Part shown: positions 1 through 64,000 of the stretch, in pieces | Numbering within the stretch: the first letter of the stretch is position 1 | How the letters are laid out: every line of letters starts with the position of its first letter | Source: Siphonodentalium dalli | Lineage: Eukaryota; Mollusca; Scaphopoda; Gadilida; Siphonodentaliidae | Direction of reading: 5' to 3' | Assembly (NCBI GenBank): GCA_032622095.1 | Contig: CP136061.1 | Span: forward strand, 261,362,077-261,426,076 | Length of the DNA: 64,000 bases | Notes under the pieces: model-generated | What the model saw: only the letters and a program-made list of their open reading frames with translations | Database searches by the model: none | Told to the model about the DNA's origin: nothing | Program-made: the position numbers and the translations under genes

Positions 1-77
1 TGCATGTTTAAAAAAATTATTTGGCAGCTTCACTTTAAATTAATTATTCTGTTTGAAAGTGCACATTCATTTGGCAG

Positions 78-131
78 GGGAGAATATACACAGCTTTAGG
101 TCACATGAGACGAAGACTCATTAGATTCAAG
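78..131 (+). CDS. candidate internal exon, unknown gene
   Basis: A 54-base segment is open in the phase-0 frame (18 codons, starting Gly-Arg-Ile-Tyr-Thr-Ala-Leu-Gly-His and ending Arg-Phe-Lys). It follows a 3' splice consensus (tttggcag) and ends AAG before gtatgt. The donor is repeated twice more just downstream, the same pattern seen at confirmed CTU1 donors, which is the main reason to take it seriously. I do not recognise the peptide and see no partner exons in the next several kilobases. It could be a chance open segment. Confidence 0.3.
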
Positions 132-163
132 GTATGTATAAGGTATGTATAAGGTATGTATCA
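130..163 (+). repeat. 11-bp tandem repeat of a 5' splice site
   Basis: The unit aggtatgtata occurs three times in a row, so three identical GTATGT donor-like sites stand side by side at the end of the candidate exon. Confidence 0.7.
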
Positions 164-279
164 TTTGCATTACTATTGGGTGACTAGGTAGAATGCAAAT
201 ATTTTTTTAATTTGTTCTGAGCCATTTGTTTAAAAGTAAACTAATCAAATAGGTGGGAGTATTTAACTGGTTATTTATA

Positions 280-431
280 CAGTAATGCCCTAATTAATTG
301 ATTCCTTTAACCACAGCAAAATTATGGGTAACTTTTCAGGATTTAGTCAGAAATATGGCTTTTTGCCATTCATCGGAAAGCTGTCCCCGAAAAGTTACCC
401 ATAATTCAATCAATTAATTAGGGCATTACTG
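280..431. mobile_element. MITE family A (TA-flanked palindrome), short copy
   Basis: Starts CAGTAATGCCCTAA and ends with the inverse, with TA on both sides. The interior (gggtaacttttcaggatttagtc...) is also palindromic, but one arm is partly deleted. The CAGT terminus and TA target suggest a Tc1/mariner-type non-autonomous element. The inverted symmetry continues about 12 bases outside the TA (aactggttat / ataaccagtt), so it may sit in another palindrome. Confidence 0.75.
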
Positions 432-892
432 TATCAATAACCAGTTTAATAACAGAACATATTGTTGTACTTGTCTGCCATTAAATCCAATCTATGCATC
501 ATGATGGTAAATGATCATGAAAATTATGAAGACATTTATTTTAGACCATGCTGATAACAAATGGCCAGAATAACGTACAACTAGTCACAAGCGGTATTCT
601 TTAATTTAGCTAAGTAGCCTTTTATAATTTTAAATTGGATTAGACATGGGGTTAAAATGTAGGGTCTGAATAACCTAAGATAGGACAATGCTTTTGGCCC
701 TTCATATGCAGATTAAAGAAATTGCAAGAAAAGACAACCTAATTCCTTGCACCAAAGAATTGTGCGGAATTCCTATTTATTAAATTGTCAAGGGGACTAT
801 TTTATCAAATGATATCTATGGGGACCAAAAGTGGAAACCCTGCATGTATTATAACCATAACTCATTTCCTTTTTAGATGAGATACTAGACAC
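432..892. other. no gene recognised
   Basis: AT-rich sequence without a supported ORF, splice-paired exon or recognisable repeat. Confidence 0.5.
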
Positions 893-1300
893 AAATTACT
901 ATTTCTTTGGATTCGGAGGTAAAACGTATTTGATTCGAGTCGAGGAACCCACCCTTCTAAGCTCAGAGTGATCAGATATCAATTTTTGAAGTTTGTTATT
1001 TTTTGAGATGTGGTCCACTTCCACTTGCTCAAATGGGCAAATTACGGACAAATTGTGGGTGTAAGATGGATAACTCTAAAATCAAGTGGTCATTATTGTT
1101 AATAGTAACCACTTGATTTTAGAGTTATCCATCTTGCACTAATAATTTGTCCATTTGAGTGCATGGAAGTTGCCCGACCACATCTAAAAAAAATAACAAA
1201 CTTCAAAATTTTTTATCTGATCACTCTGAGCTTAGAAGGGTGGGTTCCTCGACTCAAATCAAATAATTTTTTACCCCCAAAGCCCAAGAAATAGTAATTT
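893..1300. mobile_element. family F foldback element
   Basis: Long imperfect palindrome. The left arm reads attactatttctttgg, then ttgattcgagtcgaggaaccc, and the right arm is its inverse. The centre is gataactctaaaatcaagtgg and its complement around 1069-1131. The same arms recur at 9.4, 9.9, 11.3, 14.05, 17.3, 32.4 and 61.4 kb. The outer termini seen in better copies are missing here. Confidence 0.7.
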
Positions 1301-2580
1301 AGGGGTGCTTAATCAGATTTAATTGTGTGAAAATAAGAAACTGGTTATATTGAAAACAGCAACAAATATCCATGTACATTTGTACTATCAAGCAAGAATA
1401 CCGCTTAAGCTCATATGGTACCAAGCGCATGTTGCCCGCGATACCATCGGAGTGCTAGGGCCCTCTCTCATAAATGAGAGAGATCTTCCAATGAAAGGGG
1501 AAGACTTGCTAATATCATATTTTTAATAATATGAAAGTGTTTTTAAATGGAAATAATAAGTAACAAGAACCTTCAAGTCTAATATTTTTTATTTCTCTTG
1601 AAAAAAAGGTGTTTTCTTCTGGGTAAATCAATCACTCCAATCAAGCATATTGGTGGTATAACCCCGAATGCATTTCCTCGGGTTACAATAACCCCTGTGT
1701 TTCTTTTTTGAAATTGTATAGAAACTGGAATAAGAATAAGAGAAAGCCATTTTTATTTCTGAATTAATAATCAACTATATTTATTAACTCTTCTAACTCA
1801 CAGATGCAGATGCATTTGAAATTGTAAAAACTATACTTCAAAATTTAAATTTCACGGGGGACCTCTGACGATGACTGACCCGTTATGTTGCAAGCTAATA
1901 TGATTGTAACATAAAAAAACAGTCGAAACAATCGCTGAGTGCAACATCACATTTTGGCTCCACTGATGTTTCACGATTATTATTCCATTATGGCAATGAT
2001 AAGCGATTGTCAGGTGTCTAGACTATGTTTACCATACGTAGGCATGCGACATTGTCATAACACCTTCAGGTTACAATACACCAAATACAAAGTCGATATA
2101 ATAACACGGGGAATATATTTCTTAATGCTTATCTGTTCCTTAATAGTGTACTTCACTGTATGTGAAGGTCTCAACTCGAAATTCAATGCTTTTCTGTGAC
2201 TTTTGAGAGCCGTTAACGCAATAAACATTCAAATTAGTAGAGTGATTTCCCCTGGCGATACCAAGCTAGGATCAGAATAGAGTCAGCACTTGTCCTCCAA
2301 TCCCATTGTCTATATAAAAATGTATGTATAATTTGCTATATGTGTTATTGAAATCAGACAAATAAATATGTTTAAACTAACCTAAGTCAACTATATATTA
2401 ATCATGTACAGGTGCAGGGCGGTCCATATTATGTTCCAAGAATCCAGATATTTAGACTCCTACCCATTTTCTATGATGGACTTACGTGATTGGCATCGCT
2501 TGAAATCGACAGCTACCAAGCAGTCTGTGCCCTTTTTGTACTCTTGAATAGAGATATGATTAAAATATAGCAAAATGTCT
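1301..2580. other. no gene recognised
   Basis: Only short ORFs of random composition (for example at 1323-1526 and 1939-2199), with no domain and no splice support. Confidence 0.5.
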
Positions 2581-2965
2581 GATTATTTTGAAAAAAAATT
2601 ACGTGTTTTGTTATTTGTATGTCCATCCATATGTTCCCTATTCTCGTTTCCAGATGATAACTTTAGTAAATCTGAACTGAATAGACTGAAATTTCAATGA
2701 AATTTGTTATGCAAATTTGGCATAAAACTGGCTTTGATAAGAGGACTCATTGGCGTTATTTGCATTTTCTGTTCGAGAGGTATCCCTCTTTGTTTATCTG
2801 AATGTATTGGATTTTATCCTGCACTCATGTATCTGAACCATGGGTTATTGGATCTCAATGAAACTTAGAATTCAGATTTGGCATCATGAGGGCTTTCAAA
2901 AAAGAATTCATTGACGTTGTTCACATTTTTAATTCAAGAGTGTTCCCTATTCATTTATTATGACA
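2581..2965 (+). repeat. diffuse mollusc-type dispersed repeat
   Basis: Contains the phrases gtccatccat, ccagatgataactttag, tcaatgaaatttg and ccctctttgtttatctga. These recur in similar order at 31.1, 55.7-56.2 and 63.0-64.0 kb on the same strand. No coding potential. Confidence 0.6.
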
Positions 2966-3126
2966 CCATAATAATTCATGTAAGTATGCTCACCTGTCTT
3001 CCTGAACTCACTCAGGTGAATGTGCGTTCTGCCCATTTTCTTCAAACCCTACAAAACAATCTAGTTTTAGGAAATTCATGTTTATATAAGCTAATGTATT
3101 TATATTGCATGAAGACTATTCCTTAA

Positions 3127-3314
3127 CCCTTTGATTTGAGTGCCAAAATAAGTCTGTTAAAGAATATAAGAATATATTATTAAAATTGTAAAAAAAAAAA
3201 AACCCATTGTTAGGCCAATGCATTCTCTTATATATGGTTGACTCGCATTTATAAGAGAATGCATTGGCACAGGGTATATGGCTTGATACAAAAATTGACC
3301 TGGCACTCAAAGGG
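3127..3314. mobile_element. TTAA-target MITE, CCCTTTGAGTGCC subtype
   Basis: TTAA at 3123-3126 and 3315-3318 flank inverted ends CCCTTTGA...GTGCC / GGCACTCAAAGGG. The interior carries a degraded form of the ccaatgcattctcttatat...ataagagaatgcattgg hairpin. TTAA target and CCC termini fit a piggyBac-type non-autonomous element. Confidence 0.75.
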
Positions 3315-4230
3315 TTAATTCTTGGTTGTATGTACAAGCACTAAAAATTTTAAATCCCGTTTTCAACACTATGCCCTACCTGAATTGGTAACTTTTGTAT
3401 CATTTAAGTTGATATGCCCTATCACTAACTCAAAAAACCACATATATCTTCTACATGTATATATCTTTGATATCAACACATTTCCCCATAAATATTGGTG
3501 GGATGGGTGGCATAAGTATTCAGCAATTTAATGTTTGGTTTGAATAGTTACTATGGTAGTAATCCGGCCAATGGTGACTATACAAATATCTCAATCCAAG
3601 TTCTAACATGGTATTTTAGTGTGATGATACACACATCTCTGTGAGTGGTACAGCACAGGTAGTCAGGTAGTACCGGTGCGTAACATCCTATAATTATTGT
3701 GGTATTGAACTTGATGATCACCTTGGTGGTTGCTCCATTATGAAGTCATGAATAATTAAATTAAGCTCCTAAATTTGTTATATTATATTTTCAACCCCCC
3801 CCCCCCCCACCCTTTTTAAAGAATTATTCAATTATAAATGTTAATACACAAACCAATATTTAACTTTTCACATAATCCTTTTGATCACCATTGACTTACT
3901 TCTCTCATAATTACGCCTATGCAGTTCTTTCTTGTTGCATGCACAAGGGAGCCTTGTATTTCATCAGCACTGTTGATGTATGATCCAAAGTGTTGGTCTG
4001 GAATCTGAATTGTCAACAAAAAGCTGGTATACATTATGTATACAATTGCCTTTATCTTTTTTTCATCTTTTTAATGACTTAGAATTTTACTGTCTGTTAA
4101 CATTTTTGGTTTCCGACCGATAACTCCAGTTTGGATTATTTGATCTGAACCAAAGTAGGGCATGTGTATTTCTCAGCTAAAGATACAGGCCAAGTTCGAA
4201 TATGGGTTCCGTCCCATTATTTTTACATGA
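3315..4230. other. no gene recognised
   Basis: Low-complexity and AT-rich sequence with a C-tract near 3797-3808. No supported exon. Confidence 0.5.
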
Positions 4231-4234
4231 GTTA

Positions 4235-4500
4235 CGCCCCTTTTTAGCTCAACTTTTATACTTTGTAAAGTTTGAGCTATTGCCATGGCTTGGTATCCGT
4301 CGTCCGTGTGTTCGTGTGTGCGTGATGCGTCAACAATTTCCTTTAGCACGGGCTACATGCAGTTCGTATTATTATGAAATTTGTCATGGATGTTAATATT
4401 GACATGTAGATGAGAACGAGTGATTTTGGGGTCGTTCGGCCAAAAAACATGGCCACCAGCAGCCATCTTGGATTTTACTTTAGAATTCATGAATATATCA
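4235..4500 (+). repeat. dispersed repeat with short inverted head
   Basis: Begins with the hairpin tagctcaacttt...aaagtttgagcta (4237-4273), followed by ccgtcgtccgtgtgttcgtgtg and then ggccaccagcagccatcttgg. I associate this layout with dispersed repeats of mollusc genomes (recalled, not searched). Confidence 0.5.
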
Positions 4501-5360
4501 GATATACTTTAGCCTAGTACCCAGGCCAGCAAACGTATTTGAGGCCTGGTATAGGCTGAGCTCATGAATATATTCATGAGATGCGGTTGTCACGTGATAT
4601 TTTAGATTGCGAATTTATTTACGATTTTTATTGCTACGGTAAGATCATCATTTTTATCTACAATTTATATTTGATTACATCTATTTATATCGATAATCAA
4701 TAAGTTACACCATTAGTGTTTCAATATACAACAGTGACAGTGTTTATTGATTTCGGGAATGATATGAAAAGTGTGTTTAATTGTGACCAGTTACCTGTTT
4801 TCGACTCATGGAGTCATGCGTTTCAAGCATGTCTGGTTCGTTTTTTATTCATAGGCGAAAAAGTTGCTTGCCCATAATGTATATTTAGATGTTGATTTCT
4901 TAGCAACACTCAGACCATTATTTTGACACCAAAAATTCCACGATGGGCCGATGGGTTCATTTTTTCTGTGACATTTTGTGACTATTGCTGTTTATGAAAC
5001 TTGAAAGGTCAGTCAATCATGATTCATATGTTAATTTTTTAGCAATGATACAGTTAAAATTAAGAATTTCTTTCTTGTGTGTAATCAATTTTTATTAATT
5101 TCATTTAGAATGGAGCGAATACCAAGTTTTATACCGAATGATGAAAATAAGCCGGCGCCGTCATCAATGTCTACATGTACATCTAGATCCATGTAGATCA
5201 AAACGCTCAAGGGAATTTTCAACACCGACCCGACAAATACCTCTACTAGTACAGGATTCAAAGTGCCACAATTTTTATGGTTTGTTTTATAAGCTACCGG
5301 TATATATGATCTATTTTGTCACATGTAAAGAAAATATAAAAAAAATGTTCATAGTATTTA

Positions 5361-5443
5361 GTACTAGATCATGCCATGAACCTCTACTAATGCTAGCGGG
5401 CGTTAGCATTAGTAGAGGTTCATTGCATGATCTATATTAGTAC
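5361..5443. repeat. perfect hairpin
   Basis: The arm tactagatcatgc(c)atgaacctctactaatgct is followed within a few bases by its inverse. It could form a stem of about 38 bp. Confidence 0.8.
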
Positions 5444-5532
5444 ATGCACTGGCCGGGGGGGGGGGGGGGGGGGGGGGGTTCTACTCAAATTTGTTGTTTT
5501 TTAATGCCAGCTTTATATCAGTTTCTACAGCA

Positions 5533-5597
5533 CATTGGTGAGTGCACCTCAGTTTACACTGAGGGGATTGTCAGTTCGAATCTGACTGGAGACCGCT
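5533..5597 (+). other. tRNA-like stretch (SINE head or tRNA relic)
   Basis: Shows an A-box-like ttggtgagtgcac, an anticodon-arm-like cctcag/ctgagg stem with an off-size loop, and a perfect T-arm gtcag-ttcgaat-ctgac. No convincing acceptor stem closes, so I do not call a functional tRNA. Confidence 0.4.
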
Positions 5598-5879
5598 GGT
5601 GTTCTAAAATATGAACTTTAGATTGCATTATTATTATGAGAAATTATTATAATATTATATATATATTATATTATAATATTAATATATTAATGCAATTGTA
5701 CTTGCCAGATGCCAGTACATGTCCAATGAATTTTTTTTTAATTTACTTTACATGAGATAAAATAGATCATATATAGCCTATTAATCTAACCATAAAATTG
5801 TGGTGCTTTGAATCCTGTACTGTAGAGGTGTTTGTCGGGTCGGTGTTGAAAATTCCCTTGACCGTTTTGATCTAGATCG

Positions 5880-6345
5880 ATAACCATGGAAATTGTATAT
5901 ATATCTGTGCAGGAGACGTCCCTTTAATCAAATATACTAGAGCTCCAGGGTGGAGACACATTCATGGGATGCTGATAGTGATATGCATTTGGAAGTATGT
6001 TTTTTCTTCAATTTTCAAGTCTATTTACATGTAGGCCCACCATATGAGGGAAGAAGTAACCACGAATTCCCTTTTTGTGACCATGGACATGCTATATACC
6101 TGTGCAGGAGATGTCCAATTAGTAGGCCTTTACTGAATTTTTTTTACAGCTCCGGTTTGAGACACACATCCAAGGGAGAGGGATGCTGATGATATGAAAA
6201 TAGGGGTTTTTACCCAATTTTAATCAACAAGTACACCATAGGAGGGAAGCAAGGCCCCAAGGACCCCTAATTCCCTTTTTATGACCATGGAAATTGTATA
6301 TACCTGTTCACGAGATGTCCCTTTAATCAATTATACTAGTTAGAA
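5880..6345 (+). repeat. tandem repeat of about 200 bp, 2.3 copies
   Basis: The phrase accatggaaattgtatatacctgtgcaggagatgtcc recurs near 5884, 6080 and 6283. Between copies are agctccggtttgagacacacat and aggagggaag...aattcccttttt. Copies have diverged by substitutions and small indels. Confidence 0.7.
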
Positions 6346-6504
6346 CTTAATGTATTTAAATCAACATTTTGTATTGAATTAATATTGACCAGAGCAGCTC
6401 ATGTACCAAGCCAGAAAATAAGCAGCCTGACATTTGAAAATTGAGATTCCCAGTGGTTGAATTTTATCACGCATTATCCCAGTACAATTGATTGTCCCCC
6501 GACG

Positions 6505-6545
6505 TTTCCGTTTCTGTTGAGATGGGGACCCTCTGATCGGATTGA
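6505..6545. repeat. family F terminal fragment
   Basis: Reads ggggaccctctgatcggattgagtacctttaa, the right end of family F, without a left partner nearby. Confidence 0.6.
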
Positions 6546-6911
6546 GTACCTTTAACAAACGCTGATAGTGAAATTATTTTTCAACCCTATAAAAAATTTA
6601 AAATGCACGAAAAATAGTATTGAACCAATTTTGTTACAAGTGATATCATTAACCACTTACATCATTTTGAGGCCCATGGCCATGGGTCGCTCTGATCCAG
6701 AGCTGCCCGTCGTCCTGGCAGACCTGCAGCCGCTGCCGATTCAGATTCCATGCAATGTTTGGACTCAAATGTCCAAACATTTTTATAAAATTCGATGAAT
6801 TGGTTATGTCCTGGACATTAACAAACCCATCTGAAAAGGGGTAAATAGATGTGTTTAGACTAATGTGTTAAAGATGCCATGTCCAATTTGACATAATTAA
6901 ACCAGCATCTA
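6546..6911. other. no gene recognised
   Basis: The ORF at 6568-6798 has no domain features. Nothing else is supported. Confidence 0.45.
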
Positions 6912-7124
6912 CAGTACTGCTCTAAGTAAGCGACTTCTTAACCACAGCAGAATTATGGGTAACTTTTCAGGATTTAGTCGGAAATATGGCTTGTTGCCAT
7001 TCATCGGAAAGTTCTCCCCGAGAGCTTTCCGATGAATGGCAACAAGCCATATTTCCGACTAAATCCTGAAAAGTTACACATAATTCTGCTGTGGTTAAGA
7101 AGTTGCTTACTTAGAGCACTACTG
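6912..7124. mobile_element. MITE family A, full-length palindrome
   Basis: A 213-bp near-perfect palindrome from CAGTACTGCTCTAAG to its inverse, flanked by TA on both sides. The centre is around ctccccgagag (7013-7023). Same family as 280-431, 30835-31047, 34664-34805, 35622-35750, 39769-39845, 40332-40460 and 58258-58471. Confidence 0.85.
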
Positions 7125-8126
7125 TATGTCTATTCGATAACAGTAAATAATTAGATTAGACACAAGACTGACAAGAGTCCATTTATACAAGGTTTTGGAA
7201 AAGAGATCGACTTTCAAAAGATTCAATGATCGTCTCTGATAAAGAATGTCCATTCTTCCATTGGCTGTGTCATGTGAATGATAATGCAAATTAGCCATTT
7301 TTTGTGTCAATCAGATTGTGCATCTTTAATTCCAACTTAATTTGGCGTACATTTTGGAAAATATAATAACGATAAGATATATGAAATTTCATGTTTATTC
7401 ACATATTTTGAAGTCTCCAATATAACATGAATACATGTACAATTATGAGATAATTTTTTCAGAATTAAACTATAAATGAATAATTTATAAAGAAACTGTA
7501 TGTCTCATGATTAAATTAAAATCATTCAATACTCTCCACTACAAGTACGTAGACTTTCAAATATATCAGGTTCACAATAATATACTCTGGTAAAAGCCAA
7601 GTAAAACCTATGTGAAAAGGAAATAGCCTTGTAAATTCCAATTAAACAGTAAAGTCAGGTTTACAATGATATACTCTGATAAAAGCCGATGACTAATAAA
7701 ATAAGAAAAGTTGTCTGGCTTTCTGTATATCCGACTAGTATCGAAAAGATTCACTTGATGTTGGCAATTCAAATAGTTATTCAGATATATAGAGTTATGT
7801 TGGGATATAAGATGTTTATGAAATGAGTTCGATAAATGTTATTCACAAGTTGTAGTTGTATACTGGAAATTGAAAGTATATTTCCCCAATTCGCCTCTTT
7901 GTTAGTGCAACAAAATTGGACAAGAATTTAACTTTGATGAACAAAGCAGTCCCCCCTCTACTCACATAATGTGGGTCACACAAAGCTATGATATGATAGA
8001 CATTTTATGTGATATAATAGATATGTCATATGAGTACATCATAACATTAATGTTTTGACATTTATAAACAACAAAATAACTCAAAACACACACAATTCAG
8101 CATATAGCCAAACTTATCAAACATAT
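7125..8126. other. no gene recognised
   Basis: AT-rich. A short direct repeat (caggttcacaataatatactctggtaaaagcc / caggtttacaatgatatactctgataaaagcc, about 7567 and 7657) is the only structure seen. Confidence 0.45.
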
Positions 8127-8292
8127 AAAGGTGGTCTACTTGTATCTCTTCCCAGGAAGTTTTGATATAGCTTTAAATCGGAAAGTATAAAAATTATGTT
8201 GTTGTAATTGGGACTCGGAACTTCCGAATCCAAATTACAACAACCCTAATTTTTCCGAGTCGGAAGAGATTGCAACACATAGACCATCTTTA
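8127..8292. mobile_element. small foldback MITE (family D)
   Basis: Ends aaaggtggtctacttgtatctcttcc and ggaagagattgcaacacatagaccatcttt are inverted. Inner arms ggaaagtataaaaatta...gttgttgtaattgg also pair with their inverse. End-like fragments occur near 11603-11624, 12594-12616 and 58513-58537. Confidence 0.65.
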
Positions 8293-8587
8293 ATATTATG
8301 GCATAATTATTAAACAAAACCAAGATATAACCACATGTCAATACAATGAAGCACATTTTCAAAAACAAATGTTAACATACAAAACAAACATATATACCTC
8401 TACTCATCTCAACATCTCGAAACTGAGACTGATGTCTCAGCATCCTGACGAATGTCCTTGAGATAACTGAAGTAAAGAATATAAGATCAGCGTGTATTGA
8501 GCAACATTTTAGTACTATATTGTACTTATTTTGAAGAAAATAAGACCATGTCTGAGTCACAAAAAAGTGCTCCTTTTATCAAAGTTT

Positions 8588-8751
8588 TGAAGAACTCTAT
8601 CTAAAAATATAGTATTTTTGCCAAAAATGCATTTTATTCTTCAGGTAATAAAATCATCTGTATAGTAGGGTCCAGCCATGTCTAATCTTCATTTAGAGAA
8701 TACAACAGTAGTCTGGAAGGGAGATGGTACAAGGAAATAATGCCTACCATA
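8588..8751 (+). pseudogene. decayed inverted copy of the SGNH exon start
   Basis: Matches, on the opposite strand, the end of the intron and the first part of the SGNH exon at 12316-12530. It has the same gaagaactctatctaaaaatat intron tail, cag acceptor, and gtccagccatgtct followed by aatcttcatttagagaatacaac. It lacks an internal piece of about 34 bases, runs into a TAA in the original frame, and stops matching at tgcctaccata. It is a partial, non-functional duplicate about 3.7 kb from its source. Confidence 0.8.
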
Positions 8752-8931
8752 TCAAAGTTTTTATCCACTAAATTTTATGATTCAAAGCATTTCACAGCAT
8801 ACCTCATTTAAATTACGTATAAAAAAAAGGTAAGCTTGAATGAGCCATGCCAGTTTAAATTTATCTTCTAATTTGTCTGGAAAAAGGGGGGAGAGAGAGA
8901 GCGGAAGGAAAATTTCAATTAAAGCTTGAAA

Positions 8932-8956
8932 ATAATAATAATAATAATAATAATAA
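8932..8956 (+). repeat. (AAT)n microsatellite
   Basis: Eight uninterrupted aat units, preceded by a purine-rich gagagagag stretch. Confidence 0.9.
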
Positions 8957-9367
8957 GAGTTTTCTATTTTCTACAATGTGGTCTCTAATCTTATTAAAGG
9001 GACATAAGGCACTCACTGATAGTAAAACATCATAAGAACATAACCATGTTCACGAAGAATTTTAATGAAAAAAAAATAGATAAACCATGTTCTGTTCTTA
9101 TTTTATTATTGACAACTCTTCATTGAATAGATATGACATATAAAAACAGTTGGTGTGTTAACATTACAGTTACAGTGCAAGCCAATATATTCCAGAAAAC
9201 ACAGATTTTCAACTTTACAAATCATTATGATCTTTCATATTTACTCCCTGTGTGTGCTTTATGTCCTTTATGTAATGCAGTGAGAATGTATAATAATTAT
9301 TCACAATGGGGGGGAGAAAACAAAACAAAATGTCATACTGTGTATCCTCAAACCTATAAAATTTTAG
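8957..9367. other. no gene recognised
   Basis: The ORF at 9133-9483 runs into a family F element and has no domain. Confidence 0.45.
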
Positions 9368-9371
9368 TTAA

Positions 9372-9850
9372 AGGTACTCAACCCGTAAAGAGGGTCCCCA
9401 TCTCAACAGATTCCAACAACAACAATCCGATCAGAGGGTCCTATATTACTATTTCTTTGGCTTTGGGGGTAAAAAATATTTGATTCGAGTCGAGGAACCC
9501 ATCAAACAAAGCTCAGAGTTATTAGATATTGATTTTTGAAAATTCTTATGTTCTCGAGATGGGTACCAATAACTGCCGTCAATTTGGTAACCTGCTCGAG
9601 ATGTTACGCCAAAATTCTATTCAAACAGACAAGGATGGATAACTCTATAATCAAGTGGTAATAATAACGAATTTATGACTTTCTTCTGGGCCAGAAAGAA
9701 TTCCCGATAATGAAAAATAATAGATTTCTAAAACCGATATCTAACAAATCTGAGCTTTGATGGGTGACTTCCTCGACTCGAATCAAATATTTTTGACCCC
9801 CGAAGCCATTGAAATAGTTATTGAGAGGAGTTTTTACGGGTTGAGTACCT
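9372..9850. mobile_element. family F MITE, complete, TTAA target
   Basis: Flanked by TTAA at 9368-9371 and 9851-9854. Terminal inverted repeats AGGTACTCAACCCGTAAA / TTTACGGGTTGAGTACCT match over 18 bp, and inner arms carry the ttgattcgagtcgagg palindrome. 479 bp, no ORF of note. This copy defines the ends of the family and shows that it uses TTAA targets. Confidence 0.8.
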
Positions 9851-9857
9851 TTAAAGG

Positions 9858-10153
9858 CCTCAATCTGAATTAACGCTCGCAAATTACTATTTCCTTGGCT
9901 TCGGGGGTAATAAATCATGGTTTCCGCTATACCGGCAGGGGGTCGGTCCCCTTGACGGCCCTGTTCCCCTCGCCAAGTTTTCCCCTCCTGCCACACCCCA
10001 GGACATACTGCATGTCTATAAAGGTATAAAGATGTTTAAAACTTCTGAATTTTGGGCAATTAATCCATTCTGATAACAGAAGCGGCATTTAAAAAAATGT
10101 TGTTGTTGTTGGAATATGATGATATGGGGACCGTCTGATCGGATTGAGTATCT
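9858..10153. mobile_element. family F copy with unrelated GC-rich middle
   Basis: Left arm caaattactatttccttggcttcggggg and right end ttgggcaatta...gatcggattgagtatct-TTAA belong to family F. Between them is a GC-rich stretch (about 9925-10008, ccggcagggggtcggtcccc...) not present in other copies. Confidence 0.6.
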
Positions 10154-10900
10154 TTAATTAAAGGTCCACTTAACTGTATAGTAACTTAATTTCTTCATCA
10201 AACAAATTGATCCATGTTATGTTATGGACATGATATTTGAAACTATGGTTGCCTGATAAACCACTGGTTGAGGGTCATGCTAATTTGTTATAACGTTTGT
10301 GGTTACTTCTGAAATGATGTAATGCTGGTATGTGATGCTATGAAGAAACAATGTTATTTAAAAACATGTTATTTTCTTGATCATATGCATGAAACTGAGA
10401 AGTTAGTATTCTATGTCAACTTTAATCTAATGTCATTGTTCGGCTATTTTACCAACAAGTGAAGATGGCTATTCCTGTCATTTGGTAACATCAGCAGAAG
10501 ATGTTCCATACAGATATTAACTTTTCATCGATTCTTTTATACTAGTCCAATACTGCAAAAATGAGAACTTTAGAAAATCTAACGGTATACATTTATTTAC
10601 TTAACATATAAGTTTGCCCTACCAAATCAGCAGGACTGAACAACATCATAGCAGATTAGCAGGATCATTTAGTCAGCAGTATGATAAACAAATACACAGT
10701 ATTAAATTAAACTGGCCATTGAAAACAATTGGAGAAAACTTTGTCAGCTTAAATCATGGAATTCTAACTTAAAACATTAATCAGCATTAGTAGCTAATGT
10801 CAACCGCTTCACATGAATCAGTTGAACATTGGTAGCTAATAGCGACTCATGTTCGCAAGTCAATACAAAATTATGCCTGCTATCATATATAGAGGATATG
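10154..10900. other. no gene recognised
   Basis: AT-rich, no supported exon or repeat. Confidence 0.5.
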
Positions 10901-10904
10901 AAAT

Positions 10905-11027
10905 GAGTGTTTCTCTCATATGATATTGATGATACAAGTCTAAGAATTTTCAGTTTTCTCGAGCCTCGGGCGAGAGAAAACTAAAAATTGGTGACTAGTT
11001 TCATAAATATCATATGAGAGAAACACG
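10905..11027. repeat. imperfect hairpin
   Basis: gtgtttctctcatatgatat...cagttttctcgagcc pairs with ggcgagagaaaactaaaaattgg...atatcatatgagagaaacac. A structurally similar hairpin lies at 33478-33645. Confidence 0.7.
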
Positions 11028-11244
11028 AATTACATATTCTATTTATCATATGACACCTATAAATTGATTATGATGTCCAAAAAATGTAACATTTGCAATT
11101 TGTACCAGGGTATAAAATCAAATTTTCTAGACTTTACTTTTTACACTCAGCAATAACTTATATCTTGGCAATTCATCATGAGTTGAAACACGAGTGAGTG
11201 GCTGAAATGGATTAATTGATACATAATGATAAATATGAGCCCAC

Positions 11245-11530
11245 CCATTAATGCTCAGAGTGATCAGATATTGATTTTTGAAGACTGTTATCTTTTGAGA
11301 TGTGTACTATTAATTGGACCAGAAACACATGGTCTAACAGGCAAATTGCAGATGAAGATGAATAACTCTAAAATCAAGACCACAAAGAGTTGAAATAACA
11401 AATTTCAAAAATTTATATCTCTCTGAGCATTGATGGGTAGATTCCTCGACTTGATACAAATATTTCTTACCCCGAAGCCAAAGAAATTGTAATTTAAGAG
11501 TATCTGGTTGGATTGAGTATAATATACAGC
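11245..11530. mobile_element. family F copy, truncated
   Basis: Contains cccacccattaatgctcagagtgatcagatattg and the inverse arm ctctgagcattgatgggtagattcctcgacttg...gaagccaaagaaat, ending tctggttggattgagta. The left end is lost. Confidence 0.65.
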
Positions 11531-11765
11531 AATCAATATGGAACAATTTTACCACTCGTGTTCAATAATTTATGCCCTGGAAACTATTCAAAACATATTT
11601 GGGAAGAGATAGAACATCTTTAACTCTAGTCCATAGATACATTTAAATTTGATAAGTTGATAACATTCATTTATTTCAGTATTCTTCGAACTGTTATGTC
11701 TCCCTTGAATCTCTTGAAGCAAATTAACAAATGTAATAAATATATAGAGCTACGCTCATGCTGGA

Positions 11766-11771
11766 TTTATT
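11766..11771 (-). terminator. candidate poly(A) signal for the - strand gene
   Basis: AATAAA on the minus strand, about 117 bases beyond the stop codon at 11888-11890. Confidence 0.45.
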
Positions 11772-11887
11772 TGGACACATATAAATTATGTATTGTTACA
11801 TTATATAAGTTATAACGTGAATTCTGACTTGAAATGTTTTCAATGACCCATCATGTTAATTTGCTTACGATGTTAATTCTGAAGCCA

Positions 11888-12471
11888 TTAACTCAACTGA
11901 CGAATCAACTGAATTATTGGCTTCAGAGTTTCCATCATTTCAGATGTGAAAATGAAGTTTCCTTCGTCTGACAAGTGAACCCCATCTTCATATAAGAACT
12001 TATGTTTGTAAGAGATGCAAGAGTGTGGAATGAAAAATGTCCAAGGGGTGTCTGAAGTGAAGGTCTCAATAGCAGAGTTTATGTGCTTTTGAGAGAGCTC
12101 CACACCACGCACACTTCGGATTGTTTTTGCATTCCACTGCAGCCTAGGAAATAAAGCAGAGTATCCAATTCTACACCCTGGTAACATTGCCATTAATTTT
12201 TCCAAATCCTCTTCAATGGCCAGTTTCAAATGTGAATGTTTTCTCCCCCCCATATCATTGGAACCACAATGAATAATTAGAATGTCAGGTTTTTTTTCTG
12301 TGATGAGATCCCTCTCTATGGTAGGCATTATCTCTCTCCATTTCCTTCCACCCTCTCCCTTCCAGACTACAGTTGTATTCTCTAAATGAAGATTCGACAT
12401 TTGGTGCTGAAGTACGAACTCTGCCGCCCTCCAGACATGGCTGGACCCAACTATCCAGATGATTGTATTAC
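11888..12471 (-). CDS. SGNH/GDSL hydrolase-like terminal exon
   Basis: A 584-base exon preceded by atttttcag and ending at TGA. It begins in phase 1 (completing Gly), then Asn-Thr-Ile-Ile-Trp-Ile-Val-Gly-Ser-Ser-His-Val-Trp. The expected catalytic features are present: a Ser after Gly-Ser in block I, GSND in block III (oxyanion Asn), and Asp-Gly-Val-His before Leu-Ser in block V. Length (193 residues) fits a compact single-domain SGNH fold. No signal peptide. The substrate cannot be told; the domain may come from a transposable element. A partial decayed copy lies inverted at 8588-8751. Confidence 0.8.
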
Positions 12472-15400
12472 CTGAAAAATAAAATGCATGTTTGGCAAAA
12501 ATACCATATTTTTAGATAGAGTTCTTCCCCATTGATTGATATGATATAATATAGTTATATAACACTTATTACAGGAAGTAATAATCCTTCTTTATATATG
12601 GTCTATCTCTTCCCATCAAGTCAAGAACCAGCCTAGAGATTTGGTGAAGTGACTTCTCCCTGTTTGGTTATTAGGGAGAAGTGAACTAACATCACCTTTC
12701 TTTGATCCAATATTATTATACAACACACGAGGCCATTTAAAAAACCATTGTAAGAACACCATTATAATCAGTAAATATATTGTAAACATGCTGTTAGGAC
12801 ATATGCATACTGGTATATGAGTGAGAAGTCACTTCTCCCAAGACAAAAATAGGGAGAAGTGAAACATTTTGGGGGGAAGATGACTTCAAAGTCGACCTCC
12901 AAGTCATATATCAATAGACAGAGCACACACACCCGCAACAATGCAAATCTTAATCGAGATTCGAGAATATATTATCGAATGAGTTATTAAAATTTCCAAA
13001 TGCACTTGACCTTGATCCAGTTCAAAGTTTCTTGGTTTATTGGTGTAAGATAAGTTCAATCTGAGTGTTCAATTATGTTTTAGTTGGCTCGCGGTTTATT
13101 ACTAGTCACTTTGCAACATATAGCAATAGAAATTAATCAAACCCACCATTTATATTATGAGGTTCTTGCTGCAAGCATTCTGAAAAAAAATGACAAGAAC
13201 AATTATTGGATTTTCAAAATTGGTAAGAATCCTTATATCCTGTTTAAGGAATATGGGACCATTTGGAGGAGAATTTTATTCGAGTTAATCAATTCAATAT
13301 CTATACCACAATCGACTCAAACAATCATGCAATTTTGTTTAGCCACGTCCATTGGATGGGGTATCGTTTAGCCACGTCCATTGCAATAAAGAGCGTTACT
13401 TGTTAAAACCTCCGTATAAGGTATAGATAAAGAGCGCTGTTGTCTTAACCCCCGCCGTGCCTTTGCGGTGATTTGGGAGTGGATAAAGGGTGCTCAGGGC
13501 TTCTCGAAAACCCGACTACGACGATACCCGTGGGATTTTACACTTACATACGGAATTTGATCTCAATCTGTACACGCGTTTTGGATTCTATGAAGTACAC
13601 ACACACATATATACGAAGTCTCAAATTATATAGTATAGATAATACAACGAAAATCTTAATCGATAATCTATTATCAATTTGGTTTCAGATGCCATAATGA
13701 TATATTTTGTGAGAACTATGCACCGTCCATAACATTGTGTTCTGTATTTATTCCACACCATTGTCAGTTAAGTTCAATCCAAAACTGTCACCTTTGCTGA
13801 TACTATAACTACCTTTATTGTGATATATGTCTGATAAATTTAATAAGGGTATGAACTTAGAGATATAGTATTCAACTCACCTAAAACTGGTATGGAAGGC
13901 CCAATATTGTGATTGGCTCCATCATTCTAAAAATTAAGAATACACAGCATAAGTCACTACTTTTGACAAGAAAGATTAAAAACTCAAGAGCAGAAAACCC
14001 GAACGAAATGATTGAATACTAATCAGAATGTGCTCATAGTAGTGAACATCTGGCTTCAGGGGTAAAAAGTATCTGATTCAAGTCGAGGAACTCACCCATC
14101 AAAGCTCAGAGTTATCAGATATTGATTTTTGAACTGAAGTATTTGTCAATGAGGATTTAGTAAACAGAGGGTTAAAGATGTAGTCAGGGTTCCAGGCCAA
14201 TATTTTAGGAAACCTGTTTTCTGACATACACCATAAATTGTATGTATTGAGCATGAATTGGACAGTCAGAATATTTCTAAGGGAACTGTCTGTACTCCTC
14301 AACGAGTATTTAGAGTAAATGAAATGTTTAAAAGAATACTGCCAGTATTGCTACATGTATTTCTGACATTGTTACAGCAAGCCATAAACATAATACAATA
14401 TTAATATATCAGGCATACCTCTTCTACATCATCATCCAGTTGTTCCAATGGATCAACCTCTTTGACCAGCTCTTGGATTCGACGCTTGTCTAAGATTCTA
14501 CCTTCACTTGCAGCTGAAGTGGTCACCGGTAGTGATACTGGTATAGGTGCCTCACTCTGAAAAGAACAGATTCAACGATCAGTAAAACAACAGTAAACCT
14601 ATTCAGTTATAAAAGTATCCATTTGAATAGTCTACCCTTTCTATGCTAAACATATTCACCCATCCAGTTATTAAATATAACAAACATTTGCTTGCAAACT
14701 CATTCTAGGTAATGTTCAGATGAACTTATATTCTTTGAAATCTGTAGACATTTGTTCAAGGTATGACTTTTACAAATTCAGGACGGACAGACAGACGAAT
14801 GATCGGAACGCATTACTATATCCCCACCGCAAATATACAATTTGGCGAGGGATAATTACTAAATAAACACAATGCTATTTTCTCTCTACAGCAATGTGAG
14901 AATCTTCGGGTGGCCCCCAAGCTGTGAATGCCAACAACAACGACATTGTTGGCATACCTCTTTTAGGTACGGGTATCATAATTCCTCTAGATTAAAAAGA
15001 CAATTAACTCATTGGAAAACAAATGCGTTGATTCTTATGTCTGTCATTCCTAGGAACGGGGGAAATTTTCATCGGGTCAGTTTTTTCCGCCCGATGTACC
15101 TTAAATCATACCTCTTTTAGGGAAGGGTACCGTAATTTCTCTTGATTAAAAAGGCACAATTAGCTCATTCAAAAACAAAAAATGTCATGTTTCTGACCAA
15201 CCACGCCAGTGGCGGGCCAACCTGCTAGTTATATATATAAATATAGATCGTTGCACTTAAAAAGTGATAAAAACATATTGTTATTTTAGACTAGTATAAC
15301 TTTGAAGTGCCTACCTCTGTTATTCTGCCTATCTCATAGACTTTCCATTGATCACCATACCGTCCCACGAAATTGCCATATGGTGGGGGCCTTGGTAGCT

Positions 15401-16658
15401 GAAATGAATAAATAACCATATAATCTTCAATAAGCAGGAATGAAGTTTCAATCAGCATGTATTCCAAATATTCAGCAAAGATATGATTGGTGGTTAATTA
15501 TTGTCACTTTAGATCAGATTGTTTTACAAGTAAGCACATCCAGCATAATGTTACTAACTTCCTAGTTAAATTTAATTAATTAATTTTCATCTTACTAGGG
15601 ATTTACCCTATACCAAAGGGAGCGTGTTTCATCTAGTAGAAACACTAAAGCAAGACTTTATTGTTAATATCCAAAACCAATGGTGAAAGTAGAACAGTTA
15701 GGTGTTGCGAAACTACATGAGTATCTGTCATCGGTATCACAACAAATATTATAAGAGTAATACATTATTATTGACATAATCAATATTGTGACATTCTATA
15801 TGATATCCCATATTTTGCTGAACAAAGAATAAATAGAAGGTTGATAAAAAAAAAATGTTAATAACATGAACACGGGGTGGAGGGTCGTTTAAAGTAGAAA
15901 AAAAACATGTGATGCAATTTGTTTCCAAAAAACATATTTGTCCAAAGATTAATTAGGAAACACCCAGTTAATTATAACACAAATGGATTGTACAAATATA
16001 TTTGAATATAATTGACATTTGATGGACAAATGAACATTTCAAATTATGGGGATGGAGGCATTATTTTATATAAATATATAAATTTGGACAGCCTCTGGCC
16101 ACTATTTACATATTTAAAAATTTGGACAGAGCCTCCGGCCACTATTTACATATTTAAAAATTTGGACAGAGCCTCCGGCCACTATTTACATATTAAAACA
16201 TTTGGACAGAGCCTTCATGCTTCAGGCAGTATTTACATATTCAAAAAATTGGAAAGAGCCTGCAACAACTATTTACATATTTAAAAATTTGAAGAGCCTC
16301 CGGCCACCATTTACATATTTAAATTTTGGACAGAGCCTCCGGCCACTATTTACATATTTAAAAATTTGGACAGAACCTCCGGCAACTAATTACATATTTA
16401 AGATTTTGGACAGAGCCTCCGGCCATTATTTACATATTTAAAAATTTTTGAAAGAGCCTGCGACAACTATTTACATATTTAAAATTTTGGACAGAGACTC
16501 CAGTCACTATTTACATATTAAATTAAAAATTTGGACAGGATGATCTGGCTATAAATATTAAATATTTCAAGAACTCCCCCCACTAATGCCCTATAATATA
16601 TAAATCATATTTATTTTTGTTTACTCACAGTCAGCTTTCCATCACTGATGAAATTCAT
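11888..16658 (-). CDS. TAF12-like N-terminus joined to SGNH hydrolase domain (5 exons)
   Basis: Five exons join in one open frame of 293 codons plus stop: 16658-16629, 15398-15315, 14556-14419, 13926-13881 and 12471-11888. All junctions are GT-AG and phases agree (0, 0, 0, 1). Residues 58-84 match the start of the TAF12 histone fold (RILDKRR, QELVKEVDP, EQLDDDVEE). Residues 101-293 are an SGNH/GDSL hydrolase-like domain with block I GSS (about 108-110), block III GSND (169-172) and block V DGVH (262-265). TAF12 is a TFIID/SAGA subunit that pairs with TAF4 or ADA1. The remaining histone-fold helices are absent from this chain, so it could not form a normal fold. By eye I found no exon for them further down the - strand; they may lie outside the window and be reached by alternative splicing. 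The hydrolase domain resembles those carried by invertebrate mobile-element proteins. It shares its upstream region with CTU1. Confidence 0.6.
12616..12905. mobile_element. hAT-like MITE family E ('gggagaagtgacttctccc')
   Basis: About 290 bp, with the order gaaccagcctagag, gtgacttctccc...gggagaagtg, accattataatcagtaaatat, gttaggacatatgcatactggtat, gagaagtcacttctccc, gggagaagtga and gtcgacctccaag. Same layout as 42442-42746, 31815-33020, 35518-35905 and 47483-48507. The ends are degraded here. Confidence 0.7.
12906..13880. other. intron of the - strand gene, no other gene seen
   Basis: AT-rich. A 19-base direct duplication cgtttagccacgtccattg occurs at about 13337 and 13366. Confidence 0.5.
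13881..13926 (-). CDS. linker exon of the TAF12/SGNH gene
   Basis: 46 bases between tttttag and gtgagt, starting in phase 0 and ending in phase 1, as both neighbours require. Encodes Asn-Asp-Gly-Ala-Asn-His-Asn-Ile-Gly-Pro-Ser-Ile-Pro-Val-Leu. No domain; it may belong with the hydrolase exon as its N-terminal linker. Confidence 0.6.
14050..14145 (+). repeat. family F fragment in intron
   Basis: tctggcttcaggggtaaaaagtatctgattcaagtcgaggaactcacccatcaaagctcagagttatcagatattg, one arm only. Confidence 0.65.
14419..14556 (-). CDS. TAF12: TAF12 histone-fold start exon
   Basis: 46 codons, phase 0 at both ends, between ttttcag and gtatgcc. After a Ser/Thr/Pro-rich lead (residues 39-57) comes Gly-Arg-Ile-Leu-Asp-Lys-Arg-Arg, then QELVKEVDP and LEQLDDDVEE. 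This closely matches the conserved opening of the TAF12 histone fold (family motif LVREVDP..QLD.DVEE). In TAF12 the next residues form the long helix MLLQIADDFI; no exon encoding them was found by eye on the - strand down to position 1. The next splice-compatible exon leads to the SGNH domain instead. Confidence 0.85.
14955..15180. repeat. tandem duplication of about 150 bp in intron
   Basis: catacctcttttaggtacgggtatcataattcctc...attaaaaagacaattaactcattggaaaacaaa (from about 14955) recurs from about 15108 with small changes. Confidence 0.65.
15315..15398 (-). CDS. exon 2 of the TAF12/SGNH gene
   Basis: 28 codons, phase 0 at both ends, between tttcag and gtaggc. Encodes a Pro-rich start (Leu-Pro-Arg-Pro-Pro-Pro-Tyr-Gly) followed by GRYGDQWKVYEIGRITE. 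I do not recognise it as part of known TAF12 proteins, whose N-termini vary widely. Confidence 0.7.
15399..16060. other. intron, no gene recognised
   Basis: AT-rich intronic sequence without recognisable features. Confidence 0.5.
16076..16550. repeat. 41-bp minisatellite in intron 1 of the - strand gene
   Basis: About eleven imperfect copies of atttggacagagcctccggccactatttacatatttaaa. ORFs across it on the + strand are artefacts of the repeat. Confidence 0.9.
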
Positions 16659-16686
16659 CTTAAATTTGTTTGATGATTATGACAGA
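16629..16686 (-). CDS. first coding exon of the TAF12/SGNH gene
   Basis: The exon runs from an acceptor (ttatttttcag) to the donor gtgagt. ATG at 16658-16656 opens the frame Met-Asn-Phe-Ile-Ser-Asp-Gly-Lys-Leu-Thr, ending phase 0. About 28 bases of 5' UTR precede it, so at least one further non-coding exon lies upstream. Confidence 0.7.
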
Positions 16687-16914
16687 CTGAAAAATAAAAA
16701 AAGAGAAAATAATTAGTGTTATATAATAGAGTATTATTCAACATACCATCATTACTGGTGAGAAATTTACTACAAAATTAGTGCACAGATGTAAGATGAC
16801 ATGGGAAATGCCAAAGGATATGTACTACTAGTATTTACCTCAAATAATCTTACACTTGTTCGGGTGAGTTAAACTGTTAATTCAGTATTTAGACAGTATT
16901 TTATATCCAACTGG

Positions 16915-17225
16915 AGGAATATGGCATTCTACTAGACTACTACGTCACCGAAAATCTCAAGCGAATAGACGTTACCCCTCCACAGAAAACATCACTTGAA
17001 CTAAGCTCAATTGTAAATATTTCGGGGCACAACAATTGGCGATAAATTGCCAAAAATGATTTCACCATCGAGAGTCACTGAATTTAATTAATATATACTA
17101 ATGACGGTGTGTGTTGTCAGTTTGGATTTATTATTTGTACACATAAATAAAGTTTGAGCAAAATTATCCTCATTTCTATTTGTTCACCCTACTGGAGTGT
17201 TTCACATCACTTTAAAGAAGCACCA
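16915..17225 (-). repeat. dispersed element holding one copy of the 53-bp minisatellite unit
   Basis: Read on the - strand it aligns with 54540-54840: gtgatgtgaaacactcc...caaatagaaatg, then ttttgctcaaa, ctgacaacacac, cagtgactctcgatggtgaaatcattttt, atatttacaattg and gcttgagatttt. Here the gtgatgtgaaacactcc unit (17167-17217) is single; at 53.9-54.6 kb it is an array of about 13. Confidence 0.75.
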
Positions 17226-17257
17226 ATACTCGGCAATAGTAATAATGAGCAATAGTT

Positions 17258-17416
17258 GAAGGTACTCAATCCGATCAGACCCTCATAAATTACTATTTCT
17301 TTGGCTTTGGGGGGGGGGGGGGGGGGGGGTAAAAAATAATTGATTCGAAAATAAATAGTAATTTATTATTTAGCCTTAGGCCTGCTTAATGATTAATCGG
17401 ATTGAGTAAGGTACCT
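17258..17416. mobile_element. family F, short deletion copy with G tract
   Basis: Starts gaaggtactcaatccgatcaga and ends cggattgagtaaggtacctttat. The middle is reduced to attactatttctttggctttgg, a tract of about 20 G, and part of the right arm. Confidence 0.75.
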
Positions 17417-18015
17417 TTATTATAGGCTTTAAAGTAACAAAGAGCATATGGTATATTATATCAGTTGAAAACATATAAATATGGTAGCTTTTAATATCTG
17501 GAGAGTGCCATATAATACTAACAGGTGATGTTTACCTCAAAATCAGATGACTAATATTAGATTTCAAAATTTAAATTAATTGAAGTTGAAGTTGAACTTG
17601 GCAAGTTGAAGGGGCACTAGTGACTAGACTAATTAATATACTACTAGTACTAATAATATCATTAAGAAATTGGGTGAGCCTACCTTACATATTGAGCATT
17701 TTTTACATTAATTGACACGGCCCTAATATAATTTACGCAAAACAGCATTAATTAAATAACAAGACTTTGACTTAATCACAAATCAGCAATCATTTCAATG
17801 TCAATATTGACCAATTCAGAAGTCGTTAAATTACGGTCAATAAACATTTATAATTATAATTTATCATGGCTATAATACAGTATAGGCCCCAACAATTACG
17901 CATTATTGGCGACAAATTTATACGGATACTATTTGTCGTAGTTTTATGAAGATTATTAGTCATTTTTCTGTTCAAAAATACAAAAATATCCAACAGAAAA
18001 TATCTTCAAACCTAC
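17417..18015. other. 5' intron region, no gene recognised
   Basis: AT-rich. A short run of tgaagttgaagttgaacttggcaagttgaag lies near 17580. Confidence 0.5.
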
Positions 18016-18215
18016 CGCTCTAAAGAGTTAAGAATGGCGGTCGAAATATTGCGCGGAATGCTAAAGGTCAAATCACAAAGGTCACAAAGGTCAAGTTGGC
18101 GGACGACTCCTTCAATATCCAACTTTCTGCATGAAACTTATTGTCGAAATTGTGTAATCGCTTTTTAAAGTTTTATTTCGTTTCTGATAATAATTTTCAA
18201 TTTCAAAGGACAGCC
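18016..18215. promoter_or_regulatory. candidate bidirectional promoter, CTU1 and TAF12/SGNH gene
   Basis: Only about 200 bp separate the CTU1 start codon (18216) from a - strand donor-like site (agagcg|gtaggt, exon edge at 18016) that suits the 5' UTR exon of the divergent gene. The interval is richer in CG than its surroundings (gcggtcg, gcgcgg, ggcggacg). It holds three same-strand AAAGGTCA boxes at 18063-18070, 18077-18084 and 18086-18093; the last two are spaced as a direct repeat. No TATA box stands out. Promoter function is inferred from layout. Confidence 0.55.
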
Positions 18216-18272
18216 ATGCCTGTGAATTGTGCCTGCTGTCAACAGAGAGCGATTTTGAAGAGACCGAAAACA
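18216..18272 (+). CDS. CTU1: CTU1 exon 1 (coding part)
   Basis: ATG in context cagccATGc opens 19 codons: Met-Pro-Val-Asn-Cys-Ala-Cys-Cys, then [11 protein letters not shown]. Ends phase 0 at aca|gtgtgt. Supplies the first CxxC of the zinc ribbon (C5, C8). The link to exon 2 rests on the family pattern (LKRPKT followed by GDALCKEC) and agreeing phase, across 26 kb. Confidence 0.88.
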
Positions 18273-21200
18273 GTGTGTACACGATATTATATTTATATTC
18301 TAATTTAGTAATTATTATAGAAAAACACCTGAGTTACTCAGTTACTGAGTTAGTGAGTACTGGTCTACTGACATACTGTCCTGAGAGTGAGACTGAGAGG
18401 CTGAGTCCCACTCCCTCACTGACTCAGTCAGTCGACTCAGTGACTCACAGTCCTAGACTCCTAGTAGTAGTAGTAGTACTCTGTTATTGTTCTGTTAGTG
18501 TCGGCGCACACGGATCAATCGGGACCGCGGGTGCGACGATTTGCAGTAGGTCCCTATTTGCGGAGGTCACTTTGCGGAGGTCCCCCGAATTCGCGGAGGT
18601 CCCCTAAAATGGGCATAATATGTTGATTTTAATGAGGGAACGGGTGCGTATATGTCAATTGATACGTATTTTAAACAAATAACGACACGATCATCATAAT
18701 ACTATTAATAGTGGTTTGTTCTATCAATTATATATGCGCCAAGTTCACTTGGTGCAAATCAAACGGCGATAAATATTCACTATATAGTCTTAATAGATCT
18801 ATATGTCCTCGTATGCCAGAAGGACTCCTTAAATTAATTTGTGAATAAGATGAATATTTATTAGATGTTATTAAGTCAATCAAATAATATTATTCATTAG
18901 CTAGCGCCTATATATACACACTCCCGGAGATTGCTGCGCGGGTGTCCTGATCTTGCAAATTAAATCGCAGAGGTCCCCTAAACATGAAATCCACGACTTC
19001 CGTGACTTTAACCAAAAATTTCAAATTGCTCTACAATAATAGACATCCATTTATTTAATAATTTCATTATGCCACGGGTACGAAACTACCAGCGTATAGG
19101 CATAACTTTAATTTGTTTTTTTCTGGTGATTGCACAAACTTGATACACAAGGCCTTAAAATTTCTCACAGAAAGCTGGATGGGCACAAAATTCAAGCATA
19201 TAATGCATTACTGCATTTTATATTGGTTCCCAGATAAGACGAGGTCAGTAATTTTGTTCCACATGTGGGGCCAGTCACATTTCACTAAAAATATTAATTT
19301 TCCTTCAGAAACCCATGTAATTATTAAGTATATGATATTAGCATATGGACGCCATTTCCAAACTGCACGTAATTCCGTCACGGTAATTCCATCACGATTT
19401 CAAAAGAAAGTTCTCATAAAAATAAATCAAGGCTAATAAACTCGATGACAGTTGGCGTTCTTAACTTCTTATTAAATTTCACCCCGACTCAAATGATATA
19501 TCCGACTTTCAATGATTACCACCTGAAAAAACCGTCACACCTAGCGTGACAGAATTACAAAATTTGTCGTGACGGAATTACAGTTTCCCGCCAAACTCTT
19601 CCAGAGCGTTTTGTCTGTCTAAATGAGTTAAAATTACACTAGTTACCACGTACAAAAGAAATGTTCGATGTCATATATTTGATACTACTGATAGGCCATC
19701 GCATAAAATATAGTTCTTATGTTGAGCCCTGCCAGAGTTTAACTGCTAGATTCGTCCCCGAAATTATTTATAGGGCCTATAATGTTGCGTTCGGCAAACC
19801 TATACATGTACATGGATTTTCGTGGTATTCACATACTTAATGTATAAGGGTGACCTAAAGACAATCGAGGCTATAGAACTTAGGTCTGCGTTGGTGTGTC
19901 CACCTTGGAATTTCAAACTACACCTAGCCACACCCATCCTGCCGAGAAATTCCATAATGACATCTCGCCCCCACCCCGGGGTTGGAATTTTAAAATTGGT
20001 ACTCCTATCGATCCATTATAATTTCCACTTCACTCCACAAATTTTATCCAAGGTGGGAACTATTGATTGGTCCATACACCATGGGCATATTGCATGGTCT
20101 AATACATTTCACGCTATATAAATTTGAGGGGGGGGGGGGGTAAATCAAACTATATGAACAAAATTATACTCAAACTACTAAAATTTGGTATGAAATTTCC
20201 AGCCAATTTTGTGTCAGTCATGAAATTTCCAACTATTGAACATTTTGGCTTAAAATGGGGGGTGGCTATGCGCCTTAAGTAACGACTGAGCTACCGCCCT
20301 CACCAATTAACATGGTGCATCCTTTATTATATAGGGCATAATTGAACATTTTACTACCACAGCCTTCCAGGTGGTGACACCTGTCACTTTTAATCCAAAA
20401 TGGCGTTCAAATTTAGGAAAATGGTGATTTTCCTACATATTTCAGATACAAAATTACATATATATCCCGTTGAAAATGATGGAATATGGGCTACTTTTTA
20501 ATTTTCTATGGCGACATATCCTGTGGGCAAAGTATATACTAAACAGATGAGTGTCAGAGTGCGTCTCACATAAATTAAAATTTCAGAAGCTCGTGGATTA
20601 AATAAAAGTGTCAATAACACCGTAGCTCAACTTGGAGGGGGACATTTCATGTACTACAGCTATTAGGAATGAAGAAAGTTGAAATGTCTAAGTAAAACCA
20701 TATGTCAATACGAACTTACGAAGAGATATAAATTAAGTAAAATCCAATATGGCCACTGGCGGCCATGTTTTCCAATGAAATTCCAAAAACTTTGATGGCT
20801 CCCATCTAGTGGGGTTTATATATACAAAAAAATCATCACCACCGCCACAATTATGACTTAACTCAACCTAAGAAAATGAGGTGGCCAGGTAGACACCATA
20901 GTGACGAAGACACGATGTTGTGCAACGAAGGACCCGTTCCCCTTGTATAGTACATATACCTAAATGTTTAGGTTACGTTCATACGGATATCAAATGAGGT
21001 GTCTTTTATAGTCATTCACTCTACCCTATCATTATGTCATTCTATGGCGAAATTCTTTCAAACCAGTTTTTATCTTTGGTACTTCACCATGATTCGCCTA
21101 TATTTAATATGAAATTATGAATGTAATCATAAATATTTGCCAAATAAATCTTGATAATATCCGTAAACTTGCTTAATTGTCTTTTTCCGTTCACGTAAGT

Positions 21201-24200
21201 TGCCTATATATATAGGCCTACCGGTATATGCTTTTCACACAATTGCTCTTGGATTGATTTTCACCTATGACCACCAATATAACCATGCACCATTATTGCC
21301 ACTTCGAAGGAAACATTAATGGGCATATATTCCTAAGTTTTTATTAAGTTTGATTCTATCAAATATTTAGGCTATCAAATTGCATTGCAATCTAATATAT
21401 ATTTTGGGACTTCTGTCTGTTGTCTGTTTGTTAGCTATGGCCGGGAAAACTGCCGGACTGATTTCGACGAAATGTGATACCTAGGGGTACTTTTGTCAGG
21501 GGAGTGTTTTGGACGGGTAAAATCGTGACCCGGACCTGACATTGACCTTCAAAATGGTTAATTCAAGGTCAAATTGGGTCCAATTTCGCATGTAACCATG
21601 TCCTTGCTCATATACGCTCATATACATGTAGTCATGTTTCTGGCAAAGAAATCCCTGAATAGCCCGGACGAAGTCGGGCCCACCAGCTAGTTGCTACATA
21701 TAACACATTTCCAGAAGAAATATTCATTCCATATGCATTGTTGCATTTTGTTTTTGATGGTCGCTCAGTCGGAAATGTGCATAGTGAATCAGCTCGTCGT
21801 AAATGGCAAAGCAGGTACTGGACCAGTTAAAAAAAGGATTTGCATATGAACCACACAAAGGGAAGGGAACCTTATTTGTTTCTCTGTGTGAGTTTCCAAC
21901 TGCCTACATACACCTGCTGAGGTGTGATTTCTCTTTCTACCAATAGCCTATAATATGACAGAATCTTCCAATAATATCTAAATTACCATTAAAGAATATA
22001 TCCAACGAATAAACGCATTGATTTGGGACATCAGGTTTAGAACTACATGTACGGAAACCTTCTTTAAAAATGCCATATATAGTGTTCGTGACGGAATTAC
22101 AACGTTGTGTAATTCCGTCACGTTCAAGAATGTAATTCCGTCACGGCAATGTGACCGCAATAACAAAGTGAGGACATGGTAACTCATTCTATGATGGGTA
22201 AAATTATATAGGTAGTATGTCCATATAAATCACCAGGTTGACAGTTTATTCTCTAGTCATCAGAGTTTGCAGATAATACGATCACTTGCGGGTAGTGGAA
22301 AACCGAGGTCACTTCTGTGTAATTCCGTCACAGACTTTCAACCCACTCTGAGTAGAACACTGGCAATGCGATATGACACACTGTACATAGTGTTCAAAGA
22401 AGAGATACCAAGGTTTCCAGTGTACAAACTACCTTGACTAATCTCTGACAAAATGCAAGCAAATGAAAGCTCAAACTTGTTTGAGTCGATTATTTTGTAA
22501 TTCCGTCACGATGGATTTCGTGTAAAATAGGCGAAATATGTTGATTTTAATGAGGGAACGGGTGCGTATATGTCAATTGCTAGCGCCTATATATATTTTT
22601 ATATATATATACACTCCCGGAGATTGCTGCGCGGGTGTCCTGATCTCGCAAATTAAATCGCGGAGGTCCCCTAAAATGGGCATAATATGTTGATTTTAAT
22701 GAGGGAACGGGTGTGTATACATGTATGTCACTTGATACATATTTTAAACAAATAACGACACGATCATCATAATAGTGGTTTGTTCTATCAATTATATATG
22801 CGTCGAGTTCACTTGGTGCAAATCAAACGGCGATAAATATTCACTATATAGATCTATATGTCCTCGTATGCCAGAAGGACTTCACCAAATTAATTTTTGA
22901 ATAAGATGAATATTTATTAGATGTTATTAAGTCAATCAAATAATATTATTCATTAGCTAGCGCCTATATATACACACTCCCGGAGATTGCTGCTCGGGTG
23001 TCCTGATCTCGCAAATTAAATTGCGGAGGTCCCCTAAAATAGGCGAAATATGTTGATTTTAATGAGGGAACGGGTGCGTATATGTTAACAAGTGACGGTT
23101 TTGATTTGGTTGAGGGTGGCCGGAGAATATGGCGGCCTAATTTCGATGCTCAAATTAGCGCTTCTAGTTTATTATCGAAAAACAGCCGGTTTGAGAGTAT
23201 AATATATAGCTGAATACAGCTAGGTTAGCTGAATACAGCTATTGTAGCTGTATTCTCATATTTGCCAGACCTGTTTATCATCAGTTTAGCCAATTTGTTC
23301 ACGTTTTTTTTAACTGAACCCGTGACCAGGTGATTTCTTCGCCATGGTAGATAACGTTCGCACATTGTTGCACGCTCGACAGCCATTACTGGCATTAGCC
23401 CGATCCGACAGTGTGCCTTACGGGAGGCCAAATTCACATTTAATAGCCAATTAAACTTAAGCGTAATGCCATTACCTATAAGCATAATTCCATTATGCTT
23501 AAAGTGTAATTTCATTACGCTTAAGCGTAATGCCATTATGCTTAAGCATAATTCAGATTACCAATTACGCTTTAAGCACAATGGCACTATGCTTAACTCT
23601 AATGGAATTTGAATTACACTTAAGTGTACTGGCATTACGCTTAAGCGTAATTCAAATTCCATATCTCAATACTCCCTGGAGCTGAAATGGATGCAGCCAA
23701 TTACTGATGCTAGTAACTTTTGACATAAATTTACCTTAGATGCTACAATTATATGTCAGGTAGTAAGGCTATGAAAACCTATTACGCTTAAGTGTAATGG
23801 AGTTGTGAGTGAGGCATTTATGCTTAAACATAATGGCATTATGCCTAAGCATAATGGAATGCATTATGCTTAAGCGCAATAAGCTATTAAATATGAATTT
23901 GGCCTCCCATAGTGCCTAGCGTAGTGTCATATGGGAGGGAAAATTCACATTTAATAGCTAATTATGCTTCAGCATAATGCATTACGCTTAAGCAAATTTT
24001 GTGATGCTTAAGTGAATTTGGTTATGCTAGCCGCTGTGCGGGATAGTGTCACTAAATGCACCCTATGGGGACCTCATTCTGCAAATGACAGACACACTAT
24101 TTGCAGGCTTGATATATAGTCAATCAATTTACAGATGGTTCTTGTTGGGACTATTTCTGGTGATTTAAATAACTTCTTGAGGATCTGAGACCATGTCCGA

Positions 24201-25268
24201 TAAAAAATTGTCAATTTGGTTATTGGTTTATGACCACATTGATTCAGGGGGCATGTGGAAGCAATATTAGCCATATGCCGATCAAGCCTTGAAATAGGGT
24301 GTCTGTCATTTGCAGAATGAGGTCCCCCGAGGGTGAATTTAGTGATGCTACCCAGCATAGCGGGCTAGCATCACCAAATTCACCCTCTGGGGACTTCATT
24401 CTGCTTACACCTCAGCAGAATGAGGTTCCCAGACGGTGAATTTGGTGATGCTAGCCCACTATGCAGGGTAGCATCACTAAATTCACCCTCTGGGAACCTC
24501 ATTCTGCAAATGACAGGCACCTTATTTCAAGGCTTGATGCCGATATGGGAATAAATGTAATCACCCTATCCATGAAGATATCCAACAAAACTTTAGTATG
24601 CAATCCTGTGCAGTTGAGTCTTGAGTTATTTGTTAGATTATTAAATACAAATAAAAACAAAATTGAATAAGTCCATTAACCCTTTACCCAACAAACCGGC
24701 CAAATAAAGCTGCAACAGCCTAAATTATCTTGGGTCTGTCTCAATAAAACCATACAAATATGGATATCATTGGAACCGGCTCATTGACCACCTTCTGATA
24801 GTTACAGTTATGCCCTGTGCCAATGCATTCTCTTATATATGCGAGTCGACCATAGGTCGCCTCGCATATATAAGAGAATGCATTGGCTTAAAAAAAAAAC
24901 CTTTTTTTAACACTTTTTACCATTTTTTCTTACATTCTTTAACAATTTTATAATTTTTAATGTGTTAAGCCAATGCATTCTCTTATATATGCGAGGCGAC
25001 CTATGGTCGACTCGCATATATAAGAGAATGCATTGGCACAGGGCCCTTCTGTTGGGTAAAGGGTTAAAAATAAATATCTGTGTACTTAGTCAAATATTAA
25101 GATAAATGTATATGTGTTGTGTGTGGCACGTCTCATTCCAAACATGTTACATTGTAATGTGTGAAACCATTTTATTGAGGGCTACTTATTGTCTTTTATA
25201 TAAACTGTGGTAATCTGTTTCGAGTTAGGGGGTCATAGGGGTCAGCATCCTCATCATATTATATCAAT

Positions 25269-25299
<31 letters not shown>

Positions 25300-28200
25300 G
25301 GAGAGAGAACACTTTAAAATTTGTTTTGTCTAAATATTTTTCTTGAGAGCTATACTGACCACCAGGGTATGGACTGTGTTCAGCTAATATCTCAGGTTAG
25401 GGTCCTATGGTATTCCAATGTTAACTGGTTCGCTGCTAAATATCCTACATACACGTAATCAAATGCATATATATATTTCAACAAACAGAAAATTAATGAA
25501 TTTTATGCTCGGAGTTGATAATTTGCACTCTTTTCTCCAATTTGACCCCCATATATATACATTTGTGATTATGTTATGAGCCTGAATGTCTCACTAGGCT
25601 ATGGTTATGAGCTTGGATGTCTCAATAGGCTATGGTTATGAGTATGGATGTCTCATTAGGCTATGGCTATGCCAATGGGCCTGGATGTCTCATTAGCCAT
25701 TAGGCTATGGTTATGAGCCTTGATGTCTCATTAGACTATGGTTATGGGTCTGAATGTCTCATTAGGCTATGATTATGAGTCTGGATGTCTCATTAGGCTA
25801 TGGTTATGGGCCTGGGTGTATATCATTAGGCTATGGTTATGAGCCTGGTTGTCTGTTTGTCAAAGTAGGTTATCGATATGAGCCTGGATGTTTGATTAGG
25901 TTATGGTTATGAGCTTGGTTGTCGGCCGCCTTTAGGGCAAAACATTTGTAATTTTTCTCAAACTTTTCGCGATATAAGTACCTTTTCTGACAATTTTATT
26001 GGTCGGCATCCATTCAAACTTCACAATGTCCAAATTTAATTATATATGTAACAGTATTTTTGAAATATTACCTGACAAACGCTATTTAAATGATTAAACT
26101 AAACAAGAGTTGACTAAACAAGACAATGTCATTGCCAAAGCCCATATCTGGGCTTCCAGCACTCTTACATAGGGTCCAAATATGGGCTTTCAGCACTGAA
26201 CCAGTTAATGTGACACTACTAGTGCACAATTGGCACTATGACCGATAAATTGAAATAATTTGAGAATTTGTGTTATTGTGGATATTTGTCTATAAATGTA
26301 CTTTATTAGTACATAATGTTCAGTATACTCTATAAGGCAACATAAAAACTTTAAATTATGATTCCGATCATAGCTATTTAGTATCGCCAAGGGTTGATCG
26401 GCCTCTCGTTTATATTTTGCATTTAATCATTCTCCTATTATATCTCCATCTTTCTCCTCTTTCACTTGCATGGACTTTTGTTGTTAAAAATTAAGCCTTC
26501 TCAACATTCCTGATACTTTAACAGAATTACCTTTCATCTGATATATCTCATTGTATATTGGATTATTTTGACACACTCTTTGCCACTATTGGTCAATCAA
26601 TTTATTTTGATTTTTATGTGTACCCATACCATAGTATGGTACCGTACACATAGTGTCGACATCCAGATTGACCACTTGTCATCCGTCTGTAAGTCTGTCT
26701 GTAGACACTTTACGCATTGTGCGATAACTCAAACATTTTTTATTCGATCAGAACCAAATTTTGTATATGTTTTTCTCAGCCCAAAATACAGATCAAGTTC
26801 AAAAATGGGTTTGATCAGAGTATTTATGGCCCTTCTTCGACTTAGAATTCATGCATGCTGCAATAACACAAAAAATATTATCTGATCGAAACCAAATTTG
26901 GTGTGTGAGTTTCTCAGCCCAAAATACAGATACCGGTAGATTTCGAATTTGGGTTTGATCTGAATTTTATTATGGCCCTTAGAAATTGTTTAAATTGTTA
27001 AAATTTAATCTTTGAAGATTAACATTGAATGTTCCTGAATACCACTCCTGATGAATAATAGACCATTCCAGTGTATACTGTTAGAACTGTTTGTGAGAAT
27101 CCATTTAGTAAAGAAAAGGTTAATAATCAGGATAAAAATTTGCAGCTCTGTATGTCAGCTTTGTAAATGTCACATAATCCATTTTCACCATTTTATTGAA
27201 GGTGCTAATTTATGGAGTCTTTCAAGCAGAATGAAGTACAAGTCAATTTCTGCTCTTGTTCTCTGACTGCCATAAACATCTGTCTTGACGCAGTTTTTTG
27301 CTGGTCAGCTGATGAAACAAAGCAACCACAAGTTCAAAAATAACCATATCAATTTGATTTGTTAATTATATGACACCTGATCAGTGAAAATGTGAAACAA
27401 ATTTGTTTTTGGTATGTTGAACTGCCAGGAGGCTCCTACAAACTTGGTTCTTTTATAATACGTGTATTATCTTATAACAAGGTTGGCGTCAGAAGTGGGA
27501 TGGAGAACTAATGGTATAATAACAGCCTGGGCTCACTACCAGCTGGGGGTAAATCTGTTTTCTGTTATTGATTGTTATTGGGATGACCCTAAATGATTCA
27601 CACTCATTCATTGTTGGTCAAATATTCCGTTAATCAAATCTTAAAAGTCAGATAATTCATTCACTCCATAACAAAACTCTAATCTATCATGTCAGACATG
27701 GCTACTGACGATATTGATACTGTAAAATGCATTCTTCATCGTGAATCATTACAGAAAGATTGAGTCAAGAATTATCAAGTGTTGTATTTTTACACTATTT
27801 TAACATTTTGGAGCAAAATAAATGGTACTGGTATAGAACACAGGGGGCAGGAATCTTTTATTATGGATAGTTATATAATTCTTGGGAAAGGGACACAGCT
27901 TCTAAAAATGGTAACTTTAGGATAAAAAGTTGCCTTTAAAAAAAATAAAAATATTATTCAATATTTGTCATCATCCATCACTCCCCAAAAGGCTACTCTA
28001 CACATAGAAACACACTCCTTCCTGATTGGACATATAATTCCAGAGATAATTGTCATAAAATCCAGATCAATTCCAAAAAAATTTCATCGAAAGACTTAAG
28101 TTGTCAGAAACAGAATTTCAAAAAGACGAAATTTTATAAAATAAAAACACGTCATTCCGCTATGATAAAATCATCTTTTCAACACACCATTTCGTTTACT

Positions 28201-31200
28201 AAGATCTAACATTGATTGAATCACGTTTGTGTTTTGACAATGTCTGACATGCTCAAATTCGGTTTTTATTTGACTTTGAAACATGTTTTTGTCGCTCAAA
28301 TGTGACCAGCTGGGTGATCTGGATTTGATGACGAATATCTCTTGAATTATATGTCCGATCGGGAAGGGGTTTGTTTCTACAAGTCGAGTATTCTCTTGGG
28401 GAGTGATTGATGATGACAAGTAGTGAATAATATTTTTATTTTTTAAAGGCAATTTTTATACTGAAGCTACCATTTTTAGAAGCTATGTCCCTTTCCAAAG
28501 AATTATCCATAATAAAAAAGATTCCTGCCCCCTGTGGTATAGAATAGCAATTTTCTTAGCAAAAATTGAACAATGCTGTACAATTTTAGCAATACTAGTA
28601 GCATTAAGATACTGAAATTTGGCATAAAGTTAGCATAAGCTCTGATTCCTTGAAATAAGCATAATGTCGTGGGAAATGCCATGGAATACATATGGAATCT
28701 AACATGCCACAGCATTAAATTTGCCGTAGGATGATTATGCTAATTTTGAGGTCTGATAAGCTGGATCTAATTCTTTTGCTCTCCATGGAAAACTACATTT
28801 ACGAGTACAATCATGTACATGTACATGTACACCAATGCCCACCAATTATCACCAGAGTTATGGACCTGTTTGAATTTGCACTCAATTTTCATTTCCGGAT
28901 GATAACTTTAGTAAGTCTGAACTGAATGGAATGAAATTTGGTATGTGAGTTTACTAGCCCGAAATACAAGTCAATTTCAAATCTGGTTTCCCCCCACAAT
29001 TTCAACAGAGTTATGGCCCTTTGTGGGAATAAACCACAGGCGTATTTTGCCAAGCCAAAGCAATGCTCTTGTGATAATATACATGTAGTTTAGTGATGTT
29101 GGAATTCCATCACCCAGTAAATTGCTCTTCATGTTTAAACAGATTTTCAGTTCATTTAAATTTTTGATCCACCCATATCAAACAGATGTACAGTCCCTTA
29201 CTCATTAACTGAAATTACACCTTTGATGGCCAGGGAAGCTTAAATCTCATTCAAAAAGGAAAATCCAGCTGAGAAATTGGACATAAACATCTCGTAATCA
29301 CACACAAGCAACATTAGATGGCAATAGTAACTAGATGGCCAAAGGCTGTTAATATGATACCAGCAAGGTGGGGTATATGTGGGTTTAATAGGGATCAAAT
29401 AAGGCGGTGTGTTTCTGATGCTTGATATTGTATTGTTGTGCATTGATGGGGGTACTTGGTAAATCATGGCACTAGGTGAAATTCATTTGTGGTCGTCCAT
29501 GTGTATACACTAATTACTACCCTCTGGGCAGCTGCTTTGGACATAGCTCCATTATTCCCACAATAATTATGATTCATTTTAATTAAGAGAGCCATTTTAA
29601 GAGTGTGAAGGTGTGAGGTTATAGATAAAGCTGTCATCGTAATTACTACAGTTGCATTTTATGGGAAGCTCTAGTCATCAGGATGACCACAGATGACGAT
29701 TAAATGAGAACTTGAGAATCAATTTAAAATTATAGGGCCACATAATCTTTGAGATTAAATTAAGGCCTTAGTCTTGCTTCCGTTGCATCCCTTGGGTTGA
29801 AGTAACACACTGTAGGCTGAGATATAACCTTCATGCTTCATACACACTGTAGGCTGAGATATAACCGTGATGTTCATGCTTCATACACACTGTAGGCTGA
29901 GATATAACCGTGATGTTCATGCTTCATACACACTGTAGGCTGAGATATAACCGTGATGTTCATGCTTCATACACACTGTAGGCTGAGATATAACCGTGAT
30001 GTTCATGCTTCATACACACTGTAGGCTGAGATATAACCGTGATGTTCATGCTTCATACACACTGTAGGCTGAGATATAACCGTGATGTTCATGCTTCATA
30101 CACACTGTAGGCTGAGATATAACTGTGATGTTCATGCTTCATACACTATGAAAAGAATTAAAAGAATAAATCTGATAGAACTCAGGGGCGCCGGAATCAT
30201 CCAAGGGCAGGGGGGGCAGAGCCTACAAAAAGGGCACTTTTCCGCAAAAAAGGGCATTTTCTCCGTAAACTCGTGAAAATAACCATAATTTCATTGTGGC
30301 AAAAATCCCTATTTTAATGGTATTTGTCAGTTTTTATGGCCGTTTTGTGATAAAATTGACAAAAAATTAATATTCCTTGTGAAATTGGTGGTATTTGGAC
30401 CAAAAAAGTCACATTTTGTTATAAAAACACGAGATTAAACACACAAAAAGCATTTTCTGTCTCCAGAAAAAGGGCAAGTCCTGCCCCCGCTCGCCCCCCT
30501 TGGTCAAGGGCAGGGGGGTCAGCTGCCCTCCTCTGCCCCCCTCTTCCGGCGCCCCTGATAGAACTGTATTGAAGATAGTTCAGTACACATTGTAGGCTGG
30601 TACATGTATATATATAATACTCATTATATACTATGAAAATACTAAACTAAATGATAGCAATTTATTGAAAATAGATCACTTCTATATTGGTGGTTCATAT
30701 TCATAGTACAGCACCAGGCAGTATACCCACTTGACAAATTCTATATTCATAGTACAGCACCAGGCAGTATGCCCACTTAACAAATTCTATATTCTTTTAT
30801 TTTATTGTCAGTCTGCATTTGAAAAAAATATATCCAGTAATGCCCTAAATAATCGACTCCTTAATCACAGAAGAATCATGGGTAACTTTTCAGGATTTAG
30901 TCGAAAATATGGTTTGTTGCCATTCATCGGAAAGCTCTCAATGAGAGCTTTCCGATGAATGGCAACAAGCCATATTTCCGACTAAATCCTGAAAAGTTAC
31001 CCATAATTCTGATGTGGTTAAGGAGTCAATTATTTAGGGCATTACTGTACAGGGCTCCACACAGCGGTCCAGGAATGTTTTGTAATATCTTCATGGGGGG
31101 TATACTGGATTGACTTTGTCCATCTGTCCGTCTGTCCGTTCATCCTTCTGGGAATATGCATCAGGCCAAAAAAAAAAACGTCAGCCATGGATTATCGGAT

Positions 31201-34200
31201 CTAAATTAAATTTGGTTTGGATGTTCACCATCTTGACTGCTTTCAAAAGAGGGGCCAATGACTTTTGTGTTTTCCATTCAAGAATTCCTCATCTTTGTTT
31301 ATCTGGAAACGGGAATAAGTCCTGAATCCCTAACGGAAACCCTGTCCTTTTATCTGAACATGCAAGTTAATAATTTCACAACTTTCTGGTAACTAAATAC
31401 TCATTCTTTGGTGGGAAATGTTCAGATAATAAGTTCAACCTATGGCTGTTTGTTGAACTTATTTTATGAACAATTTCTAACAGAACGACTTGTCAATGAT
31501 TATACATGTATACTATACAAAGGGTTAATATCTTTAACCCTTTGAGTGCCAGGTCCGATTTTTATATCGACCCATATACCCTGTGCCAATGCATTCTCTT
31601 ATATATGCGAGTCGACCATAGGTCGCCTCGCATATATAAGAGAATGCATTGGCCTAACCCAAATAAAAAAATAATTCATTTTTTTTATATTTTTTTAGGG
31701 CACTCTACAGACCATAAATTAGGGCCGATGAGATTGGCCCCTAGCACTAAAAGGGTTAAGAGGTTTTCTCTATCTGAAATATCTTCTTAAATTTCTTAAA
31801 TCCATACCAATATTGACCAGCCAAGAGAATTTAAATAGGGAGAAGTCACATCTCCCTATTAAATTATTAGGGAGAAATGTGCAGTTAACACTTTACCCAA
31901 CAAAGCGGCCAAAAACGCCCAAATAAAGCTTCAACAGCCTAAAATATCTTCGGTCTGTCTCAATAACACCATACAAATATGGATATCATTGGAACCGGTT
32001 CATTGACCACATTGTGATGGTTACAGTTATGCCCTGTGCCAATGCATTCTCTTATATATGCGAGTCGACCATAGGTCGCCTCGCATATATAAGAGAATGC
32101 ATTGGCCCTAATTTTTTCTTATAATATTTTCTACATTCTTTGACAATTTGATCATTTTTAATGTGTTAAGCCAATGCATTCTCTTATATATGCGAGGCGA
32201 CCTATGGTTGACTCGCATATATAAGAGAATGCATTGACACAGGGCCGTTCTGTTGGGTAAAGGGTTAATGGGGAGAAGTGATAAATGCTTTAGTTCTACA
32301 TGTATCTTCTATTTACTCCCTAACATCACATTTGTGTGGCCCAATAAGTAATGTATTATGCAATATTAATTAATTAATTAATTTATAATACATGTTCCAT
32401 TGTAATTATCATTAGTTAAAGATGCATAATCTGAATTAATGCTCACTAATTACTATTTCCTTGCCTTCGGGCGTAAAAAATATTTGATTCGAGTCGAGGA
32501 ACCCACCCATCAAAGCTCACAGTGATCAGATATCGATGTTTGAAATCTATTATTTTTCACCACCGATAATTTTAAGTGGCCCAATAAACAGTTGACGAAA
32601 AGACTTTCCTTGACCAAATTGCAGATGAAGATGGATAACTCTAAAATCAAGTGGCTTTTTTGTGTCAGATATTTGACAAACCGGCAAAATTTCGTTGAAC
32701 AAAATGTTGATGAATAACAGATTTTGGGCAATTTTATACTATATAAGTTGACTGTGGTTTAATAGCATTATTTTTGGGCAATTACTCTATTCTGATAACT
32801 GAAGCGGCATTTCAAAAAATGTTGTTGTTGTTGGAATCTGACAATATGTTGACCGTCTGATCGGATTGAGTACCTTTAATTCTTTCCAAAATGTACCAGT
32901 AGTTTTGAATATGCATACTGGTAAATGAGAGAGAAGTCACTTCTCCATGGGACAAAAATAGGGAGAAGTGGCACATTTTAGGGAGAAGATGTCTCCCAAG
33001 TCACCCTCTTGGCTCGTCCCTTCGATACGAATGAAGAATGAATTATTACATATCTATCAACTTAATTCGCATGATCGCACGAGTTTCCAGGCGTGTGATA
33101 ATTCTCAGAATCGCACTAGTGCAATCTGTCGACGGAATTATTTCATTCAGTGTTAGAACTCAATTAAATTCACATTTTCTGTACCGGAGATGTACAATTG
33201 TGAGTCAACTTACTGTGATACGGAGATATGTAATAAAAATAGAACCGCATGCGTATCTGGATTTTGACGAATTATCGCACTTGATTTGTTGGCGGAATGT
33301 ATTTTATCACATAATTTGGCCATAAAAGCAGTTTCATAATTATCGGTAATAGACACGTTTAATATCAGCGCGTGCGATGACGTCACGGCGTTCTTCAAAT
33401 AACTTGCGATCGCTGTAGTTTATGATTGTTTTTTTCGATGAATATTTCGCGTTGATTCGGGTTTATTTGATCATGTGATAAAAGGTATCTCACACTCGTC
33501 CTATTTTATACGTAATTTATCAACCTCGTCCTCTAAATTCTATTTGAGCCTCGGTAAACCTCGGCTCAAATCGAATTTAGTGAACTCGGTTGATAAATAC
33601 CGTATAAAATAGAAACTCATGTGAGATCCTCTATTTATTAGAACTGAATAGAAATTGTATTGAGTAATTAAAGGGTTAATCCTGTCCTGATGGGAGCATT
33701 AAAGATCCTGTGTTTTCTCTTATATATGCGAGTCTCCCATAGGGTATAGAAAGGGTTGAACTTATTATCTGAACATTTCCTATGAGATAATTATTCATCA
33801 ATGATGCTTTAGTATAGAAAGGGTTGAACTTATTATCTGAACATTTCCTATGGGATAACTATTCATCAATGATGCTTTAGTATAGAAAGGGTTGAACTTA
33901 TTATCTGAACATTTCCTATGAGATAATTATTCATCAATGATGCTTTAGTATAGAAAGGGTTGAACTTATTATCTGAACATTTCCTATGAGATAATTATTC
34001 ATCAATGATGCTTTAGTATAGAAAGGGTTGAACTTATTATCTGAACATTTCCTATGAGATAATTATTCATCAATGATGCTTTAGTATAGAAAGGGTTGAA
34101 CTTATTATCTGAACATTTCCTATGGGATAACTATTCATCAATGATGCTTTAGTATAGAAAGGGTTGAACTTATTATCTGAACATTTCCTATGAGATAATT

Positions 34201-37200
34201 ATTCATCAATGATGCTTTAGTATAGAAAGGGTTGAACTTATTATCTGAACATTTCCTATGAGATAATTATTCATTTATGATGCTTTAGTATAGAAAGGGT
34301 TGAACTTATTATCTGAACATTTCCTATGAGATAATTATTCATCAATGATGCTTTAGTATAGAGAGGGTTAACTTATTATCTGAACATTTCCTATGAGATA
34401 ATTATTCATCAATGATGCTTTAGTATAGAAAGGGTTGAACTTAATATCTGAACATTTCCTCAGGATAACTATTCATCAATGATGCTTTAGTATAGAAAGG
34501 GTTGAACTTAATATCTGAACATTTCCTATGCAGACCTCTTAATTCAGACTGTTTGTCTTCGGTATAACCCTTTTCTGTGGCCCAGTTTGCTTCAGCAAGT
34601 TGCTTCGGCATTGCTGATTGCCATAGTCAATTATGAGGGGTGCCTTCTAGTATGGGATAACTACAGTAATGCCCTAAATAATCGACTCCTTAACCACAGT
34701 GAGAGCTTTCCGATGAATGGCAACAAGCCATATTTCCGACTAAATCCTGAAAAATTACCCATAATTCTGCTGTGGTTAAGGAGTCGATTATTTAGGGCAT
34801 TACTGTACTTATCAATGGTGCTTTAGTGCAGCAAGGGTTAATATGGACTGTGGCTGAATCATAAGGCTCCTTGACGCTACAGACACAAAACAACACATTC
34901 TATTGATGTACAATTTTGCCACATTATGCCCAAACGTCAGCATATTATAATCGGCACAAGGGAAACATCCTGTTCGTCTAATATTCTGTGAGAAATCGCC
35001 AGTGGCTACAGATTGACTGTGTTTCCCGTGTCGGAAGTCTGTCATTACGGGCCACCCAACTGGGACAATCGCGGGGTTACTAAATAACATCTGACTCAGA
35101 AGGTATCAGTTTATCCCAAATCAAGACGCTAATAGCAGTATATCATATGTACAATGTCGGTTAATGATATGGGTCCCACACCACGGTGGCTGCTTTGAGA
35201 TTCTATGAAATATTGTCGACAAGGAGCTCTATTGAAATTTAATTTTCCACCTGCATTTGTCATGATATCTCTATTTCCTCACAAAATATGGTCGCTGTAA
35301 ATAATATATTAAGTTTTAAAATAGCTTCCCCTCAATTTAGTTTTCTTCATAAAGAATACAAGTTGAAAAATCATCGCGATAAAAGAAGGTCTGTCACATT
35401 TAATTTCTCATGTCATCCTTCAACATGTGGATATTTAAAACTGCTTTCTTGGTTCCATATCTCCATATATGGTCCATGTAAATAATATTTTAAGTTTTAA
35501 AATAGCACCCCACAATTCAGGGACCAGCCCAGAGGGTGAAATCTTCTCCCTAAAATGTGCCACTTCTCCCTATTTTTGTCCCGGGGATAAGTGATTCATC
35601 TATAATACAACAGTATGCATACAGTAATTGACTCCTTAACCACAAAAGAATTATGGGTAACTTTTCAGGATTTAGTCGGAAATATGGCTTGTTGCCATTC
35701 ATCGGAAAGCTCTCAGTGCTGTGGTTAAGGAGTCGATTACTTAGGGCATACATGTATGTCCCAACAACGTGTTTAAAGTATACTTACTGATTATAACGGT
35801 GTTCTTACTCAGTATAATGGTTCTATAAATAGAACGGTGATGTGGGGGGGGGGTGTATAATAAATTTCACTCATTGCTACTTCTCCCTGATAACAATCCA
35901 CTCATGTCTGGATCTAATTAAAGTAACCTGCCTGACATTTTTAAAAGTGTGCCTTGGCAAAAAATTTGGTAACTTTGAGAAAAAAATCTTTTCTTATTTC
36001 AATGTTTTAAAAAACATGGTACAGAAACCACAGTACAATATTGTTTGATTTTATTTTAGTAATTTTATTTACGCTAGAAGTCAGTGTTTTAATATGGTGG
36101 CGCCCTTGTGTATACAGGCCAGTTCAAGCGGCGGTTGATGTTAATTGGGGTAATTTTTTATTGAAAATACTACCAAGGCTTCATTATTCCTTCCAATACC
36201 CACAGTAATATGGTCACTGCCTTGGCTATAACTGCCTAGAATTGACATAGTGGCATGGTCTACATGTACATATATAGACTTGTATGACATCATTTTTTTG
36301 CATCTGGTTTAGAATTACTGATTTTGGTGTTAATCCTCGTTTTCTAGTCATTGTTGGATGGACCTACTAGTATATGACTGCACCAGATATGTTTATCAAT
36401 ATATAATTACAACTACTTTCGTTTTCAATGAATAACAATTCATAACTATTTTATGAACATAATATTTTATTAACTGCATGAAATAAAATAAAATAAAATA
36501 TTATGTTCATAAAATTATACCAAGTTTTCATTGGTGAAACTGCATGAAATAAAATAAAATATCATTTCATAAAATTATACTAATTTTTCATGGGTTGAAA
36601 AGACCTTTGACCTTCGTGCATAATAATGAATATTATTAATGTTAACTTCATGAAAACTTAGTAGCGGAATGTATACAGTATGTAGTTTCCCACTGAGACA
36701 TCAATACATGTAGATCTATAAAAAAATGACATTGATGGCATATCTAATAGAATTTGAAGTCCATTCCTCATATCCTTTAGAGTTTGTCTTCACGTTTGAA
36801 TTGAAGGTGCAGGCATTATGACCAAAATAAAAAATAACCATCAATAATAATATATTTTAATCAGTTCAATGTAAATGCTATTTCTTCATAATTCTGGAAC
36901 TTTTCTCTATCCTAATATAAATGTGTGCATTTAATATAACCTTTAGGCCATCATTGAATTGTGATAAAAGGCGCTGTGGACTTCAATATTATTCTGGGCC
37001 CAGCCCCCACCACCCTCCATCCCCCCCTCCCCCCCTGCATAAGCCAGGATACACAATGAGTAATCATTACACAGGATCAGCAGTAAGACAGCTCTCGTAG
37101 CTACTCCATGCAGAAGTACCAAACCGCAATCTATTGGGAATCATTGAAATTTATATATACCTATATTTTGATATACATGTAGAACACAATATGCATGCCC

Positions 37201-40200
37201 ACCTTAACTTATTACACACCATTTTCATAATCTATATTATGTAATGCTACTAATTAATACATATACAGCACTGTACTTCTCTCAATAAACTATTCTGATT
37301 CTATTATAATTCTGCATGTTCATACTTCTGCAATTTAGGCTGAAAATCACCCTTCAGAATTATGATCCAAATAATATTACATTACCAAATAATAGTACAG
37401 AGTGGAAAATTTCCCCATATTAAAGATAATATAATAGTACAAACCAAATTTCCCATATTAAAGCCACATGAAAATACAACTAATAATATTCGCTTTTGAA
37501 TTTTCCCTGGTATCAAAATAGATTGATAAATACTTGAACTACCTTTCTACAAGCTTTACAGTATATGTCTCAGAAAGATGCATTGAAGTCCTTAAAAATA
37601 CAACTTTGAACACAATGTTTGGTCCCGCTTGCATGGCATGGAACAGAAAAGAATGTTCCATGTTAGTCTATTCCTCATATGGTACAGCGTTTGTTTCACT
37701 TCTGTCAGTGAATTGAAAACAGCTGGAAAATGTCTGTGACCATGGTAAGTATTTTTCAGAGCAATAGAAACCGGCATATCAATATTTTGTGTGTATTTGA
37801 CAACCTATCTTATACATGTACCTCCTTTGAAATTACGTTGACAAAATTTGGAAGCTCGATTGAGTCCATTTAAATACAAAATAATAGCACAGGGTTGTTT
37901 TTTTTGTAGCTTTCTCCAGAATTATTGTCAAATGGGGTAACTAAAAAAAGTAATAATATGTATCCTGTTTTGTAATTAAACTTTATCTAACGATTACATC
38001 TATAGTTACATGTATAATATTAAAATCTTTTGTTGAAATATTACGGCCAATTACGCAGCAAGTTTTAGAATTCAACTCATCTGCATGTAACATACTAATA
38101 ATACAGACCTTATTTCCCAAATAAGGATAATACAGGATGGACTTTTTTGCATGAATGATTGGTTGGATCCCGGGAGTAACTGAGTCCCTCTGTTGGCACT
38201 GAAGGGTTTAATTAGAAATTTTACACCACATGTACATTATGTAGGTTGAAATTGTTTGTATTATTTCATATCCAACCAGTAATTAGTGGGACATATTTTT
38301 TTTACAGCATATTTTTCTCTACTTTTGGTCTGAAAGGCCATCAGTTGGATAGTTTCCAACCTTGGGGGGGGGGGGGGGTTGTCAGGTGGGGAATTTTCAC
38401 CAGTTGGAAAGTTTGATGTGCCAGTTGGAGTTGGAAAGTTCTAACCAAAAAATTCAAACTCAAAAGGGGGAAGGTGCAAATGGTAATTCGCGAACATTCA
38501 TGTAGGAGTTGGTCTGGTTCAGAGATGCAGTTGAAAATTTCAAGATGACCAACCCCCCCACTAACGGAGACCATCTAGCCTCATCCCTGAGGGGTTAACT
38601 GCAATATGACTCATGCTGTCACAGACAAGTATCTACAACACCTCAGAAGATATTGTTCCTTCGGACAGGTGATCATAGGGCCGCGATCTGTCACCGTGGT
38701 TTTCTTGACACGTTTAGTAGTATTTACGAGGTATTAACTACTAGTTAGTGTGAATGCAATGTATCGGTTAACACCCGGAGTTGTTCTCAAGTACATAAAA
38801 CACAGACCGTTTTGGTAGCACAAACAGATATCGCGATTGTTTGCTTTATTTTATGGTTATTTGACAACATTAAACAAACGTGACATTTGGTATAAGAATA
38901 CCAGCACAGTAGGTGGTTACTAAATGAAATAGAAATCACTATTGTTCAGTTATTTGATTTTGGTGTCCAAACGGGATATATATTTCTCATCTATTCATGA
39001 CGCAACCATTACTCATTGGTTGTGTCGGAAGTTTAATTAAGAAAAATATCAATGTTTGCAGAAACCATGAATATTTGTTGATTTTAACTTATGGGCATAC
39101 ATTGTAACAAGACTGGTGGCATTTTAACTTATGGGCATACATTGTTGATTTTAACTTATGGGCATACATTGTAACTTATGGGCATACATTTTAACTTATG
39201 GGCATACATTGTAACAAGACTGGTGGCATTTTAGTGATGACACACCAACAGATTTCAGATTATTTTAACCCTTCCATGACTGGAGCTTCCTGAAAAGTTG
39301 CGAAAACCCTGTGCCAATGCATTCTTTTATATATGTGAGTCTCACATAAGGAGCCTCACATATACAATAGAATACACTGGCCTAACAATATTTACGTTGA
39401 CCTTGTAAGTCAGTGCATTCTATACTAGTATATGCAAGGTTCCCTATGGGACTCACATATATATGGCTATTGGGGGACCTGCATATATAAGAGAATGCAC
39501 TGGCACATGATCTTTATTGCTGCACCAGCGCATCTCCCGTCATGAAAGGGTTAATTATTTTTGTTATTGCTGATGAGGCTGTAATAACTTATTTGTAAAA
39601 AATGCATCTTGTTTATTTCTGTAAATATTTATTTATCATCTGTGTATACAATCAGCTTTCAATGGTGAAGTGCCTGGCTACCTATAGGGGACTCACATTT
39701 ATAAGAGAATGAAAGGGATTTAATAGGAATATTAAAGATGTATTCAGGGTTCAAGTTCCATTACACTACAGTACTTATGGGTAATCCTGAAAAGTTACCC
39801 ATAATTCTGCTGTGGTTAAGCAGTCGATTAATTAGAGCATCAGTGTAGTTACAACAACATAAATAATAATTATATAATTCAGCTATCACTACCGTAATCA
39901 AGCCTCGATATAGTGTGCCTGGATATAGTGTGTCTGACAATTGCAGAATGAGGTCCTCAGACGGTGAATTTAGTGACGCTACCCCGCACAGTGGGCTAGT
40001 ATCACAAAATTCACTCTCTGAGAAATTCTGCAAATTAGGAGATATACAGGTAGAAACTGAACAGAAGGGGAAAAGTAACTAAAACAATGTTAATTTGAGA
40101 CGCTAGATACTTCCCAGAAGATGATAGGCCTAAGCAAAACGAGGTTCCCAGAGGGTGAATTCACCCTCTGGGGACCTCATTCTGCAAATGTCAGATACAC

Positions 40201-43200
40201 TATATCCAGGATTGACTCATAGCTTTGTTCCATTGAACAAAAATCTGAAGTTGGTTGTTGTTGAACACACGATAAAGAGATCAGACATACTATTATGGTA
40301 TATGTTGTGATTTCAAGCAGTTACTTGCCTACAGTAATGCTCTAAGTAATCGACTTCTTAACCACAGCAGAATTATGGGTAACTTTTCAGGATTTAGTAT
40401 CCTGAAAAGTTACCCATAATTCTGCTGTGGTTAAGGAGTCGATTAATTAGAGCATTACTGTACACTCCCTCCCCCTCTTGAAACAGACCAGACTCCCAAT
40501 GTTCATGAAATACCACTTGCACCCCCCCCCCAACTCTGGTTTAGTCCTCAAACTTTCCCCAACTGTTGTACTGACACGTACCTCCCCCATAAGGTTGGTT
40601 AAATTTCCACTGATGGCCATTTCAGATCAAAATTTTGACAAAAATTAGAAATTCATGCAGCTGTTGGTCTAACAATATTCCCCACAAATTACTGATTTTA
40701 ACATCAAACCATGAAAATAATTTCAACCTACATGTATATATGGTGTAAAATTTCAAACTATTAAATGTTGGGTCAGGCATCAAATATCTAACTCTTGCAA
40801 ATTTTGACCAAAGTTGGTGGGGGGTGAGACACCCTTCCCAAATCCCCCTGTTGCCACACACCTGGATGCAATTACAAGTAGCTTAATGGATATGATTCCT
40901 TTCGTAATATCAAAGAACTGATTCTTCTTCACAGACAAAGTTGATGATTCAGAGGAAAGCAAAAAACCATCCAATACATGAGCCATAATCTGTAACCTGT
41001 ACCACATTTAAATGTTAATTAGACCATCCCCCAGCTTGTGTAACAACCTTGTGTTCCTTTTAAATCTCAATAATCACACTGGTTGTGTTTTTATATGTAA
41101 CCATTATAGGTAAGTGGGTATCTGACCAGGTAACATGATACCAGGGTAAGCGAACACCACACCATAGCACACACTAGTGACACTGGCAGGAAAAGGCCTT
41201 TTAGAAAGTCAAAAAAAATTTGTTGGGCCAATGCATTCTCTTATATATGCAAGGCGACCTATGTTCGACTCACATTTATAAGAGAATGCATTGGCACAGG
41301 GTTTTCACAAAAATTCAGGAAGATCCAGTCATGGAAGGGTTAACATTGAAGAACTGATTTTCTTCCCAGAAACATTTGATGATTCAATGACTGAGCGGAA
41401 AGTGAAAAACCGTCTAATGCATGAGCCGTAATCTGTAACTTGTTCCACATTTAGCGTGTGTAACAACCTTGTGTTCCTTTTAAATCTCAATAATCACACT
41501 GGTTGTGTTTTTATATGTAACCATTATAGGTAAGTGGGTATCTGACCAGGTAACATGATGCCAGGGTAAGCGAACACCACACCATAGCACACACTAATGA
41601 CACGCCAGTAAAACACTGGCATTGAAAGCGAACACAGCACACTAGAATGACAGAAACCAAGTCAGAGTAATGCAATGGCAGGAAAGGGCCTTTTAGTTGG
41701 TCAAACAAAGTTATTAGTGAAATGAAAATCAGCTTATAACATATTTTCTATGTGAATTTCCCCACATAATATTGGTGGTACATAAAGCACGCTTGTGTGG
41801 AATTGTATACAATCATAGATAGATAGATCAAGTCTGTCATACAATGTTGTTAAAATGTTGATCTATATTAACATTGAAGAACTGATCCTCTTCCCAGAAA
41901 CATTTGATGATTCAATAACTGAGCGGAAAGTGAAAAACCATCTAATACATGAGCCGTAATCTGTAACTTGTGCCACATTTAAATGTTAATTAGACCGTTG
42001 CCTAGCGTGTGTAACAACCTTGTGTCCCTTTTAAATCTCAGTAATTACACTGGTTGCTCATTTAGCCTAACATTTCTCATTGTTGTGCCAAACGTCTTGC
42101 CGTTTGTCTGTCATTACGATGTTTCCACCTGGATGGGTGGATCTCTGGGGGTTGTCAGGGGTCACCTTATCATTGTTTTGATCATCGTAACCTCACTTCG
42201 CCATTACCCCGAAATGTGTAATTTCTGTCACTTCGGTTTCCATCAAAGAAACAATCCCCTGGAGATGGCCGTTATTGTTAGATTGTTATTTGATATCATT
42301 GCTGGCTGCTCATGTGAGGTGATCTGTATTGTATTGGCTCCTGCATAAGGTGGCTTGATGGGGACATAAGTCACTACTATATTGTGATATCTTGCTGTTG
42401 GGTTGATGGTCAAACACTAATTAACAATTGTTCTAATGGTCCAGTGACCAGCCAAGAGGTTCTCCCTATTTGATTATCAAGGAGAAGTCATATGGCTCAA
42501 GTTCAATTCACACCCCAACATCACCATTCTATGATCCAATAAGTATCATGCAACACAATAAGCCCATTTATAAAATTATTATAATAAGTAAGTACACCAT
42601 TATAATCAGAAAATACAGTTTAAATATGCTGTTGGGACATATGCATACTGGTATTTGAGAGAGAACTCACTTCTTCCTAGGACAAACTTTAGGGAGAAGT
42701 GACACAATTTAGGGAGAAGATATCTCCCAAGTCGCCCTCTGTAATGTAATGGTCAATATTCAAAATCCTATTTGAAAAAGTAATTTTTTTGTTTTTTTGT
42801 TGGAATATTCTTAAAATCAGTTTTGACTCAACAGCAGGTCAATAGAGGCAAGCCTGAGTTTAGTGTGCCTGTTATTTGCAGAATGAGGTCCCCAGAGGGT
42901 GAATTTACTGATGCTATCTCACATAGTGAGCTAGCATCACCAAATTCACCCTCTGGGGACCTCATCTGCTATGGTAGACATTGACTCAGATTGAAGTTCC
43001 CAAAAATTGTATATTGTGATGTACACTCATTGGGAACCTTGAATATGTAATGTGTCGTCTGCCAATTTGGGGATATAGAGAAACTAAAATAGAAAAGAAA
43101 TAGAAATCGGTGTGAAGAAATTTCTGTAGAAATTTGATAATAAAGAAACTTTCCAGAGAAGATGAGGCCTAGGCTATGCGGGATAGCATCACTAAATTCA

Positions 43201-46200
43201 CCCTCTGGGGACCTCATTCTGCAAATGACAGGCACACTAAACTCAGACTTGAATACAGGAATTAAAGATTGTCTATCCCCAAGCCTTCAAATACCTGGGG
43301 GTCGTCAGGGGTCATCTTATCATTGTATCATTGTTTTGATCATTGCCCCCATACTTTGCCATTACCCCGAAATATGTAATTTCTGTCACATTGGCTTCCA
43401 TCAAAGAAACAATCCCCTGGGGATGGACGTTATTGTTAGGTTTTTATTTGATATCATTGCTGGCTGCTCATGTGAGGTGATATGTATTGTATCGGCTCTG
43501 GCATTAGGTGGTTTAACGGGGACATAAGTCACTAACATAGTGTGATGTCTTTTGGTTGGGTTGATGGAGACCGTTAGCAATTGTTCTAATGGTCAATATT
43601 GAAACTCCCCTTTGAAAAAATATTTTTGTTTGTTGTTGCAATCTTCATAAAAGTTGTTTTGACTCAACATCAGGTCAATACAGTATTTAATCCTCTCATG
43701 ACGGAAGCCATGCTGGTGCAGCATTAAGATCCCGTGCCAGTGCATTCTCTGATATATGCGAGTCTCCCTGTGGCCCCAATGCCTCAGAATAATGGCTACC
43801 AAAAGGTAGCATCCTAGCTGTAGTAATAACTTGGGGCTATTTCAATTGTGGAAGCTGCATGAATCCATCAAAATTTATCTTGTTCAGATATTTTCTAGCT
43901 GTGTTGGAAAAGTGCTTTGACATGGATACATGATGTAACAAATAATTGGTGGCTTAAAATCTAGACATGATTTCTTCTCCTGTTTAGAATTCATGGCTAC
44001 AAGGACAACTCTCATAGCAGTACGGGCACCCAAATGTTTGAGGGGGGGGGGGGGGGGGGGGGGGGGGGGCTGAGACATTTTTGCCCAAATGATATATTCA
44101 TGGTTGTAACATCATTTATTCATGGTTGTCACATAGTTTTAGAATAATATACCTTCTATATACACAGAAATATAACAAAATAGATTCAAATTCAACTTAA
44201 ATATGTATAATTTGGGCAGAAATGTGAAAAATACTGTAATTTGCAATAATTTCCCCTGAAATCAGCTGAAATACCATTAAATTTGCCTGAAAATTGCTCA
44301 AATTTTTAGCATTCAAAACATTTGGGTGGGGGGGGGGGGGGGGGGGGGGGGGCTGCAGCCTTCTCAGGCCCCTTGGCCCATACGGCTATGATGACCCCAG
44401 AACTCTATCTAAAGTTAAAGTAAATTTATTTCAGGGAGATGCTTTATGTAAGGAATGTTTTTTCTCAGCGTTTGAGAAGGAAATCCATAAGACGATAATA
44501 GATGCTGAGTTATTCACTCGAGGAGAGTCTGTAGCTATCGGGGCTTCTGGTGGTAAAGGTTTGTATGTTACGTGTCATTATGTCATGGTCAGAAACAAGC
44601 CTAAGTTTAGTGTGCTTGTCATTTGCAGAATGAGGTCCTGAGTGGGTGAATTTAGTGACGCTATATATCCAACATAGCAGGCTAGCATCACTAAATTCAC
44701 CCTCTGGGGACCTCATTCTGCTTAGGCCTTATCTTCTCTGGACAGTTTCTTTGTTATAAAATTTCTACAGAAACATCTTCACATTGATTCTATTTCTTTT
44801 TTTAGGTTAGTTTCTCTATATCCCCAAACTGGCAGACGAGACATTGCGCATAATCGAGGTTCCCAATGGGTGTACATCACAATATTCACCATTTAGGAAC
44901 TTCAATCTGAGTCAATGTCTCACTTAGCATATGAGGCCATGCAGACTGAGGTCCCCAGAGAGTGAATTTGGTGATTCTGGCCTGCTATGCCTGATAGCAT
45001 CACTAAATTCACCCTCTGAGGACCTCATTCTGCAAATGACAGACACACTAAACTCAGGCTGGGCCGGAAACCCAATAAATCAGGTTTAAAGTCATATGGT
45101 GGTTTGCGCTCCAAAATACACCTAATAATATTTGCTTTTGAATTTTCCTGGTACATGTATGGAAATAGGGTAGTAGTACATGATTAATCAGATTGTAGGT
45201 GTCTGAAAAATAACTACAGGTACACTGTACAGGTATGTGAGGGCATAACTGCCAGTGTAGATTGTGTTAAATGTGACATTACTGGTATGAAGGTTTAATT
45301 ATTTTACAAAACACGGATAGTTCACAAAAAAGTGAAATATTTGGATACAAGATTATCGTATTCAGTGAAGGCCAATAAAACAGGGAGAAGTGACTTCTCC
45401 CAATTTTAAACTTCCAGGCTGGTCCATGATACAATGTTTAAATTAGAGCATATAAAAGTTATATTGCATATCACATTCACTTCCATTTTTCAGACTCGAC
45501 AGTTCTTGCATATGTTATGAAGCTGTTGAATGAGAGACATGACTACGGACTCAACCTCATACTTCTGTCCGTGGACGAGGGAATCACAGGTTACCGGGAC
45601 GACTCACTCGAGGTATGTATAAATACATGATTACGGACTCAACCTCATTCTTATGTCCGTCGATGTGAGAATCGCTGGTTACCATGACGACTCACTCGAG
45701 GTATGTATAAATACATGACTACGAAATCAACCTCATACTTCTGTCCATGGATGAGGAAATCACCGGTTACCATGACGACTCATACGAGGTATGTATAAAT
45801 ACAGCATCAACCTCATTCATCGTGTATGTGTTAGGACATCATGGGCTACTCATATGCGGTACATGAGGTTTGTAAAATTTACCAATGTACTTTGGGTTTC
45901 CTCTTAACCCTTTCCTGATGGGAGCTTCGCTGGTGCAGCATTAAAGATCCTGTGCCACTGCATTTTCTTATATATGCGAGTATCATATAGGGAGCCTCGC
46001 ATATAATTTGACCATACGTTAGCGTAATTAACGAACCACAGCTAAAACACATGCATAAGCTAGGATATATCTGTGTCTTTTTAATCTTAAAAATAACTTC
46101 ATACATGTAGATTGATACATGCGTATTCCCATCAAATAAGATTAACTTAGGCCTTATATCGTGGTGTGATTATGATATATAACACTCCATACATGAACAA

Positions 46201-49200
46201 AGGTTCATCGACAGAGTGGGTTTTAAAGCAATTTCATGTATAAATTAGGTCAATCATATCATACATCAAGGCATGTGAGAAATCAGAGATTCACAATGCA
46301 AACAGACTACGAACTCACCGACTCAGACTTAAAACCTAAATAAAAAACTTTTAAAAGCCATTCCTTTTGAAAAAATTATTATAGAATATAAACTACCAAC
46401 ATCAAACTGAAAGTATTCAAAAGTCAAGACTGTTTGTTGTTGTATAGAGGGGCTATTTTACTGAAATTAACCATTATACTATTGACACTGCATGTGTGCG
46501 CAATCCGAGCGAGATGTGTACTATACTAAGAAGCTTGTCGATTTCATCATGTCCATTTCATTCATAAAGCGAGCGTCATCATCATGTAGCTTTCACCATC
46601 GACCGAATTTGCGATAACCTGAATGTATCTTCTGCTTTGTTCATAAGTATGTGTTTCTTGTCGATTCATGAAAATAGAAAGATATCTGAGGATTATCAGA
46701 TTCACGTATGTACTCGGTAATATTATGATAATTTAAACGCGATATAATAACATTTGCTTGCATCACAAATTTCGATTTCGATTCCAGTATTGTCCCCAGC
46801 CCAGTCAGAGTGATTGAGAATTTCCCATAGCACACAAGTTGACACAACATTTATATTTTAGGCCACTCCATTGCAAATATTTGACAGTTCATAATGTTAT
46901 AATTATATTCTCAAAAAAATGTAAACCGCGGCTACGAATGATCTTCACTGTGCATAATTCCGATAGTAACTCCCCTCAATTTGGAACGCCATTGAAAGAC
47001 GCACATGTTTATTTCAGATAACGACATTAATGCTTTAAGCCCAACGATCTACTGTGCGACATAAGCGCTCGCAAAAATTCAAAACAGCAGTGTCGTATTA
47101 GATAATAATTGGTGATGTCACAAAATTTGATATAATCTATATACGACCAAAGCGTCCGGCTTTGGTTCGTTATAATAAAATGCACTGGCTTACATGGTCA
47201 AGGTGAATATTGTTAGGCTAATGTGTTCTCTTATATACATGTATGTGAAGCTCCCTTTGGGAGACTGACATATATAGTAAGATAATGCATTAGCACCAGG
47301 TTTTCTCAAAATGTCAGTAAGCTCCAGTCATGGAAGGGTTAATATTTGAACCATTCAGATAAATATTTTGAAATTGGTTGAGGTATGGCAAGAAATATTT
47401 GCGTACAAGGGTAACAGAAGTATAGGAAATCATAGGATTCAACCAATGTAGACACATATGTTAAGAGGAATGATGGCTACACCAGGGAGCAGCCGAGAGG
47501 GCGACCTGGGAGACATCTTCTTCCTAAAATGTACCACTTCTCCTTATTTTAGTCCCAGGGAGAAGTGACTTCTCTCTCATATACCAGTATGCATATGTCC
47601 CAACAGTATATTTAACCCTTTACCCAACAAAACGGCCAAAAACGCCCAAATAAAGCTTCAACAGCCTAAAATATCTGTCTCAATAACACCAAACAAATAT
47701 GGATATCATTGGAACCGGTTCATTGACCACATTGTGATGGTTACAGTTGTGCCCTGTGCCAATGCATTCTCTTATATATGCGAGTCGACCATAGGTCGCC
47801 TCGCATATATAAGAGAATGCATTGGCCTAAAAAATCTTTTTTTAACACTTTTTACTATTTTTTCTTACATTCTTATAATTTTTTCTTACATTTAAAAAAA
47901 AAATTATAATATTTTTCTACATTCTTTGACAATTTTATCATTTTTAATATGTGTTAAGCCAATGCATTCTCTTATATATGCGAGGCGACCTATGGTCGAC
48001 TCGCATATATAAGAGAATGCATTGGCACAGGGCCGTTCTGTTGGGTAAAGGGTTAAAGTATGTTTAATGTGTATAATGATGTTCTTACTCACTATAATAA
48101 TGATGTTCTTACTCACTATAATAATAATGTTCTTACTCACTATAATAATGACTATATGTTCTTACTCACTATAATAATGATGTTCTTACTCACTATAATA
48201 ATGATGTTCTTACTCACTATAATAATGATGTTCTTACTCACTATAATAATGATGTTCTTACTCACTATAATAATGATGTTCTTACTCACTATAATAATGA
48301 TGTTCTTACTCACTATAATAATGATGTTCTTACTCACTATAATAATGATGTTCTTACTCACTATAATAATGATTATATGCTCTTGTGTTGATTACTACTT
48401 AGTGAATCATAGAAGGTTCATATTGTGGTGTAAATGGATACTTCTCCCTGATAACCAAATGGTGAGAAGCCACTTCTCCCAAATTAACACCTCTAGGTTG
48501 GTCCCTGGGCTAAATGATCCAGGCTACAACAAGTAGTTTGGAGTGAATTTTCCCACCTTATACTCGGATCACTTTATCCAATGGAAAATCTTGCAATCAG
48601 GTTCCAAATAGACTTGTTTCTGATCAGAAAGTAAACTTAAATACATGTATCTTAACCCTTTACCCAACAAACCGGCCAAATAAAGCTTCAACAGCCTAAA
48701 ATATCTTCGGTCTGTCTCAATAACACCATACAAATATGGATATCATTGGAACCGGTTCATTGACCACATTGTGATGGTTACAGTTATGCCCTGTGCCAAT
48801 GCATTCTCTTATATATGCGAGTCGACCATAGGTCGCCTCGCATATATAAGAGAATGCATTGGCCTAAAATTTTATAATTTTTTCTTACATTTTTTAACAT
48901 ATTTTATAATATTTTTCTACATTCTTTGACAATTTTATCATTTTTAATATGTGTTAAGCCAATGAATTCTCTTATATATGCGAGACGACCTATGGTCGAC
49001 TCGCATATATAAGAGAATGCATTGGCACAGGGCCGTTCTGTTGGGTACAGGGTTAAACAAAATAACTTGACCACAAGCTGTTCTAGTCATTATTAAAAAT
49101 TGTCTTCCTTTTCAGACTGGTAAATGAGAACAAAGTTCTCCAGGGAAAACACCAGTAATCAACTAAACCTTTGCCGATACCGGTAGGTTTGCGAGGACAT

Positions 49201-52200
49201 ACCCACCAACAAATGGTTCAAAAAGCGACACAAGGGACCTTCAAGATACAACTGCCTAACACGCAACTGTGTCTATCTTTTAACCTGCAAACGATGCAGT
49301 ACACAATATGTAGGAGAAACTAAACGGCACTTCGAAACAAGATTATCAGAACATCAAGCAGACATACACCACAACAGGAACACCCCGGTAGCATTTCACT
49401 ATAAATCTACCTGATCACGATCATCGAGACCTATCATATCGTATCATTGACATAATTTATTGCAATCCAGAAAGCGTGAGGGGACATCAAATTAGAAAAA
49501 CACAAGAGATCCACTGGATCTATACCCTCCAAACACTGACCCCACTTGGCTTGAACAGGAAGGACTTTTAGTCATTTACGCCCCCTTTCCTTTTCAGACT
49601 GTTAAGAGAAATCAAATACAGTATGATTTGCCTCTCAAGATTGTATCATATGGGGTATGTATGATTTTGTGAACAAATATATAGCCGTTTTCATTATTAT
49701 AGTTTGAGCTGTTTTCATTGACGTTAATGCAATTATAATAATGAGATAGTACATGATTAGAGCCTAGAGGTCAATTATTCATTTTCATCTGTTTTGACCA
49801 TGTCTTCAAAGCCAGGTGATCTGATGTTACACCTCAAGTTTATAATTTCTTTAGATTTTATGGTTACCATCCCAGAGTTAACCCTTTACCCAACAGAAGG
49901 GCCCTGTGCCAATGCATTCTCTTATATATGCGAGTCGACCATAGGTCGCCTCGCATATATAAGAGAATGCATTGGCTTAACACATTAAAAATTATAAAAT
50001 TGTTAAAGAATGTAAGAAAAAATGGTAAAAAGTGTTAAAAAAAGATTTTTTTTAGGCCAATGCATTCTCTTATATATGCGAGGCGACCTATGGTCGACTC
50101 GCATATATAAGAGAATGCATTGGCACAGGGCATAACTGTAACCATCACAATGTGGTCAATGAGCCGGTTCCAATGATATCCATATTTGTATGGTTTTATT
50201 GAGACAGACCCAAGATAATTTAGGCTGTTGAAGCTTTATTTGGCCGGTTTTGGCCGGTTTGTTGGGTAAAGGGTTAAAGTTAGATGACCTCATGTTACAG
50301 GGCTTATGACTATATCAATCTATACTTAGATGAATAAGTGCTGTTATTTTGCATTTTCAAATACTTAGACATCTGTATAGGAAATGTCATTCAATTGAAT
50401 TTTTTAGCAAATTTTCTACTGAAGAGAGACTTCAACTTTAAATCGAAACGTTTGTAAATTTCAGGAGCTGTATGGTTGGACAATGGATGCCATTGTCAAA
50501 GAAATTGGATTGAAAAATAACTGTGAGTTATTATAGTGTGGTGGTGGTAAAATAACTGAGTTATTATAGTGTGGTGGTGGTGGTGGTAAAATAACTGAGT
50601 TATTATAGTGTGGTGGTGGTAAAATAACTGAGTTATTATAGTGTGGTGGTGGTGGTGGTAAAATAACTGAGTTATTATAGTGTGGGGGTGGTGGTAAAAT
50701 AACTGAGTTATTATAGTGTGGGGGTGGTTGTAAAATAACTGAGTTATTATAGTGTGGTGGATGTCTGTGGATATTGATAAATTATTTGACTTCATTTGAT
50801 GCCTGAGAATTGACTTGGTCTTTTGTACCCAGCACCAAGTGCCATTATTACCTCTCCCTCTCTTGTGGTTTCTTTCAGTCACTAAACATACACCATACTT
50901 ATTCCTGATGTCATCATATATTGGACATTTAAATAGGAAGTGCAGTTTGTCTTCAACTTTATCTTTACAATTGTTACACAATCTTTTCGTTCTATATTTT
51001 CCACCATATCGGCCAATTTCAATACGTAGTTTATGGGCAAAAACTCTCAATTTTGTTAATTCACTGTATAAACTTTGGAATATCAAATGACAATATTATT
51101 TAAAATAAAAGTGTTTGAATATCCTTCTATAAAAGATCAATTATCAGTTATGTCTGGTCTATTGAACTCTTTGGATACTTTCTCTTTGTATTTTTCATTG
51201 AGATGCTTCTTAAACTCGGATTCGTTCTCCTTGATTAACTCATGCCCTGTGAAATTCTCTACCATTTTAAATTTTAACTGTGTTGAGCCATGAGTTTTTA
51301 CCCAAACTTCTATCTTCTTTTAATGCAGAAATTAACAAATGGTTTAGATTTGTGATAGGCCTTTATATTATTATTGCGAGGGATCTTCAATATAAATGGA
51401 AAAAATCCAATTCTTGTCTGTCAGTTAGCCATGTGTTTCTCCATGGGGAAAGATATTTATGTAGCTTTTATAAAGTCTGCCATTCAGAATTGTTTTATTG
51501 ATGAACAGAATATCTTAACTCATAGATGTTGTTCCTATCATCTAACCACTGGTGCCTCACCCCAAATTGCTTAAGTTGAAAATTTCAATTCTGACACAAC
51601 ATTTGATGCCGAGAATTGAATGCCTCTCCTGAGGTTTCTTATCAGAAACATAGGGTGAACAGACTTCTCTATGGTATCTTTAAACCTTCACCATGATTAA
51701 TTCTTTATGGACTATAATAAATTCATCTCCCATTAAGTTATAAATATATACATTAGAATGGTTTATTATTTATTAGGAGGAGTGTTCAGAAAATACATGG
51801 AGATGATAAACAGAAAAACAGATATCAGAAAGATTCATATTAACCCTTTACCCAACAGAAGGGCCCTGTGCCAATGCATTCTCTTATATATGCGAGTCGA
51901 CCATAGGTCGCCTCGCATATATAAGAGAATGCATTGGCTTAACACATTAAAAATTATAAAATTGTTAAAGAATGTAAGAAAAAATGGTAAAAAGTGTTAA
52001 AAAAAGATTTTTTTTAGGCCAATGCATTCTCTTATATATGCGAGGCGACCTATGGTCGACTCGCATATATAAGAGAATGCATTGGCACAGGGCATAACAG
52101 TAACTATCACAATGTGGTCAAGGAGCCAGTTCCAATGATATCCATATTTGTATGGTTCTATTGAGACAGACCGAAGATATTTTAGGCTGTTGAAGCTTTA

Positions 52201-55200
52201 TTTGGCCGGTTTTGGCCGTTTTGTTGGGTAAAGGGTTAATTAAGAGATTTATCGCACAGGGAGCCTCACACAGATGGAAGCATGCACTGCAGAGTGTCGT
52301 CTGCTCCAGTCTATGTGGGGCTCTATAAAGGGTTAATTGGTGGGAAATGTTCAGATAATAAGCTCAATATGGTCGTTTGTTGAACTTATTATCTCAACGT
52401 TTCATGGGGTAACTACTCATCAATGAGTATTTAGTACAGAAATGGTTAATCTTTATTATAAAATAGTTCAGCAGTCACAATTTTGTAATTTTATTCATCT
52501 GAGTCATTTGACTCCTACTAAAGACATCAGCGACTTGAATTCTTTTTAACTCTGCTAATTTGAAAATCAATCGTTGAAAAATTACATATGAGAAATGGTT
52601 CCAAGCCTGAATTTAGTGTGTCTGTCAATTACAGAGTGAGGTCCCTGCAAAGTGGGCTAGCATCACCAAATTCCCCCTCATTCTTCTTAGCCTCATCTTC
52701 TGGGAAGTATCTATAGTCTCAAATTAAAATTGTTTTTAGTTACTTTTTCCCTCTGTTGTGTTTATATATCTCCTAATTTGCAGAAGATAAAATGCATAAT
52801 CTAATGGGTGAACATCACAAATTTAACTGGGGAACTTCAATCTCCCATAGCAGTTGAGGCCTAAGCAGATTGAGGTTCCCAGAGGGTGAATTTGGTTATG
52901 TTAGCCCACTGTGCAGGGTAGCCTCACTAAATTCACCCACTGGGGACCTCATTCTGCAAGTGACAGGCACACTAAACTCAGGCTTGTATGGTTCCTTGTA
53001 TTCTTAGAAAATGAGTTGTGAATTTGAGATTATTTTATCCTATTGTATTATCTGTCATAATATAATAATTCTTCCCACTTTGTAATACTCGTACCCTAGT
53101 CTTGGGGTTTCTTATTGGGAACATCGGGTAAAAACTCTCTACCTTTACTCTTCCACCACTTTTAATGTTAATTATAAAATAGTTCAGCAGTCAGAGTTTT
53201 GTAATTGTATTCATGTGAGTCATTAAACTCCTGTACTGTAAAGGCATCAGCGACTGTCCAAGTGTCACTAATTTAATTACACTATCGCCTTACCTCACCT
53301 TTGATGAGTGAAACGATGCTCTTTTTACATGATTTACGATCCTTATGGCAAGATGTCATCTGGTAGTTATTTCCCTTTCAAAACGCTATTTCAAATTTAC
53401 TGAAACAATTTTAAGGTGGAATTAAAAACTAATTTAAGTGGAAACCTTAGACACAGACAGTTTCCATAAAGCCACAATTTGTTCAAATAAAACTTATTTT
53501 GGCACACTGACAGGCAGCTCTTGATAGTTTAATTTTTTGCAATTACGTCCGAATTTCCGAAAAATTACCCGTATCTGGATTTTTCATGGCAATAAATCTG
53601 TAATGATTGTTGTCAAATTTGGGTATTTCATTGTATTCACTGTTATGGCACATTCTCGTATAATTAGCTGTATAGAAACTGTCTGTTTATTGGTTGTATA
53701 GCACGTAATAAAAGTATCTGAATGTGGAAGTTTCCTTTCACTTTGTAGAACAAATTTCAACATTGAGCTTTAGACAGATTGTTTGTTAATGATCCAGGTG
53801 TTTGTTTGTTTGTTTGTTTGTTAATGATCCAGGTGTTTGTCAAGGGAAAACTTATTTATGCCATTGATGATTATTTTTATTAATAAACTTAAAGTGATGT
53901 GAAACACTCCGGTATGGTGATCAAATAGAAATGGAGAATAATCGTAAAGTGATGAAACACTCCGGTATGGTGATAAAATAGAAATGGAGAATAATCGTAA
54001 AGTGATGAAACACTCTGGTATGGTGATAAAATAGAAATGGAGAATAATCGTAAAGTGATGACACACTCCGGTATGGTGATCAAATAGAAATGGAGAATAA
54101 TCTTAAAGTGATGAAACACTCCGGTATGGTGATCAAATAGAAATGGAGAATAATCGTAAAGTGATGAAACACTCCGGTATGGTGATCAAATAGAAATGGA
54201 GAATAATCATAAAGTGATGAAACACTCCGGTATGGTGATCAAATAGAAATGGAGAATAATCGTAAAGTGATGAAACACTCCGGTATGGTGATCAAATAGA
54301 AATGGAGAATAATCGTAAAGTGATGAAACACTCCGGTATGGTGATCAAATAGAAATGGAGAATAATCGTAAAGTGATGAAACACTCCGGTATGGTGATAA
54401 AATAGAAATGGAGAATAATCTTAAAGTGATGTGAAACACTCCGGTATGGTGATCAAATAGAAATGGAGAATAATCGTAAAGTGATGAAACACTCCGGTAT
54501 GGTGATCAAATAGAAATGGAGAATAATCTTAAAGTGATGTGAAACACTCCGGTATGGTGATCAAATAGAAATGGAGAATAATATTGCTCAAAGTAGTTAT
54601 TTTTACAAATATTATATTCAAATTGACAAAACACGCTGTCATTCTTTTATAGTAATTAAAATTTAAATGCAGTGACTTTCGGTGGCGAAATCATTTTTGT
54701 TAGTTTATCGCAGATAGATGCGTCCCGATTCGAGAAGTAAATATTTACAATTGCGCGCAGTTCAGACAAAGTTTTCTATGAAGTGGTATGGTCGATTTGC
54801 TTGAGATTTTTGGCGATGTTAGTAGAATGCTACATTACTCCAAATGGCATAAGGACTGAACACCAAATTATCAGTTTCAAGCACCCGAACAAGTCCTTAA
54901 TATGTCTTTAATGGTTAGCATACATGTACATTTATATCGGCCTTTAGATGTTGAGAATTTATATAGGCCTTTAGATGTTGAGAATTTATATAGGCCTTTA
55001 GGTGTTGAGAATTTATATAGGCCTTTAGGTGTTGAGAATTTATATAGGACTTTTGGTTTTGAGAATTTATATGCCTTTAGGTGTTGCGAATTTATATAGG
55101 CCTTTAGGTGTTGAAAAATTATATAGGCCTTTAGGTGTTGAGAATTTATATAGGCCTTTAGATGTTGAGAATTTATATCGGCCTTTAGATGTTGAGAATT

Positions 55201-58200
55201 TATATAGGCCTTTAGTTGTTGAGAATTTATATAGGCCTATATATTATTGCGAGGGACCTTCAATATAAATAGAAAAAAATTGATTTCTTGTCTGTCTGTA
55301 AGCCATGTGTTTCTCCGTGGGGAAAGCTTATTTAAGTAGCTTTTATGATGTATGCCATTCAGAATTGTTTTAATGATGAACAGAAAATCTTAACGCATAG
55401 ATGTGTTCCTATCATGGTGCCTCACCCCAAATTTTTTAAGTTGAAAATTTAAAGGCCCACTTAATGTTTGCATCACCAGATCACATTATATACAACATAT
55501 TCTATATTATATACCATTTGAAAGAGGAAGCTCCAAAACAGTTTATTATCAACTTATCCAGTTGAATAAACTGTGACCATGTTGTTTGTGTCAAGGTACC
55601 GACGTGTGTTTTATGCTTAATTATAGCCCCATCCAAAAGATGGGGGAGGGGGGGTATACTGGATTACATGTGTCTGTGCGTCTATTGGGGCATCCGTCCG
55701 TCAGGCTCATATTTCTCAACCATGTGTTATCAGATCTCGATGAAATTTTGTCATCAGAAGCACTTCCAAAAGAGCGTTGATTGACGGTGTTCACAATTAC
55801 ATTTCAAGTGTTATCACTCTTTGTTTATCTGAAAATGTTGGATTTCTGCCTGTCATCTCATATATCTCAACTATGGGTTATCGGATCTCGATGAAATTTA
55901 GGAAGTTTTTCAAAAGTTCATTCACTGATGTTGTTCACATTTTCCTCTCAAGAGTTATACCTCTTTGTTTATATGAAAATGTTGGATTTCCGTCCGTCCG
56001 CTCATATATCTCAGCCATGGGTTATTGTATTTTGTAGAAAATTTGGTATGGAGGTTTGGCATCAGGAGGACTTTCAAAAGTGCGTTCAGTTATGTTGTTT
56101 GCATTTTCCGTTCAAGATTTATCCCTCTTTGATCATCTGAAAATGTTTAATTTGTGTCCGTCCGCTCATATATCTTTTAAAATTTGGTTTCTGTCCTGCC
56201 GATGTTTAAATTGGCATCATGAGGGTATCCCAGCACCTGATGTGCAACCTCTTGTTACAATGCAGGCCTTATTATTCTCAATGGAAGGGGAATAACTCTA
56301 TCTCTTTGTTGTGAATTATGATATTTTCTGGGGTAAATAATGGGGGAAGTCTGGTGAATCTGAGAATCGCTATTGCTTGGTGCACACTGCTAGGTCACAG
56401 CTGTTCTGGTGGAATATACATTTTTGGTTACTGTTCCAAATGGTATATAATATGGAATATGTTGTATATAAATGTGATCTGGAAATTAAGTGGACCTTTA
56501 AATCCTGACACAACATCAGTTGGAATTTTCAGACCAAAATTTTATCTGATAGTTTTAACTTCCAATCAGTGTGAAAATGTTTATTGTTAGATCAAATGTC
56601 GATTATTTTCTTACTTTTGGTCCAATTAATGAATTAGAAATTTCCAATGGGGTGTGAGGTTGGAAATTTCCAATAGTTAGGACGTATTTTTATTGAGCCA
56701 CCTTTTCCTTTAGGTACATTCTGTGGTGTGTTCAGACGGCAGGCATTAGACAGAGGAGCAGCCATGTTAAATGTTGAGAAAATTGTTACAGGTAACCTGT
56801 CAACTGATTTGTTTCCTTTTTTATTTTTTTTTCTTTGGCTGAGAATTGATTACAATTTATTTTTATGTAAAATATGCTAGATTTTTGTATAATGACATTT
56901 AGATTAATAAAGGCATTCATGCATTTCTTGAAATATTCATAACATTTTAAATGTTCTGAGCATATAAACAGTTTTGTCTACATAACATTTGTATCAACAC
57001 ATGAAATTTCATAATGGAGAACTATCAGTAATGAACATTAGAAATGAAGTTTAACTATTTATCCATGTACTTGGTGGTGATGGTTTTACAGACTTTTATA
57101 TTGTTTCCACTTTTACCCACTGTGAGTGCCTTGGGTCCCTTTAATTTTCATTAATTAATAAAGAGTAACGACTTCAGCCATTTAACCAGTCAGTTATTTT
57201 CAGGTCATAATGCTGATGATATAGCGGAGACTGTGATTATGAACAGTGAGTTAGTTTAGATTTAATAATGTACAATCATATGTGTCTTCACTGGTTAACT
57301 TTTTACTGCAAAACCACCAAAAAAATATTTACTGATCTGATTCTTACCAAAATGACATTGTTTCAAAATTGATGTGGATCGTACCTCTGATCATATGTAA
57401 ATAATCTTGATGTTTTTGACCAGAGCATATGTTCTATCCACTTGATGGATCTTATGGGCGTGACACCTGCCTATGTATGATTTAACCAATTCCAATTTCT
57501 ACTTAACGAGGGCCATATGTCAACAATTATATCTGTAGATATCATGTTTATTTTGTCACCATCTGATGTTGCCTCAGCTGACTGTTGAGTTTAGTGTGCC
57601 TGTCATTTGCAGAATGAGGTCCCCAGAGGGTGAATTTAGTGATGTTATCCCACATGGTGGGCTAGCATCACCAAATTCACCCTCTGGGGACCTCATTCCA
57701 CTTTGGCCTCAACTGCTATGGAAGACCTAGGATCAGATTGAAGTTCCCCAGTTGAATTTTGTGATAGTCCCCCATTAGTCACCTCGATTTTGCATTTTAT
57801 CTTCTGCAAATTAGAGAATATAGACACTCAACAAAAGGGAAAAAGTAACTAAAAACACTTTTATTTTGAGACTATAGATACTTCCCAGAAGATGAGGCCG
57901 AAGCAGAATGAGGTCCTCATAGGGTGAATTTGGTGATACTAGCCTGCTTTGTGGGGTAGCGTTACTAAATTCACCCTCTGGGGACCTCATTCTGCAAATG
58001 ATAGACACACAATACTCAAGCTTGCTGACAATGGCCATATTATTATACTGTTAAACTGCTTTAAACACAAAATTATGTTGGAACTTGTGATTGAAGAAAG
58101 ATAACTCTAATTTCTAATGACACTACTGGAATTTCAATGGGCCTCAGTGTCAGACCTTGTTGCTTCATACCACTTTAGGGACGTTTTATGTGTTTGAGAA

Positions 58201-61200
58201 GCATTGAAGTGACCTTTGAGAAGCATTGAAGTGACCTTTGCATCCTGTAGACAGATACAGTAATACAGTAATAAATCGACTCTTTAACCACAGCAGAATT
58301 ATGGGTAACTTTTCAGGATTTAGTCGGAAATATGGATTGTTGCCATTCATCGGAAAGCTCTCGTGGGAGAGCTTTCCGATGAATGGCAACAAGCCATATT
58401 TCCGACTAAATCCTGAACAGTTACCCATAATTCTGCTGTGGTTAAAGAGTCGATTAATTAGGGCATTACTGTACTTTATTATTTCCAGAATTAATGTCAT
58501 ATAATATACAAGATGTTAAAGATGGTCTATCTCTTCCAACAACAAGTTTTACATAGTTTCCGCTGGTGGTTGTATTTTACTTAAATTACATCATACATGA
58601 TTGATTGAATAATCACAAACTGTTGTGTCTTTCAGTTTTGAGAGGAGATATTTCCCGACTGAGAAGGTGCACTGCCATAAACACAGTAAGTTATTGTTTT
58701 AACTCTCTCATCTCTCGTATGTGTAAATGCACATGTCTCTTGATTTTCACTTAAGTTGTTTCTATGGTTTCAAGGTTTCAAACAATATAATTATGACACA
58801 GCGAGATGAAATCTTTACTATTAAAAACTGACATAAAAATATGTATAAAAATATTAATATGCGACTATATGGCAAATTTTTAATTGGTCCTGCATATATT
58901 GTACATTGGGTAGACATTTAATAAATTCAAAATACCTATTTGAGTTGGATATAAATCAAAATTAGTGAGACATTTTCGTACACTTTAACGCGTTTACTGC
59001 CAACTACGAGTTGTCTCATATTTTGCATGTAATTGAATGGGCGTCGACAGTAAACATGTTAATATGGTCAACAAAAGCAATGTGAAACACAATGACTCGC
59101 CTCTGTGGCTCGTTGACTATTCCTTCTCATGGTCCACAATTTTTCCATATTCAACTGCAAGCCACACATTATATATATAATATTGTGTACTGTTTCAGGG
59201 CTCTGAGGGTCTAATCTCCCGATGTAAACCATTCAAGTACACGTATGAGAAGGAAATTGTCATGTAAGTACACATATGAGAAAGAGATTGTCATGTATGT
59301 ACACGTATGAGAAAGAGATTGTCATGTTAGTATATAGCATGAATTAGATCAGACAGTGAAAAACGTCTTTGTAATGGTAATGCAAAGTTGAGCTGAATGC
59401 ACTTTTGATACTGTATACCCAGCATGTTGAATACTCCTTCAAAACAGTGTGCCACACCCCCTTCAGTTATATCTCAGTCAGTCAAGTGCATGGAGCAGAA
59501 GACCATCAAATTGTAATGGCCAATCTTGTTTTATTTCCAATTAAATTAACTTACTGTGCAGTCTTTACTCCAATATAAAACTGACAATTCCGTGAGATGG
59601 ACTAGTGGTTGATAACTGCAACAAACCAAACTTTCAGAATAGGTTTCACATATCATTGTATTCGGTAGTTAAATTATTTTCAACCAAATTTGGTTTGGTG
59701 ATACATGGTACCCCGGCTGTTGTTATACGAGGTTTCATAAGCACAAATATTTGTCATCACATATAATTTTATTACGTAGTTGCGTTGTTTTCAACCAAAT
59801 TTGGTTTGGTGACTCAGGATACCCCGTCGGATGTTATACGGCTTAATTAAAACAATTTTGTTTTAAAACCCAAAATAACAATCAAAATGTGCGATAAGTT
59901 CACAATGGGCCTCTGACACACAAAGGGGCCACAATAAAGGGGCCACAATAAAGGGGCCACAATAAAGGAGCCTGTTTCAGCTAGTTGTATATATTATTGT
60001 GATACACCATATTTTTTTTCTTCATATGTTTCTTTATCACATGCAAATGCTTTTATTCTATTTTATCACTTTCTTCAAACCCTCATCTATTTTTAGGTAT
60101 GCATATTTCAAGAAATTGGACTACTTCTCCACAGAATGCATATACTCTCCGAACGCTTACAGGTAAACATGTATAAATACTGGATGTGGGTATATTTTTC
60201 TTTAATCCTTCTTCACTGATTGGATTCTCCCACCCAGTTATAAAATGGAATGGTCTATTATTCATATGAAGGGAAGTTCCAGAAATATGATACAACAAAT
60301 AATAAAAGTGAAGAAGGAAATATTCTGATAATAAGTTTTTAAAATGGCATTATAGAGGGACTATATGCAACAAATGAATGTATTTGAGCCATGGATGAGT
60401 GCAAAATACATCTATGAACGATGTAAACAACATGGTAATTAATGAAAATAAGTTAATGACTCCAGTCATGGCTCAAATTCATTCATTTATTGCATATATT
60501 CTGTTGAGTATAACAGGAGATGGTCTCATAAATGGCAGGATTTAGTGTACAGTTCCCCTTTAAATGAAATAGGTCGTTTGTTGTCCCCCGAAAAAAAATA
60601 ATTCGGGGGACTATTAAAATAGCCGGTGTCCGTCCGTCTGTCCGTCGTACCGTCCGTCCGTCCGTCCGGAAATGGTTTCCGGATGATAACTTTAGTTTCG
60701 GTTATTAGATCAAAAGCCAATTTCATAGGTGAGTTTATCAGACCAAAATAAAGGTCAAGTTCGAATATGGGTTTGCTCCGCCCATTTTTGCGAGAGTTAT
60801 GGCCCTTTTTTTACTTGGAAAACCCCTGAAAGTTGGTTTCCGGATGATAACTTTAGTAGAGTTAATCGGATTCAAACCAAATTTGGTATATTACTTTCTC
60901 CCAGCAAAACACAGGTCAAGTTTTTTAAGATTTGGTTATTTGTATGCATGTCAGTAATGAGACAATGCACAAGTGTCTTATCCATATAGTATACTTCTAC
61001 AAAGTCTCCGCTCCAAATGAAGCCACCGGTTCGGGGGACACTGTGGCCGAGCGGCCTTTTATTGAACTTTAATATTATCTTAATATTTCCTAAGGGAGTA
61101 TTTAGTATAGAAAGGGTTATATACTCCAAAAAATATGGTCATAATAATTTTGCAGTTTTGATCTAAACCACAAAAGTTTAAACTAGACAGCTTCAAATTT

Positions 61201-62690
61201 CAAAAATTGGATGGCGATGAAAAGTGTTTGGGGTTGGGAGCCTAGCAATAAAAGAACTGTTTGTAGAAAACACATACTATTAAATGAATAGCTGCAATGT
61301 GATGAAGTGGTTATTGGCTAAATACAATGCATAGAAGCCTTTTATCTAATTAAAGATGCATAATCCTAATTACTATTTCCTTGGCTTCGGGGGTAAAAAA
61401 TATTTGATTCGAGTCGAGGAACCCACGCATCAAAGCTCAGAGTGATCAGATATCAATTTTTATAATCTATTATTATTTTTCACCACCGATTCTTTTTAGT
61501 GGCCCAGTAGAAAGTCAATGAGAAGACGGTCTCTGACCATATTGCGGAAGAAGATGGATAACTCTAAAATCAAGAGGCTTTTTTGTGTCAGATATTTTAC
61601 AAACCGGCAATTTTTTTTGGTACAAAATGTTGAAAAATAACAGGTTTTGCTGGGTTTTGGGCAATTTTATACTATAGTTGATTCTGCTTAGCATTATTTT
61701 TCGGCAATTAATTGATTCTGATAAATGAAGCGGCATTTCAAAAAATGTTGTTGGAATCTGATGATATGGTGACCATCCAATCGGATTGTGTACCTTTAAA
61801 TTCTGAGTACCAAATTATCTCTCAGTATCATAACTATAATTTTAATGCAGTTACATAGAACGACACAAGTGTGTTAATGGGTATGAGCAAAAGTGCTAAA
61901 GGATAGACTGAGAGACGCAGCCTCAAGTTCTATCCTTCCGCGATGGCACAAGTGCCGTATCGACAATCCCATTAACATATGTGTCATTCTGTGTTTATTA
62001 CACGCCACCGGTCCTAGAATCGGCAAAATAAATAAAAGACTTCCATGGTTTATTCAGGCACATACAGACTTACAAGTTTTATTCAGGCACAAACAGGTTT
62101 TGTTTTGTCATGTGTGATGATGCTAATTTATTTTATAGTTCCAGTTCATGGTTGAGGAGAATGTCATTATGTCATGTGACATCAACGGGATGTGTATGAA
62201 ACACGTGTTCCATATGGATTTGTAAATATGGAGCTTGACGAACACTATAATTCTAGGAACAAGCCTGTAATAAGTATTCTAACTAAGCGATTGGTCTGAG
62301 AAGTTATTTTTTATAACATTGTCTTTCTATGCTTTGGAGAAACTTGAATCCACTATCCAAATTAGTGCTAGAGACAGTCTAGCACCAATGATTCTTTCAA
62401 ATGAATTCCTGTGTAAAAGCGTGTAATAAGTATTCAAACTAAGCGTTCCTAACAAGATTGGTCTGAGAAATAATTTTTTATAACATCATCTTCACGTGGT
62501 TGGGATCAACTTAAGTCCACTACCCAATTAGTACTTGAGAGAGTGTAGCCTTAATGAGTTCTTTCACTTGATTTCCTGTCATATATCTGTCTGAATAATC
62601 TGATTTCTCAAGTATTCACATTCTATTTTAGGGGCTACGCCAGAGCATATATAAAAGATCTGGAAAAAATTAGACCAAGTTCTATTATAG
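18216..62690 (+). CDS. CTU1: CTU1, cytosolic tRNA 2-thiolation enzyme, 11 exons, 3' incomplete
   Basis: Exons: 18216-18272, 44435-44558, 45494-45612, 49598-49654, 50465-50522, 56714-56791, 57204-57245, 58636-58685, 59199-59263, 60097-60162 and 62632-62690. They give 258 codons plus one base, all GT-AG with matching phases. CTU1 (NCS6/ATPBD3 family, TtuA-like) adenylates U34 of Lys, Glu and Gln tRNAs and adds sulfur delivered by URM1, working with CTU2 in the cytosol. Visible features: N-terminal zinc ribbon C5/C8 and C24/C27; PP-loop SGGKDS at 57-62; CTFC at 139-142 and C231, which fit the [4Fe-4S] ligands known in TtuA; and GHNADD at 165-170. Human CTU1 is about 348 residues, so about 90 residues including the C-terminal zinc ribbon should lie past the window end. 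Intron 1 is about 26.2 kb. No disabling change is seen. Confidence 0.93.
18325..18480 (+). repeat. cryptic CTGAGT/ACTCAG-rich stretch
   Basis: Just inside intron 1, short words gagt, actcag and gactcag recur on both strands. Two TGACTCA words (AP-1-like) lie in ctgactcagtcagtcgactcagtgactcac at about 18419-18448, and a (tag)n run follows at 18461-18477. Confidence 0.6.
18592..18985 (+). repeat. 374-bp repeat G, first copy
   Basis: Starts cgcggaggtcccctaaaatgggcataatatg, includes gagggaacgggtgcgtatatgtcaattg, acgacacgatcatcat, ggtgcaaatcaaacggcg and ctagcgcctatatatacacactcccggagattgctgcgcgg. It restarts with cgcagaggtcccctaaa at 18966. Recurs in the same orientation at 22516-23085. Confidence 0.85.
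18986..22515. other. 3.5-kb segment between repeat G copies, with a scattered 14-bp motif
   Basis: No coding region recognised. The word GTAATTCCGTCACG, or its inverse or a one-base variant, occurs at 19369-19382, 19383-19396, 19545-19558, 19568-19581, 22087-22100, 22109-22122, 22132-22145, 22319-22332 and 22497-22510. The span between (19.6-22.0 kb) is AT-rich unique-looking sequence with a G tract near 20128-20140. It could be the body of one element whose ends are the G repeats, but no protein supports that. Confidence 0.6.
22516..23085 (+). repeat. 374-bp repeat G, partial + full + partial copies
   Basis: A deleted copy (22516-22658), a full copy (22659-23021) and the start of a third (from 23022) stand head to tail. 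Versus the 18.6-kb copy they differ by a few substitutions and a loss of about 9-12 bases near tcataat. Confidence 0.85.
23086..23418. other. no gene recognised
   Basis: Short repeat tagctgaatacagcta at 23209-23242; otherwise unique. Confidence 0.5.
23419..23912. mobile_element. inverted-repeat element filled with TTAAGC/GCTTAA palindromes
   Basis: Ends cgggaggccaaattcacatttaatagc and gctattaaatatgaatttggcctcccat are inverted over about 26 bp. The interior repeats short palindromic words such as cttaagcgtaatgccattacgcttaag dozens of times with shifts. A third, same-direction copy of the left end begins at about 23931 and runs into more gcttaagc words up to 24020. Confidence 0.75.
24010..24535. 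mobile_element. MITE family B cluster
   Basis: Several inverted copies of cctcattctgcaaatgacagac, gaggtccccagagggtgaatttggtgatgctag and gctagcatcactaaattcaccctctgggg follow each other. This suggests overlapping or rearranged copies of the family seen intact at 42849-43251 and 52602-52986. Confidence 0.75.
24680..25063. mobile_element. TTAA-target MITE family P (double hairpin)
   Basis: TTAA at 24676-24679 and 25064-25067 flank inverted ends CCCTTTACCCAACA / TGTTGGGTAAAGGG. Inside are two 66-bp hairpins (ccaatgcattctcttatatatgcgag...ctcgcatatataagagaatgcattgg), mirror images of each other around an AT-rich spacer. piggyBac-like by target and CCC ends. Confidence 0.88.
25064..25569. other. no gene recognised; (TA)n(GA)n microsatellite
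   Basis: tatatatatatagagagagagagagag at about 25272-25300; nothing else supported. Confidence 0.6.
25570..25925 (+). repeat. 31-bp minisatellite
   Basis: About eleven diverged copies of ctatggttatgagcctggatgtctcattagg. Confidence 0.9.
25926..26560. other. no gene recognised
   Basis: A short direct repeat (catatctgggctt...cagcact / aatatgggctttcagcact, about 26140-26200). No exon supported. Confidence 0.5.
26561..27000 (+). repeat. diffuse mollusc-type dispersed repeat
   Basis: Two rounds of tcgatcagaaccaaattt, then ttctcagcccaaaatacagatcaagttc and gggtttgatc...ttatggcccttc. Related phrases occur at 28.88 and 60.7 kb. Confidence 0.65.
27001..27830. other. no gene recognised
   Basis: No supported exon or repeat. 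Confidence 0.5.
27839..28536. mobile_element. 698-bp foldback MITE with 8-bp target duplication
   Basis: GTATAGAA at 27831-27838 and 28537-28544 flank termini CACAGGGGGCAGGAATC / GATTCCTGCCCCCTGTG. Inverted similarity reaches about 230 bp inward on each side. Eight-base target duplications and CAGGGG-type ends suggest hAT, or possibly P, as the mobilising superfamily. No transposase ORF. Confidence 0.85.
28537..28869. other. no gene recognised
   Basis: A short acatgtacatgtacatgtac run near 28812-28832. Confidence 0.5.
28870..29030 (+). repeat. dispersed repeat fragment
   Basis: ttccggatgataactttagtaagtctgaactgaatgg...gcccgaaatacaagtcaatttc...gagttatggccc, shared with 2.6 and 60.7 kb. Confidence 0.65.
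29031..29807. other. no gene recognised
   Basis: No supported exon or repeat. Confidence 0.5.
29808..30150 (+). repeat. 43-bp minisatellite, near-identical copies
   Basis: Eight copies of cacactgtaggctgagatataaccgtgatgttcatgcttcata. The first lacks the tgatgttc part and most others are identical, so expansion is recent. Confidence 0.93.
30183..30557. mobile_element. hAT-type MITE, perfect 8-bp target duplication
   Basis: ATAGAACT at 30175-30182 and 30558-30565 flank CAGGGGCGCCGGAA / TTCCGGCGCCCCTG termini (375 bp). The ends are unusually GC-rich for the window (gggcaggggggg...ccctgcccccgctcgcccccc). The interior is AT-rich. No ORF of note. Confidence 0.9.
30684..30790 (+). repeat. 46-bp tandem duplication
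   Basis: tattcatagtacagcaccaggcagtatacccacttgacaaattcta occurs twice in a row. Confidence 0.85.
30835..31047. mobile_element. MITE family A, full length
   Basis: 213-bp palindrome with CAGTAATGCCCTAAATAATCGACTCC ends. TA is present on the right only. Confidence 0.85.
31090..31325 (+). repeat. diffuse mollusc-type dispersed repeat
   Basis: gggggtatactggattgactttgtccatctgtccgtctgtccg, then attatcggatctaaattaaatttgg and catctttgtttatctgg, as at 55.65 and 63.0 kb. Confidence 0.7.
31404..31530. mobile_element. TTAA-type element, 'ggtgggaaatgttcagataataag'
   Basis: Resembles 52324-52447 (ggtgggaaatgttcagataataagttcaa...tgttgaacttatt...caatgatt...aaagggttaa). This family is the likely source of the 68-bp minisatellite. 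Confidence 0.55.
31538..31755. mobile_element. TTAA-target MITE, CCCTTTGAGTGCC subtype with 66-bp hairpin
   Basis: TTAA at 31534-31537 and 31756-31759. The left end CCCTTTGAGTGCCAGG is paired with an end of different detail (agcactaaaaGGG). It contains one perfect ccaatgcattctc...gagaatgcattgg hairpin, the one found in family P. Confidence 0.75.
31889..32264. mobile_element. TTAA-target MITE family P, nested
   Basis: TTAA at 31885-31888 and 32265-32268, ends cactttacccaaca / tgttgggtaaaggg, two mirrored 66-bp hairpins. Inserted in a family E element. Confidence 0.88.
32420..32872. mobile_element. family F MITE, nested
   Basis: TTAA at 32416-32419 and 32873-32876. Starts agatgcataatctgaatt and ends ctgatcggattgagtacct, with the ttgattcgagtcgaggaaccc arm. 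Inserted in a family E element. Nearly the same arrangement as 61354-61795. Confidence 0.8.
33021..33477. other. no gene recognised
   Basis: The ORFs at 32968-33398 overlap each other on both strands and show no domain. Confidence 0.5.
33478..33645. repeat. imperfect hairpin
   Basis: aaaggtatctcacactcgtcctattttatacg...ctctaaattctatttgagcctcgg pairs with cctcggctcaaatcgaatttag...cgtataaaatagaaactcatgtgagatcct. Confidence 0.75.
33752..34530 (+). repeat. 68-bp minisatellite
   Basis: About eleven copies of tatagaaagggttgaacttattatctgaacatttcctatgagataattattcatcaatgatgctttag. Variants (gggataact for gagataatt) are interspersed. A single-copy relative lies at 52381-52447. Confidence 0.93.
34664..34805. 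mobile_element. MITE family A, one arm shortened
   Basis: TA-flanked, ends CAGTAATGCCCTAAATAATCGACTCC and its inverse. Most of the left arm is deleted. Confidence 0.85.
34806..35517. other. no gene recognised
   Basis: The ORF at 34812-35090 (-) has no domain. A direct repeat of ggt/cgctgtaaataatatattaagttttaaaatagc occurs at 35291 and 35473. Confidence 0.5.
35518..35905. mobile_element. hAT-like MITE family E carrying a family A MITE
   Basis: Left terminus CAGGGACCAGCCCAGAGG at 35518. The family word order continues to tgctacttctccctgataac. A family A MITE (35622-35750) splits it after cagtatgcat, with the word order resuming at catgtatgtcccaac. The right terminus is lost. Confidence 0.75.
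35622..35750. mobile_element. MITE family A, nested, one arm shortened
   Basis: cagtaattgactccttaaccac...cggaaagctctcag, then tgtggttaaggagtcgattacttagggcat. Inserted in a family E element. Confidence 0.8.
35906..38340. other. no gene recognised
   Basis: AT-rich. Minor structure only: a duplicated actgcatgaaataaaataaaat block at about 36474-36560 and a C-rich stretch near 36998-37038. Short ORFs show no domains. Confidence 0.5.
38345..38580. repeat. G-tract-bearing 'ttggaaagtt' dispersed repeat
   Basis: agttggatagtttccaacc, a G tract (38366-38379), gaattttcaccagttggaaagtttgatg. Related wording (aaatttccaac) occurs near 20160-20260, 40500-40620 and 56590-56680. Confidence 0.45.
38581..39074. 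other. no gene recognised
   Basis: No supported exon or repeat. Confidence 0.5.
39075..39232 (+). repeat. short tandem repeat 'ttaacttatgggcatacattg'
   Basis: Five copies with variable spacers, two of them followed by taacaagactggtggcatttta. Confidence 0.85.
39269..39550. mobile_element. TTAA-target MITE, CCCTTxCATGAC subtype
   Basis: TTAA at 39265-39268 and 39551-39554, ends CCCTTCCATGACTGGAG / gtCATGAAAGGG. Two diverged versions of the caatgcattctc...tatatatg hairpin inside. Confidence 0.75.
39769..39845. mobile_element. MITE family A fragment
   Basis: cagtacttatgggtaatcctgaaaagttacccataattctgctgtggttaag, a mostly one-armed remnant. Confidence 0.75.
39900..40215. mobile_element. MITE family B, rearranged copy
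   Basis: gcctcgatatagtgtgcctgg...aattgcagaatgaggtcctcagacggtgaatttagtgacgctac and, at the other end, gaattcaccctctggggacctcattctgcaaatgtcagatacactatatccagg. Confidence 0.75.
40332..40460. mobile_element. MITE family A, centre-deleted palindrome
   Basis: TA-flanked; arms meet at caggatttagtatcctg. A perfect palindrome of about 129 bp. Confidence 0.88.
40905..42060 (+). repeat. three direct copies of a unit of about 200-300 bp
   Basis: gaagaactgat..tcttc.cagaaac...gatgattcaatgactgagcggaaagtgaaaaacc...catgagccgtaatctgtaacttgt.ccacattta...tgtgtaacaaccttgtgttccttttaaatctcaataatcacactgg starts near 40908, 41345 and 41874. The first two share a further 100 bp (aaccattataggtaagtgggtatctgaccagg...). 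The ORFs here are by-products. Confidence 0.85.
41222..41341. mobile_element. TTAA-target MITE fragment with hairpin
   Basis: gttgggccaatgcattctcttatatatgc...tttataagagaatgcattggcacaggg, then gatccagtcatggaaGGG-TTAA, inserted between direct copies 1 and 2 of the 40.9-kb repeat. Confidence 0.75.
42129..42440 (+). repeat. segmental duplication, copy 1
   Basis: ctgggggttgtcaggggtcaccttatcattg...aacaatcccctggagatggccgttattgttag...gctggctgctcatgtgaggtgat...ggggacataagtcactac. It matches 43290-43590 over about 290 bp. Both copies keep an open frame of 121 codons, but it begins in different sequence and has no domain. Confidence 0.85.
42442..42746. mobile_element. hAT-like MITE family E, intact, with 8-bp target duplication
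   Basis: TAATGGTC at 42434-42441 and 42747-42754 flank a 305-bp element beginning CAGTGACCAGCCAAGAGG. The duplicated segment at 43.3-43.6 kb has the same neighbouring sequence with a single TAATGGTC (43587-43594) and no element, an empty-site comparison that fixes the borders. The right terminus looks shortened (gccctctgtaatg). Confidence 0.88.
42849..43251. mobile_element. MITE family B, intact, 8-bp target duplication
   Basis: AATAGAGG / AATACAGG (7 of 8 identical) flank termini CAAGCCTGAGTTTAGTGTGCC / its inverse. Arms include gcagaatgaggtccccagagggtgaattta(c/g)tgatgcta and a second internal hairpin. 403 bp, no ORF. Confidence 0.85.
43290..43590 (+). repeat. segmental duplication, copy 2 (empty site)
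   Basis: Second copy of 42129-42440, continuing across the insertion point into caatattgaaactcc...gttgttttgactcaacatcaggtcaata, which matches 42755-42842. Confidence 0.85.
43688..43790. mobile_element. TTAA-type MITE fragment
   Basis: taatcctctcatgacggaagccatgctggtgcagcattaagatcccgtgccagtgcattctctgatatatgcgagtctccc, left part only. Confidence 0.65.
44041..44352 (+). repeat. two long G tracts upstream of CTU1 exon 2
   Basis: About 29 G at 44041-44069 and 25 G at about 44328-44352, the second ending 82 bases before the exon. Both are candidate quadruplex-forming tracts on the coding strand of the intron. Confidence 0.85.
44435..44558 (+). CDS. CTU1: CTU1 exon 2
   Basis: Between tttcag and gtttgt; phase 0 in, phase 1 out. 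Residues 20-60: [10 protein letters not shown], then an acidic/basic helix, [15 protein letters not shown]. Supplies C24/C27 of the zinc ribbon and the first part of the PP-loop. The Asp codon is split across the intron. Confidence 0.95.
44605..45062. mobile_element. MITE family B in CTU1 intron 2
   Basis: caagcctaagtttagtgtgcttgtcatttgcagaatgaggtcc to ggacctcattctgcaaatgacagacacactaaactcaggct. It begins only 47 bases past the exon 2 donor. Target duplication not clear. Confidence 0.8.
45494..45612 (+). CDS. CTU1: CTU1 exon 3
   Basis: Between tttttcag and gtatgt; phase 1 in, phase 0 out. Residues 61-100: [20 protein letters not shown]..., [17 protein letters not shown]. Completes the PP-loop SGGKDS and carries the VDEGI.GYRD motif of the family. 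Confidence 0.96.
45525..45840 (+). repeat. CTU1: 88-bp tandem duplication of exon 3's 3' half and its donor
   Basis: The last 75 or so exon bases with gtatgtataaatac recur starting near 45627 and 45715. Donors lie at 45613, 45701 and 45789, exactly 88 bp apart, and a fourth, badly decayed copy may follow. The extra copies retain DNA similarity, but the second is altered (gacgtatgtccgtcgatgtgag). Without an acceptor they cannot be internal exons, but they offer alternative donors. Confidence 0.85.
45908..47338. mobile_element. TTAA-target MITE split by an insertion of about 1.15 kb
   Basis: TTAA at 45904-45907 and 47339-47342; ends CCCTTTCCTGATGGGAGCTTC and GAAGCTCC-like ctccagtcatggaaGGG. 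The first hairpin breaks off after cctcgcatata (about 46012), and its missing arm (aaaatgcactgg) resumes at about 47178. The inserted sequence has no ORF of note and ends with acgaaccacagc / gctttggttcgt-like inverted words; its family is unknown. Confidence 0.6.
47616..48052. mobile_element. TTAA-target MITE family P, nested
   Basis: TTAA at 47612-47615 and 48053-48056, CCCTTTACCCAACA ends, two mirrored 66-bp hairpins. The AT-rich spacer is longer than in other copies. Confidence 0.88.
48066..48375 (+). repeat. 24-bp minisatellite
   Basis: About twelve copies of actcactataataatgatgttctt, almost identical. The 24-base period is a multiple of three, so both strands show long artefactual ORFs with an 8-residue repeat. 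Confidence 0.95.
48656..49052. mobile_element. TTAA-target MITE family P
   Basis: TTAA at 48652-48655 and 49053-49056, standard ends, two mirrored hairpins. Confidence 0.88.
49120..49586 (+). mobile_element. Penelope-like element fragment, GIY-YIG endonuclease end
   Basis: 5'-truncated retroelement. Readable frame: [19 protein letters not shown], then [18 protein letters not shown], then after a frameshift near 49400 [43 protein letters not shown] and a stop at 49567-49569. The CxxC-containing lead, QYVGET and the closing W.Y.L.TL.P.GLN are characteristic of the GIY-YIG domain of Penelope-like elements. Its target duplication contains the acceptor of CTU1 exon 4 (ttccttttcagactg at 49105-49119 and 49587-49601). 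Inactive. Confidence 0.85.
49598..49654 (+). CDS. CTU1: CTU1 exon 4
   Basis: 19 codons, phase 0 at both ends, between ttttcag and gtatgt. Residues 101-119: [19 protein letters not shown]. Fits the family segment between GYRDDSLE and ELYGWTMD. Its acceptor and first bases were duplicated by the Penelope-like insertion just upstream. Confidence 0.93.
49882..50273. mobile_element. TTAA-target MITE family P, opposite orientation
   Basis: TTAA at 49878-49881 and 50274-50277; standard ends, two mirrored hairpins. The ctgaagctttatttggccgg side is on the right. Confidence 0.88.
50465..50522 (+). CDS. CTU1: CTU1 exon 5
   Basis: Between atttcag and gtgagt; phase 0 in, phase 1 out. Residues 120-138: [19 protein letters not shown], with the first base of Cys139. 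The exon end (aataact) and donor are part of the repeat unit that follows. Confidence 0.95.
50510..50765 (+). repeat. CTU1: minisatellite seeded at the exon 5 donor
   Basis: Seven copies of (aaaataactg)agttattatagtgtggtggtggt, 35-41 bp, differing in the number of GGT. The first copy is the exon 5 end and its 5' splice site. In later copies the gtgagt is changed to -gagt, so they are not donors. Confidence 0.88.
50800..51290 (-). pseudogene. LINE-type retrotransposon C-terminal fragment
   Basis: On the - strand: a lysine/glutamate-rich segment ([17 protein letters not shown]), an interrupted stretch, then [18 protein letters not shown], and a CNNC...LHFLFKC zinc knuckle (C-x2-C-x8-H-x4-C) followed by [11 protein letters not shown]. 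This is the usual end of the reverse-transcriptase protein of many non-LTR elements in invertebrates. Several stops and no RT core, so it is a dead fragment inside CTU1 intron 5. Confidence 0.75.
51355..51590 (+). repeat. dispersed repeat, copy 1
   Basis: aggcctttatattattattgcgagggatcttcaatataaatgg...gccatgtgtttctccatggggaaag...gccattcagaattgtttt...ggtgcctcaccccaaatt. About 80 percent like 55232-55450. Confidence 0.75.
51844..52235. mobile_element. TTAA-target MITE family P, opposite orientation
   Basis: TTAA at 51840-51843 and 52236-52239; two mirrored hairpins. Very similar to 49882-50273. Confidence 0.88.
52324..52447. mobile_element. TTAA-type element related to the 68-bp minisatellite
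   Basis: ggttaattggtgggaaatgttcagataataagctcaatatgg then tgaacttattatctcaacg...ctactcatcaatgagtatttagtacagaaatggttaa. The second half aligns with one unit of the array at 33752-34530. Confidence 0.65.
52455..53255. repeat. direct repeat flanking a family B MITE
   Basis: aaaatagttcagcagtcacaattttgtaattttattcat...gagtcatttgactcct...catcagcgact at 52458-52537 recurs at 53174-53255 with few changes. The MITE at 52602-52986 lies between. Confidence 0.75.
52602..52986. mobile_element. MITE family B with 8-bp target duplication
   Basis: AATGGTTC / TATGGTTC (7 of 8) flank CAAGCCTGAATTTAGTGTG and CACACTAAACTCAGGCTTG. Internal arms partly deleted. Confidence 0.85.
53256..53880. other. intron, no gene recognised
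   Basis: The short run ttgtttgtttgtttgtttgttaatgatccaggtgtttg is the only notable structure (about 53785-53840). Confidence 0.5.
53889..54590 (+). repeat. 53-bp minisatellite
   Basis: About thirteen copies of gtgatgaaacactccggtatggtgatcaaatagaaatggagaataatcgtaaa, more than 90 percent alike. The sequence to its right (54591-54840) matches, on the other strand, the single-unit element at 16915-17225. Confidence 0.93.
54591..54840 (+). repeat. flank of the 53-bp array, copy of a dispersed element
   Basis: ttgctcaaagtag...cagtgactttcggtggcgaaatcatttttg...aaatatttacaattg...tttgcttgagatttttggcgatg. Homologous to the inverse of 16920-17165. Confidence 0.75.
54948..55245 (+). repeat. 27-bp minisatellite
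   Basis: About eleven copies of gcctttagatgttgagaatttatatag. The period is a multiple of three, giving a repetitive artefact ORF. Confidence 0.93.
55232..55450 (+). repeat. dispersed repeat, copy 2
   Basis: taggcctatatattattgcgagggaccttcaatataaatag...ggtgcctcaccccaaattttttaag; see 51355-51590. The aggcctatata at its edge is also the edge word of the 27-bp unit. Confidence 0.75.
55640..56230 (+). repeat. diffuse mollusc-type repeat, three tandem rounds
   Basis: gggggggtatactggatta...catccgtccgtc...tgttatcagatctcgatgaaatttt...tctttgtttatctgaaaatgttgg, each round about 150-170 bp. ORFs here are artefacts. Confidence 0.75.
56714..56791 (+). CDS. CTU1: CTU1 exon 6
   Basis: Between cctttag and gtaacc; phase 1 in and out. 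Completes Cys139, then [25 protein letters not shown] (140-164). Carries the CxxC (139/142) proposed to bind the Fe-S cluster and the CGVFRRQ.LD.GA family motif. Confidence 0.97.
57204..57245 (+). CDS. CTU1: CTU1 exon 7
   Basis: Only 42 bases, between ttttcag and gtgagt; phase 1 in and out. Residues 165-178: [14 protein letters not shown], the conserved GHNADD.AET motif. Confidence 0.97.
57587..58022. mobile_element. MITE family B in CTU1 intron 7
   Basis: gttgagtttagtgtgcctgtcatttgcagaatgaggtccccagagggtgaattt to aaattcaccctctggggacctcattctgcaaatgatagacacacaatactcaagctt; four-arm layout preserved. Confidence 0.85.
58258..58471. mobile_element. MITE family A, full length, in CTU1 intron 7
   Basis: TA-flanked palindrome cagtaat...gggcattactg. 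Because the arms are long and nearly identical, similar ORFs appear on both strands. Confidence 0.88.
58636..58685 (+). CDS. CTU1: CTU1 exon 8
   Basis: Between ctttcag and gtaagt; phase 1 in, phase 0 out. Residues 179-195: [17 protein letters not shown]. The MN.LRGD..RL.R motif is complete across the exon 7/8 junction. Confidence 0.97.
59199..59263 (+). CDS. CTU1: CTU1 exon 9
   Basis: Between gtttcag and gtaagt; phase 0 in, phase 2 out. Residues 196-216: [21 protein letters not shown], then the first two bases of Met217. [16 protein letters not shown] is a family signature. Confidence 0.97.
59236..59327 (+). repeat. CTU1: 31-bp triplication of exon 9's end and donor
   Basis: acacgtatgagaaggaaattgtcatgtaagt is followed by two more copies (acacatatgagaaagagattgtcatgtatgt and acacgtatgagaaagagattgtcatgttagt). 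Copies 2 and 3 share gagaaagagatt, so they arose from one another. Copy 2 keeps a usable GTATGT donor and copy 3 has lost its GT (ttagt). Confidence 0.92.
59664..59830 (+). repeat. direct repeat of about 110 bp in intron 9
   Basis: attatttt(g)ttttcaaccaaatttggtttggtga(t/c)...taccccg(g/t)c...gttatacg, spaced about 113 bp. Near 59921-59968, aaaggggccacaata is repeated four times. Confidence 0.8.
60097..60162 (+). CDS. CTU1: CTU1 exon 10
   Basis: Between tttttag and gtaaac; phase 2 in and out. Residues 217-238: [22 protein letters not shown], with two bases of Arg239. C231 corresponds to the third Fe-S cysteine of the family. Confidence 0.97.
60340..60545. repeat. palindromic element in intron 10
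   Basis: actatatgcaacaaatgaatgtatttgagccatgg pairs with ccatggctcaaattcattcatttattgcatatat; the outer words (agagggact...) are less clear. Confidence 0.65.
60575..61070 (+). repeat. dispersed repeat with 'ttcgggggac' ends
   Basis: gttgtcccccgaa...ttcgggggactatt, then ccgtccgtctgtccg..., two rounds of ggtttccggatgataactttagt...caaaccaaatttgg...caggtcaagtt, ending ggttcgggggacactgtggccgagcggcc. Resembles dispersed repeats I associate with molluscs. Confidence 0.65.
61354..61795. mobile_element. family F MITE in CTU1 intron 10
   Basis: TTAA at 61350-61353 and 61796-61799; agatgcataatcc...ccttggcttcgggggtaaaaaatatttgattcgagtcgagg...aatcggattgtgtacct. Close relative of 32420-32872. Confidence 0.8.
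61800..62631. other. intron 10 remainder with a direct repeat
   Basis: tgtaataagtattctaactaagcg...attggtctgagaagttattttttataacat...atcca...aattagtgctagaga at 62267-62380 recurs with changes at 62413-62545. No other exon recognised. Confidence 0.6.
62632..62690 (+). CDS. CTU1: CTU1 exon 11 (last seen in window)
   Basis: Between tatttta-g and gtatgt; phase 2 in, phase 1 out. Residues 240-258: [19 protein letters not shown], plus one base G of the next codon (Asp expected from the family). The following exon, expected to begin with an IIHSGE-like segment and hold the C-terminal zinc ribbon, is not in the window. Confidence 0.95.
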
Positions 62691-62755
62691 GTATGTTCTA
62701 TTATAGGTATGTTCTATTGTAGGTATGTTACATATGATAGGTATGTTATTTATAG
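62676..62755 (+). repeat. CTU1: 16-bp tandem repeat of the exon 11/intron junction
   Basis: (t)tctattatag|gtatg is repeated about five times with decay. Each unit holds both an ag and a gtatgt, so several nearly equal donor sites stand in a row. Confidence 0.9.
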
Positions 62756-62990
62756 GTGTTATATGTGCAGTGTTACTTCTATACTCATTATATGAGCGCT
62801 CAAAGTTTGTGCAGTATAGTAAATCCCCATTTAACAATTTAACCATATCAGTATTTTTGGTCGACCAAAACTTTGATGAATTACGGTGGGTGTCCATCCG
62901 TGTTAGGTGTAAGTGCTATAACTCTAACAAACATAGTCCAGTTAAAATATATTTGTTATCATGTCTACTACTCATGAATCTCTTGGATGG
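62756..62990. other. intron 11, no gene recognised
   Basis: No supported exon or repeat. Confidence 0.5.
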
Positions 62991-64000
62991 GTTATTAAAC
63001 CAGCCCTGTCTGAATTGTTATACCCCCTTTTTTTTTAAAAGGGGGGTATACTGTTTTGCACCTGTCCGTCCGTCCGTGCATGCGTCATACCGTCCGTGCG
63101 TCGAGCCGTGCGTCAGACCGTGCGTCAGACCGTCCGTACATCCGTCCGATGTCTGTTCATGTCATAACTTGAACAGTAGTGCTCAGATCTCAATAAAATT
63201 GCGTATGGATGTTCACTACTATGAGGACATTAAATAGAGGATTCCATCGTTTTGTTCAGATTTTTTGGTCCGTCTGGTGTCTGTTCATGTCGTAACTTCA
63301 ACAGTTGTGCTGGGATCTCAATTAAATTAGGTATGGATGTTCACTACTATGAGGACAATAAATAGAGGGTTTGTTCAGATTTTCCATTCTAGAGTTATTC
63401 ATCTTTGTTTATCTGGAAATGTTGGCTTTTTGGTCCGTCTGGTGTCTGTTCATGTCGTAACTTCAACAGTTGTGCTGGGATCTCAATTAAATTTGGTATG
63501 GATGTTCACTACTATGAGGACATTAAATAGAGGGTTCCATCGTTTTGTTCAGATTTTCCATTCTAGAGTTGTTCATCTTTGTTTATCTGGAAATGTTGGC
63601 TTTTTGGTCCGTCTGGTGTCTGTTCATGTCGTAACTTCAACAGTAGTGCTCGGATCTCAATGAAATTTGATATGGATGTTCACTACTATGAGGACATTAA
63701 ATAGAGGGTTCCATCGTTTTGTTCCGATTTTACATTCTAGAGTTATTCATCTTTGTTTATCTGGAAATGTTGGCTTTTTGGTCCGTCTGGTGTCTGTTCA
63801 TGTCGTAACTTCAACAGTTGTGCTGGGATCTCAATGAAATTTGGTATGGATGTTCACTACTATGAGGACATTAAATAGAGGATTCCATCGTTTTGTTAAG
63901 ATTTTTTGGTCCGTCTGGTGTCTGTTCATGTCGTAACTTCAACAGTTGTGCTGGGATCTCAATGAAATTAGGTATGGATGTTCACTACTATGAGGACAAT
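62990..64000 (+). repeat. mollusc-type repeat expanding into a 174-bp tandem array
   Basis: Starts ataccccc...ggggggtatactg, then ccgtccgtccgtgc words. From 63267 the unit ggtccgtctggtgtctgttcatgtcgtaacttcaacag...gtttatctggaaatgttggctttttg recurs at 63432, 63606, 63780 and 63908 (165, 174, 174 and 128 bp apart) and runs off the window. Confidence 0.88.

Follow-up and report, generated by a model that had tools for sequence, protein, structure and literature searches.

Probable capture of a host TAF12 exon by the split SGNH hydrolase gene of a 25-kb Rehavkus-like transposon in the scaphopod Siphonodentalium dalli

A stretch of 64,000 nucleotides of the Siphonodentalium dalli genome (GCA_032622095.1, contig CP136061.1, positions 261,362,077 to 261,426,076; hereafter the window, with positions counted from its first letter) contains a reading frame that joins the start of the TAF12 histone fold to an SGNH hydrolase domain. 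Which of the two genes received the other, and what brought them together? The explanation favoured here, with a probability of roughly 85%, is that a Rehavkus-like transposon with a transposase and a split SGNH gene copied an exon of the host TAF12 gene and spread it to four loci.

The minus strand from 16658 to 11888, spliced by script, yields five exons with GT donors and AG acceptors and a single open frame of 293 aa, as the first-pass annotation had proposed; a small further exon, 4b (13179-13147), absent from that annotation, fits as well. The features of the gene are as follows.

11888..16658, minus strand: putative SGNH accessory gene with captured TAF12 exon, spliced and translated; 293 aa, or 304 aa with exon 4b
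16629..16658, minus strand: exon 1, MNFISDGKLT; also in the TAF12-bearing copies C2, C1_52 and C4_152 and in the TAF12-free copy C7_159
15315..15398, minus strand: exon 2, LPRPPPYGNFVGRYGDQWKVYEIGRITE; from splicing and genome query
14419..14556, minus strand: exon 3, TAF12-derived, phase 0-0, 46 codons; without 18 + 75 nt of the host exon
13881..13926, minus strand: exon 4, an SGNH-gene exon; present too in the TAF12-free copies C4_816 and C7_189
13147..13179, minus strand: exon 4b, ECLQQEPHNING, phase 1-1; seen whole or in part in five further copies
11888..12471, minus strand: exon 5, SGNH hydrolase domain and stop codon; from Pfam, the relatives' alignment, splicing and a PDB profile
11766..11771, minus strand: AATAAA, possible polyadenylation signal, 117 nt 3' of the stop

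Exon 4b is optional in the frame, its inclusion giving the longer product, and omission of the TAF12 exon with exon 4b kept also leaves the frame open. Since exon 3 is symmetric (0-0), the frame is unbroken with or without it. Exons 1-4 are found again in four genomic copies, so the five-exon arrangement is not a product of chance. The TAF12-hydrolase join is real at the DNA level, as a reading frame.

The match of exon 3 to the Pfam profile TFIID_20kDa (TAF12) is confined to positions 2-24 of its 68 (E 9e-4, 20.1 bits, cut-off 27). It is sub-threshold, but over 93 of its 138 nt exon 3 has 99% identity with an exon of the host TAF12 gene, which makes the TAF12 origin of this histone-fold start, first recognised from the letters, secure. 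The complete fold is absent from the chimera and, because only its first part is present, a TAF12-like histone-fold dimer would not be expected. The complete host TAF12 gene lies on the same contig at C1:192.70-192.71 Mb, 68 Mb distant, with the exon that contains the captured segment at C1:192700588-192700800, the histone-fold exon at C1:192706239-192706355 (Pfam, 57.5 bits) and the C-terminal exon at ~192.709 Mb. The first-pass annotation had considered that the join might be an alternative 3' end of the genuine TAF12 gene, whose remaining exons would then lie outside the window, and had proposed a search of the wider contig for them. The near identity of exon 3 to the host exon agrees with this idea. 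Against it stands the complete gene 68 Mb away, which has its own copy of the segment, and the search for the remaining exons near the window gave none: a single histone-fold match to Pfam was obtained genome-wide, the one at 68 Mb, and an exon-by-exon search, which weak matches may escape, returned no further histone-fold or C-terminal exons near the window. An alternative 3' end is thereby reduced to the least probable of the readings, with next to no weight.

The hydrolase exon reaches Pfam Lipase_GDSL_2 with E 1.5e-5 (26 bits, below the cut-off of 32.9). Its Ser11, Gly39/42, Asn72, Asp163 and His166 are invariant in five relatives, with the catalytic residues of the SGNH blocks assigned after the descriptions in PMC4021074 and PMC3905857. 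A profile of the same five relatives matches PAF acetylhydrolase and the LINE ORF1 esterase 4c1b in the PDB at ~1e-5, and the SGNH blocks noticed at first sight in the last exon are borne out by these residues and matches. A single-sequence structure model of the exon has a pLDDT of 47.6, too poor for a structure search.

The direction of the transfer is read from relatives of the gene. Searching the genome with exons 1-2 and the beginning of exon 3 gives 17 matches at E<=1, eight of which (window included) lie <=5 kb from an SGNH match, judged against the best 150 of 322 SGNH candidates, while three are the other TAF12-bearing copies. Of the TAF12-free copies read, C3_98, C7_159 and C4_816 align with the window on either side of the TAF12 piece, and C7_189 only downstream of it. 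Together these four hold exons 1, 2, 4, 4b and the SGNH exon, the complete set being seen in no single one. Because exons 1, 2, 4 and 4b accompany SGNH where TAF12 is missing, the hydrolase gene received the TAF12 piece, and not the reverse; the match of the TAF12-free copies across the insert, with the alignment of the capture edge given below, likewise makes the SGNH gene the older frame. Exons 1, 2, 4, 4b and 5 are predicted to form the transposon's own SGNH gene.

The initial suggestion that a TAF12 copy had captured a hydrolase exon thus stands as far as the hydrolase is transposon-borne, and is reversed as to direction. Uptake of such an exon by a TAF12 gene copy, turning it into a new host fusion gene, would account for the mobile-element nature of the hydrolase and for the open frame; the company that exons 1, 2, 4 and 4b keep with SGNH in TAF12-free copies, the presence of one TAF12 exon alone and the position of the entire gene inside terminal inverted repeats (TIRs) render it very improbable. 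A search for other captured host exons in the equivalent intron of two TAF12-free elements listed dispersed repeats (best 40 of 3533 and best 40 of 6801 candidates). Tandem repeats of a 48-bp (16-residue) unit, GQYGDWKVYEIGRLPE, with 18 repeat matches listed, occur in the exon 2 copy at C3:38801500-38803700, which sits in a 300-codon open frame.

The piece that entered the hydrolase gene can be delimited on both sides.

14128..14690, minus strand: segment copied from host TAF12, ~560 bp (exon and flanking intron), edges to within ~10 bases

Homology to TAF12 spans 14128-14683. The downstream capture edge lies at ~14128-14133, with TTC shared (read by eye from aligned C4_816, C7_189, window and host TAF12). 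The copied piece includes the flanking introns of the one exon, and since introns were copied too, an RNA route is disfavoured. The reading of exon 3 as two TAF12 exons fused without an intron, as in a copy of spliced RNA, was rejected: it corresponds to one host exon only, from which 75 nt are deleted in frame. Missing from all four captured copies are 18 nt of the host exon, and from the window and C2 copies the further 75 nt; both exon deletions are multiples of three, which many of the intron indels are not.

The window element (C1:261354988-261380206, 25.2 kb) extends from ~7.1 kb left of the window to position 18130. Its parts inside the window, for which no strand is given, are these.

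1..18130: part of the 25.2-kb TIR transposon inside the window; from inverted end partner, ends, target site duplication (TSD) and TIR alignment
17731..18130: right TIR, 412 aligned columns, 84% identical to the left TIR
18131..18139: right 9-bp TSD, ATGAAACTT, repeated exactly at the left flank of the element
16080..16538: minisatellite in intron 1, period 40, 11.3 copies, 1.6 kb inside the right end

Inverted partners were recovered by a search with the right end, that of the window copy lying ~7 kb left of the window start. The terminal base 18130 is the stop point of four other copies too. Among nine two-ended elements the 9-bp flanks are identical in six and agree in 8 of 9 bases in one; the remaining two show a TSD mismatch (4 and 6 of 9 bases). 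The left 7.1 kb, outside the window, contain an uninterrupted transposase-like stop-to-stop frame of 1,856 codons, and the C2 element has the same frame from end to end with no stop. The SGNH gene and the transposase frame are on opposite strands, the right end of the element being the 3' end of the transposase strand. A Pfam PHD match in this frame (E 8.6e-5, 22.9 bits) falls just below the cut-off of 24, and among PDB entries a profile of five relatives matches GATA zinc fingers (6e-9), the TAF3 PHD finger (7.7e-6) and Ulp1 protease (0.003). No Pfam transposase or MULE domain is found at E<=0.1 with the whole frame or at E<=10 with six pieces of four relatives. Two of the four relatives give a weak SWIM match (E 0.04, 0.068). 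An invariant motif, C-x-F-H, and a CxC...CxH stretch resembling SWIM would fit a MULE-type DDE transposase. The insertion site is preceded by CAAGATGGCTGC, which we assume to resemble a YY1/promoter motif; with the TAF3-like PHD finger of the transposase, this motif, at one site only, hints at promoter targeting.

Seven other open reading frames of the window, three inside and four outside the element, have no Pfam match at E<=0.01. A second, partial SGNH-exon sequence is present in the element at window 8589-8751, on the strand opposite to the gene and 72% identical to the C3_98 SGNH exon. At 50496-51095 (minus strand) a 199-codon frame that has no Pfam match shows a Cys/His pattern, presumably like that of LINE reverse transcriptase C-termini.

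Besides the host gene, the TAF12 exon is present at four loci: the window, C2:148.73, C1:52.27 and C4:152.88 Mb. Both ends were read for the window, C2 and C1_52 elements, each of which is flanked by a perfect 9-bp TSD that differs from those of the other two; of the C4_152 copy the right end alone was read. The C2 element is without the stretch corresponding to window 4512-12734, having ~0.7 kb in its place; most of that stretch is present in C3_98, from which we conclude that the loss occurred in C2. Homology to the downstream part of the window copy stops at 13731 in both C1_52 and C4_152. No SGNH match is found at the other three TAF12-bearing copies among the best 150 of 322 candidates, so that, of the four loci, the window copy would be the sole one still joining the TAF12 exon to SGNH. 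Over >5 kb the window copy shares 99% identity with the C2 copy, which might suggest that segmental duplication multiplied the TAF12 piece instead of transposition; the homology ends at the TIR end, however, and three distinct TSDs surround the window, C2 and C1_52 elements, and duplication is accordingly given only a few chances in a hundred, slightly fewer than the host fusion gene. About 560 bp of host TAF12 were copied at the DNA level into the SGNH gene, and at least three of the four loci are TIR elements with TSDs.

As to the mechanism of the favoured capture by the transposon, the TAF12 piece may have been taken up through a template switch in the course of replication or gap repair, the route suggested for animal Pack-TIRs, and the elements would move by cut and paste. 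The TAF12 exon could enter the gene and leave it intact because its own splice sites and symmetric phase came along. The spliceosome would include it, giving a predicted esterase with 46 extra residues.

Divergence differs between the two parts of the chimera. The SGNH exon shows dN/dS of 0.26-0.43 against seven relatives (pairwise counts from non-independent pairs after removal of codons containing gaps or stops; no significance test). In the TAF12 piece, host and captured C1_52 copy differ at 7/213 exon and 37/413 intron positions (p 0.008) and window and host at 4/138 and 44/413 (p 0.005), whereas between the captured copies of the window and C1_52 the counts are 4/138 and 12/429 (p 1). If constraint acts on the host copy alone, divergence between host and captured copies should be lower in the exon than in the intron, as it is here. 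The dN/dS values thus point to constraint on the hydrolase, and the equal exon and intron change between captured copies gives no sign of it on the TAF12 exon. The esterase would be the part kept by the transposon; the TAF12 exon most probably rides along as a tolerated passenger that does not disturb the frame.

It is nearly an even bet, falling just short of one, that the chimeric gene is inert, intact only since the copy is young, and makes no TAF12-SGNH protein; the capture history would be unchanged by this. Such inertness is in line with the TAF12 exon being unconstrained since capture, with the missing SGNH exon in three of the four TAF12-bearing copies and with the broken state of all seven close SGNH relatives compared, each of which has indels, five with a stop in the window's frame. 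It is less easily reconciled with a window copy that is intact across all exons and splice sites, with a transposase uninterrupted in two elements and with exon deletions that are in frame.

Whether the SGNH gene belongs to the transposon more generally was assessed from genome-wide counts, which are lower bounds since only the best candidates were scored. An SGNH match lies <=20 kb from nine of 20 transposase loci (45 matches merged, from the best 25 of 449 candidates), with a chance per locus of 0.0028; one of the nine SGNH neighbours (C3:204.1 Mb) is a 35-residue fragment only. The SGNH places number 138 (150 matches minus 12 second pieces of the same locus, from the best 150 of 322 candidates). 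A distant family, 33% identical, includes a 15,174-bp element (C3:249654433-249669606) with transposase and SGNH inside ~50-bp TIRs and a 9-bp TSD, CTATTTTCG; GCA starts the elements of both this family and that of the window. The distant locus at C2:11.63 Mb has an inverted pair (179 columns at 76%) and no TSD, and that at C1:79.90 Mb has no inverted pair within 8 kb. The predicted SGNH protein most likely serves the transposon as an accessory enzyme. That SGNH is a standing accessory of the whole giant Rehavkus-like clade, and that its split gene takes up in-frame host exons which are spread and maybe expressed, is a more tentative proposal, to which we give somewhat less than even odds.

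Three more SGNH matches occur near the C3_98 element (C3:98494338-98527312), two of them in open frames of 190-192 codons and ~32% identical. A Ngaro-like retroelement at C6:154507000-154512000 combines RT/RNase H, a tyrosine recombinase and an overlapping SGNH frame, its SGNH being 28-30% identical. Dozens of ~30% SGNH places score nearly as this element does and may belong to the same family.

Among described groups, Rehavkus is the closest, because of the 9-bp TSD, the long TIRs, the PHD finger and the 40-bp minisatellite near the 3' TIR. As described by Dupeyron et al. 2019 (PMC6446971), it is a sister group of MULEs with few elements, from arthropods (insects) and annelids, and has 9-bp TSDs, TIRs of 26-400 bp, a PHD finger in the transposase and a minisatellite near the 3' TIR. 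The window element, with its 9-bp TSD, ~400-bp TIRs, sub-cut-off PHD match and minisatellite before the 3' TIR, resembles Rehavkus in its anatomy and is here called a Rehavkus-like (MULE-related) giant element. It differs from the elements of that account (PMC6446971) in its 25 kb and in its SGNH accessory gene; the length is large, given that arthropod MULEs are reported at 1.4-10 kb (PMC13359780).

Among the matches listed from the open-access literature, neither a TAF12 capture nor a TIR transposon with an SGNH gene is found. The TAF12-loaded elements are a multicopy animal Pack-TIR: TIRs and a TSD surround the piece, the parental TAF12 copy was found, and multiplication left distinct TSDs. 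Animal Pack-TIRs, 370 of which are reported from 100 genomes (PMC8277862, Tan et al. 2021), and plant Pack-MULEs resemble them in the intron-bearing host fragment between TIRs, in copy number, in the far parent and in the distinct TSDs, as set out there (PMC8277862). The fragments of that report, however, are short (median 224 bp) and flanked by TIR transposons (PMC8277862), whereas here the host exon lies in frame within a gene of a 25-kb element with a transposase frame. Captured host exons also serve as extra exons in the CACTA element Tgm-Express1 of soybean (PMC1947982); that plant element sits inside a host gene and its splicing is proven by cDNA (PMC1947982), unlike the present case, which is drawn from DNA sequence. 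In the window family a DNA transposon has shuffled an exon, and most of the steps can still be read: the donor, the TAF12-free relatives, the capture edge, the TSDs of the loaded copies and one intact chimeric frame.

SGNH domains as accessories of mobile elements are described for Ngaro elements, known with SGNH from Xenopus (PMC9210276), and for CR1/L2 elements (PMC9210276, PMC3905857); these are retroelements with reverse transcriptase, whose SGNH, in the accounts cited, is not encoded by a split gene. The LINE ORF1 esterase has been proposed to act in the binding of lipids and membranes (PMC3905857). An intron-containing SGNH gene on a DNA transposon is likewise seen in the texim genes, moved by Helitrons in fish (PMC4021074), a Helitron differing from the present element in not being a TIR element and, in that account, in having no captured TAF12 exon. 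SGNH in a Rehavkus-like clade would, if the proposal is true, parallel its presence in LINEs, Ngaro elements and Helitrons. Should the link hold across the clade, one more class of mobile elements would have an SGNH esterase, and the unexplained role of these esterases in transposon biology would become easier to test.
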